Shown here: piece by piece, positions 1 through 64,000 of the stretch
Position numbering within the stretch: the stretch's first letter is position 1
How the letters are laid out: each line of letters starts with the position of its first letter
The notes under the pieces: generated by a model
The model's database searches: none
Seen by the model: only the letters and a program-made list of their open reading frames with translations
What the model was told of the DNA's origin: nothing
From: Maribacter sp.
GTDB taxonomy: Bacteria > Bacteroidota > Bacteroidia > Flavobacteriales > Flavobacteriaceae
Direction of reading: 5' to 3'
Length of the DNA: 64,000 bases
Assembly (NCBI GenBank): GCA_020629285.1
Contig: JAHDDP010000011.1
Coordinates: 19,542-83,541, forward strand
Made by a program: the position numbers and the translations under genes

Positions 1-1
1 T

Positions 2-880
2 GAAGGAGATGTAGTTTCATTACAGATTGAAGCAACTGATGCGGAAGACGATAATATGACTTATACTGCAACCAATCTTCCAGATGGGTTGACAATAGAT
101 ATGACAACAGGATTAATTAGCGGTACAATTGAAGCTGGAGCTTCAGCTGATAGTCCTTTCGCAGTGACAGTTACTGTAACGGATGACGGTAGTCCTTCAG
201 AAGAGAGTACTATATCCTTTACTTGGACTGTAACCGATGTTGCCGTGAACTTGGCACCAGTGGTAACAAACCCAGGAGATCAAAACGGAGTTGAAGGAGA
301 TGTAGTTTCATTACAGATTGAAGCAACTGATGCGGAAGACGATAATCTGACTTATATTGCAACGAATCTTCCTGATGGGTTGATGATAGATGCGACTTCA
401 GGATTAATTAGTGGTACAGTTGAAGCTGGTGTATCGGTCAATAGTCCTTTCGTAGTAAATATTACTGTAACTGACGATGGTAACCCTTTTGAAGAGAGTA
501 CTATATCTTTTGTTTGGAATGTAACTGATGTCATCGTAGTGATTAACGAGGCACCTGAGGTAACAATCCCTGGAGCACAAGGTGGAATGGAAGGTGAAGA
601 AATTTCATTTCAAATTCTTGCTACTGATGACGATAATTTGACTTTCACGGCAACTAACCTTCCTGATGGCTTGACTATTGATCCGTCTACTGGATTAATT
701 AGTGGGACGATAGCAGCTGGTGCATCTGTTAATAGCCCGTATGAGGTTATGGTTACGGTAAGCGACGACGGTAGTCCTTCAGAATCAAGTACAATAACAT
801 TTGATTGGACTATCAGCCAAAATGAAACTTATGATGCAACGATGGATAATATGGTGATATCTCCAAATCCAGCAAGTGAA
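2..880 (+). repeat. Tandem ~291-297 bp coding repeats
   Basis: Units begin at 2, 293 and 590 (spacing 291 and 297 bases). The first about 55 bases of units 1 and 2 differ by only a base or two, and unit 3 is more diverged. The repeats encode the Ig-like domains of the truncated surface protein. Such arrays can expand or contract by homologous recombination. Confidence 0.85.
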
Positions 881-1108
881 AATGCTCAAGTATTTATTAA
901 TTTGGAAGTTCCGGCGCCATTATTAGGAATCTATATATATGATACTAGCGGTAGGTTAGTTAAGACATATGAATACCTTGAATCGTTCAATGGTAATGGA
1001 AGTTATGAATTGTATATAGGCGATTTGAGAAATGAAATCTATACAGTTTACGCTTACATACAAGGTGTAGATATTCCGTTAGTGAAAAAGTTGGTTGTGA
1101 GAAATTAA
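2..1108 (+). CDS. Ig/cadherin-like repeat surface protein with T9SS sorting domain (5' end outside window)
   Basis: The frame is open from base 2, so the gene begins upstream of the window. Three tandem units of about 97-99 residues (starting near 2, 293 and 590) each carry the pattern 'EGD/E...ATD...DNLT..ATNLPDGL.ID..TGLISGT' followed by 'VTDDG.P.E.ST..F.W', typical of putative Ig/cadherin-like (He_PIG type) extracellular repeats. The C-terminus from about base 850 ('MVISPNPASENAQVFINL', later 'IYDTSGRLVKTY' and a basic end KKLVVRN) is a type IX secretion sorting domain. The protein is therefore probably exported and attached to or released from the surface. Adhesion or polymer binding is inferred; no catalytic domain lies in the visible part. 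The first two units are almost identical in DNA, suggesting recent duplication. Confidence 0.85.
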   Translation, partial: EGDVVSLQIEATDAEDDNMTYTATNLPDGLTIDMTTGLISGTIEAGASADSPFAVTVTVTDDGSPSEESTISFTWTVTDVAVNLAPVVTNPGDQNGVEGDVVSLQIEATDAEDDNLTYIATNLPDGLMIDATSGLISGTVEAGVSVNSPFVVNITVTDDGNPFEESTISFVWNVTDVIVVINEAPEVTIPGAQGGMEGEEISFQILATDDDNLTFTATNLPDGLTIDPSTGLISGTIAAGASVNSPYEVMVTVSDDGSPSESSTITFDWTISQNETYDATMDNMVISPNPASENAQVFINLEVPAPLLGIYIYDTSGRLVKTYEYLESFNGNGSYELYIGDLRNEIYTVYAYIQGVDIPLVKKLVVRN

Positions 1109-1132
1109 AATAAGAACTTATATTAAAATGGA

Positions 1133-1170
1133 AAAGCGAAAAATCTAACTTAGATTTTTCGCTTTTTTTT
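1133..1170 (+). terminator. Rho-independent terminator of the surface-protein gene
   Basis: A perfect 15-bp stem (1133-1147 with 1151-1165, AAAGCGAAAAATCTA and its complement) has a 3-nt loop and is followed by a T run to 1170. It lies 24 bases after the stop codon at 1108. Confidence 0.85.
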
Positions 1171-1322
1171 GCTCAAATTATTAAACTGTTTAGAGAATTA
1201 ATTTAAAATTTAATAATGAAATTTATCCATGATGGTTATAAGATTGTTGTTCAAATAAAAACTCCTTTGAGAAATATAAATTTATAAAGGATAGGTAATA
1301 ATGGTTTTTAGAAATAACCATT

Positions 1323-2063
1323 TCATGCAAAATTATAAATTGTCTTTTCAATAATAGGCTTAATAAGCATCAATGTTTTTTCATTGATGCTTATTTTTTT
1401 GAGGTAATTCAGTTGAGTGATCTTATGAACATCGCTAGCAATAAAATCTATTAGATTGTTCTTTAGTAAGTATAAAGCAGTTTGTTTAACTTCCTTACCA
1501 TAGTAATCACCTAAGGATAACATATTCATTTGAAACAATAAACCGTCGTTCTTGTATTTAGAATAAGCTTTTAGATTTTTGTGTAAATATGCATACCGCT
1601 CTGGATGAGCGAAAATTGGAAATAATCCTGAACTTTTGATTTTATCTACCGAACTATCAAAATTAATTGACGCTTGTAAATAAGACATTTCTATCAATAA
1701 ATAATTTTTGGCCAAGGGCATGAATTGTTTGTCCTCAAGAATTTTTTCAAAACCAGAATCGATCATGTGTTCTGCTGCAGCCTCTATATTTACATGTTCT
1801 AAACTGTTCATTTTTAAAGCATTTTGGAGTAACGATAATGAGCTTGCAATAGTACTTGGATTATTTGGGTAATAATTTTCCATAATATGTGGTGTACAGA
1901 TAAAATCTGTTACTCCGAATTCATTAAACCCTTTTATAAGTTGAATAGAATCCTCAATAGTTTTTGCTCCGTCATCTATACCCGGTAAGATGTGATTATG
2001 AATATCTATTAATCCGTCTAAATGGTCAATTAAGAAATGTTTTTTGGAGAAAAAGCTGAACAT
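1323..2063 (-). CDS. CpsB/YwqE-family tyrosine-protein phosphatase (PHP fold)
   Basis: The 246-residue product opens with 'LIDIHNHILPGIDDGAKT', the metal-binding D-x-H-x-H and G-x-D-D-G signature of PHP-type CpsB/CapC/YwqE phosphatases. Later 'CTPHIMENYY', 'FAHPERY' and 'IASDVHK' supply the remaining histidine/aspartate ligands expected of the family. These cytoplasmic enzymes dephosphorylate BY-kinases that control capsular or exopolysaccharide export. Length matches the family. No polysaccharide genes are visible here, so the substrate is unknown. A small inverted repeat (AATGGTT/AACCATT, 1300-1322) follows the stop codon but lacks a clear T tract. Confidence 0.85.
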   Translation of the reverse strand: MFSFFSKKHFLIDHLDGLIDIHNHILPGIDDGAKTIEDSIQLIKGFNEFGVTDFICTPHIMENYYPNNPSTIASSLSLLQNALKMNSLEHVNIEAAAEHMIDSGFEKILEDKQFMPLAKNYLLIEMSYLQASINFDSSVDKIKSSGLFPIFAHPERYAYLHKNLKAYSKYKNDGLLFQMNMLSLGDYYGKEVKQTALYLLKNNLIDFIASDVHKITQLNYLKKISINEKTLMLIKPIIEKTIYNFA

Positions 2064-2255
2064 AAAATGAAATTGGGTTTTAGTTATCTGAGGGTTTATA
2101 ATACATCAAAGTTACTATATATTACCATTATATGCTTTTATGGAATTTACAATGTAATATGGCTTTACTTTTATAACTTGAATAATAGTATATACTCAAA
2201 GTTGATAACTATAAAAGGGCTCTATTATTTTAGATCTATCAATTAATAATATAGT

Positions 2256-3008
2256 TTAGGTGTTTTTAGCTGTAATATGGATTTGTCTAGATCCATACCA
2301 AGAATAGAATTCTCCGTCAACTAATTTTACCTCAGTGTTTTTTAGAGAACGCTGTATGGTTTTTAGATGTTTTTCTTTAAATGGGTAGGGCTCAGATGAT
2401 AATAACACTACGTCAGGTTTATAATCACTTATTTCCTGTAAGGTTACAATAGGGTAGCGGTTTTGCTCTGAAAATAGATTAATATAACCACAACGGTTTA
2501 GTATGTCATTGATATAGGTGTCACCACCAATGGTCATATATGGATCTTTCCAGATGAGATATACAGCTTTTTTGACAGGAGCTTTGCATTTTAGATGGTT
2601 GTTTAACTGGTTGATGATTTCTTTTGCACGAAAAGAAGTTCCTGTAATTAAACCGATTTGCTCAATCATTTCTAAACTATCGTCAAAAGTCTTAACATCA
2701 CTTATCCATACAGGTGTGGATTCACTTAAAAATTCAATTTGTATTTTATTGTTTTCTTCTTTGTTAGCTAGTATTAAATCAGGATTTAATTTTACAATCT
2801 TTTCTAAATTCAAATCCTTTGTGCCTCCAATCATGTTTTTCGTTAGGTACGGCTTATTTGGGTGTACGCAGAATTTGGTACAACCAACAATTTTATCGCC
2901 TAATCCTAAATCGAACAATAATTCTGTAATAGAGGGAACAACAGAAATTATTCGAGCAGGGGTATGGTCTATGTCTAATTGGTTTCCTAATTGGTCTAAA
3001 TAAATCAT
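2256..3008 (-). CDS. BtuF-like cobalamin/metal-chelate binding protein
   Basis: The product has the helical-backbone metal receptor pattern: 'ARIISVVPSITELLFDLGL', 'DKIVGCTKFCVHP', 'IGGTKDLNLEKIVKLNPDLI' and 'YLIWKDPYMTIGGDTYIND'. This is close to BtuF-like B12-binding proteins of ABC importers. I chose the ATG at 3008 ('MIYLDQLGN') because homologous proteins begin there; an in-frame ATG at 3086 would add 26 poorly matching residues. With the 3008 start there is no signal peptide, common for the Bacteroidota members of this family, so periplasmic location is unproven. It is divergent from icmF, a B12-dependent mutase, which supports a link to cobalamin. Confidence 0.75.
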   Translation of the reverse strand: MIYLDQLGNQLDIDHTPARIISVVPSITELLFDLGLGDKIVGCTKFCVHPNKPYLTKNMIGGTKDLNLEKIVKLNPDLILANKEENNKIQIEFLSESTPVWISDVKTFDDSLEMIEQIGLITGTSFRAKEIINQLNNHLKCKAPVKKAVYLIWKDPYMTIGGDTYINDILNRCGYINLFSEQNRYPIVTLQEISDYKPDVVLLSSEPYPFKEKHLKTIQRSLKNTEVKLVDGEFYSWYGSRQIHITAKNT

Positions 3009-3331
3009 AGATAAAGCAATGAAAAGGGTAGTAAATCTACTCTTTTTTTTTTGGATTGAAGAGATGATTATAGAAACGTAATTCATATTCTTAAAATTAG
3101 CAAATCGTTAAAATTCAGGTAAATATTTATCAATAGATCATTTTATGCCTTTGAAATAGCATAAAATTGAAATATTACTAATTAAAATCTTTATTTTCGT
3201 ATCGGTCTAAAATTGTTGTTGTAGCATCAATATTAATAAAGATTGTAATCTATTGAATGACAATTTTTAAAGTAAATAAATCATTACTCGAAAAAAAAAA
3301 AGACTGCTAAAAATTAAATTGAGCATATAAA
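3009..3331. other. Divergent intergenic region upstream of icmF and the BtuF-like gene
   Basis: No gene is seen. It holds a perfect 9-bp inverted repeat (annotated separately), an A-run at 3292-3302 and AT-rich promoter-like sequence. I did not see a cobalamin riboswitch core. Confidence 0.5.
3140..3167. promoter_or_regulatory. Candidate operator: 9-bp inverted repeat
   Basis: ATTTTATGC (3140-3148) and its exact complement GCATAAAAT (3159-3167) are separated by 10 bases, in the region between icmF and the divergent BtuF-like gene. The geometry suits a dimeric repressor site. No regulator gene adjoins it, so function is inferred. Confidence 0.35.
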
Positions 3332-6300
3332 ATGAACGATATCATACAAACCCCTTATAAACCTCAAAATCATATTCGTATTGTTACCGCGGCTTCTCTT
3401 TTTGATGGGCATGATGCGGCAATTAATATAATGCGTAGAATAATTCAATCTACAGGTTGTGAGGTTATTCATTTAGGTCATAACAGATCAGTGCAGGAAA
3501 TTGTTGATTGTGCAATTCAAGAAGATGTACAAGCAATTGCTATTACTTCATATCAAGGGGGGCATGTAGAATACTTTAAATACATGTATGATTTGTTGAA
3601 GGAAAGAGAAGCATCGCAAATTAAGTTGTTCGGTGGTGGTGGCGGTACCATTCTTCCTGAAGAAATAGATGAATTACATGCTTATGGTATAGAGAGAATA
3701 TATTCACCTGATGATGGTCGTGAAATGGGACTTCAAGGTATGATCAATGACTTGATTAAAAAAAGTGATTTTCCGGTAGGTGAACAACTAAATGGTCAAT
3801 TTGGTAAGGTAAATGAACTTGGCTATTCGGATATTGCCAGACTTATTTCGTCTGCAGAGAACTTTCCTGAAAAACACGAAGAGGTTCTGAACAATATTAG
3901 AAAAAAGGTTGAAACAAAAAAGGTAGCTCCCGTATTGGGTATTACAGGAACGGGTGGTTCTGGTAAGTCATCTTTAGTCGATGAATTGGTACGTCGCTTC
4001 TTAACGGATTTCGAGCATAAGAAAATTGCTGTAATTTCCGTAGACCCTTCCAAAAGAAAAACTGGTGGAGCTTTGTTGGGAGACCGTATTCGTATGAATG
4101 CTATTTTTAATGATAGGGTATACATGCGTTCATTAGCTACTCGACAGTCAAACTTAGCCTTATCAAAATATGTAAAAGATGCCGTAGATATTACCAAGGC
4201 TGCCGGTTTTGACCTCATTATTTTGGAAACCTCGGGTATTGGGCAGTCAGATACCGAGATTACCGAACATTCAGATGTGTCTTTATATGTTATGACTCCT
4301 GAATATGGCGCAGCAACTCAGCTAGAAAAAATCGACATGCTTGACTTTGCTGATTTAATTGCCCTAAATAAGTTTGATAAAAGAGGGGCTTTAGATGCTT
4401 TGCGAGATGTAAAAAAACAATACCAGCGTAATCATCAGTTGTGGGATACCCCGGCAGAGGAGCTTCCTGTTTATGGTACTATTGCTTCTCAATTTAATGA
4501 CCCGGGGATGAATCAATTATATATGGCGGTTATTGATGCTTTAGTGAATAAATCCGGAGCTGAGGACTTAAAGTCAACATTTGAAAGTTCCCGAGAAATG
4601 TCCGAGAAGATTTATATTATTCCGCCTAAAAGAACAAGATATCTTTCTGAAATAACGGATACTATTCGTGATTATAACGAAAGAGCAGAACATCAAAAAG
4701 TAATCGCCCAAAAGCTTTTTAGTTTAAAAGAATCTTCTGAAATATTAAAAGATAAGGAAGAGGCATTAGAAGCTATTGAAGCTGCAAAAGAGGAATTACA
4801 ATTGGATTTAGATCCTCATAATAAGAAAATAATAGACGAGTGGAACGCAAAGAAAGCGAATTACGAGGGTGATTTTTTCACCTATATAGTTAGAGATAAG
4901 GAAGTGAAGGTAGAAACAACATCAAAATCTTTATCACAAACACAAATACCAAAAGTAATTTTACCGAAATATGAAGGCTGGGGAGATATTTTAAAATGGT
5001 CTTTGCAAGAAAACGTACCGGGAGAGTTCCCGTTTACGGCAGGTGTTTTTCCTTTTAAGAGACAAGGAGAAGACCCTACCAGAATGTTTGCGGGAGAAGG
5101 CGGACCTGAAAGGACGAATAAACGTTTTCATTATGTGTCTAAAGGATTGCCGGCAGCGCGCTTGTCAACGGCATTTGATTCGGTAACACTTTATGGTGAA
5201 GATCCAGGCGATCGACCGGATATTTATGGTAAAATCGGGAATAGTGGTGTTAGTATTTGCTGTTTAGATGATGCTAAAAAGCTATATTCTGGCTTCGATT
5301 TATGTGCGCCTACCACTTCGGTTTCCATGACAATTAATGGTCCTGCAGCTACTATTGCAGCGTTTTTTATGAATGCGGCTATTGACCAGCAGTGTGAGAA
5401 GTATATTCAAGCCAACGGATTAGAAAATGAAGTAAATGCTAAAATCAAAGCGATTTATAAAAAGTTAGGTGCTAAGCGTCCAACGTATGCAGGTGAGTTA
5501 CCAGAAGGTAATGATGGTCTTGGATTATTTCTTTTGGGAGTAACTGGTGATCAAGTTTTAAATGCAGATGAATATGCAGAACTTAAGGCTGATGCATTAT
5601 CGAAAGTAAGAGGAACGGTACAGGCTGATATTTTAAAAGAAGACCAGGCACAGAATACGTGTATTTTTTCTACTGAATTTTCATTGCGATTAATGGGTGA
5701 TGTACAACAGTACTTTATAGATCAGAAGGTCCGTAATTTTTATTCGGTATCTATTTCTGGATACCACATTGCCGAAGCAGGGGCAAACCCAATTAGTCAG
5801 TTGGCATTTACACTTGCCAATGGCTTCACTTTTGTAGAATATTACCTGTCTAGAGGTATGCATATTGATGCATTTGCGCCAAACCTTTCTTTTTTCTTTA
5901 GTAATGGACTTGACCCTGAATATGCCGTAATTGGTAGGGTGGCTAGAAGAATTTGGGCAAAAGCCATGAAGTTAAAATATGGAGGTAATGAACGTTCACA
6001 AAAACTGAAATACCATATTCAGACATCTGGTCGCTCTTTACATGCACAAGAGATTGACTTCAATGATATTAGAACCACGTTACAGGCACTTTATGCCATC
6101 TATGATAATTGTAATTCATTGCATACCAATGCTTATGACGAGGCAATTACCACGCCTACAGAACATTCTGTAAGAAGGGCGATGGCTATACAATTGATTA
6201 TTAATAAAGAGCTTGGGTTGGCTAAAAATGAAAACCCGATGCAAGGATCTTTTATTACCGAAGAGTTGACCGATTTGGTTGAAGAAGCCGTTATGGTAGA

Positions 6301-6709
6301 GTTTGATAGAATTACCGATCGTGGCGGCGTGCTTGGTGCTATGGAAAGTATGTATCAACGTAGTAAAATTCAAGAAGAGAGTTTGTATTACGAAACAAAG
6401 AAACATACGGGTGAATTGCCAATAATAGGAGTGAACACTTTTCTATCTTCAAAAGGATCACCTACTGTAATACCAGATGAAGTTATTAGGGCAACCGAAG
6501 ATGAAAAGAAATTACAAATCAGTAACCTTAAAGATTTACAGGAAAGAAACAGCACCAGTGCAGAAAAGTCATTAAAAGCTTTACAAGAAGTCGCATTACA
6601 CAATGAAAATACGTTTGAGCAATTAATGGAGACAACAAAGTACTGTTCATTAGGACAAATTACGCATGCTATGTTTGAAGTAGGAGGGCAGTATCGAAGA
6701 AATATGTAA
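3332..6709 (+). CDS. icmF: Fused isobutyryl-CoA mutase IcmF (B12 domain - G-protein chaperone - mutase)
   Basis: The 1125-residue protein has the IcmF order: N-terminal cobalamin-binding domain (about 1-145; D25-x-H27 lower-ligand motif, then '[10 protein letters not shown]'), MeaB-like GTPase (P-loop G206-GTGGSGKS-213), linker, and (beta/alpha)8 mutase domain (about 540-1125, '[17 protein letters not shown]'). It interconverts isobutyryl-CoA and n-butyryl-CoA with adenosylcobalamin; the GTPase part guards cofactor loading. The two residues that separate isobutyryl- from methylmalonyl-CoA mutases read as the isobutyryl type: Phe573 in 'FTAGVFP' where MCM has Tyr, and Gln774 in 'QAQNTCIF' where MCM has Arg. 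An insertion of roughly 60 residues precedes Gln774 relative to shorter mutases. The adjacent BtuF-like gene fits B12 supply. Confidence 0.92.
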
Positions 6710-6854
6710 GTATAAATAGCATGATGTTGCTTTGCCTGTAATTATAGTAGGTTATAGGATTATAGATTGTGTTTCAGTTTCATATTTATAATTATATGGG
6801 GTTTTCATTATTGTATTTCGGGTACTGACGCCTACATTTACAAAAAAGAATACC

Positions 6855-7436
6855 ATGTTGCATCTAAAATTAGCTACCGATCCACGCTGGGTCAACATTG
6901 TTGAGAAGAATCTTGAAGAGATTCTAACAGATCATGCATGGTGCGAACAAAAGGCAGCAACTAATGCCATTACCATAATTACCCTAAATTCTGAATACCC
7001 GGATTTAGTAACAGATTTACTTCTACTGGCGCAAGAAGAATTGGTACATTTTCAAATGGTGCATGATATTATAAAAGAACGGGGTTATACGCTAGGTAGA
7101 GAACGTAAGGATAGTTATGTGAATGAATTATATAAATTCATGAATAAAGGTGGTAACAGGTTACAATCTATGGTAGATAGATTGTTGTTTTCTGCAATGA
7201 TAGAAGCTAGAAGCTGCGAACGTTTTAAATTATTGTCAGAAGAAATAAAAGATCCGGAACTATCTAAATTTTATAGGGACTTGATGATTAGTGAGGCGGG
7301 TCATTACACTACATTTATTGGTTTTGCCCGCAAATATGGCCAAGATGTTGATGTGGATAAACGCTGGCAAGAGTTAGTTGAGTTTGAAGCACAAGTGATT
7401 CAAAATTATGGAAAGGATGAAACTATTCATGGTTGA
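6855..7436 (+). CDS. miaE: tRNA-(ms2io6A)-hydroxylase-like protein (MiaE family)
   Basis: The 193-residue ferritin-like protein has carboxylate/histidine diiron motifs in four helices: 'HAWCEQKAATNA', 'AQEELVHFQMVHD', 'IEARSCERFKLLSEE' and 'ISEAGHYTTF'. This matches MiaE, which uses O2 to hydroxylate the isopentenyl side chain of (ms2)i6A at position 37 of tRNAs that read U-starting codons. Length is usual. It stands alone, 145 bases after icmF, and is the last backbone gene before the mobile element, whose left boundary is about 70 bases beyond its stop codon. Confidence 0.85.
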   Translation: MLHLKLATDPRWVNIVEKNLEEILTDHAWCEQKAATNAITIITLNSEYPDLVTDLLLLAQEELVHFQMVHDIIKERGYTLGRERKDSYVNELYKFMNKGGNRLQSMVDRLLFSAMIEARSCERFKLLSEEIKDPELSKFYRDLMISEAGHYTTFIGFARKYGQDVDVDKRWQELVEFEAQVIQNYGKDETIHG

Positions 7437-7735
7437 TACTTTTATTTTATTTATTTACCGATACAGTATCTTCTTTACTCCTTAAACAGTAGGTTAGGGG
7501 TGTTTAAGGTGTACTTTTGGTGTACTGTTTTACTTGTCTTTCATGGTATGTTATTTGCGAAATTACAATTTTAAATATGTAAAGTTCTGTAGTATAATTT
7601 TCTTTTAATTTGGTGTAGGTAAGTAATAATCTATTTTAAGAAGTTTTGATGCTTGTAACTTCCTTATGGCAATACTAGGTTTACGATATTTTAAACACCA
7701 TTAGTGTTCTAATAATTATTGTAAATGTCTTTTTT
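7437..7735. other. Backbone/element junction without genes
   Basis: No gene is seen. The region contains the left copy of the 15-bp direct repeat (7510-7524), so backbone sequence runs to 7509 and element sequence begins there. The downstream part is AT-rich and ends at the stop codon of the split minus-strand gene. Confidence 0.5.
7510..7524 (+). repeat. Left attachment-site direct repeat (attL candidate)
   Basis: TGTACTTTTGGTGTA is identical to 33821-33835 in the same orientation. Here it sits inside GGTGTAC-TTTT-GGTGTAC, a pair of 7-bp direct repeats. It contains GTA-CT-TTTG, which resembles the core I remember for CTnDOT-type integrases (GTAnnTTTGC) except for the last base. Confidence 0.65.
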
Positions 7736-8815
7736 TTAAGATTTAGATGAATATTCTGACCAGTTTTTTTCTGATAAAGGATTTAGGTCTGAGATTATGC
7801 TTCTAGCCCAAGTAATATAGGTTCTAGTTTTCGAGTTTATTTGTTTTTGTTGAATGGATTGTTGTTCCATATCATTAATAAATTGTTCTATCATTTGTGC
7901 CTTGCTCCAATTCTCGGCATCTGAAAACAATTGATTGACTTTGGCTTGTTCTTCTTCTTGCTGAGCTTTTATAGTTTCAAATTTTTGTGCTTGTAATGCT
8001 TTTTTATTTTCTTCAATTGCTTGTTCGGCTCTTTAGTCGTGCCAATACCGGCAATCCTTTTCTATCCAAGCTATTATTTCGGGTAAGCATTCTTCAATAT
8101 TTCGCTTAGTATTATCAATCCAATTTTTTCTATCGAATGACGGACCAGCCTGAAATTCAAGTTTTTCAGATTCCTCCCAAGAATCACTGGTCCATCCACT
8201 TTCATTAGTAGTTCTAATTCTATGTATTTTTTGTCTCAGATTAATCTCTGTTTTTTGACCAAACATTTCTACATGGGCTCTATTGCAATAGAAAGTAATA
8301 TTACAGTCCATTGCTTCTATCGCTTTTATTAATGTGTTTATGAAGCGTAATGCCCTGGCTCTAAGTTTTGTGTTTGTATGTATTGGTAATAAATTATGTT
8401 TTTGCGCTACTTCCCAGTATCTAAGTTTGTTTTTACTATTGTCAATTTTTTCTAATAGGTTTTTTGATGATTCTACTAAAGGGTGGTATGTGGAAATTCT
8501 TCCTGGTACTTTAAAGTTTAAGTCCTGTCGTTGTGTTAACTCAAAAGTTCGCTTATGGTAATCGGTTCTAAACTTTCTGGTCTTTAGATTTATTTGGAGA
8601 TTATCATTTTCTATGATTGGTAATGGAATTTTGACTACTTTCTTTTTGAACCTAAGTTTTGACCAATATCCTCTATCTGGTAGCGGTATTTTGTTTTCCT
8701 GACATATCTCTCTTAACCTATATGGCTTTATTTGAAAATCATTTGCAATTGCGCTTATAGATTTACTCCATACTAAATCATACAAGTCTTTTCTAGTTAA
8801 GATGGGTTTTTTCAT
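7736..8815 (-). pseudogene. Conserved protein of unknown function, split by an in-frame TAA
   Basis: The frame from the ATG at 8815 ('MKKPILTRKDLYDLVWSKS') runs to a TAA at 8033-8035, then continues in the same frame ('RAEQAIEENKKALQAQKF...') to the stop at 7736, giving about 359 codons in total. The N-terminal pattern 'RKDLYDLVWSKSISAIAND' then 'KIPLPDRGYWSKLRF' belongs to a widespread family of roughly 350-400-residue proteins of unknown function that look DNA-binding (HTH-like). The tail after the stop is glutamate/glutamine-rich and probably coiled-coil. A single nonsense change or a sequencing error explains the break. I rejected the further upstream ATG at 8932, which runs through the divergent promoter. 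A decayed paralogue lies at 11456-11616. Confidence 0.7.
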
Positions 8816-8825
8816 TATATTTGTT

Positions 8826-8844
8826 TTTTCATGTAACATGAAAA
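8826..8844. promoter_or_regulatory. Candidate AbiEi operator: perfect palindrome
   Basis: TTTTCATG (8826-8833), TAA spacer, CATGAAAA (8837-8844). It lies between the divergent start codons at 8815 (minus) and 8862 (plus). AbiEi antitoxins are known to repress their own operon through inverted repeats, so this is a natural candidate. Confidence 0.5.
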
Positions 8845-8861
8845 CTAAAAATAAATGAAAA

Positions 8862-9848
8862 ATGGCTGAGCTCCAAAAGATAAAAGACCTTTTTGAAAAT
8901 TTGGAATTTGAACTGCTTATCGAAAGATTCATAGTTCAAAATGCAGAATCTAATATCACATTTAAAATAAATGGAGAAACTGTATTTGCAGATTTGCGTA
9001 AAGAAGTTCGTCCAAATCATGTCCCTATATTCTTAAATAGGAGAGATAATCCTCTGTTGGTTGCTGCAGATTATATAACACCAAAATCAAAAGAGACCTT
9101 AAAATCTAATGGAGTCAACTATATTGACAGTTATGGTAATGCATATCTAAATCTTGAACATTTAAAAATTTATATTGAGAAGAATAATGCAAAACCTGTT
9201 TATAATGTTTATTCAGAAGTGTTTACGCGAGCTGGTGGGCAGATACTTTTTCAATTATTACAAAACCCTGAATTAATTAATGCTAACCAAGAATATTTAG
9301 CAGATATAAGTTGTGTATCATTAGGTAGTGTAAGCAAAACGATAAAAGGACTTCAAAAAGAAGGATTCGCTGTTAAATGGAATAAAGAAAAAAAGTATCA
9401 GTTAGTAAAAAGAGAAGAATTACTTGAAAAATGGATTGCCTTGGCAAATGAAAAAATTTTACCTGCCCATAAAATCGGTAATTATAGATTTACAACCGCT
9501 GAGCATTATAGAATTAAGGATCTTGGTCCTCGTTTAGAAAGTTGTTGGGGAGGAGAATATGGAGCAAAGCTTATTACAAACTATTTAAATCCAGAGAAAT
9601 ACTCATTTTTCACAAGTAGAGAAAAACCCGATTTAATGAAGCTTTTTAAAATGGTGCCAGATGCAGAAGGTAATATTATAGCCTACAAATCTTTTTGGAA
9701 ACCAGAAAGTATTAAGCTGATACATAGTTATGGTGAAACTGCTGTAAACCCATTACTAATTTACGCTGAGTTAATCTACAGCGGAAACGAAAGAAATTTA
9801 GAAACAGCCAAAATAATCTTTGATGAGTATATCAAACCTAACTTATAA
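8862..9848 (+). CDS. AbiEi-family antitoxin / transcriptional regulator (type IV TA)
   Basis: The 328-residue protein resembles the AbiEi_2 group. Its N-terminal half ('FLNRRDNPLLVAADYITP', 'LKSNGVNYIDSYGNAYLN') is the conserved module, followed by a winged-helix segment around residues 135-185 ('CVSLGSVSKTIKGLQKEGF') and a C-terminal antitoxin-like domain. In AbiE systems this protein represses its operon and neutralises the AbiEii nucleotidyltransferase without direct binding (type IV). It overlaps the toxin gene by 26 bases, a usual co-translation arrangement. A perfect palindrome upstream (8826-8844) probably serves autoregulation. Confidence 0.75.
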   Translation: MAELQKIKDLFENLEFELLIERFIVQNAESNITFKINGETVFADLRKEVRPNHVPIFLNRRDNPLLVAADYITPKSKETLKSNGVNYIDSYGNAYLNLEHLKIYIEKNNAKPVYNVYSEVFTRAGGQILFQLLQNPELINANQEYLADISCVSLGSVSKTIKGLQKEGFAVKWNKEKKYQLVKREELLEKWIALANEKILPAHKIGNYRFTTAEHYRIKDLGPRLESCWGGEYGAKLITNYLNPEKYSFFTSREKPDLMKLFKMVPDAEGNIIAYKSFWKPESIKLIHSYGETAVNPLLIYAELIYSGNERNLETAKIIFDEYIKPNL

Positions 9849-10662
9849 AGATTATTCTTTTGCCAACCATGGGGAGGTATATAAAATTTTAGAAGAGGTC
9901 TTTACTGCAAATGATGTTACTTACTATTTGATAGGTGCAAATGCGAGAGACGTTCAACTTTATCGTGTTGGTATAAAACCAACAAGAAATACTGCTGATA
10001 TAGATTTTGCTGTAATGGTACCGGATATTAATAAATATCATTCATTATTTAATGAATTGTGTAAAAAAGGGTTCAAAATAACAAGTGAAATATATAGACT
10101 GGTATATGATAAAACTAATACAGTACTAGACCTGTTGCCATATGGTCAAATAGAACAAAATCACACGATAAATTTTAACCAAAGAGATATGGAACTATCT
10201 GTTTTAGGTTTTAAGGAGGTTGGCGAGCAGGTAGAAAATATTTATATTAAGGAAGCTGGTTTTACGTTACCAACTACGCCTGTAGTGGGTCTAATAATAC
10301 TTAAACTAGTCTCATGGAGCGATAAACAAGATAGAACCAAAGATTTAGAGGATATCTCTTTATTATTGAATTTAGGATGGGAATTCTATGAAGCGGAGGC
10401 CTATGAAAACCATTTGGACCTTTTTGATAATGATGATTTTGAAATGATAACGGCAGCTGCTAGAATTATAGGTAGAAAAATGAAACCTATTTTATCATCA
10501 AATGAAAAATTACAACAAACCATTATCAACATCTTAGATGATGCTATTCTTGAAAAGCCAAAAGCGAATATTACAGAAGTAACTCTTGCTTTAAATATGA
10601 AGAAATCTTTACAGGAAGTACAAAGTATTCTGAATGAAATAAAAGTGGGAATTGAAGAATAA
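9823..10662 (+). CDS. AbiEii-family nucleotidyltransferase toxin
   Basis: The product (279 residues from the ATG at 9823; a TTG lies just before it) has the nucleotidyltransferase signature 'YLIGANARDVQLY' followed by 'RNTADIDFAV', with the metal-binding D-x-D, then 'DLLPYG' for the third acidic residue. Conserved 'KLVSWSDKQDRTKDLEDI' matches AbiEii/AbiGii-type toxins, which stop growth by transferring nucleotides to RNA, in known relatives tRNA. Together with the upstream AbiEi-like gene it forms a type IV toxin-antitoxin/abortive-infection pair. All key residues appear intact, so it should be active. Confidence 0.75.
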   Translation: MSISNLTYKDYSFANHGEVYKILEEVFTANDVTYYLIGANARDVQLYRVGIKPTRNTADIDFAVMVPDINKYHSLFNELCKKGFKITSEIYRLVYDKTNTVLDLLPYGQIEQNHTINFNQRDMELSVLGFKEVGEQVENIYIKEAGFTLPTTPVVGLIILKLVSWSDKQDRTKDLEDISLLLNLGWEFYEAEAYENHLDLFDNDDFEMITAAARIIGRKMKPILSSNEKLQQTIINILDDAILEKPKANITEVTLALNMKKSLQEVQSILNEIKVGIEE

Positions 10663-10677
10663 ACTAATAGACTATAG

Positions 10678-11286
10678 ATGAAAATAACATTTACAATACT
10701 TTTTTTGATTTGTGTTTTGCCATGTTCGGCATTTCAAAGCCCTAGTGACTTCGATAGAGAATTAACGAATATTACTAGAGCCTTAAAACAAGTTATTCTA
10801 GACGAAGATGCATGTGAAGATCTAAAAGATGAAGCAGAAGATATTGAAGAAGAGATTGAAGAGCTTTTAGATAATTCTGAAGACTATTCTCCAAGGGAAA
10901 TAACTGAATTTAAGCAACTAAAAAAAATGGCTAAGGATCTTCAGGATTTCATAACCGTTGTAGCCGGTGTTGGTAATGCTTTTCCTAAGACAATAGACTT
11001 CAAACAAGTTAATGGCAAAGTTCGCATAGGTATTTATACACTCGAAAAATATGATTTTTGTGTAGATGTTCAAATCGCAGAAATAGGTGATTTTAAGGCT
11101 TATTTGGTTACAAATAATTCTGTTAATAATGTAAGACTTAAAATTAATTGGAAAACTGCAAATGGTACTAGTTCAGGAAGTTCTGAAGTTGGTATGCTTG
11201 GTAAATCTATTCGTCATATTTTAGACAATCGAGAGGATTCCTTGGAAAATTTAATTATTCAAAGCATCACATGTACGGAGTTTTAG
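10678..11286 (+). CDS. Secreted protein of unknown function with acidic coiled coil
   Basis: A typical signal peptide ('MKITFTILFLICVLPCSAF') is followed by a very acidic helical segment around residues 45-70 ('DEAEDIEEEIEELLDNSED') and then a probably beta-rich C-terminal half. I do not recognise the family. It starts 15 bases after the AbiEii gene and may share its transcript, though a secreted product has no obvious role in a TA system. A small inner role in envelope stress or a chance cargo gene are both possible. Confidence 0.6.
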   Translation: MKITFTILFLICVLPCSAFQSPSDFDRELTNITRALKQVILDEDACEDLKDEAEDIEEEIEELLDNSEDYSPREITEFKQLKKMAKDLQDFITVVAGVGNAFPKTIDFKQVNGKVRIGIYTLEKYDFCVDVQIAEIGDFKAYLVTNNSVNNVRLKINWKTANGTSSGSSEVGMLGKSIRHILDNREDSLENLIIQSITCTEF

Positions 11287-11335
11287 CTTCCTGGTAATTA
11301 TGGGTTAAATTAATTAAACGAAGTATTACAATTAT

Positions 11336-11445
11336 ATGAACGCAGTAGAAATAGAAGAAGCAGTATCAGAAATTGCATTAAAATATTTGAAGCGGAAGAA
11401 TATTCTTTTCTTTCTCTAGCAAATATTACAACCGTAAAGCTATTT
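11336..11445 (+). pseudogene. Fragment resembling the N-terminus of a MmeI-type DNA methyltransferase
   Basis: From the ATG at 11336 the frame reads 'MNAVEIEEAVSEIA', then after a +/-1 shift 'FEAEEYSFLSLANITTVKL'. Together these resemble the opening of class I SAM-dependent DNA methyltransferases of the MmeI/YeeA type as I remember it (MNAVEIEEAI.., F.A.EF.F.FL..F...TTIK.L). Only about 35 codons survive, with at least one frameshift. The match rests on a short stretch. Confidence 0.45.
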
Positions 11446-11455
11446 TAGTTGCTGG

Positions 11456-11616
11456 TTAAACAAACCGTAGCTCAGTCCAATAACCTAATTTAGGCAAAAT
11501 GGTATCTGGTTTTCAGTACATAATCTTTTAAAATTGATGTAAGCTATTTCCTCGACTTTGCATATTTGAATTAATGGTTTCGACCATACCAATTCATATA
11601 AATCTTTAAGTAACAT
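11456..11616 (-). pseudogene. Decayed paralogue fragment of the 7736-8815 family
   Basis: From the ATG at 11616 the frame reads 'MLLKDLYELVWSKPL', matching 'LTRKDLYDLVWSKSI' of the split gene. After a frameshift it reads 'DTILPKLGYWTELRFV' before a stop, matching 'NKIPLPDRGYWSKLRF'. Only the N-terminal about 55 codons remain. This shows a second copy of the family once stood beside the hsd operon. Confidence 0.65.
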
Positions 11617-11705
11617 AATTTTATTTTTTCATCTTACGGGAATCCGTAACTCTATTTCCATTAAAGTTATAATTTGCAAAATGGTTGGAGTATTGATGAT
11701 TTACT

Positions 11706-11798
11706 TAATCGTATATTTTATGGTATTGTATTCATTATTAAATGATTATAAATCTTATGATTTTGGCATTGAATACAAGGTGAAGTAATCGTATATTT
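11706..11798 (+). repeat. 13-bp direct repeat upstream of hsdR
   Basis: TAATCGTATATTT occurs at 11706-11718 and 11786-11798, 80 bases apart in the same orientation and in the presumed promoter region of the type I restriction operon. It may be a regulator site or a relic; nothing else identifies it. Confidence 0.35.
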
Positions 11799-11877
11799 AA
11801 CCTCATAGTCTTTTGTTGAAAATTCCCTCGTAACCAGCAAATTAGTTAGTATAGAATTAAATTGACCAGATTTTTAA

Positions 11878-14800
11878 ATGATATTCAACGAAGATTCACG
11901 AGTTAAGATTCCTTCCATACTTCATCTAATTCAACTGGATTACGAATACCTTTCTCTTAAAGGAACCCAATGGGATGAAAGCACAAATATTTTCACCGAT
12001 ATTTTTAATGAGCAAATTGCCATTATAAACCCTGGTATCTCTAAAAACGATATTAAGAAAGTTTATGATGAAGTTTCTCTTTCATTAGAAAATGAAGATT
12101 TAGGTCGTGTCTTTTATAATAAGTTAGTTGATCAATCGGGTGTTAAGCTTATTGATTTTGAAAACTTTGATTCCAATTCTTTTCATGTAGTTACTGAGTT
12201 ACCTTATCAAAAAGATGATGAATCGTTTCGTCCGGACATAATACTTTTGATAAACGGAATGCCTTTAGTCTTTATAGAGGTTAAGAAGCCAAATAATAGG
12301 GATGGAATTTTAGCGGAGCACCGCCGAATGAAAACTCGTTTTCAAAATAAGAAATTCCGAAAGTTTATCAATCTTACACAGCTAATGGTGTTTTCTAACA
12401 ACATGAAGTATAGTGATGAAGATACCCAAATGTTAGAAGGTGCATTTTATAGTACTACCAACTATCACAAACCAATATTTAACTATTTCAGGGAAGAAGA
12501 GACTTTTAATCTAGATACAATTCTAAAACCTATAACTGAAGAGAAAGAGATATTTGTTTTAAAAGACACTAATTATTTAAGTATAAAAAACTCTAAAGAG
12601 TATTTAGCGAATAAGAAACCAGATACTCCCACTAATTCAATATCAACATCATTATTCCAAAGAGAACGTTTAAAATTTATACTACAATACGCTTTTGCTT
12701 ATGTAGATGAAGAAAACGGTTTAGAGAAACATATAATGCGTTATCCGCAATTGTTCGCTACAAAGGCAATTGAAAGCAAACTTGAAAGTGGTGTAAAAAA
12801 AGGTATTATTTGGCATACCCAGGGTTCAGGTAAAACGGCATTGGCATATTTTAATGTTAAGCATCTTACTAATTACTATCAAAGAAAAAATATCGTTCCT
12901 AAGTTCTACTTTATAGTAGATAGGTTGGATTTGTTGATTCAAGCTTCTAAAGAGTTTGTAGCTCGTGGTTTGGTTGTTCATCAAGTGGATTCAAAGGAAG
13001 ATTTTTCTAAGGATATTAAATCTACAGAGGTTATCCATAATAATTCTGGCAAGGCAGAAATTACTGTCGTTAATATCCAGAAGTTTAAAGATGATCCAGA
13101 TGTTATAAAGAACAATGATTACAATCTAAGCATTCAACGTATTTTCTTTTTAGATGAAGTTCATAGAAGCTATAATCCAAAAGGTAGCTTTTTGGCTAAT
13201 TTGGAATTAGCCGATACACATTCAATTAAAATCGGGTTAACGGGTACACCATTATTAGGTTCTGAATACAATTCAAAAACTCTTTTCGGAGATTATATCC
13301 ATAAATACTATTATAATCTATCTATAAAAGATGGGTATACCTTGCGATTGATAAGGGAGGAGATAGAGACCAACTATAAATTAGCATTACAGAAAACATT
13401 AGAGGAAATAAAAATTCTTCAAGGAAATACAGATAAGAAAAAGGTCTATGCCCATCACAAATTTGTAGAACCTATGTTAGACTATATAGTTAAGGATATA
13501 GAACAGGCAAGGATAGCTATGAACGATAATAGCGTTGGTGGTATGGTTGTTTGTGATTCATCCGATCAAGCTAAAATGATGTTTGAAATTTTCCAAACAC
13601 AATATGGGGAAGTCAATGAACCACCATTAGGCTTAGCAGCAGAAGAATCCGCTTCATATGGCGATAAGAAAAGTGATGCTAGCGATGTTAAAAAAGCTCA
13701 GGTAATTTTATATGATGTAGGTTCAAAGCAAGATCGTAGAGACTGGGTTTCCGATTTTAAAGTAGGTAAATTCGATTTACTTTTTGTTTATAATATGCTT
13801 TTGACTGGTTTTGATGCTAAGCGTTTGAAGAAGCTTTATATAGGTCGTAAAATTAAATCGCACAATTTATTACAGACGTTAACCAGGGTGAACAGGACTT
13901 ATAAAAACCACAAATACGGTTTTGTAGTTGACTTTGCAGATATTCAAAAAGAGTTTGATAAGACTAATCAAGATTATTTCAATGAACTGCAATCAGAGCT
14001 TGGTGATGAAATGCAGCATTACACCAATCTTTTTAAATCTCCTAAGGAGATAAAAGAAGAGATTGATGAAATAAAAGATATTCTCTTTAGATTCAATACA
14101 GAAAATGCTACTGATTTTGGAGAACAAATTTCAGATATCAATGAGCGAACGGAGATTCGAAAAATAGCAAAAGCTTTAAATAATGCCAAAGAGCTTTACA
14201 ACCTTATCCGATTATCGGGCAATTTTGAGTTATTAGAGAAATTAGATTTTAGAAAACTAGCGGTTCTTTCTAGGTTGACCAATGATAGATTGGCGCTTAT
14301 AAATACTAGAGAAGCTTTAGAAAATAATGTTGGTACCGATAATATTTTAAACACTGCTTTAGAAGATGTCATTTTTGCTTTCACTAAAGTGAAAGAGGAA
14401 GAAATGGTGTTGGCAGATGAGTTAAAAAATACGCTGCAAAAGACAAGAGAAATGTTAGGGGGTAATTTTGACCAAAAAGATCCGATTTTTGTTTCTTTAA
14501 AAGAAGAATTAGAGCGATTATTTAAAAAGAAAAATCTTAGTGAAGTCTCTAAAGAGGAAATGGAAGCTAATATTAAAGCTTTAAATGCTATTTATGATGA
14601 AGCCAAACGACTTGAGCGTGAAAATCAGTTATTAAGGGCTAAGTATGAGTACGATTCTAAATATGCCCGTATTCACAAACGCCTAATGGAAAAAGACCCA
14701 TTGACAGATAGTGAACGTAAATTGTTCGATGCTTTAATAGGTTTAAAGGCCGCAGTAGATAAAGAGATTACACAGAATTCTAAAATTTTAGAGAATGAGA

Positions 14801-14946
14801 GTTATGTGGAGCGTATGGTTATGCGCTTGGTGGTTAATCAGTTTAAAACGGAACAAAATATAGCTATTAATACTACAGATGTTAAACGTATAAATAGTAT
14901 TATAGTACGTGAGTACATGAATGAATACAACGGTTACGTTGCTTAA
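11878..14946 (+). CDS. hsdR: Type I restriction endonuclease subunit R (HsdR)
   Basis: The 1022-residue motor and nuclease subunit of a type I restriction system. The N-terminal PD-(D/E)xK nuclease is visible as D120 in 'FRPDIILLI' and E134-V-K136 in 'VFIEVKKPN'. The helicase has Walker A G316-SGKT-320, DEAH-like D426-EVH-429 and 'GLTGTPLLG', with later motifs 'DLLFVYNMLLTGFDA' and 'LLQTLTRVNRTY'. The C-terminal third is helical and charged, for docking on HsdM. It cuts unmodified DNA after ATP-driven translocation. It is the first gene of an operon with a RhuM/Fic gene, hsdM, hsdS and a KAP NTPase. It appears intact. Confidence 0.93.
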   Translation: MIFNEDSRVKIPSILHLIQLDYEYLSLKGTQWDESTNIFTDIFNEQIAIINPGISKNDIKKVYDEVSLSLENEDLGRVFYNKLVDQSGVKLIDFENFDSNSFHVVTELPYQKDDESFRPDIILLINGMPLVFIEVKKPNNRDGILAEHRRMKTRFQNKKFRKFINLTQLMVFSNNMKYSDEDTQMLEGAFYSTTNYHKPIFNYFREEETFNLDTILKPITEEKEIFVLKDTNYLSIKNSKEYLANKKPDTPTNSISTSLFQRERLKFILQYAFAYVDEENGLEKHIMRYPQLFATKAIESKLESGVKKGIIWHTQGSGKTALAYFNVKHLTNYYQRKNIVPKFYFIVDRLDLLIQASKEFVARGLVVHQVDSKEDFSKDIKSTEVIHNNSGKAEITVVNIQKFKDDPDVIKNNDYNLSIQRIFFLDEVHRSYNPKGSFLANLELADTHSIKIGLTGTPLLGSEYNSKTLFGDYIHKYYYNLSIKDGYTLRLIREEIETNYKLALQKTLEEIKILQGNTDKKKVYAHHKFVEPMLDYIVKDIEQARIAMNDNSVGGMVVCDSSDQAKMMFEIFQTQYGEVNEPPLGLAAEESASYGDKKSDASDVKKAQVILYDVGSKQDRRDWVSDFKVGKFDLLFVYNMLLTGFDAKRLKKLYIGRKIKSHNLLQTLTRVNRTYKNHKYGFVVDFADIQKEFDKTNQDYFNELQSELGDEMQHYTNLFKSPKEIKEEIDEIKDILFRFNTENATDFGEQISDINERTEIRKIAKALNNAKELYNLIRLSGNFELLEKLDFRKLAVLSRLTNDRLALINTREALENNVGTDNILNTALEDVIFAFTKVKEEEMVLADELKNTLQKTREMLGGNFDQKDPIFVSLKEELERLFKKKNLSEVSKEEMEANIKALNAIYDEAKRLERENQLLRAKYEYDSKYARIHKRLMEKDPLTDSERKLFDALIGLKAAVDKEITQNSKILENESYVERMVMRLVVNQFKTEQNIAINTTDVKRINSIIVREYMNEYNGYVA

Positions 14947-14961
14947 AAACTATTAGAAAGT

Positions 14962-14986
14962 AACTGTCGCATATTTTGCGATAGTT
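14962..14986 (+). other. Hairpin between hsdR and the RhuM/Fic gene
   Basis: A 10-bp stem (14962-14971 with 14977-14986, one G-U pair) with a 5-nt loop lies 8 bases before the next start codon. There is no T tract, so it is more likely an RNA stability or translation element than a terminator. Confidence 0.4.
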
Positions 14987-14994
14987 GAAAATGT

Positions 14995-15993
14995 ATGGAA
15001 ATAAAAAACCAAATAGAAATTTATCAAGCCTTAGATGGCTCTACTCAAATTAATGTACAATTTGAGGAAGAAACTGTTTGGCTTACACAAGCGCAAATGG
15101 CGGAGCTTTTTAATAAAGGAAGAACTACCATAACAGAACATATTAATAATGTTTTTAAAGAAGGAGAATTAATTGAAGATATGGTATGTCGGGATTTCCG
15201 ACACACCACTAAACATGGTGCAATTAAAGGTAAAACACAATCTAAAAACGTTAAGTATTATAATTTAGATGTAATCATATCTGTAGGTTACAGAGTAAAG
15301 TCAAAACAAGGAACACAATTTCGTATTTGGGCAAATCAAGTCTTAAAAAATTATTTAGTTCAGGGTTATGCTATCGATGAAAAGCGTTTAGCACAAAAAG
15401 AACAAGAAGTAAAGCTATTAAAAGACGGAATTCAGATTTTAAGCAGAACCGTAGCTAAAGCAATTGAAGAGCAAACCTCAGATGCTGCAATGTTAGAAAC
15501 CTTTCGCAAAGGTTTAAGCTTGCTTGATGACTATGATCATGAACAATTAGACGCTAAAGGGATAACTACGAAAGAAGTAGATTACCCTAGTTTAGAAGCA
15601 TATCAAGAACTGATCAACGAAATGGTATCAGAATTTGATAGCGCAGTTTTTGGCAAGGAAAAAGATAAAAGCTTTGAAAGCTCAATTGCACAAATAGAAA
15701 AAGGATTCGGAGATACCGACTTTTACGCCACATTAGAGGAAAAAGCTGCAATGCTGTTATATCTGGTAGTAAAGAATCATTCTTTTGTAGATGGAAATAA
15801 GCGTATTGCAGCAGCTTGTTTTCTTAAGTTTCTTCAACAAAATAATATGCTTTTCAATAACCAACAAGAACCCATTATCAGTAATGATACCTTGGCGAGT
15901 TTAACATTGTTTATTGCTTCTAGTAAGCCAGAAGAAATGCAAACCGTAACTCGTTTGGTAATTAGTGTATTGAATAGAAATAGTAGTAAATAA
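14995..15993 (+). CDS. RhuM-family protein fused to a Fic/Doc domain
   Basis: Residues 1 to about 120 are a RhuM-type module ('VWLTQAQMAELFNKGRTTITEHINNVFKEGEL', 'YYNLDVIISVGYRVKSKQGTQFRIWANQVLKNY'). The C-terminal part has a Fic/Doc core H262-SFVDGNKR-270. The lysine at the second glycine position (GNK rather than GNG) resembles Doc, which phosphorylates EF-Tu, more than AMPylating Fic proteins; the activity here is unknown. The gene sits between hsdR and hsdM, 48 bases after hsdR. Genes of this kind are recurrent inside type I operons, so a role tied to restriction control or a back-up toxin is plausible but inferred. No separate antitoxin gene is adjacent. Confidence 0.8.
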   Translation: MEIKNQIEIYQALDGSTQINVQFEEETVWLTQAQMAELFNKGRTTITEHINNVFKEGELIEDMVCRDFRHTTKHGAIKGKTQSKNVKYYNLDVIISVGYRVKSKQGTQFRIWANQVLKNYLVQGYAIDEKRLAQKEQEVKLLKDGIQILSRTVAKAIEEQTSDAAMLETFRKGLSLLDDYDHEQLDAKGITTKEVDYPSLEAYQELINEMVSEFDSAVFGKEKDKSFESSIAQIEKGFGDTDFYATLEEKAAMLLYLVVKNHSFVDGNKRIAAACFLKFLQQNNMLFNNQQEPIISNDTLASLTLFIASSKPEEMQTVTRLVISVLNRNSSK

Positions 15994-16012
15994 AAAATAG
16001 ACAAATCATATA

Positions 16013-17641
16013 ATGACAAGTACAGCGCAATTTGAAACCCAAACCAAAGCACTTATAGACGACCTTAAAAGCGTTTGTGCACAATATGGTTTAGGAAATG
16101 ACGGAAACGAATTTAAGATTATCACCCAAGTATTTTTATACAAGTTCTTAAATGACAAATATGTATATGAATTAAAACAATTAGAGCCAAACTTGGCAGA
16201 AGCAGCGGATTTTGATGAAGCTCTTAAAAAATATTCTGATGATGAGTTAGAACTACTGGGAATGCAAATAAGTGAGAATACGGCACGTATTGCTCCACAA
16301 AACTTCTTGTCCCGTTTATTTGAGCAACAAAATCAACCCAAATTTGCTGAGATTTTTGACCAGACCTTATTAGATGTTGCAAAAAATAATAGTGATATAT
16401 TTTCTGTACTAACACAAGGGGGCGAAAAGATTGTTTTGTTTGAAAATCTAAGTAAATATGTTTCTGATAATAGAGATGCATTTTGTAAAGCTTTGGTGAA
16501 CAAATTAGTAGCCTTTAGTTTTGAACATATCTTCACCCAAAAGTTTGACTTTTTCGCCACTATTTTCGAGTATTTAATTAAAGATTACAACACCAATAGT
16601 GGTGGTAAATATGCCGAATATTTTACACCACACGCCGTAGCAAAAATTATGGCTGCCTGTTTGGTCACTGGAGATGATATAAACAACGTCACTTGTTACG
16701 ACCCAAGTGCAGGATCGGGAACCTTGTTAATGAATATTGCACACGCCATTGGCGAAGATAAGTGTACCATTTACTCGCAAGACATATCGCAAAAATCGTC
16801 TGCCTTATTGCGCTTAAATCTTATTTTAAACAATCTGGTACATTCAATACAAAACATCATACAAGGCAATACCATTTTAAGTCCGTATCACAAACAAGAC
16901 AATGGACAATTAGAACAGTTTGATTATATAGTATCCAATCCACCATTTAAGCTAGATTTTAGCGATTACAGCGCAGATTTAGACAGTAAAGCCAATAAAG
17001 AACGCTTTTTTGCAGGCATACCCAATATTCCTAAAAGCAAGAAAGATTCTATGGCTATTTACTTGCTGTTTATACAACACATTATGCACAGCTTAACAGA
17101 AAAAGGTAAAGCAGCCATCGTCGTACCAACAGGTTTTATAACCGCACAATCTGGTATCGATAAAAAAATTAGACAAAAACTGGTAGAAAGTAAAATGCTA
17201 TCAGGTGTTGTATCTATGCCTTCCAATATTTTTGCCACCACAGGAACCAATGTAAGTATTTTGTTTTTAGATAAAACCAATACTAAAGATTTAGTGTTGG
17301 TGGATGCTTCTAATTTAGGTAGTAAGGTAAAAGATAGTGATGGAAACCAAAAAACAGTTTTAAGTCCAGAAGAGGAACAACAAATTATTGATGTGTTTAA
17401 TGCGAAGGATCCTAAAGATGATTTCTCTGTAGTTGTTTCTTATGATGAAATTAAAGCTAAGAACTACAGTTTAAGCGCAGGTCAATATTTTGAAGTTAAA
17501 ATTGAATATCTAGATATTACAGCGGAGGAGTTTTCTACTAAAATAAAAGGGTTTGAAAGTAATTTAGAAAATTTATTTGCGGAATCTAAAAGTTTGGAAA
17601 AGGAGATTCAGAATAATTTGAAAGGTTTGAAATATGAATAA
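16013..17641 (+). CDS. hsdM: Type I DNA methyltransferase subunit M (HsdM)
   Basis: The 542-residue N6-adenine methylase has an N-terminal helical HsdM domain ('NEFKIITQVFLYKFLNDKYVYEL'), SAM motif I D230-PSAGSGT-237 and catalytic motif IV N309-PPF-312. The C-terminal helices (about 490-542) should contact HsdS. With two HsdM and one HsdS it forms the modification enzyme; with HsdR it forms the full restriction complex. It starts 20 bases after the RhuM/Fic gene and overlaps hsdS by 8 bases, indicating coupled translation. All motifs are present. Confidence 0.95.
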   Translation: MTSTAQFETQTKALIDDLKSVCAQYGLGNDGNEFKIITQVFLYKFLNDKYVYELKQLEPNLAEAADFDEALKKYSDDELELLGMQISENTARIAPQNFLSRLFEQQNQPKFAEIFDQTLLDVAKNNSDIFSVLTQGGEKIVLFENLSKYVSDNRDAFCKALVNKLVAFSFEHIFTQKFDFFATIFEYLIKDYNTNSGGKYAEYFTPHAVAKIMAACLVTGDDINNVTCYDPSAGSGTLLMNIAHAIGEDKCTIYSQDISQKSSALLRLNLILNNLVHSIQNIIQGNTILSPYHKQDNGQLEQFDYIVSNPPFKLDFSDYSADLDSKANKERFFAGIPNIPKSKKDSMAIYLLFIQHIMHSLTEKGKAAIVVPTGFITAQSGIDKKIRQKLVESKMLSGVVSMPSNIFATTGTNVSILFLDKTNTKDLVLVDASNLGSKVKDSDGNQKTVLSPEEEQQIIDVFNAKDPKDDFSVVVSYDEIKAKNYSLSAGQYFEVKIEYLDITAEEFSTKIKGFESNLENLFAESKSLEKEIQNNLKGLKYE

Positions 17642-18899
17642 AGATTTATTAGTGAAATTTAAAGATTTTGCTACAGTTAATCCTGGGCAATCACCTAAAT
17701 CTGAATTTTATTCTTTTAGTAAAGGTTTGCCTTTTTTACAGGGAAATAGAACATTTGGACTGCTATATCCGACAATTGATACTTATACAACCAAAGTTAC
17801 AAAAACGGCTGAAAAAGGCGAGATTTTAATGAGTGTGAGAGCACCAGTTGGTGATTTGAATTTTGCAAAAGAAAAAGTTTGTATTGGTCGAGGAGTTGCT
17901 AGTATTAATGCTAAAGACGGTAATAATCAGTTTTTGTTTTATTGCTTAAAATACAACATCCAAAATTTAATTCGACAAGGAGGAGGAACTACATATGATT
18001 CAGTAAATAAAGATGTTATTAATGATTTTGATTTGATAATGCCTCCAACTAAAATTGAAAGAAAAATAATAGCCAAAGTCCTTTCCGATTTAGACGCCAA
18101 AATAGAAGTCAATAATAAAATTAACCAAGAATTAGAAGCGATGGCAAAAACGCTTTACGATTATTGGTTTGTACAGTTCGATTTTCCCTTCGATTTCGCT
18201 CAGGGTAAACCAGATGCGAATGGTAGACCTTATAAATCGTCTGGTGGTAAAATGGTTTTTAATGAAGCCTTGAAACGTCAGATTCCTAAGGGTTGGGAAG
18301 ATGGAGTGCTTACAGATATAGCTAATATTACTATGGGACAATCACCTTCTGGTAGTTCATATAATGAAAATGGTGAAGGGACGGTGTTTTATCAAGGTTC
18401 TACAGATTTTGGTTCAAGATTTCCTACAGTTAGAAAATATACCACAGAGCCATCTCGAATGGCAGAAGAAAATGATATTTTACTTTCTGTAAGAGCACCT
18501 GTTGGTACTTTAAATCAAGCAATGGAAAACTGTTGTATTGGACGTGGTTTAGCTGCGTTAAGAGAAAAAGAAGGGTCGATTTCTTTTTTATGGAGTCAGA
18601 TGGAATATTTCAAACAAATTTTTGATAGAAGAAATTCTTCAGGAACAACATTTGGCTCAATCACAAAAAATGATTTATTCAATTTGAAACTTTGTATTCC
18701 TAATAAAGATGTCTTAGAACAATTCAAGAAAATCGCTGATCCTTTTCATGAAAGGATAGTTGTAAATTCAAAAGAAAACCAAAAACTCTCAGAACTTAGA
18801 GATTGGTTATTACCTATGTTAATGAATGGGCAGGTTACTGTTGGTGAGGCAGAGCAAGAGTTGGGTATGGTTGCGGAGGAAAGAGAATCTTATAAATGA
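17634..18899 (+). CDS. hsdS: Type I restriction specificity subunit S (HsdS)
   Basis: The 421-residue protein has two target-recognition domains (about 1-135 and 220-370), each followed by a conserved helical spacer ('KVLSDLDAKIEVNNKINQELEAMAKTLYDYWFVQFD' after the first). The two recognition domains look like each other: 'GQSP', 'F.QG...FG...PT...YTT', 'SVRAPVG.LN.A', 'CIGRG.A'. A bipartite target with related half-sites is therefore likely. Between 'FDFP' and 'DANGRPYKSSGG' there is an extra 'FDFAQGKP', an in-frame 24-nt insertion that resembles a dispersed Bacteroidota repeat. It overlaps hsdM by 8 bases and ends one base before the KAP gene. Confidence 0.92.
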   Translation: MNKDLLVKFKDFATVNPGQSPKSEFYSFSKGLPFLQGNRTFGLLYPTIDTYTTKVTKTAEKGEILMSVRAPVGDLNFAKEKVCIGRGVASINAKDGNNQFLFYCLKYNIQNLIRQGGGTTYDSVNKDVINDFDLIMPPTKIERKIIAKVLSDLDAKIEVNNKINQELEAMAKTLYDYWFVQFDFPFDFAQGKPDANGRPYKSSGGKMVFNEALKRQIPKGWEDGVLTDIANITMGQSPSGSSYNENGEGTVFYQGSTDFGSRFPTVRKYTTEPSRMAEENDILLSVRAPVGTLNQAMENCCIGRGLAALREKEGSISFLWSQMEYFKQIFDRRNSSGTTFGSITKNDLFNLKLCIPNKDVLEQFKKIADPFHERIVVNSKENQKLSELRDWLLPMLMNGQVTVGEAEQELGMVAEERESYK

Positions 18900-18900
18900 T

Positions 18901-21603
18901 ATGAAAAATTACGACACTAGATTCTATACAATACTATTCGCTTCAATTGCAATTTTGCTGGTTTTTAAAAATGTTATAATTGATGTACTTGTTGGGTTAG
19001 GTGATTATATAGATTTTACTACTCCTGCATTCTATATTGGTTATCTAGTAATAGGTTTCATCACAATAGCCATCTCACTAATTGCATTTAACAAAGAGTA
19101 TATACCTAATAAGAATAACACATTAATTATTTTAATTATAGTTGTTTTCTATCTCTATTTAAGGATATTCGAAACTAAAGATATTTATTTTGAATCTATC
19201 TTGGGTATTGTACTCTATGCTGACCTAATTATAATTTTGGCGGTATTGTTTGTTTGGAATTTATATCGAGTTAATAAAAAAGTACCAACAGTTAACTCAG
19301 AGGATTCTTTTTTCCTGGAAGACACGGTATTCGAAAATAGTGACTTGACTAATGAGAAAATTCTACAAAAACTTATCAATACTGTACATGATTTCAAACC
19401 AGAAGTTGCTTTTTCAATTGGAATCAACGCCATATGGGGATATGGTAAAAGCAGTTTTCTCAATAAATTTAAATCTGATTATTCAAAAAAGAATCCTGAA
19501 GCAGTTGTATTTTGGTATAGAGTCTGGAAGAATAAAGGTGTCAATTCAATAATTGAAAATTTCTTTGAGGAATTAAATAACTCTTTAAAACCATATTCGG
19601 GAGAATTAGATTCTGAATTTAAAGGATATGTTGATTCTATTCTTCATTTACCGTCCACTGAAGTAAGTAAATTAATTAATTTAGGTAGGGATGCTTTAAA
19701 TGGCATAGATACCCTTGAAAAATATTTTCAATCTATAAATCATGCAATTGCCAAAATTGATAGACAAATCATCGTTTTATTAGATGATATGGATAGATTG
19801 GAGCAAGAAGAGATTTTGCATACACTTAAATTGATACGTACACTTTCAGATTTTAATAATTTGATATTCATTGTAGGATATGACAGAAAATATCTTGTTG
19901 ATACAATTAAAAAGGAAAAGGAAAATTACTTAGATAAAGTTTTTAATGTCGAAATAAACTTATTGCCTTTTGATGAGAATCAGATTACTCAAATGCTTTT
20001 AAGTAAGGTAGATGAAATTTACCCAGAGAAAGAATTAAATGATTTAGATATAACGGGGTTTAATGATGGTTTTAAATCTTTGTTTAATAAAAGTGGTAAA
20101 TCCTATCCCGTAGACATTAATTTAGATTTATTCGTAGGTGAAGCTTGTACAGATTATGAATTAAAATTTGTTGATTTTCTAGATTCTTTCAGGGACATAA
20201 AACGATTTATTAATGAATTTAAATTTAATGCTAGCTTTCTAGAATCTGAAAATGATATAATTCATGTAGAGTATATTTTACTCAAACTTTTGACCTATAA
20301 ATATAGATTTGTGCAGGATTTAATCTTAAATAAGATGGTTTCTATATTTAGCCGTGGTAAGATTAATTGGGAATCAGGTGAAATTATAGAAGGTTTTAAA
20401 TTTAGTTATGATGTTTGGTTATATGATGATCAAGCAAAAAATCAAGTAAAAACAATTTTAAAAGAATCAAATTACGAACAGCATTTTAAAGTCATTAATG
20501 CTGCATTGTGTAGATTATTTGGGAAAAGTAGTTTGGCATTTTATAAAGAAAACCAAAATAGTATCTCCAAAGTATATCACACTGATTTATATATTAGAAA
20601 TGATATTGCTTCGGGTAATATAACTATATCTCAAATTCGTAAGGCTTTTGAACAAGCTGAATTGCATGTTCTAATTAAAGAAATAGGGGAAGACCCCTCC
20701 AAAAAAGAGTTTACAATTCAGAATGAGCTCAAATATTTTATTTTCAAAAATCAAGTTTCATCGAAAGGCCAGTTTGAAGATGTAGTGTTGTCCCTAAACA
20801 TGTTTATGTCATTTGGGGTTAATAATGATGACGATCAGGTATTGGAAATTTTACTTTATGGATTAGAGCATTTTTATTTAAAAAAGAGAAAGTTATTCAT
20901 TGAATTTATTAAGGAAGTACTTGTGAAATGCGATGTCGGATACTTAGATGAAATTTTATCGGATATTAATGTAAATATTAAAAGAGAGGAACATCGAGAA
21001 AAAAATCCAGCTAGTATTATAAATTATGAAAATAATTTTTTCACCCCTGAAGAGATAAAATATTTACAGTTTGCTAAGCTAAAGGCTTTTATTGATAAAG
21101 AATATGAGGTAGATGATGTTATTAGAGCATATCATTTTATGGTGGAGAAAATTATTGATAACAAAGTCTTGAGACCTTTTACAGCGAATGATATTATAAA
21201 GAAAGAAATAATAAATAAATTCGATTTGTATTATAATACTTATTTATTTATCATGATTTCAGATAGAGCTAATCATTCAGATGCCGAAGTAATGGGTTAT
21301 CAGCCAAATGATTTTTTGGTTCAGATTTTTGCTTCTAAAAAGGCTTACAAAAAGTTAATTGCTAATCTAAATCCGGCAGAAGCCTTTGCAGAATTCAAAA
21401 GAGACGGTGTTAAGAATCTGTTATCTTTTCTGAGGTCATTACAGTTTAATGAACCAAAAGAACAATTTAAAATAGAAAACACTATTAAAATCATTATGAA
21501 GTTTATAAGTAATGATTATAAACCATTGAATAGAAAAGAATATGATTCAATTTGGAATAATGATATAGCTGAAGATTCAGATTTACCGTTACTGAAAACT
21601 TAG
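18901..21603 (+). CDS. Membrane-anchored KAP-family P-loop NTPase
   Basis: The 900-residue protein begins with about four predicted transmembrane helices (residues 10-125: 'FYTILFASIAILLVF', 'FYIGYLVIGFITIAISLIA', 'TLIILIIVVFYLYL', 'LIIILAVLFVWNLY'). A KAP NTPase domain follows, with Walker A G180-YGKSS and Walker B 'VLLDDMDRL' (D295, D296), and 'FIVGYDRKYLVDTI' typical of KAP proteins. The C-terminal 450 residues are not recognised. The ATG at 18901 is one base after the hsdS stop; the longer frame from 18826 inside hsdS is less likely. KAP proteins occur in several anti-phage systems, so it may add a membrane-linked effector to the hsd operon. That role is inference. Confidence 0.8.
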   Translation: MKNYDTRFYTILFASIAILLVFKNVIIDVLVGLGDYIDFTTPAFYIGYLVIGFITIAISLIAFNKEYIPNKNNTLIILIIVVFYLYLRIFETKDIYFESILGIVLYADLIIILAVLFVWNLYRVNKKVPTVNSEDSFFLEDTVFENSDLTNEKILQKLINTVHDFKPEVAFSIGINAIWGYGKSSFLNKFKSDYSKKNPEAVVFWYRVWKNKGVNSIIENFFEELNNSLKPYSGELDSEFKGYVDSILHLPSTEVSKLINLGRDALNGIDTLEKYFQSINHAIAKIDRQIIVLLDDMDRLEQEEILHTLKLIRTLSDFNNLIFIVGYDRKYLVDTIKKEKENYLDKVFNVEINLLPFDENQITQMLLSKVDEIYPEKELNDLDITGFNDGFKSLFNKSGKSYPVDINLDLFVGEACTDYELKFVDFLDSFRDIKRFINEFKFNASFLESENDIIHVEYILLKLLTYKYRFVQDLILNKMVSIFSRGKINWESGEIIEGFKFSYDVWLYDDQAKNQVKTILKESNYEQHFKVINAALCRLFGKSSLAFYKENQNSISKVYHTDLYIRNDIASGNITISQIRKAFEQAELHVLIKEIGEDPSKKEFTIQNELKYFIFKNQVSSKGQFEDVVLSLNMFMSFGVNNDDDQVLEILLYGLEHFYLKKRKLFIEFIKEVLVKCDVGYLDEILSDINVNIKREEHREKNPASIINYENNFFTPEEIKYLQFAKLKAFIDKEYEVDDVIRAYHFMVEKIIDNKVLRPFTANDIIKKEIINKFDLYYNTYLFIMISDRANHSDAEVMGYQPNDFLVQIFASKKAYKKLIANLNPAEAFAEFKRDGVKNLLSFLRSLQFNEPKEQFKIENTIKIIMKFISNDYKPLNRKEYDSIWNNDIAEDSDLPLLKT

Positions 21604-21763
21604 ATTTAATATTAATAAAATTATATTAAAAATCTGGTAAGTAACCTTATTTAAATTGATTGAATAATTTGAATATGTAATTTAAAAGGAAAGATAAATT
21701 GGTTGGTTGTTTAAAGGGATATTCCACAAATTTATTATCAGTATGTTTTAATAGTTATAACAA

Positions 21764-23917
21764 ATGAGTGAATTCAAATTATTAGGGATACGTCCTTTAG
21801 ACGGGTGCAGTACTCAATTCAAAAAGAATTTAAATGCTGGGGAAATCTATAAATTTTACCAAAACTATACCTTTTTAGATGAGGCTGGTGTTGAAATTTT
21901 AAGTTTTAATAAAAACTTAAATTCTAAGGTGTTTAAAATTCAAAACTTAGAATTAGACCAAGAATTAGATTTATACTCTATAGATAGATTAAATATAAAC
22001 ATATCTGCGATTGTTGGTAAAAATGGTAGTGGAAAAAGTACAGTTTTAGATTTGTTCTACTTAACTGTTTATTTGATAGACTATAAAAATCTTTTAAAGC
22101 ATAAAAAGAAGATTGAAGATGAGAGTATCTCTTTCAACTCTCAATATTCTTTTAATGATATTATAGAAAAAAATTCTAATTTACTTGAAGGGCATAGTGA
22201 TAGAAACACTTATAATTTTTTTCAAGGATTAAAATATTTTATAGAGGAAAGAGTTCATTTAGAAGTTTTCTATAAATATAGATTAAAGATTTATAAACTC
22301 ATTCTAGATACAAAGAATAAAGAAGATATTGATTGGTGTAAATTAGAGAGATTAGAAGATGGATATTTTATACCGGATAATGGGGATTTATTGCCGTTTT
22401 ATAGCATATCCTTGAATTATTCAATTCATTCTTTGAATACTCTCGACACTGGACTATGGCTAGAAAGTATTTTTCATAAAAATGATGGATATCAAACTCC
22501 ATTGGTAATGAATCCAAAAAGAAATCAGGGTACTATAGATGTTGGTAATGAAAGAGACCTTCAAAAGTCCAGACTTTTAGTTAATAGTCTGGAGATTCTT
22601 AAAAATTCTGAGAGTAGGGATCCATTATTTAATGATAAAAGTGTAAAAAAAATTGTTTTTAAATATAAATTTAAAAATTTGCAAACCGTTATAAAGGGTA
22701 GGGAATCCTTAAATATGGATTTATCTTTAATTGATGGTCCATATAATAATATTAATAAAGAGTCAGAGTATCGAATAAAAATTATTCAAAAGATTTTTAG
22801 TTTAAAAAAATTTTCCGATTGCTCATGGATTGAAAAAGAAGCATATGGTTATATTATTTATAAAGTTGACCGAATACTTCAAAATTACCCAAGTATTTTT
22901 CACGATGATAACTACGAAACTAAATTAATAAGTATAAAAAATTATGATAGTCATATTACTTTTAAATTAAAACAAGCAATTAACTTTATTCGGTATAAAA
23001 ATTATTTAAAAACCAAATGTGAAGAAAAAAACCCAGACATTACCGAGAATTTGTATGGAAGGGGTTTGGATGCATTCTCATTTGAGAAAGATCCAAATAT
23101 TATAATAGAAATTGTAAATGTGAAAAATAGATTGATTACTGATATCTATTCGCATCAAACCAAAGAGACTATTAGTCAGATTGAGTTTCTGCCGCCGCCA
23201 ATATTTGATTATGACCTTCATTTTTCTAATGACCAGAATGATACTTTTGAAAAATTAAGCTCAGGTGAAAAACAGCAGATATACTCTATTCATACTATTA
23301 TTTATCATCTACGAAATTTATCTTCTATTAAAAATGGTTCAGTTTTAAAAAAATATTCAAAAATAAATATTTTACTAGATGAGATTGAATTGTATTTTCA
23401 CCCAGAGATGCAAAGAAATTTTGTAAATAGACTTTTAAAAGGAATCGGACAACTAAGTGCTAATTTAGAGAGAAATATAGATTCGATTAATATATTGATA
23501 GCGACTCATTCTCCTTTTGTGCTGTCAGATATACCATCAACTAACGTGTTAAGATTAACTAGAGGGCACAGTACAGAAGTATCAGAACACACATTTGGAG
23601 CAAACATTCATGACTTATTAGCTAACGATTTCTTTTTAGACAAAGGTTTTATGGGTGAATTTGCGAAAGAGAAAATTAACGAAACAATAGATTGGATAAA
23701 TAAACATATAGAGTTAAAAAGGAAACAAGTACTGATTAAAGATGATGTCTTCTATAAAAATTACAAACATTATAAAAAGGTTATAGAATTTATAGGAGAG
23801 CGTGTGTTAAGAGTTAAGCTAATTCAAATGTTATCTGAGTTACACGAAGGTAAAGTTGAGTTTAATGAAATGATTAAAAATGAAATAGAAAGATTAAATA
23901 AGTTAATTCAGGATTAA
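21764..23917 (+). CDS. Septu-like ATPase (PtuA-type AAA/ABC ATPase)
   Basis: The 717-residue protein has an ABC/SMC-like ATPase split over its length: Walker A G85-KNGSGKS-92, signature 'KLSSGEKQQ' (S500-G501-E502), Walker B 'ILLDEIELYFHPE' (D539, E540) and 'IATHSPFVLSD'. The long middle is helical and variable. It is followed with a 1-base overlap (TAATG) by an HNH nuclease gene. That ATPase-plus-HNH pair is the PtuA/PtuB arrangement of Septu anti-phage systems, where the ATPase holds and controls the nuclease. It lies 160 bases after the KAP gene with its own AT-rich leader. No reverse transcriptase is near, so it is not a Retron-type version. Confidence 0.78.
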   Translation: MSEFKLLGIRPLDGCSTQFKKNLNAGEIYKFYQNYTFLDEAGVEILSFNKNLNSKVFKIQNLELDQELDLYSIDRLNINISAIVGKNGSGKSTVLDLFYLTVYLIDYKNLLKHKKKIEDESISFNSQYSFNDIIEKNSNLLEGHSDRNTYNFFQGLKYFIEERVHLEVFYKYRLKIYKLILDTKNKEDIDWCKLERLEDGYFIPDNGDLLPFYSISLNYSIHSLNTLDTGLWLESIFHKNDGYQTPLVMNPKRNQGTIDVGNERDLQKSRLLVNSLEILKNSESRDPLFNDKSVKKIVFKYKFKNLQTVIKGRESLNMDLSLIDGPYNNINKESEYRIKIIQKIFSLKKFSDCSWIEKEAYGYIIYKVDRILQNYPSIFHDDNYETKLISIKNYDSHITFKLKQAINFIRYKNYLKTKCEEKNPDITENLYGRGLDAFSFEKDPNIIIEIVNVKNRLITDIYSHQTKETISQIEFLPPPIFDYDLHFSNDQNDTFEKLSSGEKQQIYSIHTIIYHLRNLSSIKNGSVLKKYSKINILLDEIELYFHPEMQRNFVNRLLKGIGQLSANLERNIDSINILIATHSPFVLSDIPSTNVLRLTRGHSTEVSEHTFGANIHDLLANDFFLDKGFMGEFAKEKINETIDWINKHIELKRKQVLIKDDVFYKNYKHYKKVIEFIGERVLRVKLIQMLSELHEGKVEFNEMIKNEIERLNKLIQD

Positions 23918-24894
23918 TGCAGTTTATAGATTCAGAACAGATACACATAAAAAATGCATTAGAGGAACATAAGAAAAAATTATCCCCTCTTTTAACTGGC
24001 AAAATTAATGAAAGTAAAAATCCTTTTTTACAGAAATTTATAAGAAAGAATTTACACGAAATATTAACTGGTGAACCATTGGTTCTAGTAAAAATTCAAA
24101 AAAAATTATTTGATCTTAAACCTGATTTTGAAACTTATTTAAAAGAAAAAAGAAAAACAAAACATTTTAATAATCGTATTAGAATAGTTTACTCAAAATA
24201 TTTCGAGGAAATATTAAGGATTATAGATTATAATGCTTTTACAACTAGAAATAGTAATTATGATGCATACAAATTAGCTCAAAATTTGAATATAAATACC
24301 TGTGTATATTGTAATAGATTATACACTAAAACTGTCATTAATAAGAATAATGATGGTGAAGTAATAAAATTAACTAGACCAACTTTTGATCATTGGTTTC
24401 CGCAAAGTAAAAATCCTCTATTAGGTCTTTCTTTTTATAATTTAATTCCCTCATGTACGGTTTGTAATAGTTCTTTAAAAAGTTCTATTGTTATGACATT
24501 GGATGAACATATACATCCTTATGTAGATAAGGATATAAATTTTCAATTTAGTTATAAGTTGAATGCAATTGGAAAATATGAGTTTGCTATAAAAAATGTT
24601 GGTGATGATAAAAATTCAAGATCTAAAAACACCGCTAATTTTTTTAAATTTAAAGAAATTTATGAAACACATTTAGATGAAATTGATGATTTAGTAAAAA
24701 TTAAGAATGCATATTCTTTAACTTATTTGACAAATTTGAAAGATTTTTTTAAGGGAACAAATCAACTGACAAATGAGCAAATTTATAGACTTGCATTTGG
24801 AACGGAAATTAGTGAGAAGAAATTTGAAAAAAGACCATTAAGTAGAATGAAACGTGATATTTTAATTGAATTGGGAATTATCATAAATAAATAA
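23917..24894 (+). CDS. Septu-like HNH endonuclease (PtuB-type)
   Basis: The 325-residue protein has a zinc-stabilised HNH core: C129-x2-C132 ('CVYCNR'), catalytic D158-H159 ('FDHWFPQSKNP'), 'GLSFYNLIPSC' with the asparagine, and C180-x2-C183 ('CTVCNSS'). This is the nuclease fold of PtuB and of related HNH proteins paired with AAA ATPases. The start overlaps the ATPase stop by one base (TAATG), so the two are translated together and probably form one complex. It should cut nucleic acid when phage infection relieves the ATPase. The exact target cannot be read from sequence. Confidence 0.78.
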   Translation: MQFIDSEQIHIKNALEEHKKKLSPLLTGKINESKNPFLQKFIRKNLHEILTGEPLVLVKIQKKLFDLKPDFETYLKEKRKTKHFNNRIRIVYSKYFEEILRIIDYNAFTTRNSNYDAYKLAQNLNINTCVYCNRLYTKTVINKNNDGEVIKLTRPTFDHWFPQSKNPLLGLSFYNLIPSCTVCNSSLKSSIVMTLDEHIHPYVDKDINFQFSYKLNAIGKYEFAIKNVGDDKNSRSKNTANFFKFKEIYETHLDEIDDLVKIKNAYSLTYLTNLKDFFKGTNQLTNEQIYRLAFGTEISEKKFEKRPLSRMKRDILIELGIIINK

Positions 24895-25083
24895 GATTAT
24901 AAAAGTATATCTCAAGTTATATATTATCTTCAAACTTACGAGCTTTTGTTACCAATTGATTTATAGTTCATTATATCCATAATAGTATTTTATTTTTGCA
25001 ATAGATTTTGTAATTTCATTTAGTGAAATAAAAGTATAATATTTTTTTTCACTTCTCCCCCTCGATATTTTATCTAAAAAACT

Positions 25084-25857
25084 ATGACTTCTAGAAGGGG
25101 GTATCTCATTATTATTTGTTTTATAATTCTGCTATCCTTCGTGGTTTATATTACAAATCATCAAAATGCTACGAAAGTTGTTTATGATTTTCCATGCGGT
25201 GTTCCTAAAACGCTTGTGAACCCAATGAGTAAGGATTCGACTACATCTCAATTCGTAATCGATAGAAGTAAAATGTGGACACAAAAAAAATTAGAAATTT
25301 ATTTTATGGATGATCATATAACCCAAGAAACAATTGATGATGTAGTTGAAATTGCCAATGAATGGTCAGAGTATTCAAATATAAAATTTGTATCAACTGA
25401 GGATATAGGTAAATCGGATATAAGAATTTCATTTAGTTCAAGAAAAGGATATGTGTCAGAAATTGGGAATGATGCAGAAAAAGAAATGGGAAAATCTACA
25501 ATGTCCTTGGGAGATTTGAATAATGAAAAAAATAATATAAAATTAAAATCCATCGTGCTGCATGAGTTTGGTCATGCTTTAGGGCTTCTTCATGAAATGA
25601 ATAATCCTAATAATCCTATAGTTTGGAAAATTCCTGAGACTTATATTTATTTTAAAGAAGAATATGGCTTAGAAAGTTTTGAAGTAGATGAACAGGTAAT
25701 TAATGATATAATAGATGTAAAATATTCAGTATTTGATTCTTTATCTATTATGACATATCCTATTCCAGCAAAACTTACTCATAACAATATATCTATCCCT
25801 ATGGTTTCAGAGCTTTCGGAAAAGGATAAAATAAACATTGGAATTAACTATAACTAA
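25084..25857 (+). CDS. Astacin-like zinc metalloprotease (metzincin), membrane-anchored or secreted
   Basis: The 257-residue protein starts with a hydrophobic signal/anchor ('GYLIIICFIILLSFVVYI') and has the extended metzincin zinc site H160-EFGHALGLLHE-171, followed by a Met-turn M223-T-Y225 ('SIMTYP'). The HE after the third histidine and the M-x-Y turn point to the astacin (M12A) branch. The active site is complete and there is no obvious long propeptide. It is 11 bases upstream of a putative outer-membrane protein gene and the two probably form an operon. A proteolytic surface or periplasmic function is likely; whether it is part of a defence system is unknown. Confidence 0.75.
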   Translation: MTSRRGYLIIICFIILLSFVVYITNHQNATKVVYDFPCGVPKTLVNPMSKDSTTSQFVIDRSKMWTQKKLEIYFMDDHITQETIDDVVEIANEWSEYSNIKFVSTEDIGKSDIRISFSSRKGYVSEIGNDAEKEMGKSTMSLGDLNNEKNNIKLKSIVLHEFGHALGLLHEMNNPNNPIVWKIPETYIYFKEEYGLESFEVDEQVINDIIDVKYSVFDSLSIMTYPIPAKLTHNNISIPMVSELSEKDKINIGINYN

Positions 25858-25868
25858 AGAACCAACTA

Positions 25869-27377
25869 ATGAAAACTACCACTTATCAAATTTTGTTTAC
25901 CCTGATACTGTTTTCTGCAATTTTGAGAGGACAGTCACAAAGCTGTCCAAAAGATTTAGAAATTAATTTTCATAATTTATACTTGTCAGAAACTGATAGT
26001 TTAGCCGAAGAAATAGGTAAAAATAATAATTGCCACTTAGTAAAAGATGAAGTTTATATTATTAAAATTAAAAATATAAATCAAAACATTTTTAAGGTAT
26101 CGGAATCTATTAAAGAAGAAAACCTATTTACAGAACAACCAGAAATATTTAGTGATTTTAGTTTACCATCTTATGTGAATTTTTCAATGCCAGAATCTCC
26201 AGATTCAATAGATGGACAAAATAATATCAAAAGTAAAGACAGTTTGGATATTACAATAGAATTATTCAAAAAAACTTTTTTACAAATCAAGTCACTCACT
26301 TCAATTTCAGAAATGCTTGATTATCATAAGAAGAACTGCGAAGACACCCTTTATACAATTTTAGATAAAATTAAAGTTGATTTTAATCAATTTAAGGTGC
26401 AAGCTGACTCTGCTAATACAATAGAAAATTATTTAACCGATTACGTCATTTCAAATATTATTATTTCAAAGGATAAAGCTAGTAGCTTTAATGAACACTT
26501 TAAAGAAGTGAAGAAAGAAATGGTTAAGGAAGCAGACGTTAATTTAGACACAATTAATGAACAATTGGAGTTGTTAACTAAGGATAAAAACCTAAATGAT
26601 CTAAATAAAAGAAAAATTAAAAATTTAAATGCTGAAAAATCAAAATGGGAAGAATATAAAAATGAAATTGATCATTATAAAACTGAAGTAGATGCATTTT
26701 TATCTGTTATAAATAATGAAGATTTATTCAAGAAAATATATGGTATTATGAATTCCAGAAAGACTTTTACAGACAGTAACTTTACTTATATTTTACCTTT
26801 TAAGGCAGTAAAAGACCTTACAACAATAGAATTAAAAATATCTACTGACGCGGAAATTACATGTAATGCTCCTAAGAATATTACTGTAAAAAGAGAATAT
26901 TGGACTAAAAAAGGATTGAAAATTGACTTTAGTACTGGAGTCATGATCAATGGCGGAAATGGTGATTTTATAGGGAACGAATATGAAAATCATATGGTTG
27001 ATGATTCTAATTCTATTATTCGTAAAAAGGATGCAGGTTCTAGAGCATTATTGTCATTAGGTGCATTTATGCATATTTATAGCCGAGGTACAGGTAATAT
27101 TAAGTTAGCTTTTTCTCCAGGTATTAGTACTAATGATGAATTCGATGGTTTAATATACCACTTAGGTGGTTCTTTAATTTTCGGTAAAAAAAATCGTTTA
27201 ATATTTACTAGTGGTCTCTCTATGAAATCTTCTAATATTTTAGACAAAAATTATTTACTAGGTGAAGAATACGAAACATCCTCATTGCCAGTAAATCCTT
27301 CAACATTAAAGGTTTTTCCTAAACTAGGTTATTTCTTTTCTTTATCCTATAATTTAACTAGTACAAAAAGTGAGTAA
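25869..27377 (+). CDS. Putative outer-membrane protein with central coiled coil (unknown family)
   Basis: A signal peptide ('TTYQILFTLILFSAILRG') is followed by a lysine/glutamate-rich helical middle (about residues 85-285, e.g. 'DTINEQLELLTKDKNLNDLN'). The last about 130 residues alternate polar and hydrophobic strands with glycines and aromatic ends ('LKIDFSTGVMINGG', 'GAFMHIY', 'KVFPKLGYFFSLSYNL'), like a small beta barrel. I do not recognise the family. It follows the astacin-like protease by 11 bases, so the two may work together at the outer membrane. It is the last plus-strand gene of the cargo. Confidence 0.6.
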   Translation: MKTTTYQILFTLILFSAILRGQSQSCPKDLEINFHNLYLSETDSLAEEIGKNNNCHLVKDEVYIIKIKNINQNIFKVSESIKEENLFTEQPEIFSDFSLPSYVNFSMPESPDSIDGQNNIKSKDSLDITIELFKKTFLQIKSLTSISEMLDYHKKNCEDTLYTILDKIKVDFNQFKVQADSANTIENYLTDYVISNIIISKDKASSFNEHFKEVKKEMVKEADVNLDTINEQLELLTKDKNLNDLNKRKIKNLNAEKSKWEEYKNEIDHYKTEVDAFLSVINNEDLFKKIYGIMNSRKTFTDSNFTYILPFKAVKDLTTIELKISTDAEITCNAPKNITVKREYWTKKGLKIDFSTGVMINGGNGDFIGNEYENHMVDDSNSIIRKKDAGSRALLSLGAFMHIYSRGTGNIKLAFSPGISTNDEFDGLIYHLGGSLIFGKKNRLIFTSGLSMKSSNILDKNYLLGEEYETSSLPVNPSTLKVFPKLGYFFSLSYNLTSTKSE

Positions 27378-27451
27378 TGATAAGGCTTGTTGGTTTTATT
27401 TTTTAATATGTAATTTCACCCCAAATCTTACCATAACTTAACTGCGCGAGG

Positions 27452-27512
27452 ATCCTGTCCGGTTTTTGTAGTGTTCCGGTAGATAAACGTAAAGCAAAAA
27501 CCGGATAGGGCG
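27452..27512. other. Candidate origin of transfer (oriT)
   Basis: An 11-bp perfect inverted repeat TCCGGTTTTTG (27458-27468) / CAAAAACCGGA (27495-27505) has a 26-nt spacer. Directly 5' of it is ATCCTG (27452-27457), the hexamer I recall at the IncP-type nick site, and 3' of it GGGCGCAC. It lies in the non-coding gap before the mobilization genes, where an oriT is expected. The short minus-strand frame 27403-27588 across it is not considered real. Confidence 0.5.
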
Positions 27513-27535
27513 CACCAACTTGGCTATGAGGAAAG

Positions 27536-27982
27536 TTATTTGGATTCTGCCCATTTTTTATATTGTTCCAGAGCCTTTGGGTTCTCACTTAAATAGAGAT
27601 TTATATACTCCGTCGCTGTCTTTTCACCTTTAATGTATGCTATCTTTTCTTTTTTAGTTGTTTCTATTTTAACTGTGTAAGCATAAAACGATATTAAACA
27701 ACATATTAGAATCATACTCATGAAACTAATGATTGCCCATTTAGGATAGAAACTAGCATTTTTAACTATTGATTGTAAACGGTCTAGGTAAGAGTCTTGA
27801 TGCTTTTTGCTTAAGTTTAATGATTGCTCATGAGCCTCTAACAAAGGTTTTAGTTCTTTTAAATTTAACTCTACCTTAGTGTCACTGATTTTGGTTTCTA
27901 AACTTTCTAACTTAGAAATACCTTTTTCAAATTCCTTTAACTCTGCCACTAATAGTGCAGCTAATTGTTCAATTTTTGTCAT
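27536..27982 (-). CDS. Small mobilization-associated membrane protein
   Basis: About 148 residues from the ATG at 27982; a TTG start at 28003 would overlap the relaxase. The N-terminal two thirds are charged and helical, probably coiled-coil ('LKEFEKGISKLESLETKI'), followed by one transmembrane helix ('WAIISFMSMILICCLISFYAY') and a short polar tail. Proteins of this shape (DUF6730-like) follow relaxase genes in Bacteroidota mobilizable elements; the family name is from memory. It may tether the transfer complex to the membrane. It is the last gene of the mob operon. Confidence 0.65.
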   Translation of the reverse strand: MTKIEQLAALLVAELKEFEKGISKLESLETKISDTKVELNLKELKPLLEAHEQSLNLSKKHQDSYLDRLQSIVKNASFYPKWAIISFMSMILICCLISFYAYTVKIETTKKEKIAYIKGEKTATEYINLYLSENPKALEQYKKWAESK

Positions 27983-27992
27983 GTGTTTAGTT

Positions 27993-28847
27993 TTAGTATC
28001 CAATTCCTTGGGTTATCGTTTTTTTAATAGTTGTTTTAGCTATACTTAATAACATATTGGTTGACATCTCTACAGTTTTTCCCATTAGGTTTAAGTTTTT
28101 ACTTTGTTTAATGAATTTTTCTACCCCAGTATTCTGAGCTATTTCTTTGCCAATATTTGATCCTGTCATTGTTCTATGTATTTCACTTCCTTTTAGATTT
28201 TGACCGTTATATTCGAACCTAAAACCTTGTAGCTTGTTAGCTTTATTAATTGAGGGAATTACTTTAACTCCATTTCTTGCCATAGCATCTATGTATTGTT
28301 CAAATGATTTTGGTTTAAATTGTTTTAATGTCAGATTATGTCTTCTTTGTACTTCTTGGCGTAATTCCTTAAGGTTAAACTCTTTTTCAAATTGTACTTG
28401 CCTTACAGTTTTTAATTGCATTTTCTCGGCAACCGCTTCAGCTGCTCTTTGACTACGAACACCTATAAGCCTATCATTGAAAGCCACTCCCTTAAAATCA
28501 ATACGATTAATATACAAATGGATGTGTGTAATTTTGTCACGATGAACAAACGCTATTGCTTGTCTTTCCTTAAGATGTAATTCGTTCATAAATTTTTTGC
28601 AAATGGTATTTAAGTCTTTGTTTTTTAACTTTCTTCCATCTTCAATAGTTGGACTGATTACAAATGAAAAAGTGTTGTTTTTACAATGGTAATTTTGAGC
28701 CTGAACCAATTCAAATTCTTTAGTAATTTCATTTGGGTTTTCTCCCACTAAATGTTGTTTAAAAACTATTTCTGCATTTTTCTCTTGGTCCCATCCATAA
28801 GCAATTGATGCGCTTGTGTGTGAGATTGCTTTTCCTTTACCTATCAT
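27993..28847 (-). CDS. mobA: Relaxase / mobilization nuclease MobA
   Basis: The 284-residue relaxase has the metal-binding motif H102-RDKITHIHLYINR (H102, H108, H110), characteristic of MOBP-type relaxases. The N-terminus 'MIGKGKAISHTSASIAYG' with Tyr17 holds the likely catalytic tyrosine. It nicks oriT, stays covalently bound to the 5' end and leads DNA transfer through a helper conjugation pore. The start overlaps the MobC gene by 4 bases and the downstream membrane gene begins 10 bases beyond. The relaxase is shorter than versions with a fused helicase or primase domain. Confidence 0.88.
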   Translation of the reverse strand: MIGKGKAISHTSASIAYGWDQEKNAEIVFKQHLVGENPNEITKEFELVQAQNYHCKNNTFSFVISPTIEDGRKLKNKDLNTICKKFMNELHLKERQAIAFVHRDKITHIHLYINRIDFKGVAFNDRLIGVRSQRAAEAVAEKMQLKTVRQVQFEKEFNLKELRQEVQRRHNLTLKQFKPKSFEQYIDAMARNGVKVIPSINKANKLQGFRFEYNGQNLKGSEIHRTMTGSNIGKEIAQNTGVEKFIKQSKNLNLMGKTVEMSTNMLLSIAKTTIKKTITQGIGY

Positions 28848-29452
28848 GGGTCAAACTTTTTTAATTGTTCTTTTATACCTTTAGCTACCTCTAATATTTC
28901 TTGTGTTAGCTTAGCGTCTTTCTTCTTAAATGAATTACTTATCATTTTAAAGTTGTTGTGATATTTTACAAGCATCTGGTAAATTTCAATTTCCGTATCA
29001 GTTAGTCTCTCCACTATTTTTTGTTCAAAAGCTACACGTCTGAAATATTCACTTAAGGTTAAACCTGTTGTTTTAGCTTTAATTATGAGCAGTTTTTTCT
29101 CATAGGTTGTACATCTAAATTTTATGATTTCGTCCTTTATGTTTACTTGTTTTTTTGAACTGCGACCATCGGGAGTAGTCAAGATTGTGTCCACAGACAC
29201 CCATCTTGAGTTACTTCCCGCCGATTCATTCTGTTTTCCAAAGTCTGGTTCTATCTTTAAAGTCAAACTATCCTGTTCCAATAGCAAATCATGTGAAAGA
29301 TGGATGGTATGCATTTCTTTGTTTCTCGTATCTCCTTCTCTTTGTAACTTTCGTTCTAACTTCTTTGTCCGTTCGAGTTTACGTTCCAGCTTTAAATTGC
29401 GTTCTCTTTTTGGACCTCTATTTCTTGGGTCAAATCCTCTTCCTAATTCCAT
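28844..29452 (-). CDS. mobC: MobC-like relaxosome accessory protein
   Basis: The 202-residue protein has a strongly basic N-terminus rich in R/K/E ('NLKLERKLERTKKLERKL') and a C-terminal half typical of MobC/ribbon-helix-helix accessory proteins ('FRCTTYEKKLLIIKAKTTGLTLSEYFRRVAF', 'YHNNFKMISNSFKKKD'). It should bind and melt oriT for MobA. The gene overlaps mobA by 4 bases and the upstream primase-like gene by 10 bases, so all three are translationally coupled. Confidence 0.78.
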   Translation of the reverse strand: MELGRGFDPRNRGPKRERNLKLERKLERTKKLERKLQREGDTRNKEMHTIHLSHDLLLEQDSLTLKIEPDFGKQNESAGSNSRWVSVDTILTTPDGRSSKKQVNIKDEIIKFRCTTYEKKLLIIKAKTTGLTLSEYFRRVAFEQKIVERLTDTEIEIYQMLVKYHNNFKMISNSFKKKDAKLTQEILEVAKGIKEQLKKFDP

Positions 29453-30297
29453 GCTATTATTTTTTCGTTTAAATCTTTGTAGCCTTTATACTCATGTCTA
29501 CAATCAACTGTAGTATTAAATTGATGCTTTAAAATTTCAGTTGTTGAATTACCGGCATTATCATTATCCAAATACAATCTTACTTTATCATAATTAGAAA
29601 GTAAGGGTTCGATATCAGAGAGAAATGCTATGGAGTTTAGAATCAAAATATCTGATTCACTAACTAAAGTTGGATTAATAGTTGCAATTGAAAGAAAATC
29701 AAACATGCCTTCAGTTAGAATGAGTCGTTTTTTATCTCTTTTAAACCACGAATAAGATTTGGGCGAGCTAGATGTTTTCTGAAACTTGTTACGAAGCTCC
29801 CAGCCTCCTAAATGATTTTCAAGTCCTAAAGCAAATAGCGATTTGTTGCTTTGTTCAAATGTTACTTCTTTTAGATATTGTCTGCTTATTTCTATAGAGA
29901 CTTTTCTATTTTTCAAATAGGTTAAAAGAGCAGGGTGACTAATAGTTTTAGTTGTTAGGATTTGGGTTTTTTTCGTTTCTTTTATTTTGAGCGGCGGCTG
30001 ATGAAAAGAAAAAGCTAAGTCGTTGCTTAAATATGTTAAAACTTCTTTTACCGAAAAGTTTAAAAGCAGTGATAAAAAATCAATGCTATTTCCTCCTTTT
30101 CCCATTCCATGGTCGTACCATCGATTGAGCGCCAGAGATATCTTAAAAGAGGCTTGGGTTTCTGACCTGAAAGGACTTAGAAACCAAGCTTCTTTTTCCG
30201 TTTTTCTTGTGGGGAAGTGACCTAAATTTTCTAGTATTTTCACTAGACAAAAATTTCGGGCGCTTCTGCACGTTATTCTTTTTTCTTTCATCTGCAT
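29443..30297 (-). CDS. Primase-like toprim protein of mobile elements
   Basis: The 284-residue protein has an N-terminal region equivalent to the CHC2 domain of DnaG ('WFLSPFRSETQASFKI', 'WYDHGMGKGGNSIDFL') but without the zinc cysteines, and a C-terminal toprim domain ('LILTEGMFDFLSI' for the glutamate, 'VRLYLDNDNAGN' for the D-x-D). Proteins of this type accompany Bacteroidota mobilization genes and probably prime replication of the single strand after transfer. Two in-frame ATGs lie at 30297 and 30291. It overlaps mobC by 10 bases. Confidence 0.75.
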   Translation of the reverse strand: MQMKEKRITCRSARNFCLVKILENLGHFPTRKTEKEAWFLSPFRSETQASFKISLALNRWYDHGMGKGGNSIDFLSLLLNFSVKEVLTYLSNDLAFSFHQPPLKIKETKKTQILTTKTISHPALLTYLKNRKVSIEISRQYLKEVTFEQSNKSLFALGLENHLGGWELRNKFQKTSSSPKSYSWFKRDKKRLILTEGMFDFLSIATINPTLVSESDILILNSIAFLSDIEPLLSNYDKVRLYLDNDNAGNSTTEILKHQFNTTVDCRHEYKGYKDLNEKIIAWN

Positions 30298-30390
30298 TTT
30301 TTTTAAGTTTCTTTAACTTGTATTATAAATTATAGGTTTACTTATTGTATGTGCTTTCGTTCGCTTATTTTAAAGGAGTTAGGGGATTTA

Positions 30391-30505
30391 AATCACACCT
30401 TTCGACTAAGATTTATTTTTGTAATCACACCTTATGACTAAAGTAAATCACACTTTTCTACTAAACATTCAATGATATCACACTTAGATTATGATAGGTG
30501 TGATT
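30391..30505. repeat. Iteron-like repeats (candidate replication origin, oriV)
   Basis: Three 19-bp direct copies of AATCACACYTTWYKACTAA lie at 30391-30409, 30423-30441 and 30446-30464. A weaker copy TATCACACTT starts at 30476 and an inverted AGGTGTGATT at 30496-30505 reaches into the 3' end of rep. Arrays like this next to a Rep initiator gene usually bind Rep. This suggests the excised circle can replicate. Confidence 0.65.
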
Positions 30506-31469
30506 TTGTTTTTACAGGACGTTTTTTGACATTATATTCAGGTAGGATGACGTAGTCTAGTAAGTTGCGTATATCTTTCTTGGTTTTAACTCCGGATGTA
30601 TATTCTTTATCCAAGTTTTTAAAACGCTGAAAGGCAAAATTTAGACTACCATTGTTTGAGATTTCTTCAATATACCTTAGTGCCTTATCATCTAAATAAT
30701 TGGGGTAAAAAACACATAAAAATCTATAGGTATAATTATATTTCGACTCATCAACACCTAAGAAAGTATGCTCTTGATTTAGGGTGTTCTTATGTATTTT
30801 GAAATTGATATCCGTAAACTTTCTGCTATTCTTTTTAATAAGCTGATAAGTGAAATAGTAATCTCCCTTTAGCTTTAACTCCTTTAGTGCGGTATTTAAA
30901 ACTTTGTTTCTAAGATGGGCTAATTGTAAATATTTATTTTCTATTAATAGGTAAGATCTTAAATCTTCTATTGTACAAGTATACCCACCTCTATCTTTCC
31001 ATCTACAACATAATTCATACATGTGTTTTGAAAAAATGGAGTTCAAGCTTATAGCAATACATTTTTGAAAAGCTGTGAACCCACCACCTATGTAGCAGAA
31101 AAATATACAGGCAGAAGAGGGAATTTTAAAAGCAATTTCTCCTGAATATGGTATATAGTCATAGCCACTTGTCAGAACGGTTAAGGTTTTTTTTATCTTA
31201 TTCGTTCCTGGTATATTAATTTCAAATTCAACGTGTTTTGAACCTAATGATTTAACTGCATTTTTGACTCTAGAGTAATTGTTGTTTTTTTCTATTGTCT
31301 TAATTAGAATCTTGACCTCTTGTTCAGTAAATTCATTAGTAGTTTTCATAGTCATTCGTAATTGCAGCTTATCTACAATTATATAAATGATGTTTTTTTC
31401 TAATGCTGAAAGATTAAAACGTGCAGTTGAAATATGATTAGGTTGAATTATAAATCCATCCTTTTTCAT
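30489..31469 (-). CDS. Replication initiator protein (Rep_3/RepB-type)
   Basis: The 326-residue protein resembles plasmid-type Rep initiators with two winged-helix domains: an N-terminal 'LSALEKNIIYIIVDKLQ' and central 'CIAISLNSIFSKHMYELCCRWKDRGGYTCTIEDLRSYL' where the conserved 'Y.L...W' initiator pattern appears. It should bind the iteron-like repeats lying directly after its stop codon and start theta replication of a circular form. It is transcribed with the HTH gene 2 bases upstream. No truncation is seen. Confidence 0.75.
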   Translation of the reverse strand: MKKDGFIIQPNHISTARFNLSALEKNIIYIIVDKLQLRMTMKTTNEFTEQEVKILIKTIEKNNNYSRVKNAVKSLGSKHVEFEINIPGTNKIKKTLTVLTSGYDYIPYSGEIAFKIPSSACIFFCYIGGGFTAFQKCIAISLNSIFSKHMYELCCRWKDRGGYTCTIEDLRSYLLIENKYLQLAHLRNKVLNTALKELKLKGDYYFTYQLIKKNSRKFTDINFKIHKNTLNQEHTFLGVDESKYNYTYRFLCVFYPNYLDDKALRYIEEISNNGSLNFAFQRFKNLDKEYTSGVKTKKDIRNLLDYVILPEYNVKKRPVKTKSHLS

Positions 31470-31471
31470 AT

Positions 31472-31756
31472 CTATCTTTTATGTTTTAAAACATAGCTAT
31501 TTGCTTCCTTTTCTAAATCTAAACTTGATTTACTTCTATTAGATAAAAGCCATGTATCTAGTTTATCTTTAGAAAAGAAAATAGATTTTCCGTTGGGTTT
31601 AGAATGTTCTATGAGGTTCGAAGAAGTTAGCTTATACATATAACTCTTTTTGTAGCCAGAGTAATCGCATGCTTCTTCAAAAGTTAAAACCTTTTTAGTT
31701 CCTAGTAGTAATTTTTCAATTCTACTTAATCTTTCGTTTAAAATAATAATATCCAT
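31472..31756 (-). CDS. Excisionase-like helix-turn-helix protein
   Basis: The 94-residue protein has a MerR/excisionase-type HTH ('VLTFEEACDYSGYKKSYMYKLTSSNLIEHSKPNGKSIFFSKDKLDTWL'), the standard small DNA-binding protein of Bacteroidota integrative elements. It may act as recombination directionality factor or as regulator of rep, which follows 2 bases downstream. A near-perfect palindrome (31783-31798) lies just upstream and is a candidate site for autoregulation. Confidence 0.75.
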   Translation of the reverse strand: MDIIILNERLSRIEKLLLGTKKVLTFEEACDYSGYKKSYMYKLTSSNLIEHSKPNGKSIFFSKDKLDTWLLSNRSKSSLDLEKEANSYVLKHKR

Positions 31757-31782
31757 TGCTTTTTTAATAAGGATTAAAGAAT

Positions 31783-31798
31783 GGACAAGCGCTTGCCT
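31783..31798. promoter_or_regulatory. Palindrome upstream of the excisionase-like gene
   Basis: GGACAAGCGCTTGCC contains the perfect 10-bp palindrome CAAGCGCTTG (31786-31795) with further matching outer bases. It lies 30 bases before the start codon at 31756, a promoter position. Confidence 0.4.
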
Positions 31799-31907
31799 TT
31801 GTTTATGAATTCGAAATAAAGGTATGGGAAAGTCAATGGTGCCAGTATTTTGGCATGTGTAAACAATGAAAAACTATACTAAGCAATAGATTTTAGATGC
31901 TATTTTT

Positions 31908-32642
31908 TTAATTTTTAGGTATGTTAACCAAATCATTGCTGTAAAGATTATTTTTGGTGATTAGTTTAAATTTATGATCAGAATAATTGCCTTTCAATTT
32001 TGTTCCTCGAATAGCAATTTTTTCGGATTTATATACCTCTTTTAATTGTTCTTCAGTAAAATAGTTTAAATCATATAACTGAAATAAAATTCTTCCTGTT
32101 ACTATGGGAGAACTATAAGTGGCATGAATTGAATACTTTTTTATTTTATAAAAATTTAGCTCTAATAAATTTTTTAAATCAGTATCAAGATTATCAGATC
32201 TAAAATAATTGTGTTTTTTTATGAATTCAATCATTTTTTGAATTTTCTCTTTTTCTTGATTATTTTCAGATGAAACATTTAACTCTATTGTAGGTTTATC
32301 TAAGTTTTTATGATTATTTAGATTTTCAGTTCCAACTATTTTAGTTGTAATCCATATACCCTCTGTTTTAATAACCTTAATGTTATTTTCAAAGGCATAA
32401 ATAGCAGCGCTCACAAAAAGTAAATTTAAAAATAGTATTATACAGTAAATTGTAAGAAGTAAGTTGCTAGTATTATTTGATAGCATAGCAGTTAGTCCAA
32501 GTATTAGGATTATAGCCATTAATAAGTAAATAATATGCAATTGATATTGAGTGATTTTAATTTTTGTGTTTTTAATCAATGTATTAATATAATCGCTTAT
32601 CCTTAATGCTGATGTTAGTGTAAAGTCAAATATTTTTTTCAT
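31908..32642 (-). CDS. Two-helix membrane protein coupled to the integrase gene
   Basis: The 244-residue protein has two adjacent transmembrane helices around residues 38-90 ('LHIIYLLMAIILILGLTAML', 'LLLTIYCIILFLNLLFVSAAIYAF') and a soluble C-terminal part with helical and beta character. I do not recognise it. Its start overlaps the integrase stop by 4 bases, so it is translated with the integrase. That linkage is unusual and its role in the element's life cycle is unknown. Confidence 0.6.
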   Translation of the reverse strand: MKKIFDFTLTSALRISDYINTLIKNTKIKITQYQLHIIYLLMAIILILGLTAMLSNNTSNLLLTIYCIILFLNLLFVSAAIYAFENNIKVIKTEGIWITTKIVGTENLNNHKNLDKPTIELNVSSENNQEKEKIQKMIEFIKKHNYFRSDNLDTDLKNLLELNFYKIKKYSIHATYSSPIVTGRILFQLYDLNYFTEEQLKEVYKSEKIAIRGTKLKGNYSDHKFKLITKNNLYSNDLVNIPKN

Positions 32643-33772
32643 AGTTGTAACGTTAAATCAGGTATTAAGTTGGCAGCTTCTTTCATTTTAGAATCAACAA
32701 TTTTGGCATAAATCTCTGTAGTTCGTAGTTCTTTGTGACCTAGTCTTTTTGAGACAGTGTATATATCAGCTCCATTTTCTAAAAGTAATACCGCATTAGT
32801 ATGTCTTCCACTATGGAAGGTAATATGTTTCGTTATTCCGGCATTCATGCACCAACGCAGAATTTGGGCATTAAAATGAGCTCCATACTTCAAACCAACA
32901 AATACTCTTCCGCTTTCATCAGATCTTTTGCCCATTAATTCTCTAGCCTGTGGAGATATGTATAGATATTCTAAACCATCAGTTTTTAATTGTCTGAAAA
33001 TAATTCTTGTGCCTTGGTTCTCATCTCTTACTTCACTCCATGTCATTTTATTAATGTCACTCCATCTTAATCCGGTTAGACAGCTAAATATAAAGGCATT
33101 CTTAAGTACTGGATATTTGCATTTAGCTTTCGCCAAAGCCTGTAATTCGGAATGTGTTAAATATTCTCGTGTTGATTCTGCTTGATCAAATCCTTTTACG
33201 TTATTAATGAAATTCTTTTCTAAATATCCATCATTGAATGCTTGTCGAATTGAAGCTCTAAATTTATTGAAATAGGTATACTTGGAATTTTGTGCTAGGG
33301 GAGTACCGCTTTTTGTTGTGGCATCTTGGGATAAATATTTCTTAAAATCTTTAATGAATTGTTCATTAATATCACCTAAAGTATAATTAGGAGGACAGAA
33401 GCGTTCTATATGTTTTAATCCAGCATCCCAATTATCATAATTCCCCTTACTTTCATATCTCTCTTCTTTTAATTGATTGTAATATTCAAGGAAGAGAAGT
33501 TTGTTTTTTTGATTGTTTCGAAGATTATGCTTTCCTTGAATATAGTCGGCTTGTCTTATGCTAAGTATATTATTTGCTAGTTCAAGTACTTCTTTATTTT
33601 CTTTTTTTTGTTTTGAACCATTTGGATTATCAATTAAATAAAGTTTGAGATACTCAAAATCTCTATTATGAATTTTCTTTCCATTGGAATCAATTGATGA
33701 CCCTTTATAATATTCTATATAAAGACTTGACTTACCACTTTTAAGTTTTTTTTGTTTTAGAGTTATCTTCAT
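32639..33772 (-). CDS. Tyrosine recombinase / integrase of the element
   Basis: The 377-residue protein has an N-terminal Arm-DNA-binding domain, a SAM-like core-binding domain (about 90-190) and a catalytic domain with R236 ('TGLRWSDI'), K263, H320-SGRH-324, H346 ('LGHKELRTT') and nucleophile Y355 ('EIYAKI'). All catalytic residues are present. It is the usual phage-integrase type of Bacteroidota integrative elements. The gene starts 49 bases inside the right direct repeat, with an imperfect copy of the repeat (33778-33790) between, where arm sites are expected. Confidence 0.92.
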   Translation of the reverse strand: MKITLKQKKLKSGKSSLYIEYYKGSSIDSNGKKIHNRDFEYLKLYLIDNPNGSKQKKENKEVLELANNILSIRQADYIQGKHNLRNNQKNKLLFLEYYNQLKEERYESKGNYDNWDAGLKHIERFCPPNYTLGDINEQFIKDFKKYLSQDATTKSGTPLAQNSKYTYFNKFRASIRQAFNDGYLEKNFINNVKGFDQAESTREYLTHSELQALAKAKCKYPVLKNAFIFSCLTGLRWSDINKMTWSEVRDENQGTRIIFRQLKTDGLEYLYISPQARELMGKRSDESGRVFVGLKYGAHFNAQILRWCMNAGITKHITFHSGRHTNAVLLLENGADIYTVSKRLGHKELRTTEIYAKIVDSKMKEAANLIPDLTLQL

Positions 33773-33777
33773 ATAGA

Positions 33778-33795
33778 GGTGTATTTTGGTACACC
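33778..33795. repeat. Repeat related to the attachment site, upstream of the integrase
   Basis: GGTGTATTTTGGTACACC has GGTGTA and its complement TACACC around TTTTGG, and resembles the GGTGTACTTTTGGTGTAC of the left end. It may be an integrase arm site or an operator for the integrase promoter. Confidence 0.4.
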
Positions 33796-33820
33796 TTCTA
33801 TTTGATAAATATTTTGGAGA

Positions 33821-33835
33821 TGTACTTTTGGTGTA
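33821..33835 (+). repeat. Right attachment-site direct repeat (attR candidate)
   Basis: TGTACTTTTGGTGTA, identical to 7510-7524. The next gene rightwards is mnmE, whose stop codon lies 110 bases further, so this marks the return to backbone. Confidence 0.65.
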
Positions 33836-33945
33836 ATAAAAGTATGAATAACATCAATATAAAGATAATAAAATCCAAAATAAATTTATGTAAGTTACTG
33901 AAAGTCAATTAATAGAAAGTAATATACTACTAAAGGAAAACATGT

Positions 33946-35343
33946 TTATTTTCCGATACAAAAATTAGCGAAGATATTCCCCAACAACTCATCATTGGTC
34001 ACTTGCCCTGTGATTTCCCCTAAATGGTATAGAGCTTCCTTAACATCAATTGCCATAAGGTCGCTTGAAAGTTCTGCTTTCATTCCAAATTGAACTTTTT
34101 CTATTTCTTCTAATGCTTTTAGTAAGGAGTTATAATGGCGGGTATTGGTAACTATCGTTTCATTATTGCGTAGAGCTCCAGTATTTACAAATTCTAAAAG
34201 GCTATTTTGTAATTCTTCTACACCTTCTCCGGTTTTTGCAGATAGGTATTTTACATCATCTAAATAGGTGCCAATTTTATTCTTTTCATCCTCAGAAAGG
34301 GTGTCGGCTTTATTTACAAGCAATACTAAAGGTTTTAGCGGATTCTGATTTTTTATTTTCTCAAAATCGATGACAATATTTTTTAGTTTTTTATCGTCAG
34401 CTAAAATCTTTGATCCATCAACCAGTAATAAAATTACTTGTGCCTGTTCTATTTTTTCGAATGTTCGTTTAATTCCCATGCCTTCTACAACATCTTGGGT
34501 CTCACGAATTCCTGCGGTATCTATGAATCTGAAACCAATTCCGCCAATAGATATTTCATCTTCTATAGTGTCTCGGGTTGTTCCGGCAATATCAGATACC
34601 AATGCGCGCTCTTCATTTAAAAACGCATTTAAAAGGGTAGATTTACCTACGTTAGGTTCGCCTACAATAGCCACTGGAATACCATTTTTAATTACATTTC
34701 CTACTGCAAAAGAATCTATTAGACCTTGCAATACTTTTTGAATACGTGTAAGTAGTTCCTTAAATTGAGTACGGTCTGCAAATTCTACATCTTCTTCAGA
34801 AAAATCGAGTTCTAGTTCTATTAACGAAGCAAAGTTCAGCAACTCTGTTCGCAATTGTTTTATCTCGTTACTGAATCCGCCACGCATTTGTTGCACGGCA
34901 ATTTGATGACTAGCGGCATTATCACTAGAAATTAAATCGGCAACAGCTTCTGCCTGACTTAAATCCATCTTACCATTTAAAAAGGCTCTTAGGGTAAACT
35001 CACCTGCATCTGCGGTTCTACAACCATTTCTAAGAAATAATTGAATAATTTGCTGTTGTATATATGGTGAACCGTGACAAGATATTTCTATTACGTTTTC
35101 TCCTGTATAAGAATGTGGATTTTTAAATATGGAAACGAGTGCTTGATCTAGTATATTTTCTCCATCCTTAATATAACCTAAGTGTATGGTATGGCTTTTT
35201 TGGTTTTCAAGAATTTTACCTGAAACGGATTCAAAATGCTTGGAAGCAATCGTAATTGCATCTGTGCCTGAAAGTCTTATAACTGCGATTGCTCCTGCGC
35301 CTGCTGGAGTCGCTAATGCTATTATAGTATCGGTTTGAATCAT
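33946..35343 (-). CDS. mnmE: tRNA uridine-5-carboxymethylaminomethyl GTPase MnmE
   Basis: The 465-residue protein starts with 'DTIIALATPAGAGAIAVIRLSG', the folate-binding N-domain, followed by a helical domain with an inserted G domain: P-loop 'VGEPNVGKSTLLN', 'DIAGTTRDTIE', 'DTAGIRET', 'NKAD'. It ends in the conserved 'FCIGK' whose cysteine is required. With MnmG it makes (carboxymethyl)aminomethyl groups on wobble U34 of tRNAs. Length and motifs are complete. It is the first backbone gene right of the element and is divergent from the small secreted protein gene at 35454. Confidence 0.97.
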   Translation of the reverse strand: MIQTDTIIALATPAGAGAIAVIRLSGTDAITIASKHFESVSGKILENQKSHTIHLGYIKDGENILDQALVSIFKNPHSYTGENVIEISCHGSPYIQQQIIQLFLRNGCRTADAGEFTLRAFLNGKMDLSQAEAVADLISSDNAASHQIAVQQMRGGFSNEIKQLRTELLNFASLIELELDFSEEDVEFADRTQFKELLTRIQKVLQGLIDSFAVGNVIKNGIPVAIVGEPNVGKSTLLNAFLNEERALVSDIAGTTRDTIEDEISIGGIGFRFIDTAGIRETQDVVEGMGIKRTFEKIEQAQVILLLVDGSKILADDKKLKNIVIDFEKIKNQNPLKPLVLLVNKADTLSEDEKNKIGTYLDDVKYLSAKTGEGVEELQNSLLEFVNTGALRNNETIVTNTRHYNSLLKALEEIEKVQFGMKAELSSDLMAIDVKEALYHLGEITGQVTNDELLGNIFANFCIGK

Positions 35344-35395
35344 CGTGCAAAAATAATCAATTATAACTGTTGTAGTTTTCTTAATTTAAACACCT

Positions 35396-35429
35396 TTTGT
35401 TTTCAGTATTCAATTATATAGTAATTTTG
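35396..35429 (+). promoter_or_regulatory. Bacteroidota-type promoter
   Basis: TTTG at 35396-35399 and TAATTTTG at 35422-35429 (22-base spacing) match the -33/-7 pattern TTTG / TAnnTTTG. It lies just upstream of the start at 35454. Confidence 0.55.
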
Positions 35430-35453
35430 CATGTTATAAAATGTAATCTTAAA

Positions 35454-35882
35454 ATGAGAAAAGTATTTGTATTGTTAGTATTTATGTTAATGGGTTCTTT
35501 AGTTGTAGCCCAAGACGACGCTCCTGTAAATGAAAAGGAAGTTATTGTAGATGTTGAGGAAGAAATGAAGCAGGTGAAGAAAGATGTAAAGGAGGCTAAG
35601 GCCGATGCTAAAAAAGAAAAAAAAGAAGCAGCTCGACAAAAGAAAAAGGATGCTGCTAAAAAGAAAGAAGATAAGCTTAAAAAGCAAATTAGTTCTAAAA
35701 CAAAATCTATTTCTAAAGAAGAAAAACAAATAGCAAAATTAAGAGCTCAGCTCGAGAAAGGAAAATTAAAAGGAACGCTTTCTCCAGTGGATATTCAGAA
35801 AATCGAGGATAAAATTGCCAAGAGCCAAATGAAGATCATGAAGGAAAAAGAAAAGCGTACAAAATTAAATAGAAAATTATAA
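35454..35882 (+). CDS. Small exported lysine/glutamate-rich coiled-coil protein
   Basis: The ATG at 35454 gives a clear signal peptide ('KVFVLLVFMLMGSLVVAQ') and a 142-residue protein; the frame further upstream overlaps the promoter. The mature part is almost entirely charged and helical ('KKDVKEAKADAKKEKKEA' and 'KEEKQIAKLRAQLEKGKL'). Similar small periplasmic coiled-coil proteins are common in Flavobacteriia and have no assigned function. It is followed 72 bases later by a DUF4870 gene. Confidence 0.7.
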   Translation: MRKVFVLLVFMLMGSLVVAQDDAPVNEKEVIVDVEEEMKQVKKDVKEAKADAKKEKKEAARQKKKDAAKKKEDKLKKQISSKTKSISKEEKQIAKLRAQLEKGKLKGTLSPVDIQKIEDKIAKSQMKIMKEKEKRTKLNRKL

Positions 35883-35954
35883 TTTCTAATTTTTGTAACA
35901 TTTATGGGGTTTGTGCGTCTTATTTATAGTATTCATCATTAAAATCAATCAAAA

Positions 35955-36323
35955 ATGGAACTAGTAAATAAAAACGCAGTAGTTGTTCGTGAAGACCGTA
36001 ATTTGTTGGTCATTACACATTTGTCTCAGTATTTAGATTTTATAACAGGTTTTGGCGGACTTATAGTTCCGCTAGTTATTTGGCTAACTACCAAAGATTC
36101 AGTTATAGGTATGGATGAGCATGGCAAATCTGTTATCAATTTTCAGTTATCTTTAATATTGTACTTGGTAATTGGTATTCCAGGTATATTGTTATTTGGG
36201 CTTGGAATATTGTTATTGATCTTTGCAGGTATTTTGTCAATTGTTATGCCGGCCGTCAATGCTATAAAAGCTAGTAATGGAGAGTCACCAAGTTATTTTG
36301 GCACTATAAGATTCATATCTTAA
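35955..36323 (+). CDS. DUF4870 family membrane protein
   Basis: The 122-residue protein has three to four hydrophobic helices ('HLSQYLDFITGFGGLIVPLVIWL', 'LSLILYLVIGIPGILLFGLGILLLIFAGILSIVMPAV') and the family pattern 'D.HGK..INFQLS' between them. DUF4870 proteins are small inner-membrane proteins of unknown function. It is followed by a strong bidirectional terminator shared with dnaN. Confidence 0.8.
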   Translation: MELVNKNAVVVREDRNLLVITHLSQYLDFITGFGGLIVPLVIWLTTKDSVIGMDEHGKSVINFQLSLILYLVIGIPGILLFGLGILLLIFAGILSIVMPAVNAIKASNGESPSYFGTIRFIS

Positions 36324-36335
36324 TTAGATTATAAA

Positions 36336-36373
36336 AATAAAAAAAGGGTCAGTTTTTTAACTGACCCTTTTTA
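36336..36373. terminator. Bidirectional terminator between DUF4870 and dnaN
   Basis: A-tract, GGGTCAGTT (36346-36354), TTTT loop, AACTGACCC (36359-36367), T-tract. It works on both strands and separates two convergent genes. Confidence 0.9.
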
Positions 36374-36391
36374 GTTTATAAGTATTTGGTA

Positions 36392-37510
36392 TTAACCGTT
36401 AAGCATTACGGGCATTACCAGCATGGTTACAAATTCACCCTCGTCTAAGCCATCTGTTGGGGTCAAAATACCTGCACGGTTTGGTAAACTCATTTCTAAA
36501 GAAACCTCATCTGAACCTAAATTGTTCAGCATTTCAGTTAAGAATCTAGAGTTAAAACCAATTTGCATGTCATCACCTTGGTAAGAACACGTTAACCTTT
36601 CTTCTGCCTTGTTAGAGTAATCTAGATCTTCTGCAGAAATATTCAATTCTGCCCCAGCTATTTTTAAACGTATTTGGTGTGTCGTCTTATTTGAGAAAAT
36701 AGAAACCCTTTTGACTGAACTTAAAAACTGATTTCTAGCGATCGTAAGTTTGTTCGGGTTCTCTTTTGGTATAACCGCTTCGTAATTGGGGTATTTACCA
36801 TCAATAAGTCTACAGATCAGTTCGGTTTCGTCAAAGCTAAACTTCGCATTACTTTCATTGTACTCAATAAGAACATCAGACTCGCTACCTGCCAATATAC
36901 CTTTTAACAAAGTCAAAGGTTTTTTAGGCATGATAAATTCCGCTACCTGAGAAGCCCTAACATCTGTACGTTGATATTTAACCAGTTTATGTGCGTCTGT
37001 AGCAACAAACGTTAAGTTCTCTGGAGAAAATTGAAAGAAAACTCCGCTCATTACAGGTCTTAAATCGTCATTACCTGCAGCAAAAATTGTTTTGTTGATC
37101 GCCGTTGCCAAAATATCGCCAAGCAAGGTCGTAGAACTTGGACTCGTCAATTCTACAGCTTTGGGAAATTCGGCTCCATCGGCATATGCAAGGGCATATT
37201 TACCATGGTTAGAGCTAATTTCTACCGTATTGTTATCCTCTACTACAAAAGTAAGAGGTTGTTCTGGAAAAGTTTTTAAAGTTTCTAAAAGCAATCTTGC
37301 CGGTACAGCTATAGTACCTTCGTTGTCAGAATCTACTTTTATAACTGAACTCATAGTGGTTTCCAAATCGGAAGCTGAGACGGTCAGTTTGTCCTTCTGC
37401 AAATCGAACAGAAAATTATCCAATATCGGTAATGTATTACTGTTGTTGATTACACCTCCTAATATTTGAAGTTGTTTTAGCAAATAGGTACTTGAAACTA
37501 TAAATTTCAT
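36392..37510 (-). CDS. dnaN: DNA polymerase III sliding clamp (beta subunit)
   Basis: The 372-residue protein begins 'MKFIVSSTYLLKQLQILGGVI' and shows the three-domain clamp pattern, with 'DNFLFDL', 'VSASDLETTMSS', 'FVATDAHKLVKY' and C-terminal 'FVTMLVMPVML'. It forms the ring that tethers replicative polymerase to DNA. Length is normal. It is not next to dnaA here, which is common in Bacteroidota. It converges on the DUF4870 gene across a shared terminator. Confidence 0.97.
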   Translation of the reverse strand: MKFIVSSTYLLKQLQILGGVINNSNTLPILDNFLFDLQKDKLTVSASDLETTMSSVIKVDSDNEGTIAVPARLLLETLKTFPEQPLTFVVEDNNTVEISSNHGKYALAYADGAEFPKAVELTSPSSTTLLGDILATAINKTIFAAGNDDLRPVMSGVFFQFSPENLTFVATDAHKLVKYQRTDVRASQVAEFIMPKKPLTLLKGILAGSESDVLIEYNESNAKFSFDETELICRLIDGKYPNYEAVIPKENPNKLTIARNQFLSSVKRVSIFSNKTTHQIRLKIAGAELNISAEDLDYSNKAEERLTCSYQGDDMQIGFNSRFLTEMLNNLGSDEVSLEMSLPNRAGILTPTDGLDEGEFVTMLVMPVMLNG

Positions 37511-37788
37511 TCTTTAATTTTTATTGATATTTCTCCTGAAATTCTCAAGGGAAATAGGTTTAAACTCCTTTTTAGTTGGCAGTTTTCGTTACCAACAAAG
37601 ATATTTTAATTGCCCTTTTTAAGGAAACAAACTTATTAACAGTTTGTTATTGCTCAAGGTAGTGTATATTTCTAGTTATTAATAAGTTAACATGATAATA
37701 TTTGTGTTTGTCTATTAGTTATTAACTTTTGCCGATCTTAATTAATTTAAAAATAAGCCTAATTTCTCAGGTGATCATATTTGCTTTA

Positions 37789-38619
37789 TTATTCAAAATC
37801 TATCATTATAGTATCCCTATAATCTAAACCTAATAATGTAGAAGCACCACCTACTGTGGTAAGATTACTTTTGTAAATGGCCAATTCAATATAATTGGAT
37901 GAATTAAATATTGCCAAAAGGTCACCTGCACTTTTGCGCTGGTTCTTTTCTAGACTGTAATCTATAAATTCATTATAAGCTCTATGAATCTTTGTTATTT
38001 TATGATTTCGTGCCAAAACGGTATAGTCCCTGCCTTTTCTGTAGGCATCGAACAAATTTTTACGAATATTGGTAATTACATTTCCATAGTTATCAATATA
38101 GATAACGCTACCAATAATTTTTTTGCCGTCTTCTACAATTCTAGGAGCAAATTCTCTTAAATCGTTAAGTTCGGTAAAAGGTTTGCCTACTAATTCCAAT
38201 GTGCCGCCACGAGCTATATGGCAGGCAACTTGTATAAAAACATTTAAGACGGGAAATGAGTTGGCAATAGAATCAGGTAAATTTATTTCAAATACTTTTT
38301 CAGGAGTCATTTCAGAAGTGATGAGCCCAATGACACCAGTGTTTGCACCAATAAAATAGTGTCCGTTGATTAGAGCGACAATGTGCTTGTTTTCTGGTGT
38401 TTCTTCAGAATCTACACCTACAATATGAATAGTTCCTTTAGGAAAACTGTTGTAAGAGTTAGAAAGAATATATGCACACTCTTGAATGTTAAAAGGCATG
38501 ATATCATGCGATATATCAACAATTTTGGCATCGGGCAATTCTGTGTATATGGAGCCTTTTAAAACAGCTACAAAGTGATCTTTTAATCCGAAATCTGTTG
38601 TGAGGGTGATAATTGCCAT
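37789..38619 (-). CDS. SAM hydrolase / adenosyl-halide-type SAM hydroxide adenosyltransferase (DUF62)
   Basis: The 276-residue protein has the family opening 'ITLTTDFGLKDHFVAVLKGSIY' with the SAM-contacting Asp/Ser region, 'VDISHDIMPFNIQECAYIL', 'GVDSEETPENKH' and 'YIDNYGNVITNI'. Family members hydrolyse S-adenosylmethionine to adenosine and methionine. Physiological role is unclear. It is divergent from phoH. Confidence 0.9.
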   Translation of the reverse strand: MAIITLTTDFGLKDHFVAVLKGSIYTELPDAKIVDISHDIMPFNIQECAYILSNSYNSFPKGTIHIVGVDSEETPENKHIVALINGHYFIGANTGVIGLITSEMTPEKVFEINLPDSIANSFPVLNVFIQVACHIARGGTLELVGKPFTELNDLREFAPRIVEDGKKIIGSVIYIDNYGNVITNIRKNLFDAYRKGRDYTVLARNHKITKIHRAYNEFIDYSLEKNQRKSAGDLLAIFNSSNYIELAIYKSNLTTVGGASTLLGLDYRDTIMIDFE

Positions 38620-38748
38620 ACAGCAATGTTGATATGTTTTTGGTTAGTCGAATTTAAAATTTGCTTAAATTTGATATACAAAATTAAACAAAAAACAGCG
38701 ATTAGAAACTAATCTTCGCTAACTATAAATCATTATAAAACCGACTGT

Positions 38749-39702
38749 TTGAACGAGATAATTCTAGAACTTACCGAAATTAGCCCAAGAGAGTTTTTTG
38801 GGCAGCAAAATGAGCATATTGATTTATTAAAAAAATACTTTCCTAAATTGAAAATTGTTGCCCGTGGCAACAAGATCAAAGCCTTTGGGGATGAAGAACT
38901 TTTGGAAGAGTTTGAAAGGCGGTTCGATTTGCTGACGCAACATTTCATTAAATACAACAAATTAGACGAAAACAGCATAGAAAGAGTGTTGACAAGTTCT
39001 GAAGATGATGAGCTTAAATCATCTAAGAATAGCGGAGAAACATTGGTTCATGGTGTAAGCGGCAGGTTAATAAAAGCACAGACTGCAAACCAACGTCGTT
39101 TGGTAGATGCCTCTAAAAAGAACGATATGGTTTTTGCCATTGGTCCGGCAGGTACTGGTAAAACCTATACTGGCGTTGCACTTGCGGTAAAAGCATTGAA
39201 AGAGAAACAGGTAAAGAAAATTATCTTGACGAGACCGGCGGTTGAGGCTGGTGAGAATCTTGGTTTTTTACCTGGCGATTTAAAAGAAAAACTAGATCCT
39301 TACATGCAACCTTTATATGATGCGCTTAGAGATATGATCCCCGCTGAAAAATTGGTGCATTATATTGAAAACGGTACCATACAAATTGCTCCTATGGCAT
39401 TTATGCGTGGTAGAACTTTAGATAACGCCTTTGTTATTTTAGATGAGGCACAGAATACCACCCACGCACAAATGAAAATGTTTTTGACTAGAATGGGTAG
39501 AAATGCCAGATTCCTGATAACGGGAGATCCAGGGCAAATTGACTTGCCTAGAAGAACAATTTCAGGTTTAAAAGAGGCTCTGCTCATTTTAAATAATGTG
39601 CCAGGTATAGAGGTTATTTATCTAGATGATAAAGATGTAATCCGTCATAAACTTGTGAAAAAAGTTATTGAAGCTTATAAAACTATAGAACACCACAATT
39701 AA
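38749..39702 (+). CDS. phoH: PhoH-family ATPase
   Basis: The 317-residue protein has an N-terminal KH-like segment ('[17 protein letters not shown]') and a PhoH helicase-like ATPase with Walker A '[10 protein letters not shown]', '[19 protein letters not shown]' and Walker B '[11 protein letters not shown]'. The start is a TTG at 38749 ('[18 protein letters not shown]'); no nearby ATG preserves the conserved N-terminus. PhoH proteins act on RNA, possibly with YbeY-linked ribosome maturation. It is 8 bases upstream of purC. Confidence 0.92.
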
Positions 39703-39710
39703 GAATTTAC

Positions 39711-40667
39711 ATGTCAAAGAATACTATTTACGAAACTGAATTTAATTTCCCGGGTCAGAAAAATGTCTATAAAGGCAAAGTAAGGTCGGTATACACTTTA
39801 GATAACGATATGTTGGTCATGGTGGCCACTGACAGGTTATCTGCTTTTGATGTGGTGATGCCCAAGGGAATTCCATACAAAGGACAGATTTTAAATCAGA
39901 TTGCAACCCAAATGATGGCTTCTACAGAAGATATTGTTCCAAACTGGTTAACTGCAACTCCTGATCCAAATGTTGCTGTTGGTGTTGCCTGCGAGCCTTT
40001 TAAGATAGAAATGGTTATTCGTGGGTATTTATCTGGGCATGCGGCTAGAGAATACAAATTGGGCAAAAGAATGTTATGTGGTGTTGCCATGCCTGAGGGT
40101 ATGAAGGAGAACGACAAATTTCCAAGTCCTATAATTACTCCTGCTACCAAAGCGGAAATGGGTGATCATGATGAGGATATCTCCAAAGCCGATATTTTAA
40201 GTAAAGGCATAGTTTCAGCAGAAGATTATGAATTACTTGAAAAGTATACTTATGCACTTTTTCAAAGAGGAACCGAAATTGCCGCTGAAAGAGGATTGAT
40301 TTTGGTAGATACCAAGTATGAATTCGGAAAAACTAAAGAAGGAAAGATTGTTTTGATCGATGAGATTCATACTCCAGATTCTTCTAGATATTTTTATGCT
40401 GACGGATATCAGGCTAGGCAAGATGCCAATGAGCCTCAAAAACAATTATCGAAGGAGTTTGTAAGACAATGGTTGATTGCGAATGACTTTCAAGGTTTAG
40501 AGGGACAAACCGTTCCTGAGATGTCTGATGAATACATTGAGTCTGTATCTGAACGTTATATTGAACTTTACGAACATATAACTGGAGAGCCATTTGTAAA
40601 GGCTGATACTACTCATATTCATGATAGAATTAATAGAAACGTCTTAAGTTATTTAGAGAGCCTTTAA
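39711..40667 (+). CDS. purC: Phosphoribosylaminoimidazole-succinocarboxamide synthase
   Basis: The 318-residue SAICAR synthase joins CAIR and aspartate with ATP in de novo purine synthesis. Motifs visible are '[30 protein letters not shown]', '[16 protein letters not shown]', '[31 protein letters not shown]'. It is of the longer (about 300-residue) type. It starts 8 bases after phoH and likely shares its transcript, converging on the exonuclease gene. Confidence 0.96.
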
Positions 40668-40669
40668 AC

Positions 40670-41326
40670 TTATCTAAGTAAATATTTAAGCGAGAAGTTT
40701 TTCTTTTCCTTTAATCGTGATATTATCTTTAAAAAGGCGACGGCTGTTATATAGGCGTCGCCTAAAGCAGTATGCCTGTCTTTTCTAGAAATGGAGAATT
40801 TTTCCGCAAGCTCATCTAGGGTGTAATGAGATTTAGGTTGAACTAGGTAAGACGTTATTAATGTTTTCTTGTAAATCACTCCCGTATCTAAGACTATGTT
40901 TTTTAGTTTAGGTAGACCATGCCTTACTAAAGCAGTATTTAGCATTCCCATATCAAAACCTGCATGGTGTGCCACGATAACAGCATCTCTAACATAAGCT
41001 AAAAACTTTTCAAGTGCCAAAATTTCACTAATACACTCTCGCTGTCCGTTTTTTAAAAGTCCGTGAACGTGGACAGTCTCTTTATTGAATTTTTCTTGCT
41101 CTAAATAGATATCGAATACTTCTTGAACAGAGATACTCTCATTTTTAATTTTTACCGCGCCAATGGAGAGGATCCGGTCATCTTCAAAGCTAAAGCCTGT
41201 TGTTTCGGTATCTAAGACTACAAAAATTAGGTCATTAAATTTTTTACTTTGAGTTTCCTTGAAAAGGCTTTCATAAGTTTTCCAAAATTCTGGTAGGTTT
41301 TTAGGTGTTCGTTTAAATAATCCCAT
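40670..41326 (-). CDS. DnaQ-like 3'-5' exonuclease
   Basis: The 218-residue protein shows the DEDDh exonuclease motifs: ExoI 'FVVLDTETTGFSFEDDRI', ExoII 'VAHHAGFDMGMLNTAL' and ExoIII 'HTALGDAYITA'. It resembles the DNA polymerase III epsilon chain but is a stand-alone protein. Its start overlaps the stop of the upstream cNMP/CBS/DUF294 gene, and this pairing recurs in other bacteria, suggesting a shared regulatory function. Confidence 0.88.
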   Translation of the reverse strand: MGLFKRTPKNLPEFWKTYESLFKETQSKKFNDLIFVVLDTETTGFSFEDDRILSIGAVKIKNESISVQEVFDIYLEQEKFNKETVHVHGLLKNGQRECISEILALEKFLAYVRDAVIVAHHAGFDMGMLNTALVRHGLPKLKNIVLDTGVIYKKTLITSYLVQPKSHYTLDELAEKFSISRKDRHTALGDAYITAVAFLKIISRLKEKKNFSLKYLLR

Positions 41327-43245
41327 TACCCTAAAATATTAGTCACTTTAAAACGGAGCGTGATTAACTCTTGTATTTCCTTAATAGCTTTAAAGGTACG
41401 CTTCAATTTCATTTTTTCTTGCTTGCTCAATTGATCTAGTTGAATAAACCTACCTGAATCATGATTGGCCAAACCTTGTCGTGTTCTAAATTTTACCAAG
41501 GCTTTTGTGGCGTAAGAGCAAGCTAAATACAACTCTTTGTTATTGGGTTCAAGTTCCGCTAATTTCTCATATCGTTCCCATGTATTGCTAATAGCTTTTA
41601 CGGAATGTGATAGTATTAAGACACGCGCGGCATCAACCAAGGGTCGTAAAGCTCTTCTTTTTAAATCAAAGGAATCTTTGTGTTGACCGTCTTGCTCAAC
41701 AACGAATTGCCTAAAAAAACCAGTAGGTGACGGACTTTGAAGTGCGCCGTTTGCCAAATGCACCAAAAAAATAGGATAATTCTTAACGGTTCTAAATATA
41801 TGGTCAGACATATTATCCAATAAACTTCTTTCTCCGAATGCCAAACTGTAATCAAAAAATATGGAAGACATTAAAACCTCGTTGGGTCCGGGGTTACCAA
41901 TCCAGTATGATAGTTTGTTTTTCCATTCTTCTAGACTTAAGCACCATTTTGGGTTAGAAGCCATCATATCCGCTGGGCAGTACTCATAACCTATAGAATT
42001 CAATCCTTTGGTTATATGTTTGGAAAGTTCAAGAAAGTAAGTGGTAGTTTTAGATAAATCTTCCTCAGGTACATTTTCAAATACCAAGGCATTATCTTGA
42101 TCTGTATGTAAAAGTTGTTCGCTTCTACCTTGACTACCCAATGCCAGCCAGGCAAATTTAACGGGTGGGGGCGTATCCATTTTAGTAATGGAAATTTCCA
42201 CTACCTGCTTTATACATGTATCATTTAGTTCAGAGATGATTTTAGCAATCAGGCCTAATGGAATATTTTGCTCTAAGTATCCCGTTAAAAGAACCATAAC
42301 ACTTTTTCTGATTTGCTTTATTTTTTTTATTCGAGAGGTACGTTTAATCGCTTTTACCAATACTGCCGGGTTATCGCCTAAGGAAACCATTACATCATGC
42401 TTGGATAAAATTCCTAATGCAGGAGAATTTGGCGTGCCATCTTCTGTAATGACCAAATGACTAACGTTGCTTTTCATCATCGCCATTTGTGCCTGTGTAA
42501 TAGTAAGATTTTTTGGATACGTAATTACCGGGGTAGTCATTACAGTTTTTACTGAAGCAGTTATTGGCTGCTGACCTGATATTACTTTGTTTCTGAAATC
42601 TTTATCGGTAATAATGCCAACTGGTAAATCTTTACTGGTAATTAATAATGATCCAATTTTCTTCTTGGACATGATATCAGCAGCCTCTTTAATAGAGGTT
42701 CTTGTGGAACAGGTCACCAATTTTTTTGAGTAGTTAGCTAATTGTAGGTCTGGCAGTACCACTTCGGTAGTAACCTCTTCTTCACCTTCGTTATCATAAA
42801 GTTGCCCTTTTTGATTTTTTGCGTACGGATTACGGGTGTTGGAGGCAAAACTCTCCATTAAGAAAATAGTTACCTGATTGTTCTTCTTGGCAATAGGTTT
42901 AAAAATGTTGATTGGAATTCCGTAGAGAATACACTCCTCATGCGCTCTAGCTTCTAACTTATAATTTTCATTGGCAAAAAGCGGACGTAACCCAAATATA
43001 TCTCCTTCATCACAATAGTCAATAATATTTGAATTGGTGGGATTGTTTAAAGTAACCGCACCTTTATGAACCATATAAAAGTGTGAATGCTGAGGTTCAT
43101 CAACATTGAAAATTATACTGTTCTTCTCTTTATAGACGATAAGTACTTGTTCAGCCAACTCAAAAAGAGATTTGCTGTCAAGTACATTAAAAGGCGGATA
43201 GTTTTTAATAAAATCGGCTACCCTTTCAGAAATCAGATTTTTCAT
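41326..43245 (-). CDS. cNMP-binding / CBS / DUF294 nucleotidyltransferase-like protein
   Basis: The 639-residue protein has an N-terminal cyclic-nucleotide-binding-type domain (about 20-130), a pair of CBS domains (about 170-300, 'AADIMSKKKIGSLLIT', 'VSHLVITEDGTPN'), a GlnD-like nucleotidyltransferase ('WLALGSQGRSEQLLHTDQDNALVF') and a DUF294 C-terminal helical domain. The architecture suggests ligand-sensing regulation of a protein-modifying or inactive transferase; targets are unknown. It overlaps the DnaQ-like exonuclease by one base. Confidence 0.88.
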   Translation of the reverse strand: MKNLISERVADFIKNYPPFNVLDSKSLFELAEQVLIVYKEKNSIIFNVDEPQHSHFYMVHKGAVTLNNPTNSNIIDYCDEGDIFGLRPLFANENYKLEARAHEECILYGIPINIFKPIAKKNNQVTIFLMESFASNTRNPYAKNQKGQLYDNEGEEEVTTEVVLPDLQLANYSKKLVTCSTRTSIKEAADIMSKKKIGSLLITSKDLPVGIITDKDFRNKVISGQQPITASVKTVMTTPVITYPKNLTITQAQMAMMKSNVSHLVITEDGTPNSPALGILSKHDVMVSLGDNPAVLVKAIKRTSRIKKIKQIRKSVMVLLTGYLEQNIPLGLIAKIISELNDTCIKQVVEISITKMDTPPPVKFAWLALGSQGRSEQLLHTDQDNALVFENVPEEDLSKTTTYFLELSKHITKGLNSIGYEYCPADMMASNPKWCLSLEEWKNKLSYWIGNPGPNEVLMSSIFFDYSLAFGERSLLDNMSDHIFRTVKNYPIFLVHLANGALQSPSPTGFFRQFVVEQDGQHKDSFDLKRRALRPLVDAARVLILSHSVKAISNTWERYEKLAELEPNNKELYLACSYATKALVKFRTRQGLANHDSGRFIQLDQLSKQEKMKLKRTFKAIKEIQELITLRFKVTNILG

Positions 43246-43332
43246 AAATTAAAGTTAGCGGAATAAATGCAGATATAAAAAGACCTTTATATGTGCAACT
43301 ACAAAGTAAAGTATGCCTTGTTTCAAAAAAGG

Positions 43333-44763
43333 TTAGCAATCGCTTAAGAAAACACCAACTGCTAATCCGCCTTCAGAAGTTTCTTTATACTTGGAGCTCA
43401 TGTCTTTTGCAGTTTCCCACATGGTCTGTACCACTTTGTCCAATGGCACTTTTGCGGCAGATGGGTCTGATCCCAACGCAAGCTCTGCAGCATTAATAGC
43501 TTTTATGGCTCCCATAGAGTTGCGTTCAATACATGGTATTTGTACCAATCCGCCAATAGGGTCGCAAGTAAGCCCTAAATGATGTTCCATTGCAATTTCT
43601 GCAGCCATAAGTACTTGTTCTGGCGTACCTCCCAGTAATTCTGTAAGTGCTCCTGCGGCCATAGCCGATGAAACGCCTATTTCTGCTTGACAACCTCCCA
43701 TTGCGGCAGATATGGTAGCTCCTTTTTTAAAGATGCTCCCAATTTCTCCTGCAACAAGCAAAAACTGTTTTACATGTTCAAAATTACCTGCGTGGTTTTC
43801 AATGACCATATAGTACATTAGTACGGCGGGTATAACACCTGCACTTCCGTTAGTTGGTGCTGTGACTACACGACCTAAAGATGCATTCACTTCATTTACA
43901 CTTAAGGCAAAGCAGCTTACCCACTGTAATATTTGTCTAAACTTTACTTCTGTCTGTCTTATGCTCTGTAACCACTCTTCAGGGTTGGAGTAGGGTAGGT
44001 CGCTTTTTAGCTTATTGTGCATTTCAAAAGCCCTACGCTTTACATGTAATCCGCCGGGTAAAGTTCCTTCGGTGTGGCAACCGGTATACATGCATTCTAA
44101 CATGGTAGACCAAATACGATTTAATTCATGATCGATTTTCACATCATCTCGCAAAGATCTTTCGTTTTGCAAAACCAATTCAGAAATTTTTAAATCTTCG
44201 TTTTTACAAAAATCAAGAAGTTCAGTTCCTTTTTGTACAGGAAACGGAAACTTTTCAAACATGTCAACCTTGCGTTTGGCATTTTTACGCTCCTCACTAA
44301 TAACGAATCCTCCACCTATAGAATAATAAGTTTTTGAAATTTTTCTGCCCGATTTCAATTTCGCTTGAAACTTTAATCCGTTGGCATGAAAAGGAAGAAA
44401 TTTTCTATTGAATATAATATGTTTGTCCGGGTCAAAGGTGATACTGTACGTACCATCTAAAAGTAAAATATGCTCGTTTTTAATTTTATTTATCAGAGGG
44501 TCAATAGTGTCAATAGGAATCAATTCTGGATCGGCACCTAACAGCCCTAGCATTACGGCATAGTCAGTGGCATGACCTTTACCTGTCAATGATAACGATC
44601 CGTATAAGTGCACTTCTACTTCTTCGACCTTCTCAAGATTGTCTTTAGAGTTTAATCTGGCCAACCACCGCTCTGCAGCACGCCATGGACCCAATGTATG
44701 TGAACTAGAAGGACCTACGCCTATCTTTAGCATATCAAAAACACTAATGCTTTCTATCTCCAA
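43333..44763 (-). CDS. sdaA: L-serine ammonia-lyase (iron-sulfur, single chain)
   Basis: The protein deaminates L-serine to pyruvate. It has the N-terminal beta domain '[21 protein letters not shown]' and the C-terminal alpha domain ('[17 protein letters not shown]', '[21 protein letters not shown]', '[18 protein letters not shown]') with the conserved cysteines of the 4Fe-4S cluster. I chose the TTG at 44763 because homologues begin 'ME.ISVFDM'; another TTG at 44793 would add 10 residues. It ends in the usual 'GGLAVGV' segment. Confidence 0.9.
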
Positions 44764-44854
44764 ATCGTATAAGTTTTGTAGGCTAAGGTACAATGTTTTG
44801 GTAATGTATTACCATACTATATTGGCATAATTATTATGTAGAAAACTGTATTAA

Positions 44855-44895
44855 TGACATCATGTCAGTTTTTCTGGCTTGGCATATTGTTTGTC
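44855..44895 (+). promoter_or_regulatory. Candidate sigma-54-type promoter and upstream palindrome for dnaK
   Basis: TTGGCAT (44879-44885) and TTGT (44891-44894) give GG-N10-GT, one base off the sigma-54 GG-N10-GC rule. A palindrome TGACAT-C-ATGTCA lies at 44855-44867. The dnaK start is at 44944. I found no clear TAnnTTTG element. Confidence 0.35.
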
Positions 44896-44943
44896 AATTA
44901 CTAATCGATTGTAAAATAAAGCACTTAATTTAAAACATATAAA

Positions 44944-46842
44944 ATGAGTAAGATTATAGGAATAGATTTGGGTACTACCAACTCCTGTGTTTCCGTAATG
45001 GAAGGTAATGAGCCAGTAGTAATTCCAAATGCAGAAGGAAAAAGAACTACACCATCTGTCATCGCTTTTGTTGATGGAGGTGAAATTAAAGTAGGTGATC
45101 CAGCAAAAAGACAAGCGGTAACCAATCCTCATAAAACCATTTATTCTATTAAAAGGTTTATGGGCAATAAATATTCAGAATCAAGTAAAGAGGCTGAAAG
45201 AGTACCGTATAAAGTAGTTAAAGGTGATAACGATACACCAAGAGTTGATATAGACGGTCGTTTATATTCTCCACAAGAATTATCGGCTATGATTCTTCAG
45301 AAAATGAAGAAAACGGCTGAAGATTATTTAGGTCAAGAAGTTTCTCGTGCAGTAATTACCGTACCTGCATATTTTAATGATGCGCAAAGACAAGCTACTA
45401 AAGAAGCTGGTGAAATTGCTGGTTTAACTGTAGAACGTATTATTAACGAGCCAACGTCTGCTTCTTTAGCATACGGTATGGACAAAAAAGATACAGATCA
45501 GAAGATAGTTGTTTTTGACTTTGGTGGTGGTACACATGATGTATCTATCCTAGAGTTAGGTGACGGTGTGTTTGAAGTATTGGCTACTGATGGTGATACT
45601 CACTTAGGTGGTGATGATGTTGATCAAAAAATTATAGATTGGTTAGCTGAGGAGTTCAAATCTGAAGAAGATATGGACCTTAGAAAAGACGCTATGGCTT
45701 TACAACGTTTACGTGAAGCTGCTGAAAAGGCCAAGATTGAATTATCATCTTCTGCACAAACAGAAATTAACTTGCCATATGTTACCGCTACGGCTTCAGG
45801 ACCTAAGCACTTGGTAAGAACTTTGACAAGATCTAAGTTTGAGCAACTGATCGCTGATTTGGTAAAAAGAACTATTGAGCCATGTGAGACTGCCATGAAA
45901 TCTGCAGGACTTTCTAAGAGCGATATTGATGAGATTATCCTAGTTGGTGGTTCAACTAGAATACCTGCTGTACAAGAAGCTGTTGAGAAATTCTTTGGTA
46001 AGAAACCTTCTAAAGGTGTAAACCCAGATGAGGTTGTTGCTATTGGTGCGGCAATACAAGGTGGTGTTTTAACCGGTGATGTTAAAGATGTATTGTTATT
46101 AGATGTTACTCCGCTTTCATTAGGTATTGAAACTATGGGTAGTGTAATGACTAAATTAATAGAGGCTAACACAACGATACCAACGAAAAAGTCTCAGGTA
46201 TTCTCTACTGCTGCTGATAACCAACCATCGGTTGAAATTCATGTATTGCAAGGAGAAAGACCAATGGCAAACGATAACAAGACAATTGGTAGATTCCACT
46301 TAGATGGTATTCCACCGGCAAAGAGAGGTACTCCACAAATTGAAGTAACTTTCGATATCGATGCTAACGGTATAATTAAAGTATCTGCAACTGATAAGGC
46401 TACGAACAAAACTCAGGATATTCGTATTGAAGCTTCTTCTGGTTTAACTGAAGAAGAAATCAAGAAGATGAAAGCTGAGGCTGAAGCAAATGCAGAATCT
46501 GATAAAAAAGCGAAAGAAACTGCTGATAAGTTGAACGAAGCAGACGGAATGATTTTCCAAACTGAATCTCAACTTACTGAATTTGGCGATAAATTATCTG
46601 ACGATAAGAAAAAACCAATTGAAGATGCTTTAGCAGAATTGAAAGCGGCATATGAAACTAAAGACTTGGCTGTTATTACACCAGCTTTGGATAAAATCAA
46701 TGAAGCTTGGAAAGTTGCATCTGAAGAAATGTACAAAGCGCAAGCAGATGCTCAAGGTGCTCCACAAGGAGAGCCAACTGCTGACGGTGGTGCTTCTGAA
46801 GGTGATAACGTTGAAGACGTAGACTTCGAAGAAGTTAAATAA
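44944..46842 (+). CDS. dnaK: Chaperone DnaK (Hsp70)
   Basis: The 632-residue protein has the Hsp70 ATPase signatures '[17 protein letters not shown]', '[17 protein letters not shown]' (note H where most DnaK have F or L/T), '[14 protein letters not shown]', a substrate-binding domain and the C-terminal '[10 protein letters not shown]'. It works with DnaJ and GrpE in protein folding; neither partner is next to it. It is followed by a strong terminator. A possible sigma-54-like promoter with a palindrome is upstream. Confidence 0.98.
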
Positions 46843-46861
46843 TATAACTTTAAGTTGTTAT

Positions 46862-46893
46862 AAAAAAAGGGACGGTATTTACCGTCCCTTTTT
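46862..46893 (+). terminator. Rho-independent terminator of dnaK
   Basis: A-run, GGGACGGT (46869-46876), ATTT loop, ACCGTCCC (46881-46888), T5 tract. Confidence 0.9.
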
Positions 46894-46933
46894 ACTTTTA
46901 TAGGATATTCTTTTATGCCTATTATTAATAAAG

Positions 46934-46941
46934 TAATTTTG
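46934..46941 (+). promoter_or_regulatory. -7 promoter element close to the start codon
   Basis: TAATTTTG matches TAnnTTTG and ends 4 bases before the ATG at 46946. The transcript would therefore be nearly leaderless. Confidence 0.5.
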
Positions 46942-46945
46942 TAGT

Positions 46946-47875
46946 ATGGTTAAGAAACGACATTTTCTGTTTTTATTGGTTTTTATGGCAGCTTTCACTA
47001 TTGTCAGAGGTCAAGAAATTCAAATCTTTACAATAGAAGATTTTGATCTAAAAGGTGATGTAAAAGTATGTTTGGTAAGTACCGATTACGGTAAAGAAGA
47101 ATACGACTTTAATAAGAACGGATTACTGACCAAATCTGTTACTAGGTATAATGAAGCAGATTATGATGTTGTTTATTATAAGTATAGTAAAGGAGAACTT
47201 TTAGAGAAAAGAGCGGAATCATATAGGAACAATACTTTTGACCCAAGCACGTCTATAGCCCATTTTTATGAAATTGATTCTACTGATAATTTAACAATTC
47301 AGGAGCGTATATTTTCTTACGATAAGCAATTTTTAGACCAGTATATATATGGGTATGATGAGTTTGGAGATTTAGCCAGTATTGAGAGAACCAACAATGA
47401 TGGTACGGATATTACCCAAGTAGAACATAAGAAGTTCAAAGGAGAAAATACGGTTACTTACTTATTAAATGATGTTCCTCTAAAATCTATTCGTACGTCA
47501 ACATTGAAACCAACGAATAAACCAGCTCAGCGTGTAGTTTTGACCAAAGAGTATTTAAATGGTGAAGAGAGTAGTGCTTTTGAAGAAGTGTTTAGTATGG
47601 ATGATAAACTAATGGCGCAACAAGAGTTTGAATATAATTCTGAATTGAAAAATTTTGAACCAACTACTCGTACCACCTATGAATACGACGAAAAAGGTAT
47701 GTTGATTGCTGAAACTGCTAAAAGAGGTGCCGGTATTATAAAGAAAGAATACATCTATCAATATGATAATTCTGAAGTAGGTAATTGGATCAAGCAAATT
47801 GTAACGCCAGATAACACCTATACCACCAGAAAAATCACTTATTATCCAGCAGATACAAAAGTTGTTGAAGAATAA
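46946..47875 (+). CDS. Secreted protein with YD-repeat-like tracts, unknown function
   Basis: A signal peptide ('RHFLFLLVFMAAFTIVRGQ') is followed by repeated Y/F-D/E motifs ('YDFNKNGLLTKSVTRYNEA', 'YGYDEFGDLASIERTNND', 'YEYDEKGMLIAETA') like the beta-strand YD/RHS pattern seen in exported Bacteroidota proteins. There is no toxin domain or polymorphic-toxin context. The function is not known. A short leaderless promoter is upstream. Confidence 0.7.
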   Translation: MVKKRHFLFLLVFMAAFTIVRGQEIQIFTIEDFDLKGDVKVCLVSTDYGKEEYDFNKNGLLTKSVTRYNEADYDVVYYKYSKGELLEKRAESYRNNTFDPSTSIAHFYEIDSTDNLTIQERIFSYDKQFLDQYIYGYDEFGDLASIERTNNDGTDITQVEHKKFKGENTVTYLLNDVPLKSIRTSTLKPTNKPAQRVVLTKEYLNGEESSAFEEVFSMDDKLMAQQEFEYNSELKNFEPTTRTTYEYDEKGMLIAETAKRGAGIIKKEYIYQYDNSEVGNWIKQIVTPDNTYTTRKITYYPADTKVVEE

Positions 47876-47878
47876 AGC

Positions 47879-48436
47879 TTATTTATTGGTACTTAACCAT
47901 TCTTCTCGCAGAAGACCATAACAGCACGTATTTCTTTTAAAACCATCTAATAGGTAAACGTCTTTTCTAAGTATGCCTTCTAAGGTGCATCCTAGTTTTT
48001 CTACTGCTTTTCTTGATGCCGTATTTCTTTCATCTACACGGAATTCAATTTTTTCAAAATCCAAGGTAGTAAAAGCATATGCTAGCATCAGCTTTTTCAT
48101 TTCAGTATTTAAACCTGTGCCCTGAAATTCGCTTCCTATCCAAGTAGAACCAATGTGTAGTACTTTATTTTTACTGTTGATATGCATAAAGCGAGTAGAA
48201 CCTGCAAAAGTATTATGTTCTCTATCGTAAATGATGAACGGTATGCTTGTGCCTGCCGCTAATTGTTGCAATGCCGTTTCTACATAATTTTTTAATCTAC
48301 TTGGTGTTTCAATATCAGAAGGGGAGTATTGAACCAATTTCTTCTGTGAAGCTATGGGAATCAGCTTTTCGTAATTTTCTAAGGTTAACGGACTCAGTAT
48401 AACCCGTTCGTTTTCTAAGGTTGGTGTATAGTTCAT
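47879..48436 (-). CDS. GNAT-family N-acetyltransferase (RimJ/RimL-like)
   Basis: The 185-residue protein shows the GNAT pattern 'LTLENYEKLIPIA', 'FAGSTRFMHI', 'IGSTWIGSEFQGTGLNTEMKKLML' (acetyl-CoA loop) and 'RVDERNTASRKAVEKLGCTLEGILRK'. This type acetylates protein N-termini or small amines. The start overlaps the stop of the upstream hydrolase gene by 4 bases, so both are co-translated. Confidence 0.88.
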   Translation of the reverse strand: MNYTPTLENERVILSPLTLENYEKLIPIASQKKLVQYSPSDIETPSRLKNYVETALQQLAAGTSIPFIIYDREHNTFAGSTRFMHINSKNKVLHIGSTWIGSEFQGTGLNTEMKKLMLAYAFTTLDFEKIEFRVDERNTASRKAVEKLGCTLEGILRKDVYLLDGFKRNTCCYGLLREEWLSTNK

Positions 48437-49077
48437 TTTGCCAATTGATTTATTATTTCCTTTTTCACCTCGTGTCCACCATCAAAGTTGATGTTTTTAA
48501 TACGGTCCCCAAAAAGTGTTTTAAGTTTATTATTCTCTTTTGCTAATCTATCTGGCGTCAGGTATTCATCTTTGTTTCCTATTACTGAAATAATTTCGGT
48601 GTCACTTTTTAAATGGTTAAAATCAGCTGTTTTTAATTCCTTAGGAATTCCGCCTGCGTAAAGAATCAATTTGGAACAACTTAATTTGGAATATGCCAGA
48701 TAACGTAGTGCTATTGAAATCCCTTGTGAAAATCCGAAGAAAACAATCTTACAATCAGACGGAAGCTTTTCATTCTCTAATACAGCATCTAAATAATTAT
48801 AGAGGTTCTTGGTTTCTTGTGCCGTATTTTCTTTTGTTAACCAACTTGCTCCTACATGCTTGTATTCATTCTTTAAATAGTATTTAGAAGGTGCTTGTGG
48901 AGATATGATATAATTTTCTTTCTTAGGCAGTTCGTTGAAATACTTTAAGAAAAATCTACTTAAGAATCCTATGCCATGAAAAACAATCCAAACTTGTTTT
49001 GTATCGCTATTTAATTCATTTAAAGTTTCATAGGTATTCGTAGTTTTATAAGTAACATTTTTTATCTGGTTCTCCAT
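48433..49077 (-). CDS. Alpha/beta hydrolase, phospholipase/carboxylesterase family
   Basis: The 214-residue protein has the nucleophile elbow 'FFGFSQGISIAL' with the catalytic serine, a late aspartate ('GNKDEYLTP') and histidine ('FDGGHEV'). It belongs to the small esterases of the YpfH/carboxylesterase group. It is divergent from the hotdog thioesterase of the men cluster; its sequence does not resemble MenH. Confidence 0.8.
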   Translation of the reverse strand: MENQIKNVTYKTTNTYETLNELNSDTKQVWIVFHGIGFLSRFFLKYFNELPKKENYIISPQAPSKYYLKNEYKHVGASWLTKENTAQETKNLYNYLDAVLENEKLPSDCKIVFFGFSQGISIALRYLAYSKLSCSKLILYAGGIPKELKTADFNHLKSDTEIISVIGNKDEYLTPDRLAKENNKLKTLFGDRIKNINFDGGHEVKKEIINQLAK

Positions 49078-49141
49078 GAATCTATCATTACTGTTATGCT
49101 TTTCTGTTGGTAATGTAATGCTTAATTTTACAAAAAAAAGG

Positions 49142-49564
49142 ATGAACGACTACAAAGAGAAAATTCTAAAGATTTGTAACGAATCTTCTAAAGATACCTT
49201 AATGCAGACTTTAGAAATCGAATACATAGATGTAGGGGAAGATTTTTTGTTGGCTAAAATGCCTGTTACTCCAAAAGTGCATCAGCCAGACGGAGTTTTA
49301 CATGGTGGGGCAACCGCTGCATTGGCAGAGAGTGTTGGTAGTGCGGCATCTTATGTTTTTTTAGATGGTAACAAATTTTTTGTTAGAGGTTTGGAGATTT
49401 CTGCAAATCACGTTAAAAGTGTAAAAGAAGGATTCGTTTATGCCAGAGCAACCATCTTACACAAAGGTAGAACTACCCAATTATGGGAGATTAGGGTGAC
49501 CAACGAAGATGATCAACTGGTCTCTCTTTGTAAATTAACTACTATCGCTTTACCTAGAAAGTAG
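49142..49564 (+). CDS. Hotdog-fold thioesterase (PaaI/MenI type)
   Basis: The ATG at 49142 ('MNDYKEKILKICNESS') gives 140 residues with the hotdog pattern 'HQPDGVLHGGATAALAESVGSAA' and 'EISANHVKSVKEGFVYARATILHKGRTTQLWEIRV'. Such enzymes hydrolyse acyl-CoA. Being 1 base upstream of menF, it may be the DHNA-CoA thioesterase of menaquinone synthesis; this is inferred from position. Confidence 0.85.
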   Translation: MNDYKEKILKICNESSKDTLMQTLEIEYIDVGEDFLLAKMPVTPKVHQPDGVLHGGATAALAESVGSAASYVFLDGNKFFVRGLEISANHVKSVKEGFVYARATILHKGRTTQLWEIRVTNEDDQLVSLCKLTTIALPRK

Positions 49565-49565
49565 T

Positions 49566-50678
49566 ATGATGCAAGAACTTTTTCATAGAGCTGAAAATTG
49601 CTTGAAAGAGCAGTTGCCGTTTGTGTTATATAGCAAACCTAATGATATTGAATTGGTCGGCGTTTTTCAAAATAACGATGACGTTCATAAGGTTATGGAT
49701 TTCACGGAAACAGGATTCGTTTTTGCTCCGTTCGATGTGAATTCAGATGCTATTTTAATGAAAATTGATGCCGTAGAAAAGGTTCCGTTAAATTTAAATG
49801 ATGAATTTCAGGTCAGTGAGAAAAACATACCGGAAAGCGAAGCTACAGAAAAGGGAAGATATCTTAATTTAATATCTAAAGCCATTGAGCGCATTGGTAA
49901 AGGTGATTTCAATAAAGTTGTTCTGTCTAGGAAAATAGAAGTTGATGTCAAAGACAATTACTTTGAAGTGTATCAGCGAATTCTTCAAGTATATAAAAAA
50001 GCATTCTGCTACTTTTGGTACCACCCAAAAATTGGAACTTGGATGGGTGCTACCCCAGAAATCTTGATAAAAAGTAATGGTACTCAATTTACTACAATGT
50101 CTTTGGCAGGTACACAGAATGCAATAGGTGCTAATGAACCAATTTGGGCAGAGAAAGAATTAGATGAACAGCAATTAGTAACCGATTATATTTTGGATAC
50201 TTTAAAAGATGAGGTTGTTTCCCTGAATAGTTCTGAACGAGAGTCTGTTAAGGCAGGCCAGCTTTGGCATCTTCGTACTGAAATTAAAGGCACCTTTGCA
50301 CCGAATAAATTTGGTGATATATTAAAAGCACTACACCCAACACCGGCAGTATGCGGTAGCCCGTTAGAAAATACAAAGAATTTTATTTTAGAAAACGAAT
50401 TGTATGAACGAAATTTTTACACGGGATTTTTAGGTGAGCTTAATACAAAAACAGAACTGCCAAGAAATAGAAACCGCCGTAACCAAGAGAATAGTGTTTA
50501 TAGAAGTGTTATGAAAACCTCAGAGCTTTTTGTAAATCTACGCTGCATGCAATTGTTCAAAGAGAAAGTTGAGATTTATGTAGGTGGTGGAATTACAAGT
50601 GATTCTATACCTGAAAAAGAATGGGAAGAAACGGCTTTAAAAAGTAATACCATGTTTAGGGTTCTAGATGGTAAATAG
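49566..50678 (+). CDS. menF: Isochorismate synthase (MenF/EntC family)
   Basis: The 370-residue protein converts chorismate to isochorismate, the first step to menaquinone. Motifs: 'KVVLSRKI', 'GTWMGATPEILIK', 'TMSLAGTQNA', 'KELDEQQLVTDYI', 'LHPTPAVCGSPLENT', 'YERNFYTGFLGELN'. It follows the thioesterase by 1 base and precedes menD. A double ATG (49566, 49569) makes the exact start uncertain by one codon. Confidence 0.92.
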   Translation: MMQELFHRAENCLKEQLPFVLYSKPNDIELVGVFQNNDDVHKVMDFTETGFVFAPFDVNSDAILMKIDAVEKVPLNLNDEFQVSEKNIPESEATEKGRYLNLISKAIERIGKGDFNKVVLSRKIEVDVKDNYFEVYQRILQVYKKAFCYFWYHPKIGTWMGATPEILIKSNGTQFTTMSLAGTQNAIGANEPIWAEKELDEQQLVTDYILDTLKDEVVSLNSSERESVKAGQLWHLRTEIKGTFAPNKFGDILKALHPTPAVCGSPLENTKNFILENELYERNFYTGFLGELNTKTELPRNRNRRNQENSVYRSVMKTSELFVNLRCMQLFKEKVEIYVGGGITSDSIPEKEWEETALKSNTMFRVLDGK

Positions 50679-50687
50679 ATACTTAAG

Positions 50688-50721
50688 TTTTGGGTAATGA
50701 CCTGCTTTGGTCGTATTTTTG
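50688..50721 (+). promoter_or_regulatory. Promoter upstream of menD
   Basis: TTTG (50688-50691) and TATTTTTG (50714-50721) with 22-base spacing fit the Bacteroidota -33/-7 pattern. The ATG of menD at 50728 lies 6 bases further, implying a very short leader. Confidence 0.5.
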
Positions 50722-50727
50722 AACTAC

Positions 50728-52479
50728 ATGAAATATTCCGCTATACCTACCGCACAATCTATTGTTCAACATTGCCAGGCAAAGAATATTTCTAATATCG
50801 TAATATCGCCAGGGTCAAGAAATGCACCACTTACAATAGCCTTTGCAGAAAATCCTTTTTTTACTTGTTATAGTATAGTAGATGAGCGCTGTGCCGCTTT
50901 TTTTGCATCAGGTATGGCACAACAATTACAAGAGCCTGTTGTAATTTTATGTACATCGGGTAGTGCCCTTTTAAATTATTATCCTGCAGTTGCGGAGGCG
51001 TATTTTAGTAATATTCCGCTATTGATTATTTCTGCGGATAGACCGGTTTATAAATTAGGAATAGGGGATGGGCAAACTATTAATCAGCAACATGTATTTG
51101 AAAATCATATTAGATATTCAGCCAATTTAAAGCAAGATGTCAGTCATGCTACATCAAAGGTTTTACAATATAAGCCAGAGTGGATTTCCGATAGGGAAAT
51201 AAACCAGGTTCAACAGGAAGTTCAAAATTATAATGACGGCGAATTAAATCTCGCTTTAGAAATTGCATTGACCAAGAATAGTCCCGTTCATATAAATGCC
51301 CCTTTTGAAGAGCCTTTGTATGATACACTTTCGGAGCCTACAATAGCTCCGCAGATTAGTGCTCTACCTGCTGCCGTAGATAATATTGTTAATTTGGATC
51401 CGCATAAACGTATTTGGAACTCCGCTTCTCGTAAAATGATTTTAGTAGGGGTAAATACTCCAAATATTATTTCAGATACGTTGCTAGAAAAATTAGCGAA
51501 TGATCCCAGTGTTTTAGTACTGACGGAAACAACATCTAACATTCATCATCATAATTTTTTTAATAGTATCGATTCTTTAGTCGCGCCCATTGAAATGCAT
51601 GCCGACAAAGAACTGGAATTTGAAAAATTAAAACCAGAAGTGTTGATTACTTTTGGCGGCCTCATAGTTTCAAAAAAAGTAAAGGCATTTTTAAGAGATC
51701 ATGCACCAGAACACCATTGGCATGTTGATGGTCAATTTGCAAACGATACTTTTTTCTGTTTAGAAGAACATATTAAAGTTCCTGTACATGATTTTTTTAA
51801 TGAAATGTATTCGGTTGATTCGACTATAAAAAGTGATTATTTTTCTCATTGGAATTTGGTAAAACAGCGCTATGAACAAAAAAGAGAGGCTTATTTAAAA
51901 GAAATTCCGTTTTCGGACTTCTTGGCTTTTGAACATATTTTGGCAGCTATACCTAATGATTATATGTTACAATTGGCTAATAGTTCTACCATTAGATATA
52001 CGCAGTTGTTTCATTTAAATCCTACTCTGAAAGTATTTTGTAATAGAGGCACAAGTGGTATTGATGGTAGTACATCTACAGCAATAGGTGCATCTATGGT
52101 AAGTAGTACACCAACACTATTTATTTCAGGTGATTTGAGTTTCTTTTATGATAGTAATGCCTTGTGGAATAGCTATTTAAAGCCTGATTTTAGAATTATT
52201 GTCATTAATAATAATGGAGGGGGAATTTTTAGAATACTTCCAGGAAAAGAGAATTCAGATGTTTTTGAAACTTATTTTGAGACAAGACATACTTTAACTG
52301 CCGAACACCTTTGTGCTATGTACGGCTTTGATTATAGATCAGCAGAATCATCTACAGAACTACATGATGAATTGAGTAACTTTTTCAAAGTGTCCAGTCG
52401 TCCGCAATTACTGGAAATTACTACACCTACAATAATAAACGATAAAATTTTGATTGATTATTTTCGTTTCATATCTTAG
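50728..52479 (+). CDS. menD: SEPHCHC synthase (MenD)
   Basis: The 583-residue thiamine-diphosphate enzyme adds 2-oxoglutarate to isochorismate. Visible are 'VISPGSRNAPLTIAFAENP', 'VILCTSGSALLNYYPAVAEAYF', 'PLLIISADRP' and, in the cofactor domain, 'GNRGTSGIDGSTSTAIG'-like 'CNRGTSGIDGSTSTAIGAS' and 'GDLSFFYDSNALW...IVINNNGGGIFRILPG'. The ATG at 50728 is preferred over an upstream TTG at 50707 because it fits the promoter. Confidence 0.95.
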   Translation: MKYSAIPTAQSIVQHCQAKNISNIVISPGSRNAPLTIAFAENPFFTCYSIVDERCAAFFASGMAQQLQEPVVILCTSGSALLNYYPAVAEAYFSNIPLLIISADRPVYKLGIGDGQTINQQHVFENHIRYSANLKQDVSHATSKVLQYKPEWISDREINQVQQEVQNYNDGELNLALEIALTKNSPVHINAPFEEPLYDTLSEPTIAPQISALPAAVDNIVNLDPHKRIWNSASRKMILVGVNTPNIISDTLLEKLANDPSVLVLTETTSNIHHHNFFNSIDSLVAPIEMHADKELEFEKLKPEVLITFGGLIVSKKVKAFLRDHAPEHHWHVDGQFANDTFFCLEEHIKVPVHDFFNEMYSVDSTIKSDYFSHWNLVKQRYEQKREAYLKEIPFSDFLAFEHILAAIPNDYMLQLANSSTIRYTQLFHLNPTLKVFCNRGTSGIDGSTSTAIGASMVSSTPTLFISGDLSFFYDSNALWNSYLKPDFRIIVINNNGGGIFRILPGKENSDVFETYFETRHTLTAEHLCAMYGFDYRSAESSTELHDELSNFFKVSSRPQLLEITTPTIINDKILIDYFRFIS

Positions 52480-52513
52480 TGGAGTATTAACCATTAATTA
52501 TAACACATTTAAC

Positions 52514-52858
52514 ATGAGTAAAAGAGACGATTTAATCGAAAAGTATGCTGCAGATATCAAAGATAAATTTGGTGAGAATGCAGATATGGATTTGCTTAAA
52601 AAAGTAACTGTTGGTCTTGGACCATCTATTTACAATATTGATGCTTCTAAAGTATCTGGTAGCGATCAAAAAGAATTGGATACCGTAAAGAACAATTACT
52701 TGATCAAAAAGTTGGGTCTACCTGACAATGCTAAATTAGATGAAGCTATTGCAACTGTTATGGACAAGTACGGTTCATCTAACAGAAACAAGCACAGAGC
52801 TGTAATTTACTACAAGCTTTGTCAACATTTCAAAAAAGAATCTGTTTACGATAAATAG
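52514..52858 (+). CDS. DUF2853 family protein
   Basis: The ATG at 52514 ('MSKRDDLIEKYAADIKDKFG') gives a 114-residue helical protein with 'VTVGLGPSIYNIDASKVSG' and 'KNNYLIKKLGL', the DUF2853 pattern. Function is unknown. The gene sits within the men region of Flavobacteriia and is followed by a strong terminator. Confidence 0.88.
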   Translation: MSKRDDLIEKYAADIKDKFGENADMDLLKKVTVGLGPSIYNIDASKVSGSDQKELDTVKNNYLIKKLGLPDNAKLDEAIATVMDKYGSSNRNKHRAVIYYKLCQHFKKESVYDK

Positions 52859-52877
52859 TCAGATGACAAATAAAGTA

Positions 52878-52913
52878 AAGACCGTTACCCTTTTGGTAAC
52901 GGTCTTTTTTTTT
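52878..52913 (+). terminator. Rho-independent terminator after DUF2853
   Basis: AAGACCGTTACC (52878-52889), CTTTT loop, GGTAACGGTCTT (52895-52906), then T tract. Confidence 0.9.
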
Positions 52914-52939
52914 AGCTTAAATTTTAAATATTTAAAATG

Positions 52940-52947
52940 TAATTTTG
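52940..52947 (+). promoter_or_regulatory. -7 promoter element of the CvfB-like gene
   Basis: TAATTTTG ends 4 bases before the ATG at 52952, the same close spacing as at 46934, again giving a nearly leaderless transcript. Confidence 0.5.
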
Positions 52948-52951
52948 CAAC

Positions 52952-53788
52952 ATGATAGAATTAGGACGTATAAACAACCTTGAAATTTTAAGAGACACTA
53001 GTGTGGGGCTTTTTTTGGGAGATGAAGAAGGAAATGATGTATTGTTGCCAAATAAATATGTGCCTACGGCATATGAGGTAGGTGAGAAAATTAAGGTTTT
53101 CTGCTATTTGGATTATGATGAAAGACCTGTTGCAACTACCTTGGAGCCAGATATTATGCTGGGCGAGTTTAGATTGCTACAAGTAGCTGAGGTTAATGAA
53201 TTTGGTGCGTTTATGCAATGGGGTCTTGAAAAGCATCTTTTAGTACCTTTTCGTGAGCAACGCGTAAAAATGAAAGAAGGGCAGTGGTATGTAGTTCATT
53301 GTTATTTAGATGAACGTTCTGGTAGATTGGTAGCATCTAATAAGCTAGATAAATTTTTAAGCAATGATACAATTGACCTTAAAGAATGGGAAATGGTAGA
53401 TTTGGTCGTTACCAGACAAACCGATTTAGGTTGGGAGGTAATTGTTAATGAAAAGCACAAAGGTCTAGTCTATTTTAACGAAGTATTTAAGCCAATAAAT
53501 ATTGGCGATGTAATACCCGGTTGTATCAAAACCATAAGAAAGGATAATAAATTAGATATTTCACTACAGCCATTAGGAGCAAAAGTGTTGGAACCCGCTG
53601 CAAAAAAGATATACGAAGTTCTTGTTGAAAGCGGTGGTTTTCTAGGTTTACATGATAAATCTGCACCAGAAGAAATTAGGGATGTTTTTCAAATGAGTAA
53701 AAAGACATTTAAAAAAGGTCTGGGTACCTTATATAGAGAACGAAAAATTAAGATTGAATCTGATGGTATTTCACTTTCAGATGATTAA
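52952..53788 (+). CDS. CvfB-like S1-domain RNA-binding protein
   Basis: The 278-residue protein has tandem S1-type domains ('GLFLGDEEGNDVLLPNKYVP', 'EFGAFMQWGLEKHLLVPFREQ', 'GWEVIVNEKHKGLVYFNEVF') and a C-terminal winged helix ('VFQMSKKTFKKGLGTLYRERKI'), the layout of CvfB/YitL proteins. They bind RNA and affect expression of virulence or stress genes in Firmicutes; the role here is unknown. Confidence 0.88.
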   Translation: MIELGRINNLEILRDTSVGLFLGDEEGNDVLLPNKYVPTAYEVGEKIKVFCYLDYDERPVATTLEPDIMLGEFRLLQVAEVNEFGAFMQWGLEKHLLVPFREQRVKMKEGQWYVVHCYLDERSGRLVASNKLDKFLSNDTIDLKEWEMVDLVVTRQTDLGWEVIVNEKHKGLVYFNEVFKPINIGDVIPGCIKTIRKDNKLDISLQPLGAKVLEPAAKKIYEVLVESGGFLGLHDKSAPEEIRDVFQMSKKTFKKGLGTLYRERKIKIESDGISLSDD

Positions 53789-53960
53789 GTTAGAATTGTA
53801 GGAAAAATCTTTGATAATTGATTTTCAACAGAATATCTTAAATAAACGTCTAGTTTTTTGTAATACCTTACAATTAATTTTATTTTTGTTGTAAATAAAA
53901 AGTTATTAACAATTTTTAGCTTACATTTAAGTTTTAAGCTTAAAAATTACCCCTGTATAT

Positions 53961-54569
53961 ATGCCTTTTATAGAAGAGAGTGATTTACTAGAATTACATA
54001 AAGATGTCGATAAAGCTCAGATTATTAACGAGCGTTTATTAGATCAAATAAAGTTTAAGAACAAAGAACTAAAGAAGAGTAAGATCCAACGTAATATTTT
54101 TGCGGGTATAACTGCTTTTTTTATTATCGGTGGATTAGCATTTACCTCTTATACAGCAGGTATTTCTAGTTCAGGCGGTTTCGGTAGAAATACTTCTAAC
54201 GATTTGGTATTGACTTCAATAGATAGTGTAGATGCCATTAGAACCCGTTTAGAGAATTTAAAAGAGCAAAACGAAGAATTAAGCTTAGTAAAGGAATTTT
54301 ATTTAGCAAAAGAATTTTTACAGAAAGAAAAGATATATTCTGTTCAGGTAAAATCTTTCGTAGATAATAATGTTACTTTAGCTTCAGAAGCTTTGACCAA
54401 TACGCTCTTCGTTAAAACCAATCCCTTTTACTCTTATTCTCTTGGTAATTTTGAAACTTTAGAAGAAGCGCAATCTTTTAGAAAGCAATTGGTAAATATT
54501 GGTTTTGGAGATGCTTTTGTAGCTTCATATCAAGACGGTAAAAGAGTTCAAATAGAAGATCCGTATTAG
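53961..54569 (+). CDS. Membrane protein with a SPOR-like C-terminal domain
   Basis: The 202-residue protein has an N-terminal coiled coil ('DVDKAQIINERLLDQIKFKNKELKK'), one transmembrane helix ('NIFAGITAFFIIGGLAFTSYTA'), a second coiled coil, and a C-terminal region resembling SPOR ('YSVQVKSFVDNNVTLASE', 'SYSLGNFETLEEAQSFRKQLVNIGFGDAFVASYQDG'). SPOR domains bind denuded peptidoglycan, so an envelope role is likely. The stop overlaps the menA start by one base. Confidence 0.75.
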   Translation: MPFIEESDLLELHKDVDKAQIINERLLDQIKFKNKELKKSKIQRNIFAGITAFFIIGGLAFTSYTAGISSSGGFGRNTSNDLVLTSIDSVDAIRTRLENLKEQNEELSLVKEFYLAKEFLQKEKIYSVQVKSFVDNNVTLASEALTNTLFVKTNPFYSYSLGNFETLEEAQSFRKQLVNIGFGDAFVASYQDGKRVQIEDPY

Positions 54570-55477
54570 TGGCAATAGTTAAAGCTTGGCTCAATGCAGC
54601 AAGACTAAGAACACTTCCATTATCCATTTCAGGTATACTTGTAGGTACTGCTCTGGCAGCATATCACGGAATAACGAATTCCACTATTTTTATTTTAGCG
54701 ATTTTGACCACAATTGGGCTACAAGTAACTTCCAATTTTGCCAATGATTATGGCGATGGGGTAAAAGGTACCGATGGTGACGATAGGCTTGGACCAAAAC
54801 GCGCCCTTCAAAGTGGTCTTTTAACAGCATCACAATTAAAATCTGGTATCTATATTAGTATTATAGTAAATGTAATTCTCATTATAGCTTTAATTGTAAC
54901 CTCATTCGGTTTAGAAAATATGCTGTATCCCCTAGTATTTTTAATATTGGGAGCATTTGCGATTTGGGCTGCAATCAAATATACCGTTGGTAAGTCGGCT
55001 TATGGTTATAACGGGCTTGGCGATGTTTTTGTTTTTATTTTTTTTGGTTTGGTCAGTGTTCTAGGTTCTATGTTTTTGTACCTAAAAGCTATTTCTTTTA
55101 TGACCTTTTTACCGGCTATCTCAATAGGGCTTTTAAGTGTAGGAGTACTTAATCTGAATAATATGAGAGACATTAAATCAGATGCTGCCGTAGGCAAGAA
55201 TACCTTGGTCGTTAAAATGGGTTTGTCTAAAGCTAAAAGGTACCATTATACACTATTGATTATATCTTTTTTGTGCCTGTTTTGTTTTTTTCTTACAACA
55301 AATGGCTCACAGTTACGTTATGTAAGTCTTACCGGCTACCTTTTTGTATTTATACATTTAAGAAAAGTGGTAGTTACAAATAACGAGGCAGAACTTGATC
55401 CAGAGCTTAAAAAATTAGCTTTAAGTACCTTTTTCATCGCCCTGTTGTTTTTTATTAGTTATTTTTATTTTTTGTAA
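54569..55477 (+). CDS. menA: 1,4-dihydroxy-2-naphthoate prenyltransferase (MenA)
   Basis: The 302-residue UbiA-type membrane enzyme attaches the polyprenyl tail to DHNA. It has about eight to nine transmembrane helices, the first acidic motif 'NFANDYGDGVKGTDGDDRLGP' and the second 'NNMRDIKSDAAVGKNTL'. It starts with GTG at 54569, overlapping the upstream stop by one base, a strong sign of translational coupling. Confidence 0.93.
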   Translation: MAIVKAWLNAARLRTLPLSISGILVGTALAAYHGITNSTIFILAILTTIGLQVTSNFANDYGDGVKGTDGDDRLGPKRALQSGLLTASQLKSGIYISIIVNVILIIALIVTSFGLENMLYPLVFLILGAFAIWAAIKYTVGKSAYGYNGLGDVFVFIFFGLVSVLGSMFLYLKAISFMTFLPAISIGLLSVGVLNLNNMRDIKSDAAVGKNTLVVKMGLSKAKRYHYTLLIISFLCLFCFFLTTNGSQLRYVSLTGYLFVFIHLRKVVVTNNEAELDPELKKLALSTFFIALLFFISYFYFL

Positions 55478-55509
55478 TTTTGAGTATAACCCACAAACCA
55501 ATTTAAACC

Positions 55510-56274
55510 TTGGAACAACCCATAAAAATTCTAATTGTTGAGGATAATGTAATCATCGCCGATGATATGCAATCTATGTTAGAGGAGATAGGATATGAAA
55601 TAGTCGATAACGTAATTGTTTACGAACAGGCTGTTGAAGTTCTAAAAACGCAGCAGGTAGATTTAGTATTGATCGATATCATATTAGCTTCAGATAAAAC
55701 TGGTATTGACTTGGGTAAGCACATAAGAGAGAATTATGATATTCCTTTTATTTTCGTAACCTCTAACTCTGACCGTGCAACAGTTGAAAATGCTAAAACA
55801 GTAAAGCCAAATGGTTACTTGGTTAAACCATTTGAGCAACAAGATTTATATACATCTATAGAAATTGCATTATCTAACTTCATTTATGGAAAACAAACTG
55901 TTGCCAGTAATGGCGCGGCAAATGCAACCAGCAGTGAAGACGTTGCAATGTCTAATTCTATTTTAAAAGACTCTATTTTCGTTAAAAAACAGCACCTATA
56001 TTATAGAATACAATTTGGAGATATTCAATTTATAAAAGCTGATAACGTGTATTTAGAAGTGAATACGGTAGATAAAAAGTTTTTAGTACGTTCTCCATTA
56101 AAAGACTATTTAGAAAAATTACCTCAAAATAAATTTTATAGGGCTCACAAGTCGTACATCGTAAATGTTGATCATATAGATGCCATTAATTCTAAAGATA
56201 TTATGATCAATAATACTTTGATTCCTATATCTAAAGATTTTAAAGAATTTATCATCTCGGCTATGAATTCTTAA
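55510..56274 (+). CDS. LytTR-type response regulator
   Basis: The 254-residue protein has a receiver domain ('KILIVEDNVIIADDM', phospho-acceptor D56 in 'VLIDIILASDKTGIDLG', 'TSN', 'YLVKPFEQ') and a LytTR DNA-binding domain ('YRIQFGDIQFIKADNVYLEV', 'FYRAHKSYIVNVDHIDAI'). It starts with TTG at 55510; a later ATG would remove the essential first strand. It probably pairs with the TPR histidine kinase 400 bases downstream. Confidence 0.9.
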   Translation: MEQPIKILIVEDNVIIADDMQSMLEEIGYEIVDNVIVYEQAVEVLKTQQVDLVLIDIILASDKTGIDLGKHIRENYDIPFIFVTSNSDRATVENAKTVKPNGYLVKPFEQQDLYTSIEIALSNFIYGKQTVASNGAANATSSEDVAMSNSILKDSIFVKKQHLYYRIQFGDIQFIKADNVYLEVNTVDKKFLVRSPLKDYLEKLPQNKFYRAHKSYIVNVDHIDAINSKDIMINNTLIPISKDFKEFIISAMNS

Positions 56275-56672
56275 AACCATATTAAATTTTAATAAAAACA
56301 CTCTTTTAGGGTGTTTTTTTTGATTTCGCCATAGATGAAATACAATTTTTTATCGATAAAGTGTTTATTTTTATCGTTGAAATACGTTATTTGTGAAGGT
56401 GATTAGGTTTCACAACAATTTTATGGGGTTACACAACATTTAATCTATATAGCTATGTCTTATTTTTAATTTTGAATTATTAAGAATTGTAGGTTTTATG
56501 TAACGTTTATTTTTTAGACCTCAATATCCTTCAATTTTTAATGAATCAATGAAAAGTACGTAGAACACGCTTTTTGGGCTTTAGGTTATTTGATAATCAT
56601 TTAATGGTGGCTCACAACAAAAATTGTAAAATTGACTTCAATTCAAAAGTTTGATTTTACTATTATGGAGAT
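56275..56672. other. Intergenic region before the histidine kinase
   Basis: No gene or RNA gene is seen. It holds the terminator at 56294-56321 and three copies of CACAACA (56411, 56432, 56613), possibly regulatory, followed by AT-rich promoter-like sequence. Confidence 0.5.
56294..56321 (+). terminator. Rho-independent terminator of the LytTR regulator gene
   Basis: AAACACTC (56296-56303), TTTTA loop, GGGTGTTT (56309-56316, one G-U pair) and a T tract. Confidence 0.8.
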
Positions 56673-58643
56673 ATGAAAAAACAGATTATTTTGAGATTTA
56701 TTTGCACTTTGTTTTTAGGTGTATTTACATGCTTTGTTTTTGCACAAGACAATGTTGAAACTCAAAATGAGGATTACTACAAGCAATTTCAAGATTTAGA
56801 GAACGGTGAATTGCGTTCTTTCTTCTTTTTTAACACACCCAATCGTTACAACCAGAATTCTCCATATGATTGGTTAGATACGGTCAAAGTGTATTTAAAT
56901 AGTTCTGAAAAAACTAAAGACTCAGCTTCCATTCGTAATTATCAACTCATAGAGTCTCAAATTTATTATGATTTGGGTAACTACCAGAAAAGTTTGGCAA
57001 TAGCAAGACCTTTATTCGATGATTTATCAAAGTTAGATGCAGAGTCTAAAAAGGCTGTTCTTGGTATTTTGGATAGTAATTATAAAATGCTTGAATTATA
57101 TGACAAGCAAATAGAGGTTAGACGAGTAAAGCGCGAACTAGGTTTTACTGATAATGTTGCCTTTTATGATATTTATGCAAGTTTAGGTCAGTATAGAAAG
57201 GCTATGCGTGATTATATGACCGAAGAAAAGAAAGTACTTAAAGATGATGATTATTATGGTCAGGCAATTTATAATAATACTATAGGTGATTATCTAAGAT
57301 TGGATAAGTCAACAGCTACTGCATTAAGCTATTATAAAAAAGCAGAAGGACTTATTAAGGTTTTTCTTAGTGATGTCACCAATGAGCGTTCGGATAAGGA
57401 AATTACAAATGGTAGAATTTTAAATGGCTTGATTATAGGTAATATAGGTAAAAGCCATGTGCAGTTAGAAGAGTATGAAAAGGCAATTCCGTTTTTAGAA
57501 GAAAGTAGGGATATCATTAAAAAATATAATAAAAGTAAATTTTCTTCAGATATTATAGAGAATACGCTTGCTTTATCAGAATGCTATTTAAAATTAGATG
57601 ACTACGCCAAAGCAACCGATTATTTAAGTGATGACCTTAATCCTAAAAAAACCAATAATATTTTAAAGCGTAATCGAATTTATGCCGATTATTTTTATAA
57701 AACCGGTGATTTTAAGAACTCTACGGTCTATTTAAAGAAAAATATTAGAATTAGAGACTCCATAGATGCATTAGAGTCGAATATAAAAAACCAACAGTTA
57801 ACTTCAGTTGTTGCACAAGATTTAGAGAATTCTAGAAAAACTATGGAGCAACAAAAAGCTCAGTTAGAAGAATCTAGAAAAGATATTAAAGCTAGGGATG
57901 ATAAAATTAGTTTGGTATTCGTATCCTTGATTTTTACACTTATTGGTTTTGCCGGTCTGGTTTATGCCTATTTAAAGAGTATTAAAAACCAACGTTTAAT
58001 CGCAGAGCAAAAATTCATTATAGAAAACTCATTGGTTGAGAAAGATTCTTTATTGAAAGAAATTCACCATAGGGTTAAAAACAACCTGCAAATGGTATCT
58101 AGTTTGTTAAGTCTACAGACTAAAAATACTAGAAGTAAAGCTGCTATTGCTGCATTAGAAGAAGGTAAAAGTAGGGTGAAAGCCATGGCATTAATACACC
58201 AAAAATTATATCAAAATGACGATTTATCTGTCATTGAGATGCAAGGTTATATCGAAAGCTTGATTAATAGCATTCAATCTGTATACAAAAAAGGCGGTCA
58301 TAATATTAATATTACTATCGATGCCGAAGGTGTAGAATTAGATATTGACAGGGCTATTCCATTCGGACTCATATTAAACGAATTGGTTTCCAATTCATTC
58401 AAATATGCTTTTCCAAATGATGATAGCGATGGAAAAATATATATTCATTTACGCAAAATTACAGGTCAAGAAGGCTTCTTTGAGTATACTGATAATGGTA
58501 TAGGTTTACCAGAAGATTCAGATGAAAGAGCAAGTTCTTCTATGGGTATTCGTTTAATGAGCAGATTAGCAAATCAGCTTCAGACTTCATTGAATACCGA
58601 TAAAACCCAAGAAGGTGTACGTTTTTGGTTTAACTTTAAATAG
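56673..58643 (+). CDS. TPR-containing sensor histidine kinase (HisKA_2 type)
   Basis: The 656-residue protein has a signal-like N-terminus ('ILRFICTLFLGVFTCFVFA'), about 350 residues of TPR-like helices ('YEKAIPFLEESRDIIKKY', 'ALSYYKKAEGLI'), one transmembrane helix near 415-435 and a coiled coil. The kinase core has 'EIHHRVKNNLQM' (H465/H466) and the ATPase motifs 'LNELVSNSFKYAFP', 'FEYTDNGIGLPED', 'SMGIRLMSRLA'. It senses outside signals through the TPR part and probably phosphorylates the LytTR regulator upstream. Confidence 0.9.
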   Translation: MKKQIILRFICTLFLGVFTCFVFAQDNVETQNEDYYKQFQDLENGELRSFFFFNTPNRYNQNSPYDWLDTVKVYLNSSEKTKDSASIRNYQLIESQIYYDLGNYQKSLAIARPLFDDLSKLDAESKKAVLGILDSNYKMLELYDKQIEVRRVKRELGFTDNVAFYDIYASLGQYRKAMRDYMTEEKKVLKDDDYYGQAIYNNTIGDYLRLDKSTATALSYYKKAEGLIKVFLSDVTNERSDKEITNGRILNGLIIGNIGKSHVQLEEYEKAIPFLEESRDIIKKYNKSKFSSDIIENTLALSECYLKLDDYAKATDYLSDDLNPKKTNNILKRNRIYADYFYKTGDFKNSTVYLKKNIRIRDSIDALESNIKNQQLTSVVAQDLENSRKTMEQQKAQLEESRKDIKARDDKISLVFVSLIFTLIGFAGLVYAYLKSIKNQRLIAEQKFIIENSLVEKDSLLKEIHHRVKNNLQMVSSLLSLQTKNTRSKAAIAALEEGKSRVKAMALIHQKLYQNDDLSVIEMQGYIESLINSIQSVYKKGGHNINITIDAEGVELDIDRAIPFGLILNELVSNSFKYAFPNDDSDGKIYIHLRKITGQEGFFEYTDNGIGLPEDSDERASSSMGIRLMSRLANQLQTSLNTDKTQEGVRFWFNFK

Positions 58644-58645
58644 GC

Positions 58646-59440
58646 TTAACGAACTTTACTTTTCATGACTACTTTATGTAAAAGTCTAGGGAAGAATCTT
58701 TTAAGGTAAATTCCGAATTTCTCTTTTCCACCAATGTAGGTTTCAAATCTTTTCTTTTTAATTGCAGAGATAATTTCTTTTGCACATTCGTTAACAGGCA
58801 TACCGTTTTCCGTGGCGCTATCTTCTTTTTGTAAAGCTGAGCCATCACCGGTCAAAGCATTTTTTGCAACGTTTGTTTGTATGAACCCCGGACAAATAAT
58901 AGAAACATTGATATTGTCTTTTTCATGCTCCATTCGTAAAGCATCAAAGAAGCCATGTAACGCATGTTTTGCTCCACAATAACCGGAACGATAGGGTGAT
59001 GAAAATTTACCCATTAAACTAGTAATAGTTACAAAATGACCGCTTTTTTGTGCTATAAATTTAGGTAGTACATGCTTTGTTAGTTTTATAGTACCCAGAT
59101 AATTAACATCTATCATTTGTTGGTAGACTTCAAATTTGGTGTCAATAATTAGTGAACGCTGGCTTAATCCGCCATTGTTGATTAAAACATCTATATTTCC
59201 ATAAATATTAAAAGCCTTTGCGGTGATGTTTTCTAGAGAATCAAATTCGGTTAAATCTAAAGGCAGAATAGCCACATGATCAGAAAACTCGCACCTATTT
59301 TTCACTTCTATAAGCACAGCCTCCCTTCTTGCAGAAAGTATAAGTTTAGCGCCAAGTTCATTTAATTTGTATGCTAATGCTTCCCCAATTCCTGAAGATG
59401 CCCCTGTAATCCAAAATACCTTATTGCGTATGCTGTCCAT
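58646..59440 (-). CDS. Short-chain dehydrogenase/reductase
   Basis: The 264-residue SDR has the cofactor motif 'WITGASSGIGEAL', 'INNGGLS' and the active site 'YCGAKHALHGF' (Y-x3-K) with upstream Ser. The 'YRSGYCGAKHAL' and 'CPGFIQTNVAKNAL' segments resemble classical SDRs of the DHRS7 type. Substrate unknown. It is divergent from the menC-like gene. Confidence 0.9.
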   Translation of the reverse strand: MDSIRNKVFWITGASSGIGEALAYKLNELGAKLILSARREAVLIEVKNRCEFSDHVAILPLDLTEFDSLENITAKAFNIYGNIDVLINNGGLSQRSLIIDTKFEVYQQMIDVNYLGTIKLTKHVLPKFIAQKSGHFVTITSLMGKFSSPYRSGYCGAKHALHGFFDALRMEHEKDNINVSIICPGFIQTNVAKNALTGDGSALQKEDSATENGMPVNECAKEIISAIKKKRFETYIGGKEKFGIYLKRFFPRLLHKVVMKSKVR

Positions 59441-59485
59441 TCCGTCTTATTTAAACTCAAAATATAGTTAAATTTGAAGGATAAT

Positions 59486-60538
59486 ATGAAGGCAACATTT
59501 AAAAAGTATCTTTTAGATTTTAAAAACCCGAGCGGAACTTCTAGGGGAATTCTAAGAACCAAAGAAACTTGGTTTCTTTTTTTAGAAGAAGAAGGAAAAT
59601 GGGGTATAGGTGAATGCGGACTTTTTAGAGGTCTTAGTTTCGATGATGTTCCTGAATATGAAGAAAAATGTACTTGGGTAGCACATAACATCAATTTGGG
59701 AGAAACTGAACTGTTAATGCAGTGTCAAGATTTTCCAAGTATTCAATTTGGGGTAGAGCAGGCTTTTATGTCGCTACGGTCAAAAAATCCATTTCATCTC
59801 TTTGATTCTTCTTTTGTAAGTCATCAAAAGCCAATAGCTATAAACGGATTGGTTTGGATGGGTGATAGGGAGTTTATGCATGAACAAATAGAAGAAAAAC
59901 TTAAGAATGGCTTTTCTTGTATAAAAATGAAAATTGGTGCAATTGATTTTGATACTGAAATAGCCCTGCTGAAATCTATTAGAGAGCGCTATTCAAAAGA
60001 AGATATTGAACTAAGGGTTGATGCAAACGGGGCATTTACACCACAAGAGGCCTTATTTAAACTAGATGTTTTATCTAAACTTGATTTACACTCTATAGAG
60101 CAACCCATTAAACAAGGGCAAACTGAAGAAATGAAAAGGCTTTGTAATAATACGCCTTTGCCAATTGCTTTAGATGAAGAATTAATTGGTGTGGTTGATG
60201 TAACAAAAAAGGCAGCGTTGCTACAAACAATACAACCACAATATATAATTTTGAAACCAAGTTTGGTTGGTGGTTTTGCAGGAAGCAGTGAATGGATTTC
60301 TATTGCAGAAAAGAATAACATAGGGTGGTGGGTTACGAGTGCCTTAGAGAGTAATATTGGCTTAAATGCTATTGCCCAGTGGACCGCAACTTTAAATAAC
60401 AAAATGCCACAAGGATTAGGTACCGGTTCTCTATTCACAAATAATATTGAGAGTCCGTTAGAGGTTGATAATGGAGGTTTGTTTTATAACAAATCTAAAA
60501 AATGGAATACAAATTTAATTGAAAGTTTATGTATATAG
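59486..60538 (+). CDS. menC: o-Succinylbenzoate synthase (MenC-like, enolase superfamily)
   Basis: From the ATG at 59486 the protein (350 residues) has the enolase-superfamily ligands: 'CIKMKIGAIDFDTEI' (K-x-K), 'LRVDANGAF' (D), 'SIEQPI' (E), 'ALDEELI' (D/E), and the opposing lysine 'IILKPSLVGG'. It dehydrates SHCHC to o-succinylbenzoate in menaquinone synthesis. The neighbouring menE-like gene supports the assignment; an epimerase activity cannot be excluded by sequence alone. It overlaps the CPBP gene by 10 bases. Confidence 0.85.
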   Translation: MKATFKKYLLDFKNPSGTSRGILRTKETWFLFLEEEGKWGIGECGLFRGLSFDDVPEYEEKCTWVAHNINLGETELLMQCQDFPSIQFGVEQAFMSLRSKNPFHLFDSSFVSHQKPIAINGLVWMGDREFMHEQIEEKLKNGFSCIKMKIGAIDFDTEIALLKSIRERYSKEDIELRVDANGAFTPQEALFKLDVLSKLDLHSIEQPIKQGQTEEMKRLCNNTPLPIALDEELIGVVDVTKKAALLQTIQPQYIILKPSLVGGFAGSSEWISIAEKNNIGWWVTSALESNIGLNAIAQWTATLNNKMPQGLGTGSLFTNNIESPLEVDNGGLFYNKSKKWNTNLIESLCI

Positions 60539-61449
60539 AACAGGGGTATAAAGGTGATATTGGATTATGGAAGTACTTAATTATTCCCGGTTGTTTTATT
60601 GGGTTTATGATAATGAACTACATAGCAATCGTATTATCCCCAGTTAGTGTTGAGGATAGTATGGAGCAAATGATAGCAAGTTTAGGCTCTAATTTGGTAT
60701 TGATTATTTTACTTGTACCACTTGCTGTAGGTTTATTTGTGGTACTGGGATGGACGAAATTAGTACACTCTCAGAGCATTACTAGTTTAACGACATCCAG
60801 AAAAAAAATAGATTGGAAAAGAGTTTTTTTTGCCTTTGGTGTATGGGGATTGATAACAATAATTTTAACTTTTATAGGTATTTATTTATCTCCTGAAGAT
60901 TACCTGTTTAATTTTAAGCTGATGCCATTTTTAAGTTTGGCTTTAATTGGGATAATCCTAATTCCTTTACAAACTAGCTTTGAGGAGTATTTGTTTAGAG
61001 GTTATATGATGCAAGGATTGGGTATTGCTGCCAAAAATAGATGGGTACCTTTAGTTGTCACTTCTGTATTATTTGGATTAATGCATTTGGGAAATCCTGA
61101 AGTAGAGAAATTGGGTTACGGTATAATGATATATTATATAGGTACTGGTTTTTTTCTTGGTATTATAACACTCATGGATGAAGGTTTAGAACTTGCTTTG
61201 GGTTTTCATGCCGCTAATAATTTAATTGGAGCGTTATTGTTGACTGCTGACTGGACTGCTTTTCAAACTGATTCATTGTATAGGGATGTTTCTGACCCAA
61301 TTTTAGGTTGGGATGTCTTGGTGCCGGTATTTATAGTATTCCCTATTTTATTAATCATCTTTTCAAAAAAATATGGTTGGACTAACTGGAAAGAAAAACT
61401 TACAGGCGATGTGTTATCTAAAGAAGAGTTTTTAAAACTAGATAATTAG
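60529..61449 (+). CDS. CPBP-family intramembrane metalloprotease
   Basis: The 306-residue integral membrane protein has the CAAX/CPBP motifs 'SFEEYLFRGYMMQGL' (E-E-x3-R), 'FGLMHLGN' and 'GFHAANNLIGALL'. It overlaps menC by 10 bases and lies 4 bases before menE, so it is embedded in the men operon. Its substrate is unknown; it may be a passenger in the cluster. Confidence 0.88.
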   Translation: MYIEQGYKGDIGLWKYLIIPGCFIGFMIMNYIAIVLSPVSVEDSMEQMIASLGSNLVLIILLVPLAVGLFVVLGWTKLVHSQSITSLTTSRKKIDWKRVFFAFGVWGLITIILTFIGIYLSPEDYLFNFKLMPFLSLALIGIILIPLQTSFEEYLFRGYMMQGLGIAAKNRWVPLVVTSVLFGLMHLGNPEVEKLGYGIMIYYIGTGFFLGIITLMDEGLELALGFHAANNLIGALLLTADWTAFQTDSLYRDVSDPILGWDVLVPVFIVFPILLIIFSKKYGWTNWKEKLTGDVLSKEEFLKLDN

Positions 61450-61453
61450 TAAA

Positions 61454-62524
61454 ATGTATAAAGCTTCAGTACACCCAAGTTTTTCCATTCATGGTAGGTC
61501 TATTTCTTTTGCCGATTTAACAGAAGTAAGTTATAGTCTAATTAAAGAAGGGGAAGAATTTGAAAAGCACATTGGCGAATTTCTTTTAGATTGGATAGAT
61601 AATTCACCCACCATTTCGGTAAATACATCTGGTTCTACCGGTACTCCAAAAACAATCGTCTTGAAAAAGAGTCATATGGAAAATAGTGCTTTGGCAACAG
61701 GTAGCTATTTTAATTTATCTCCTGGTTCTTCTGCATTGTTGTGCTTGCCTGCTACTTATATTGCAGGTAAAATGATGATAGTTAGAGCTATGGTGTTAGG
61801 GTTAGATATTCATTTCGTTACACCTACTTCAAATCCGTTAGAAGGTATAAAGAGGTCTTTTGATTTTGGTGCTATGGTACCCTTACAAGTTGCTAATTCA
61901 TTAACCAAGCTTTCCCTATTGCGTAAATTAATTGTTGGTGGCGCTCCTATTTCTGCTTCTCTAAGGAAGGAAATAAACGAGATTTCAAATGCAAGTTATG
62001 AGACCTATGGTATGACAGAGACCATAACGCATATTGCAGTTAAGCCTTTGAATAATATTGTAAGTGAGGATATGCCTTTTTCTGTCTTGCCAGATGTTGT
62101 AATATCTAAAGACGAAAGAAACTGTTTGGTAATTAATGCTCCAAAGATTTCAGATGAAACTGTAGTAACTAATGATGTTATTGAATTGGTTTCTACGACA
62201 GAATTTAAATGGCTAGGCAGATTTGATAATGTAATTAATTCTGGTGGAGTTAAACTTAGTCCAGAGCAGGTAGAGGGTAAACTTTCGAATAGTATTAACC
62301 AACCTTTTTTTATTACTTCCTTACCAGACCCAAAATTAGGGGAGCAATTAGTGCTGGTTATTGAAGGTGCAGTGAATAAAAACGATGTGTTGAAAAAAAT
62401 TACTTCAAGTGCTCTTTTATCTAAGTACGAAGTGCCACGTCTAATTAAAACTATTCCTTTATTCCTACGTACTGATAGCGGAAAGGTTAAGCGGAAAGAA
62501 ACCATGACCTTACTGAAGTCATAA
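61454..62524 (+). CDS. menE: o-Succinylbenzoate-CoA ligase-like AMP-binding protein (MenE)
   Basis: The 356-residue adenylating enzyme has 'NTSGSTGTPKTIVLKKSH' (phosphate loop), 'SYETYGMTETITHIAVK', 'WLGRFDNVINSGGVKLSPEQVE' and the C-terminal 'SGKVKRKE' lysine region. It is shorter than the 450-500 residues of many MenE, which is usual for Bacteroidota. It activates o-succinylbenzoate with CoA. Confidence 0.87.
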   Translation: MYKASVHPSFSIHGRSISFADLTEVSYSLIKEGEEFEKHIGEFLLDWIDNSPTISVNTSGSTGTPKTIVLKKSHMENSALATGSYFNLSPGSSALLCLPATYIAGKMMIVRAMVLGLDIHFVTPTSNPLEGIKRSFDFGAMVPLQVANSLTKLSLLRKLIVGGAPISASLRKEINEISNASYETYGMTETITHIAVKPLNNIVSEDMPFSVLPDVVISKDERNCLVINAPKISDETVVTNDVIELVSTTEFKWLGRFDNVINSGGVKLSPEQVEGKLSNSINQPFFITSLPDPKLGEQLVLVIEGAVNKNDVLKKITSSALLSKYEVPRLIKTIPLFLRTDSGKVKRKETMTLLKS

Positions 62525-62617
62525 CTTCACTCACCACACCTTCCCTTTCACTCATTCTATATTTTAATATGGCTGACTTCTTAATAGGTTTATAGTATAA
62601 ACTTTAAACCACCTATT

Positions 62618-64000
62618 ATGAAAAATGTAGCTTTCCTTTTATTTCTATTTACTAGTTTCTTATTGTCTTCACAACAAATGAATATTAGCGGTATTTTTTC
62701 TGATTATGCAGGGGACCCTCTGCCTGGTGTAAATGTTATGGAAAAAGGTACTACTAATGGTACACAAACAGATTTTGACGGACACTATGCTATAACAGTA
62801 TCAGAAGGAGCTGAATTAGTATTTTCGTATATAGGCTGTAAAAATATGACAGTAAAGATCAGAGAATCAGTAGATGTTAATGTGTCACTTGAAGAAGATC
62901 TTTAAATATTAGAAGAAGTGGTGGTAACTGGTTATGGTATTCAAAAGCGTCGTCATGTTACAGGTTCAGTTGCAATGATTAATATGCAATCTCCTAAATC
63001 CAATATTAGTAGAACCTTGCAAGGTAGCGTAAGCGGCGTTCAAATAGGTGGAGTACGTGCTGTTGAAAATAAAAGAGTTGGAACTAAAGAGAAAAGCCCT
63101 TTATATATAGTTGATGGTATTCCCATAGAAAAGCGATATAATTCAATTGTTCAAAGTCTTAAGAATGAAGATGTTAATAGTAGAATAAAACTTAAAGCTT
63201 CTGAAGCGAAGAATCTATATGGTAAAAATGCTAAACACGGTTGTATTATTATACAAACGGTAAAAGGTAATTATGTTATTGAGGAAGATGAGAATTATGC
63301 GCAAATCACTGAAAATCAGTTTCAGAATGTAGGTATTAATCCCTTATCTACTTTTTCAATAGATGTTGATAAAGCAGCGTATAGTAACATTAGAAGATTT
63401 ATAAATAATGGAAAAGAGGTTCCTGTAGATGCAGTTAAAATTGAAGAAATGATTAACTATTTTGATTATGACTATCAGCAACCAACAAATGAACATCCCT
63501 TTTCTGTAAACACCGAGGTAGCACAAACCCCTTGGAATCTGAATACCAAATTAGTGCGAATTGGTTTGCAAGGGAAAGAATGCTTGAATGAAGAACTACC
63601 GGAATCTAATCTTACTTTTCTAATTGATGTTTCTGGCTCTATGTCATCAGATAATAAATTACCACTATTAAAATCCGCATTTAAATTATTAGTAAATCAG
63701 TTAAGAGAAAAAGATAGGGTTTCAATTGTTGTTTATGCTGGTGCAGCTGGTGTTGTATTGGAGCCTACATCTGGTAACAATAAAGAGAAGATTATGAGCG
63801 CTTTAAATAATTTAGAGGCTGGCGGTTCTACAGCCGGTGGAGAGGGTATTCAATTAGCCTACAAATTGGCAGAGAAACATTTTAAGAAGAATGGTAACAA
63901 TAGAGTGATATTGGCAACAGATGGCGATTTTAATGTTGGGCTGTCTAGCGACAAAGACATGGAAGATTTGATTGTTGAAAAACGTGAATCGGGAGTGTTT
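62618..64000 (+). pseudogene. vWA-domain protein with carboxypeptidase-like N-domain, interrupted by an in-frame TAA (runs past window end)
   Basis: From the ATG at 62618 a signal peptide and a CarboxypepD_reg-like domain ('GDPLPGVNVMEKGTTNGTQTDFDGHYAI') run to TAA at 62903-62905. The same frame then continues without any other stop to base 64000: 'ILEEVVVTGYGIQKRRHVTGSV', a plug-like segment, 'STFSIDVDKAAYSNIRRFI' and a vWA domain with 'FLIDVSGSMSSDNKLPLL' (MIDAS D-x-S-x-S). This is a YfbK-like vWA architecture of Bacteroidota. The break replaces one codon between 'EED L' and 'LEEVVV', so a nonsense change or sequencing error is likely. Confidence 0.75.

Follow-up and report, generated by a model that had tools for sequence, protein, structure and literature searches.

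An astacin metallopeptidase paired with a probable outer-membrane protein in an integrative element, and a Bacteroidota partner family with changing protease neighbors

Protease-activated partners recur in bacterial immunity. Published cases include nucleases, for which pairing with trypsin-like or caspase proteases recurs in Hachiman, AVAST, and canu (PMC12799240), and the bacterial gasdermins, whose genes lie by those of caspase-like and other proteases (PMC9612521). In the myroilysin-type cysteine switch, a propeptide cysteine ligates the zinc (PMC9848320). In the literature searched, mostly without subscription journals, no pairing of a protease with a family of outer-membrane barrels was recognized. 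Here we describe an astacin gene and the gene of a probable outer-membrane partner, encoded on the plus strand with a gap of 11 bp in the window, that is, the whole stretch of 64,000 nucleotides analyzed. The features of the window and the neighbors of the partner family are collected in Table 1.

Both flanks of the integrative element that carries the pair adjoin each other, as an empty site, in nine of the 19 relatives' loci examined. The octamer CCGATACA, which occurs four times in the window against 0.62 expected, is found at both element ends (7458-7465 and 33953-33960). A repeat at 7507 and 33818 was ruled out as the att site, since the empty sites put the ends at 7458 and 33952. The cargo starts with the type I restriction-modification (RM) and RhuM/Fic genes, followed by a KAP ATPase, the PDC-M62 AAA/HNH genes, and the astacin pair, which is the last cargo ahead of a Rep3 gene (Pfam) and of two genes named from sequence, one relaxase-like and one integrase-like. 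The initial annotation had placed the two genes 11 bases apart at the end of the cargo of a defense element; the reading frame coordinates and the restriction and other defense-type genes within the 26.5 kb bear this out. The KAP-family ATPase (18826-21603; Pfam, PADLOC) shows PADLOC similarity to PifA and QatA. At 8862-10662, two genes overlap; by eye, one resembles a winged-helix regulator and the other a nucleotidyltransferase, and they may form an AbiE-like pair. The regulator-like gene, which comes first, had no PADLOC match.

A related integrase adjoins mnmE in three relatives (L112, L120, and L127). In two relatives (L143 and L144), an integrase 66% identical at the DNA level lies by mnmE, and the cargo is metal-efflux-like by eye. 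The relaxase-like protein has matches in 24 of 100 genomes, often in several copies, compared with five of 198 genomes for the partner and six of 198 for the astacin, the window's own genome being included in each count. Such a distribution is what one expects of cargo.

Table 1. Features of the window and of the partner-family loci
Feature	Position or locus	Strand	Basis or detail
Integrative element carrying the astacin pair, about 26.5 kb, 3' end of mnmE	7458..33952		Empty sites, boundary sequences, octamer
Type I restriction-modification genes, RhuM/Fic protein between R and M	11878..18899	+	Pfam, PADLOC
AAA ATPase and HNH-like pair, PADLOC candidate PDC-M62A/B, distantly Septu-like	21764..24894	+	PADLOC E 2.8e-45, 8.8e-57
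Astacin (M12A) metallopeptidase, 257 aa	25084..25857	+	Pfam PF01400, myroilysin fold, hydropathy
Cys38 codon, cysteine-switch-like (FPCGVP)	25195..25197	+	Astacin alignment
Zinc-binding motif HEFGHALGLLHE, residues 160-171	25561..25596	+	Read from sequence
Met-turn SIMTY, residues 221-225	25744..25758	+	Read from sequence
Partner protein (502 aa) with, from the N-terminus, a signal-like helix, a small domain, the linker, the helical region, and the strand-rich region	25869..27377	+	AlphaFold2 model
Linker, residues 89-124; candidate contact or cleavage segment (putative role)	26133..26240	+	pLDDT < 50 at 90-125, segment identities
Helical (coiled-coil-like) region, residues 125-300	26241..26768	+	AlphaFold2 model, helices 125-297
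Strand-rich C-terminal region, residues 336-498, probable outer-membrane barrel	26874..27362	+	Model, VIA-align, hydropathy
Tyrosine-integrase-like gene of the element	32639..33772	-	Named from sequence; related sequence by mnmE in three relatives
Pair in Algibacter	L007/L091		Astacin-partner gap 11 bp
Pair in Flavobacterium frigidimaris	L076/L092		Astacin-partner gap 11 bp
Pair in a MAG that carries the label Algicola (placement of this name uncertain here)	L093		Astacin-partner gap 18 bp
Astacin upstream of partner	Window, L091, L092, L093
Astacin downstream of partner	L063, L077
M12B (reprolysin-like) neighbor	L009
M43 neighbor	L010
Matrixin-like neighbor	L061, L062
Another zinc peptidase neighbor	L095, L096
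Subtilisin neighbor	L097, L100
Trypsin-ankyrin and caspase neighbors	L066, L071
Caspase neighbor	L067, L068
DyP-type peroxidase upstream of partner-family gene, no protease	L082, L099, L098, L102		L082 and L099 scanned; L098 and L102 by similarity

The first gene of the pair is an astacin of family M12A by Pfam (E 2.9e-11, 43.8 bits against a cut-off of 22.5), by its zinc site and Met-turn with tyrosine, and by its metzincin fold; Matrixin, the second Pfam match, is likewise over its cut-off. Residues H160, E161, H164, G167, H170, and E171, as well as M223 and Y225, are invariant in both astacin alignments (A7 and A9). The best solved relatives are all myroilysin (Foldseek with the model, E 4.1e-17, 30% identity; phmmer, E 5.5e-21), and crayfish astacin matches the model at Foldseek E 1.6e-5. 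The complete M12A-type site read in the initial annotation is thus confirmed.

Since residues 6-24 of the astacin are hydrophobic (mean hydropathy 2.65) and preceded by two arginines, and no lipobox is seen by eye, the N-terminus is probably an inner-membrane anchor, and the catalytic domain should face the periplasm. Cys38 is invariant in ten of ten aligned astacins (four cellular and six viral) and lies in a part of the model with pLDDT below 50; its context, FPCGVP, presumably resembles a cysteine-switch motif. We infer that the enzyme may be kept latent through this residue in a cysteine-switch-like manner. In alignment A9, the cysteine of the myroilysin-like L017 falls in a different column, and no such cysteine is present in L063 or L077. 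The pair may have a promoter of its own, as 189 bp separate the astacin gene from the upstream AAA/HNH pair; promoter-like sites were found at chance level only. An inverted repeat, ATTTCA-TTTAG-TGAAAT, at 25013-25029 ends 54 bases 5' of the astacin start and is a possible operator.

PADLOC gave no family at E ≤ 0.01 for the astacin or for the partner, in keeping with the initial remark that neither belongs to a known system. The partner also had no Pfam match over cut-off and no NCBIfam match at E ≤ 0.01. It is a member of a Bacteroidota family unnamed by any model scanned here, the models having been tried on few family members (five for Pfam, seven for NCBIfam, and one for PADLOC). The AlphaFold2 model, built from 12 sequences (mean pLDDT 69, pTM 0.44), has a signal-like helix at residues 2-20, small N-terminal strands up to residue 84, and ten strands at 337-496, nine of them with at least five residues.

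By VIA-align, residues 349-498 of the partner fall on OmpW, OprF-N, PagL, Ail, and NspA at Z 5.4-6.0, that is, under Z 8, where a match may reflect merely a common arrangement. The helices fall on membrane-fusion-protein hairpins and other long helices at Z 7-9, values that are common for helices and are counted weak by VIA-align. The top Foldseek rows included barrels, and the best row was FadL (E 0.048). Hydropathy alternation along the nine strands exceeds that of shuffles (p 0.0028). Because of the ten strands, the weak Z-scores to eight-stranded barrels, and this alternation, the C-terminal region is probably an outer-membrane barrel weakly resembling the eight-stranded ones, but it is not proven to be one; a Foldseek search of the PDB found nothing at E ≤ 0.001. 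A putative barrel protein with a central coiled coil had been proposed initially, and with medium evidence from the model, the Z-scores, and the alternation, the second gene still looks like that of an outer-membrane protein. Gasdermin and other pore-former folds are absent from the rows listed for the 502-residue model, except for tripartite-toxin helices, and their absence there proves nothing. The barrel is the most conserved segment between the window partner and those of L091-L093 (48-49% identity), and the linker contains a motif, IFxx[IF][KS][LI]Px[YF][LV]N[LF], common to four astacin-paired members.

The astacin and the partner were found in the same order in three further contigs, with gaps in the four contigs of 11, 11, 11, and 18 bp and about 30-50% identity among the partners. 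Two of the three further genomes are in the window's family, hence Flavobacteriaceae. In an order-wide profile search of 326 genomes, a window-type astacin and a window-clade partner occurred in the same two genomes, the window's own and that of F. frigidimaris, and are adjacent in both; the two genomes are rows of the query profiles, which inflates their E-values. The next matches were far below (astacin E 1.1e-46, partner E 4.7e-25), and the seven genomes whose astacins rank next (E 1.1e-46 to 2.8e-21) gave no partner match. Further astacins from this search sit in G826, G714, G669, G888, G964, and G899. The co-occurrence in Algibacter, F. frigidimaris, and the Algicola-labelled MAG indicates that the two genes are a genuine pair; the refuting outcome named in the initial annotation, that they never occur together elsewhere, did not arise. 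The partner of L094 belongs to the window's clade, yet no astacin adjoins it.

Single-protein scans of genome contigs with the partner (89 stretches) and of viral contigs with the astacin (seven stretches) gave no relative. A tblastn search of plasmids with the partner gave no match, and neither did profile A2 in viral contigs. Viral contigs did yield seven astacin loci. The astacin reading frame was recovered at six of these, and by eye none of the two frames on either side is partner-like; at the seventh, L106, the frame examined was not the astacin. Four viral-contig astacins (L103:7965, L105:7908, L107:7875, and L109:7935) have a cysteine in the first eight residues and no export signal by eye, and a cysteine switch is possible in these phage-borne enzymes. 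Another astacin (L020:9104-10156) lies inside a contractile-injection-like locus with tail-sheath-like and tube-like proteins and an AAA ATPase, all named by eye.

A five-member partner profile matched 24 of 397 family genomes and 17 of 395 phylum genomes, the two sets overlapping and weak matches (G346, G085, G362, G048, G271; G647) being counted. Forty members were placed in a tree, in which the L007 locus is that of L091 and the L076 locus that of L092; L072 and L075 are fragments and lie outside it, and for L073 and L089 the partner reading frame was not obtained. A protease is found within two genes of 18 of the 40 members, and its kind varies. Pfam was run on 11 of the 18 protease loci, with ten over cut-off and L095 below, while a motif or similarity served to assign the proteases of L092, L093, L062, L077, L096, L100, and L068. 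Another 18 members have no recognized partner, among them L085, for which a trypsin-like neighbor suggested by eye was dropped because Pfam gave no family. In four genomes of the window's family a member adjoins caspases, and in two of these also a trypsin-ankyrin protein. The partner gene lies downstream of the protease in eight of the 18 cases, upstream in eight, and between two proteases in two.

With the window left out and the distant set kept with its redundancy, the zinc-protease motif occurs in seven of 41 non-redundant close neighbors and in none of 204 distant reading frames of the same loci (p 2.3e-6). In a Pfam control of 105 distant reading frames, PrsW-protease (2) and S33 Hydrolase_4 (2) are among the families listed (25 of 169), a listing in which proteases with a single hit would not show. 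The partner tree, made by a quick method and having ten long branches, requires a minimum of 13 changes of partner type and of six changes of protease versus none, L085 being scored as none. One starred clade of six brings together M43, M12A, M12B, and matrixin-like neighbors; since these four families are kindred, swapping among them may partly be divergence inside one metzincin line, whereas subtilisin, trypsin, and caspase are not kindred. Five paired proteases (L010, L061, L063, L077, and L097) have no hydrophobic N-terminus, so a meeting in the periplasm is not general.

The reprolysin-like gene at L009:10558-12056 is split into two overlapping reading frames, and this copy may be broken; beside it, at L009:13249-17030, are OLD-nuclease-like and helicase-like genes that by eye recall Gabija. 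For a small membrane protein apparently common to several loci, homology is not claimed (BLASTP of L077 versus L094, E 0.023). PADLOC, applied to ten chosen proteins near members, identified a type III methyltransferase (L007), a type IIG enzyme (L093 and L088), Drt3b and Drt3a (L008), and TmtA (L096). Of the other proteins scanned, two of L008 and one of L094 matched nothing, and one of L007 gave weak Cas4-like matches only. These loci, chosen ones taken without a control, hint that partner-family members lie in defense islands. At L008:2316-10857, a partner-family gene, two small membrane proteins, and the Drt3a/Drt3b reverse transcriptases run in one direction.

We tentatively propose, with somewhat less than even confidence, that a latent periplasmic astacin acts on or through its outer-membrane partner, the two forming one envelope module. 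The astacin would be anchored in the inner membrane, its catalytic domain would face the periplasm, and its N-terminal segment would keep it latent through Cys38. The partner, whose C-terminal barrel would fix it in the outer membrane, would project its helical region and small N-terminal domain into the periplasm and dock the protease there, as its substrate or gate. An envelope disturbance, for instance phage entry or lysis from within, might free the astacin, which would then cut the partner in the flexible linker and lead to an altered outer-membrane state. Such an outcome could be protective, and the function could be anti-phage. Partner relatives elsewhere may follow the same scheme with other proteases.

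The segment identities bear on the proposed meeting of linker and astacin. In residues 89-114 of the linker, the window partner is 46, 31, and 38% identical to L091, L092, and L093, versus 23, 30, and 32% for L094, the member without an adjoining astacin; the difference concerns 26 columns and is absent against L092 (31% versus 30%). In the helical segment the order is reversed, with 35, 33, and 25% for L094 and 18, 15, and 18% for the window partner. The N-terminal segment and the pre-barrel segment also favor L094, the barrel shows no difference, and the picture is mixed for the signal peptide and residues 115-124. The linker pattern fits a contact between linker and astacin within the limit of these 26 columns.

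The main rival to the latent-protease reading is that the partner is a dedicated inhibitor that protects the producer from the adjacent protease, each protease family having its own version. Potempins offer a precedent, since they precede the KLIKK proteases and their inhibition is described as specific for the co-expressed protease (PMC7296668), and changing proteases with conserved adjacency would fit. We nevertheless consider an inhibitor rather unlikely, as the partner has about 500 residues and a probable barrel and is not a small lipoprotein, its place relative to the protease varies, and its most conserved part is the barrel rather than a protease-touching segment.

It is also possible, though unlikely, that the astacin acts against phages or competitors by cutting receptors, proteins of incoming phages, or proteins of rivals, and that the partner merely localizes it. 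The restriction and other defense-type genes of the element agree with this, as do the type III, type IIG RM, Drt3a/b, and TmtA genes near some partner relatives, but that nearness comes from chosen loci without a control, and the anchor predicts a periplasmic, not a surface, catalytic domain. The surface removal of phage receptors suggested in the initial annotation is thus possible and not favored, also because the neighbors of the partner family include six or more other types of protease, and some of these lack a hydrophobic N-terminus. Quite improbable is that the pair has no role in conflict and hitch-hikes as cargo that serves nutrition or the upkeep of the envelope: myroilysin is a secreted elastase and many family members lack a recognized partner, but the window-type astacin is anchored and accompanied by the partner in all four contigs found, while the seven genomes with the next-best astacins show no partner match.

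The partner-family neighborhoods suggest an unrecognized family of protease-linked envelope systems. In a broader and speculative form, which we regard as unlikely, these would be an outer-membrane counterpart of the gasdermin systems: one Bacteroidota barrel family would serve as a common envelope gate or executioner, into which different proteases have repeatedly been plugged as the trigger (astacin, reprolysin-like, M43, matrixin-like, subtilisin, and trypsin-caspase sets), in mobile defense elements among other places. If true, unrelated proteases tied to a probable outer-membrane protein would extend the logic of protease-activated immunity to the Gram-negative outer envelope. The partner family offers ready natural pairs for testing cutting and specificity.

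Compared with known systems, the window astacin shares with myroilysin (Myroides, M12A) the catalytic fold, the HExxHxxGxxHE motif, the Met-turn, and a cysteine N-terminal to the catalytic domain; it differs in its membrane anchor and adjacent partner gene, myroilysin being secreted. The strand region of the partner aligns with eight-stranded barrels of the OmpW/OprF/Ail type, a weak match, and the partner differs from them in its extra N-terminal domain and helical region, no sequence relation being found. The potempin-KLIKK systems of Tannerella, a Bacteroidota species, likewise have a partner gene by each protease, whereas potempins are small lipoprotein inhibitors encoded directly upstream and not barrels (PMC7296668). 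In the protease-activated nuclease pairs the partner is a nuclease, while here it is a probable outer-membrane protein. Gasdermins are produced in the cytosol and target the inner membrane, in contrast to the probable outer-membrane location of the partner described here. What they have in common with it is that the gene of a membrane-acting protein adjoins that of a protease (PMC9612521).
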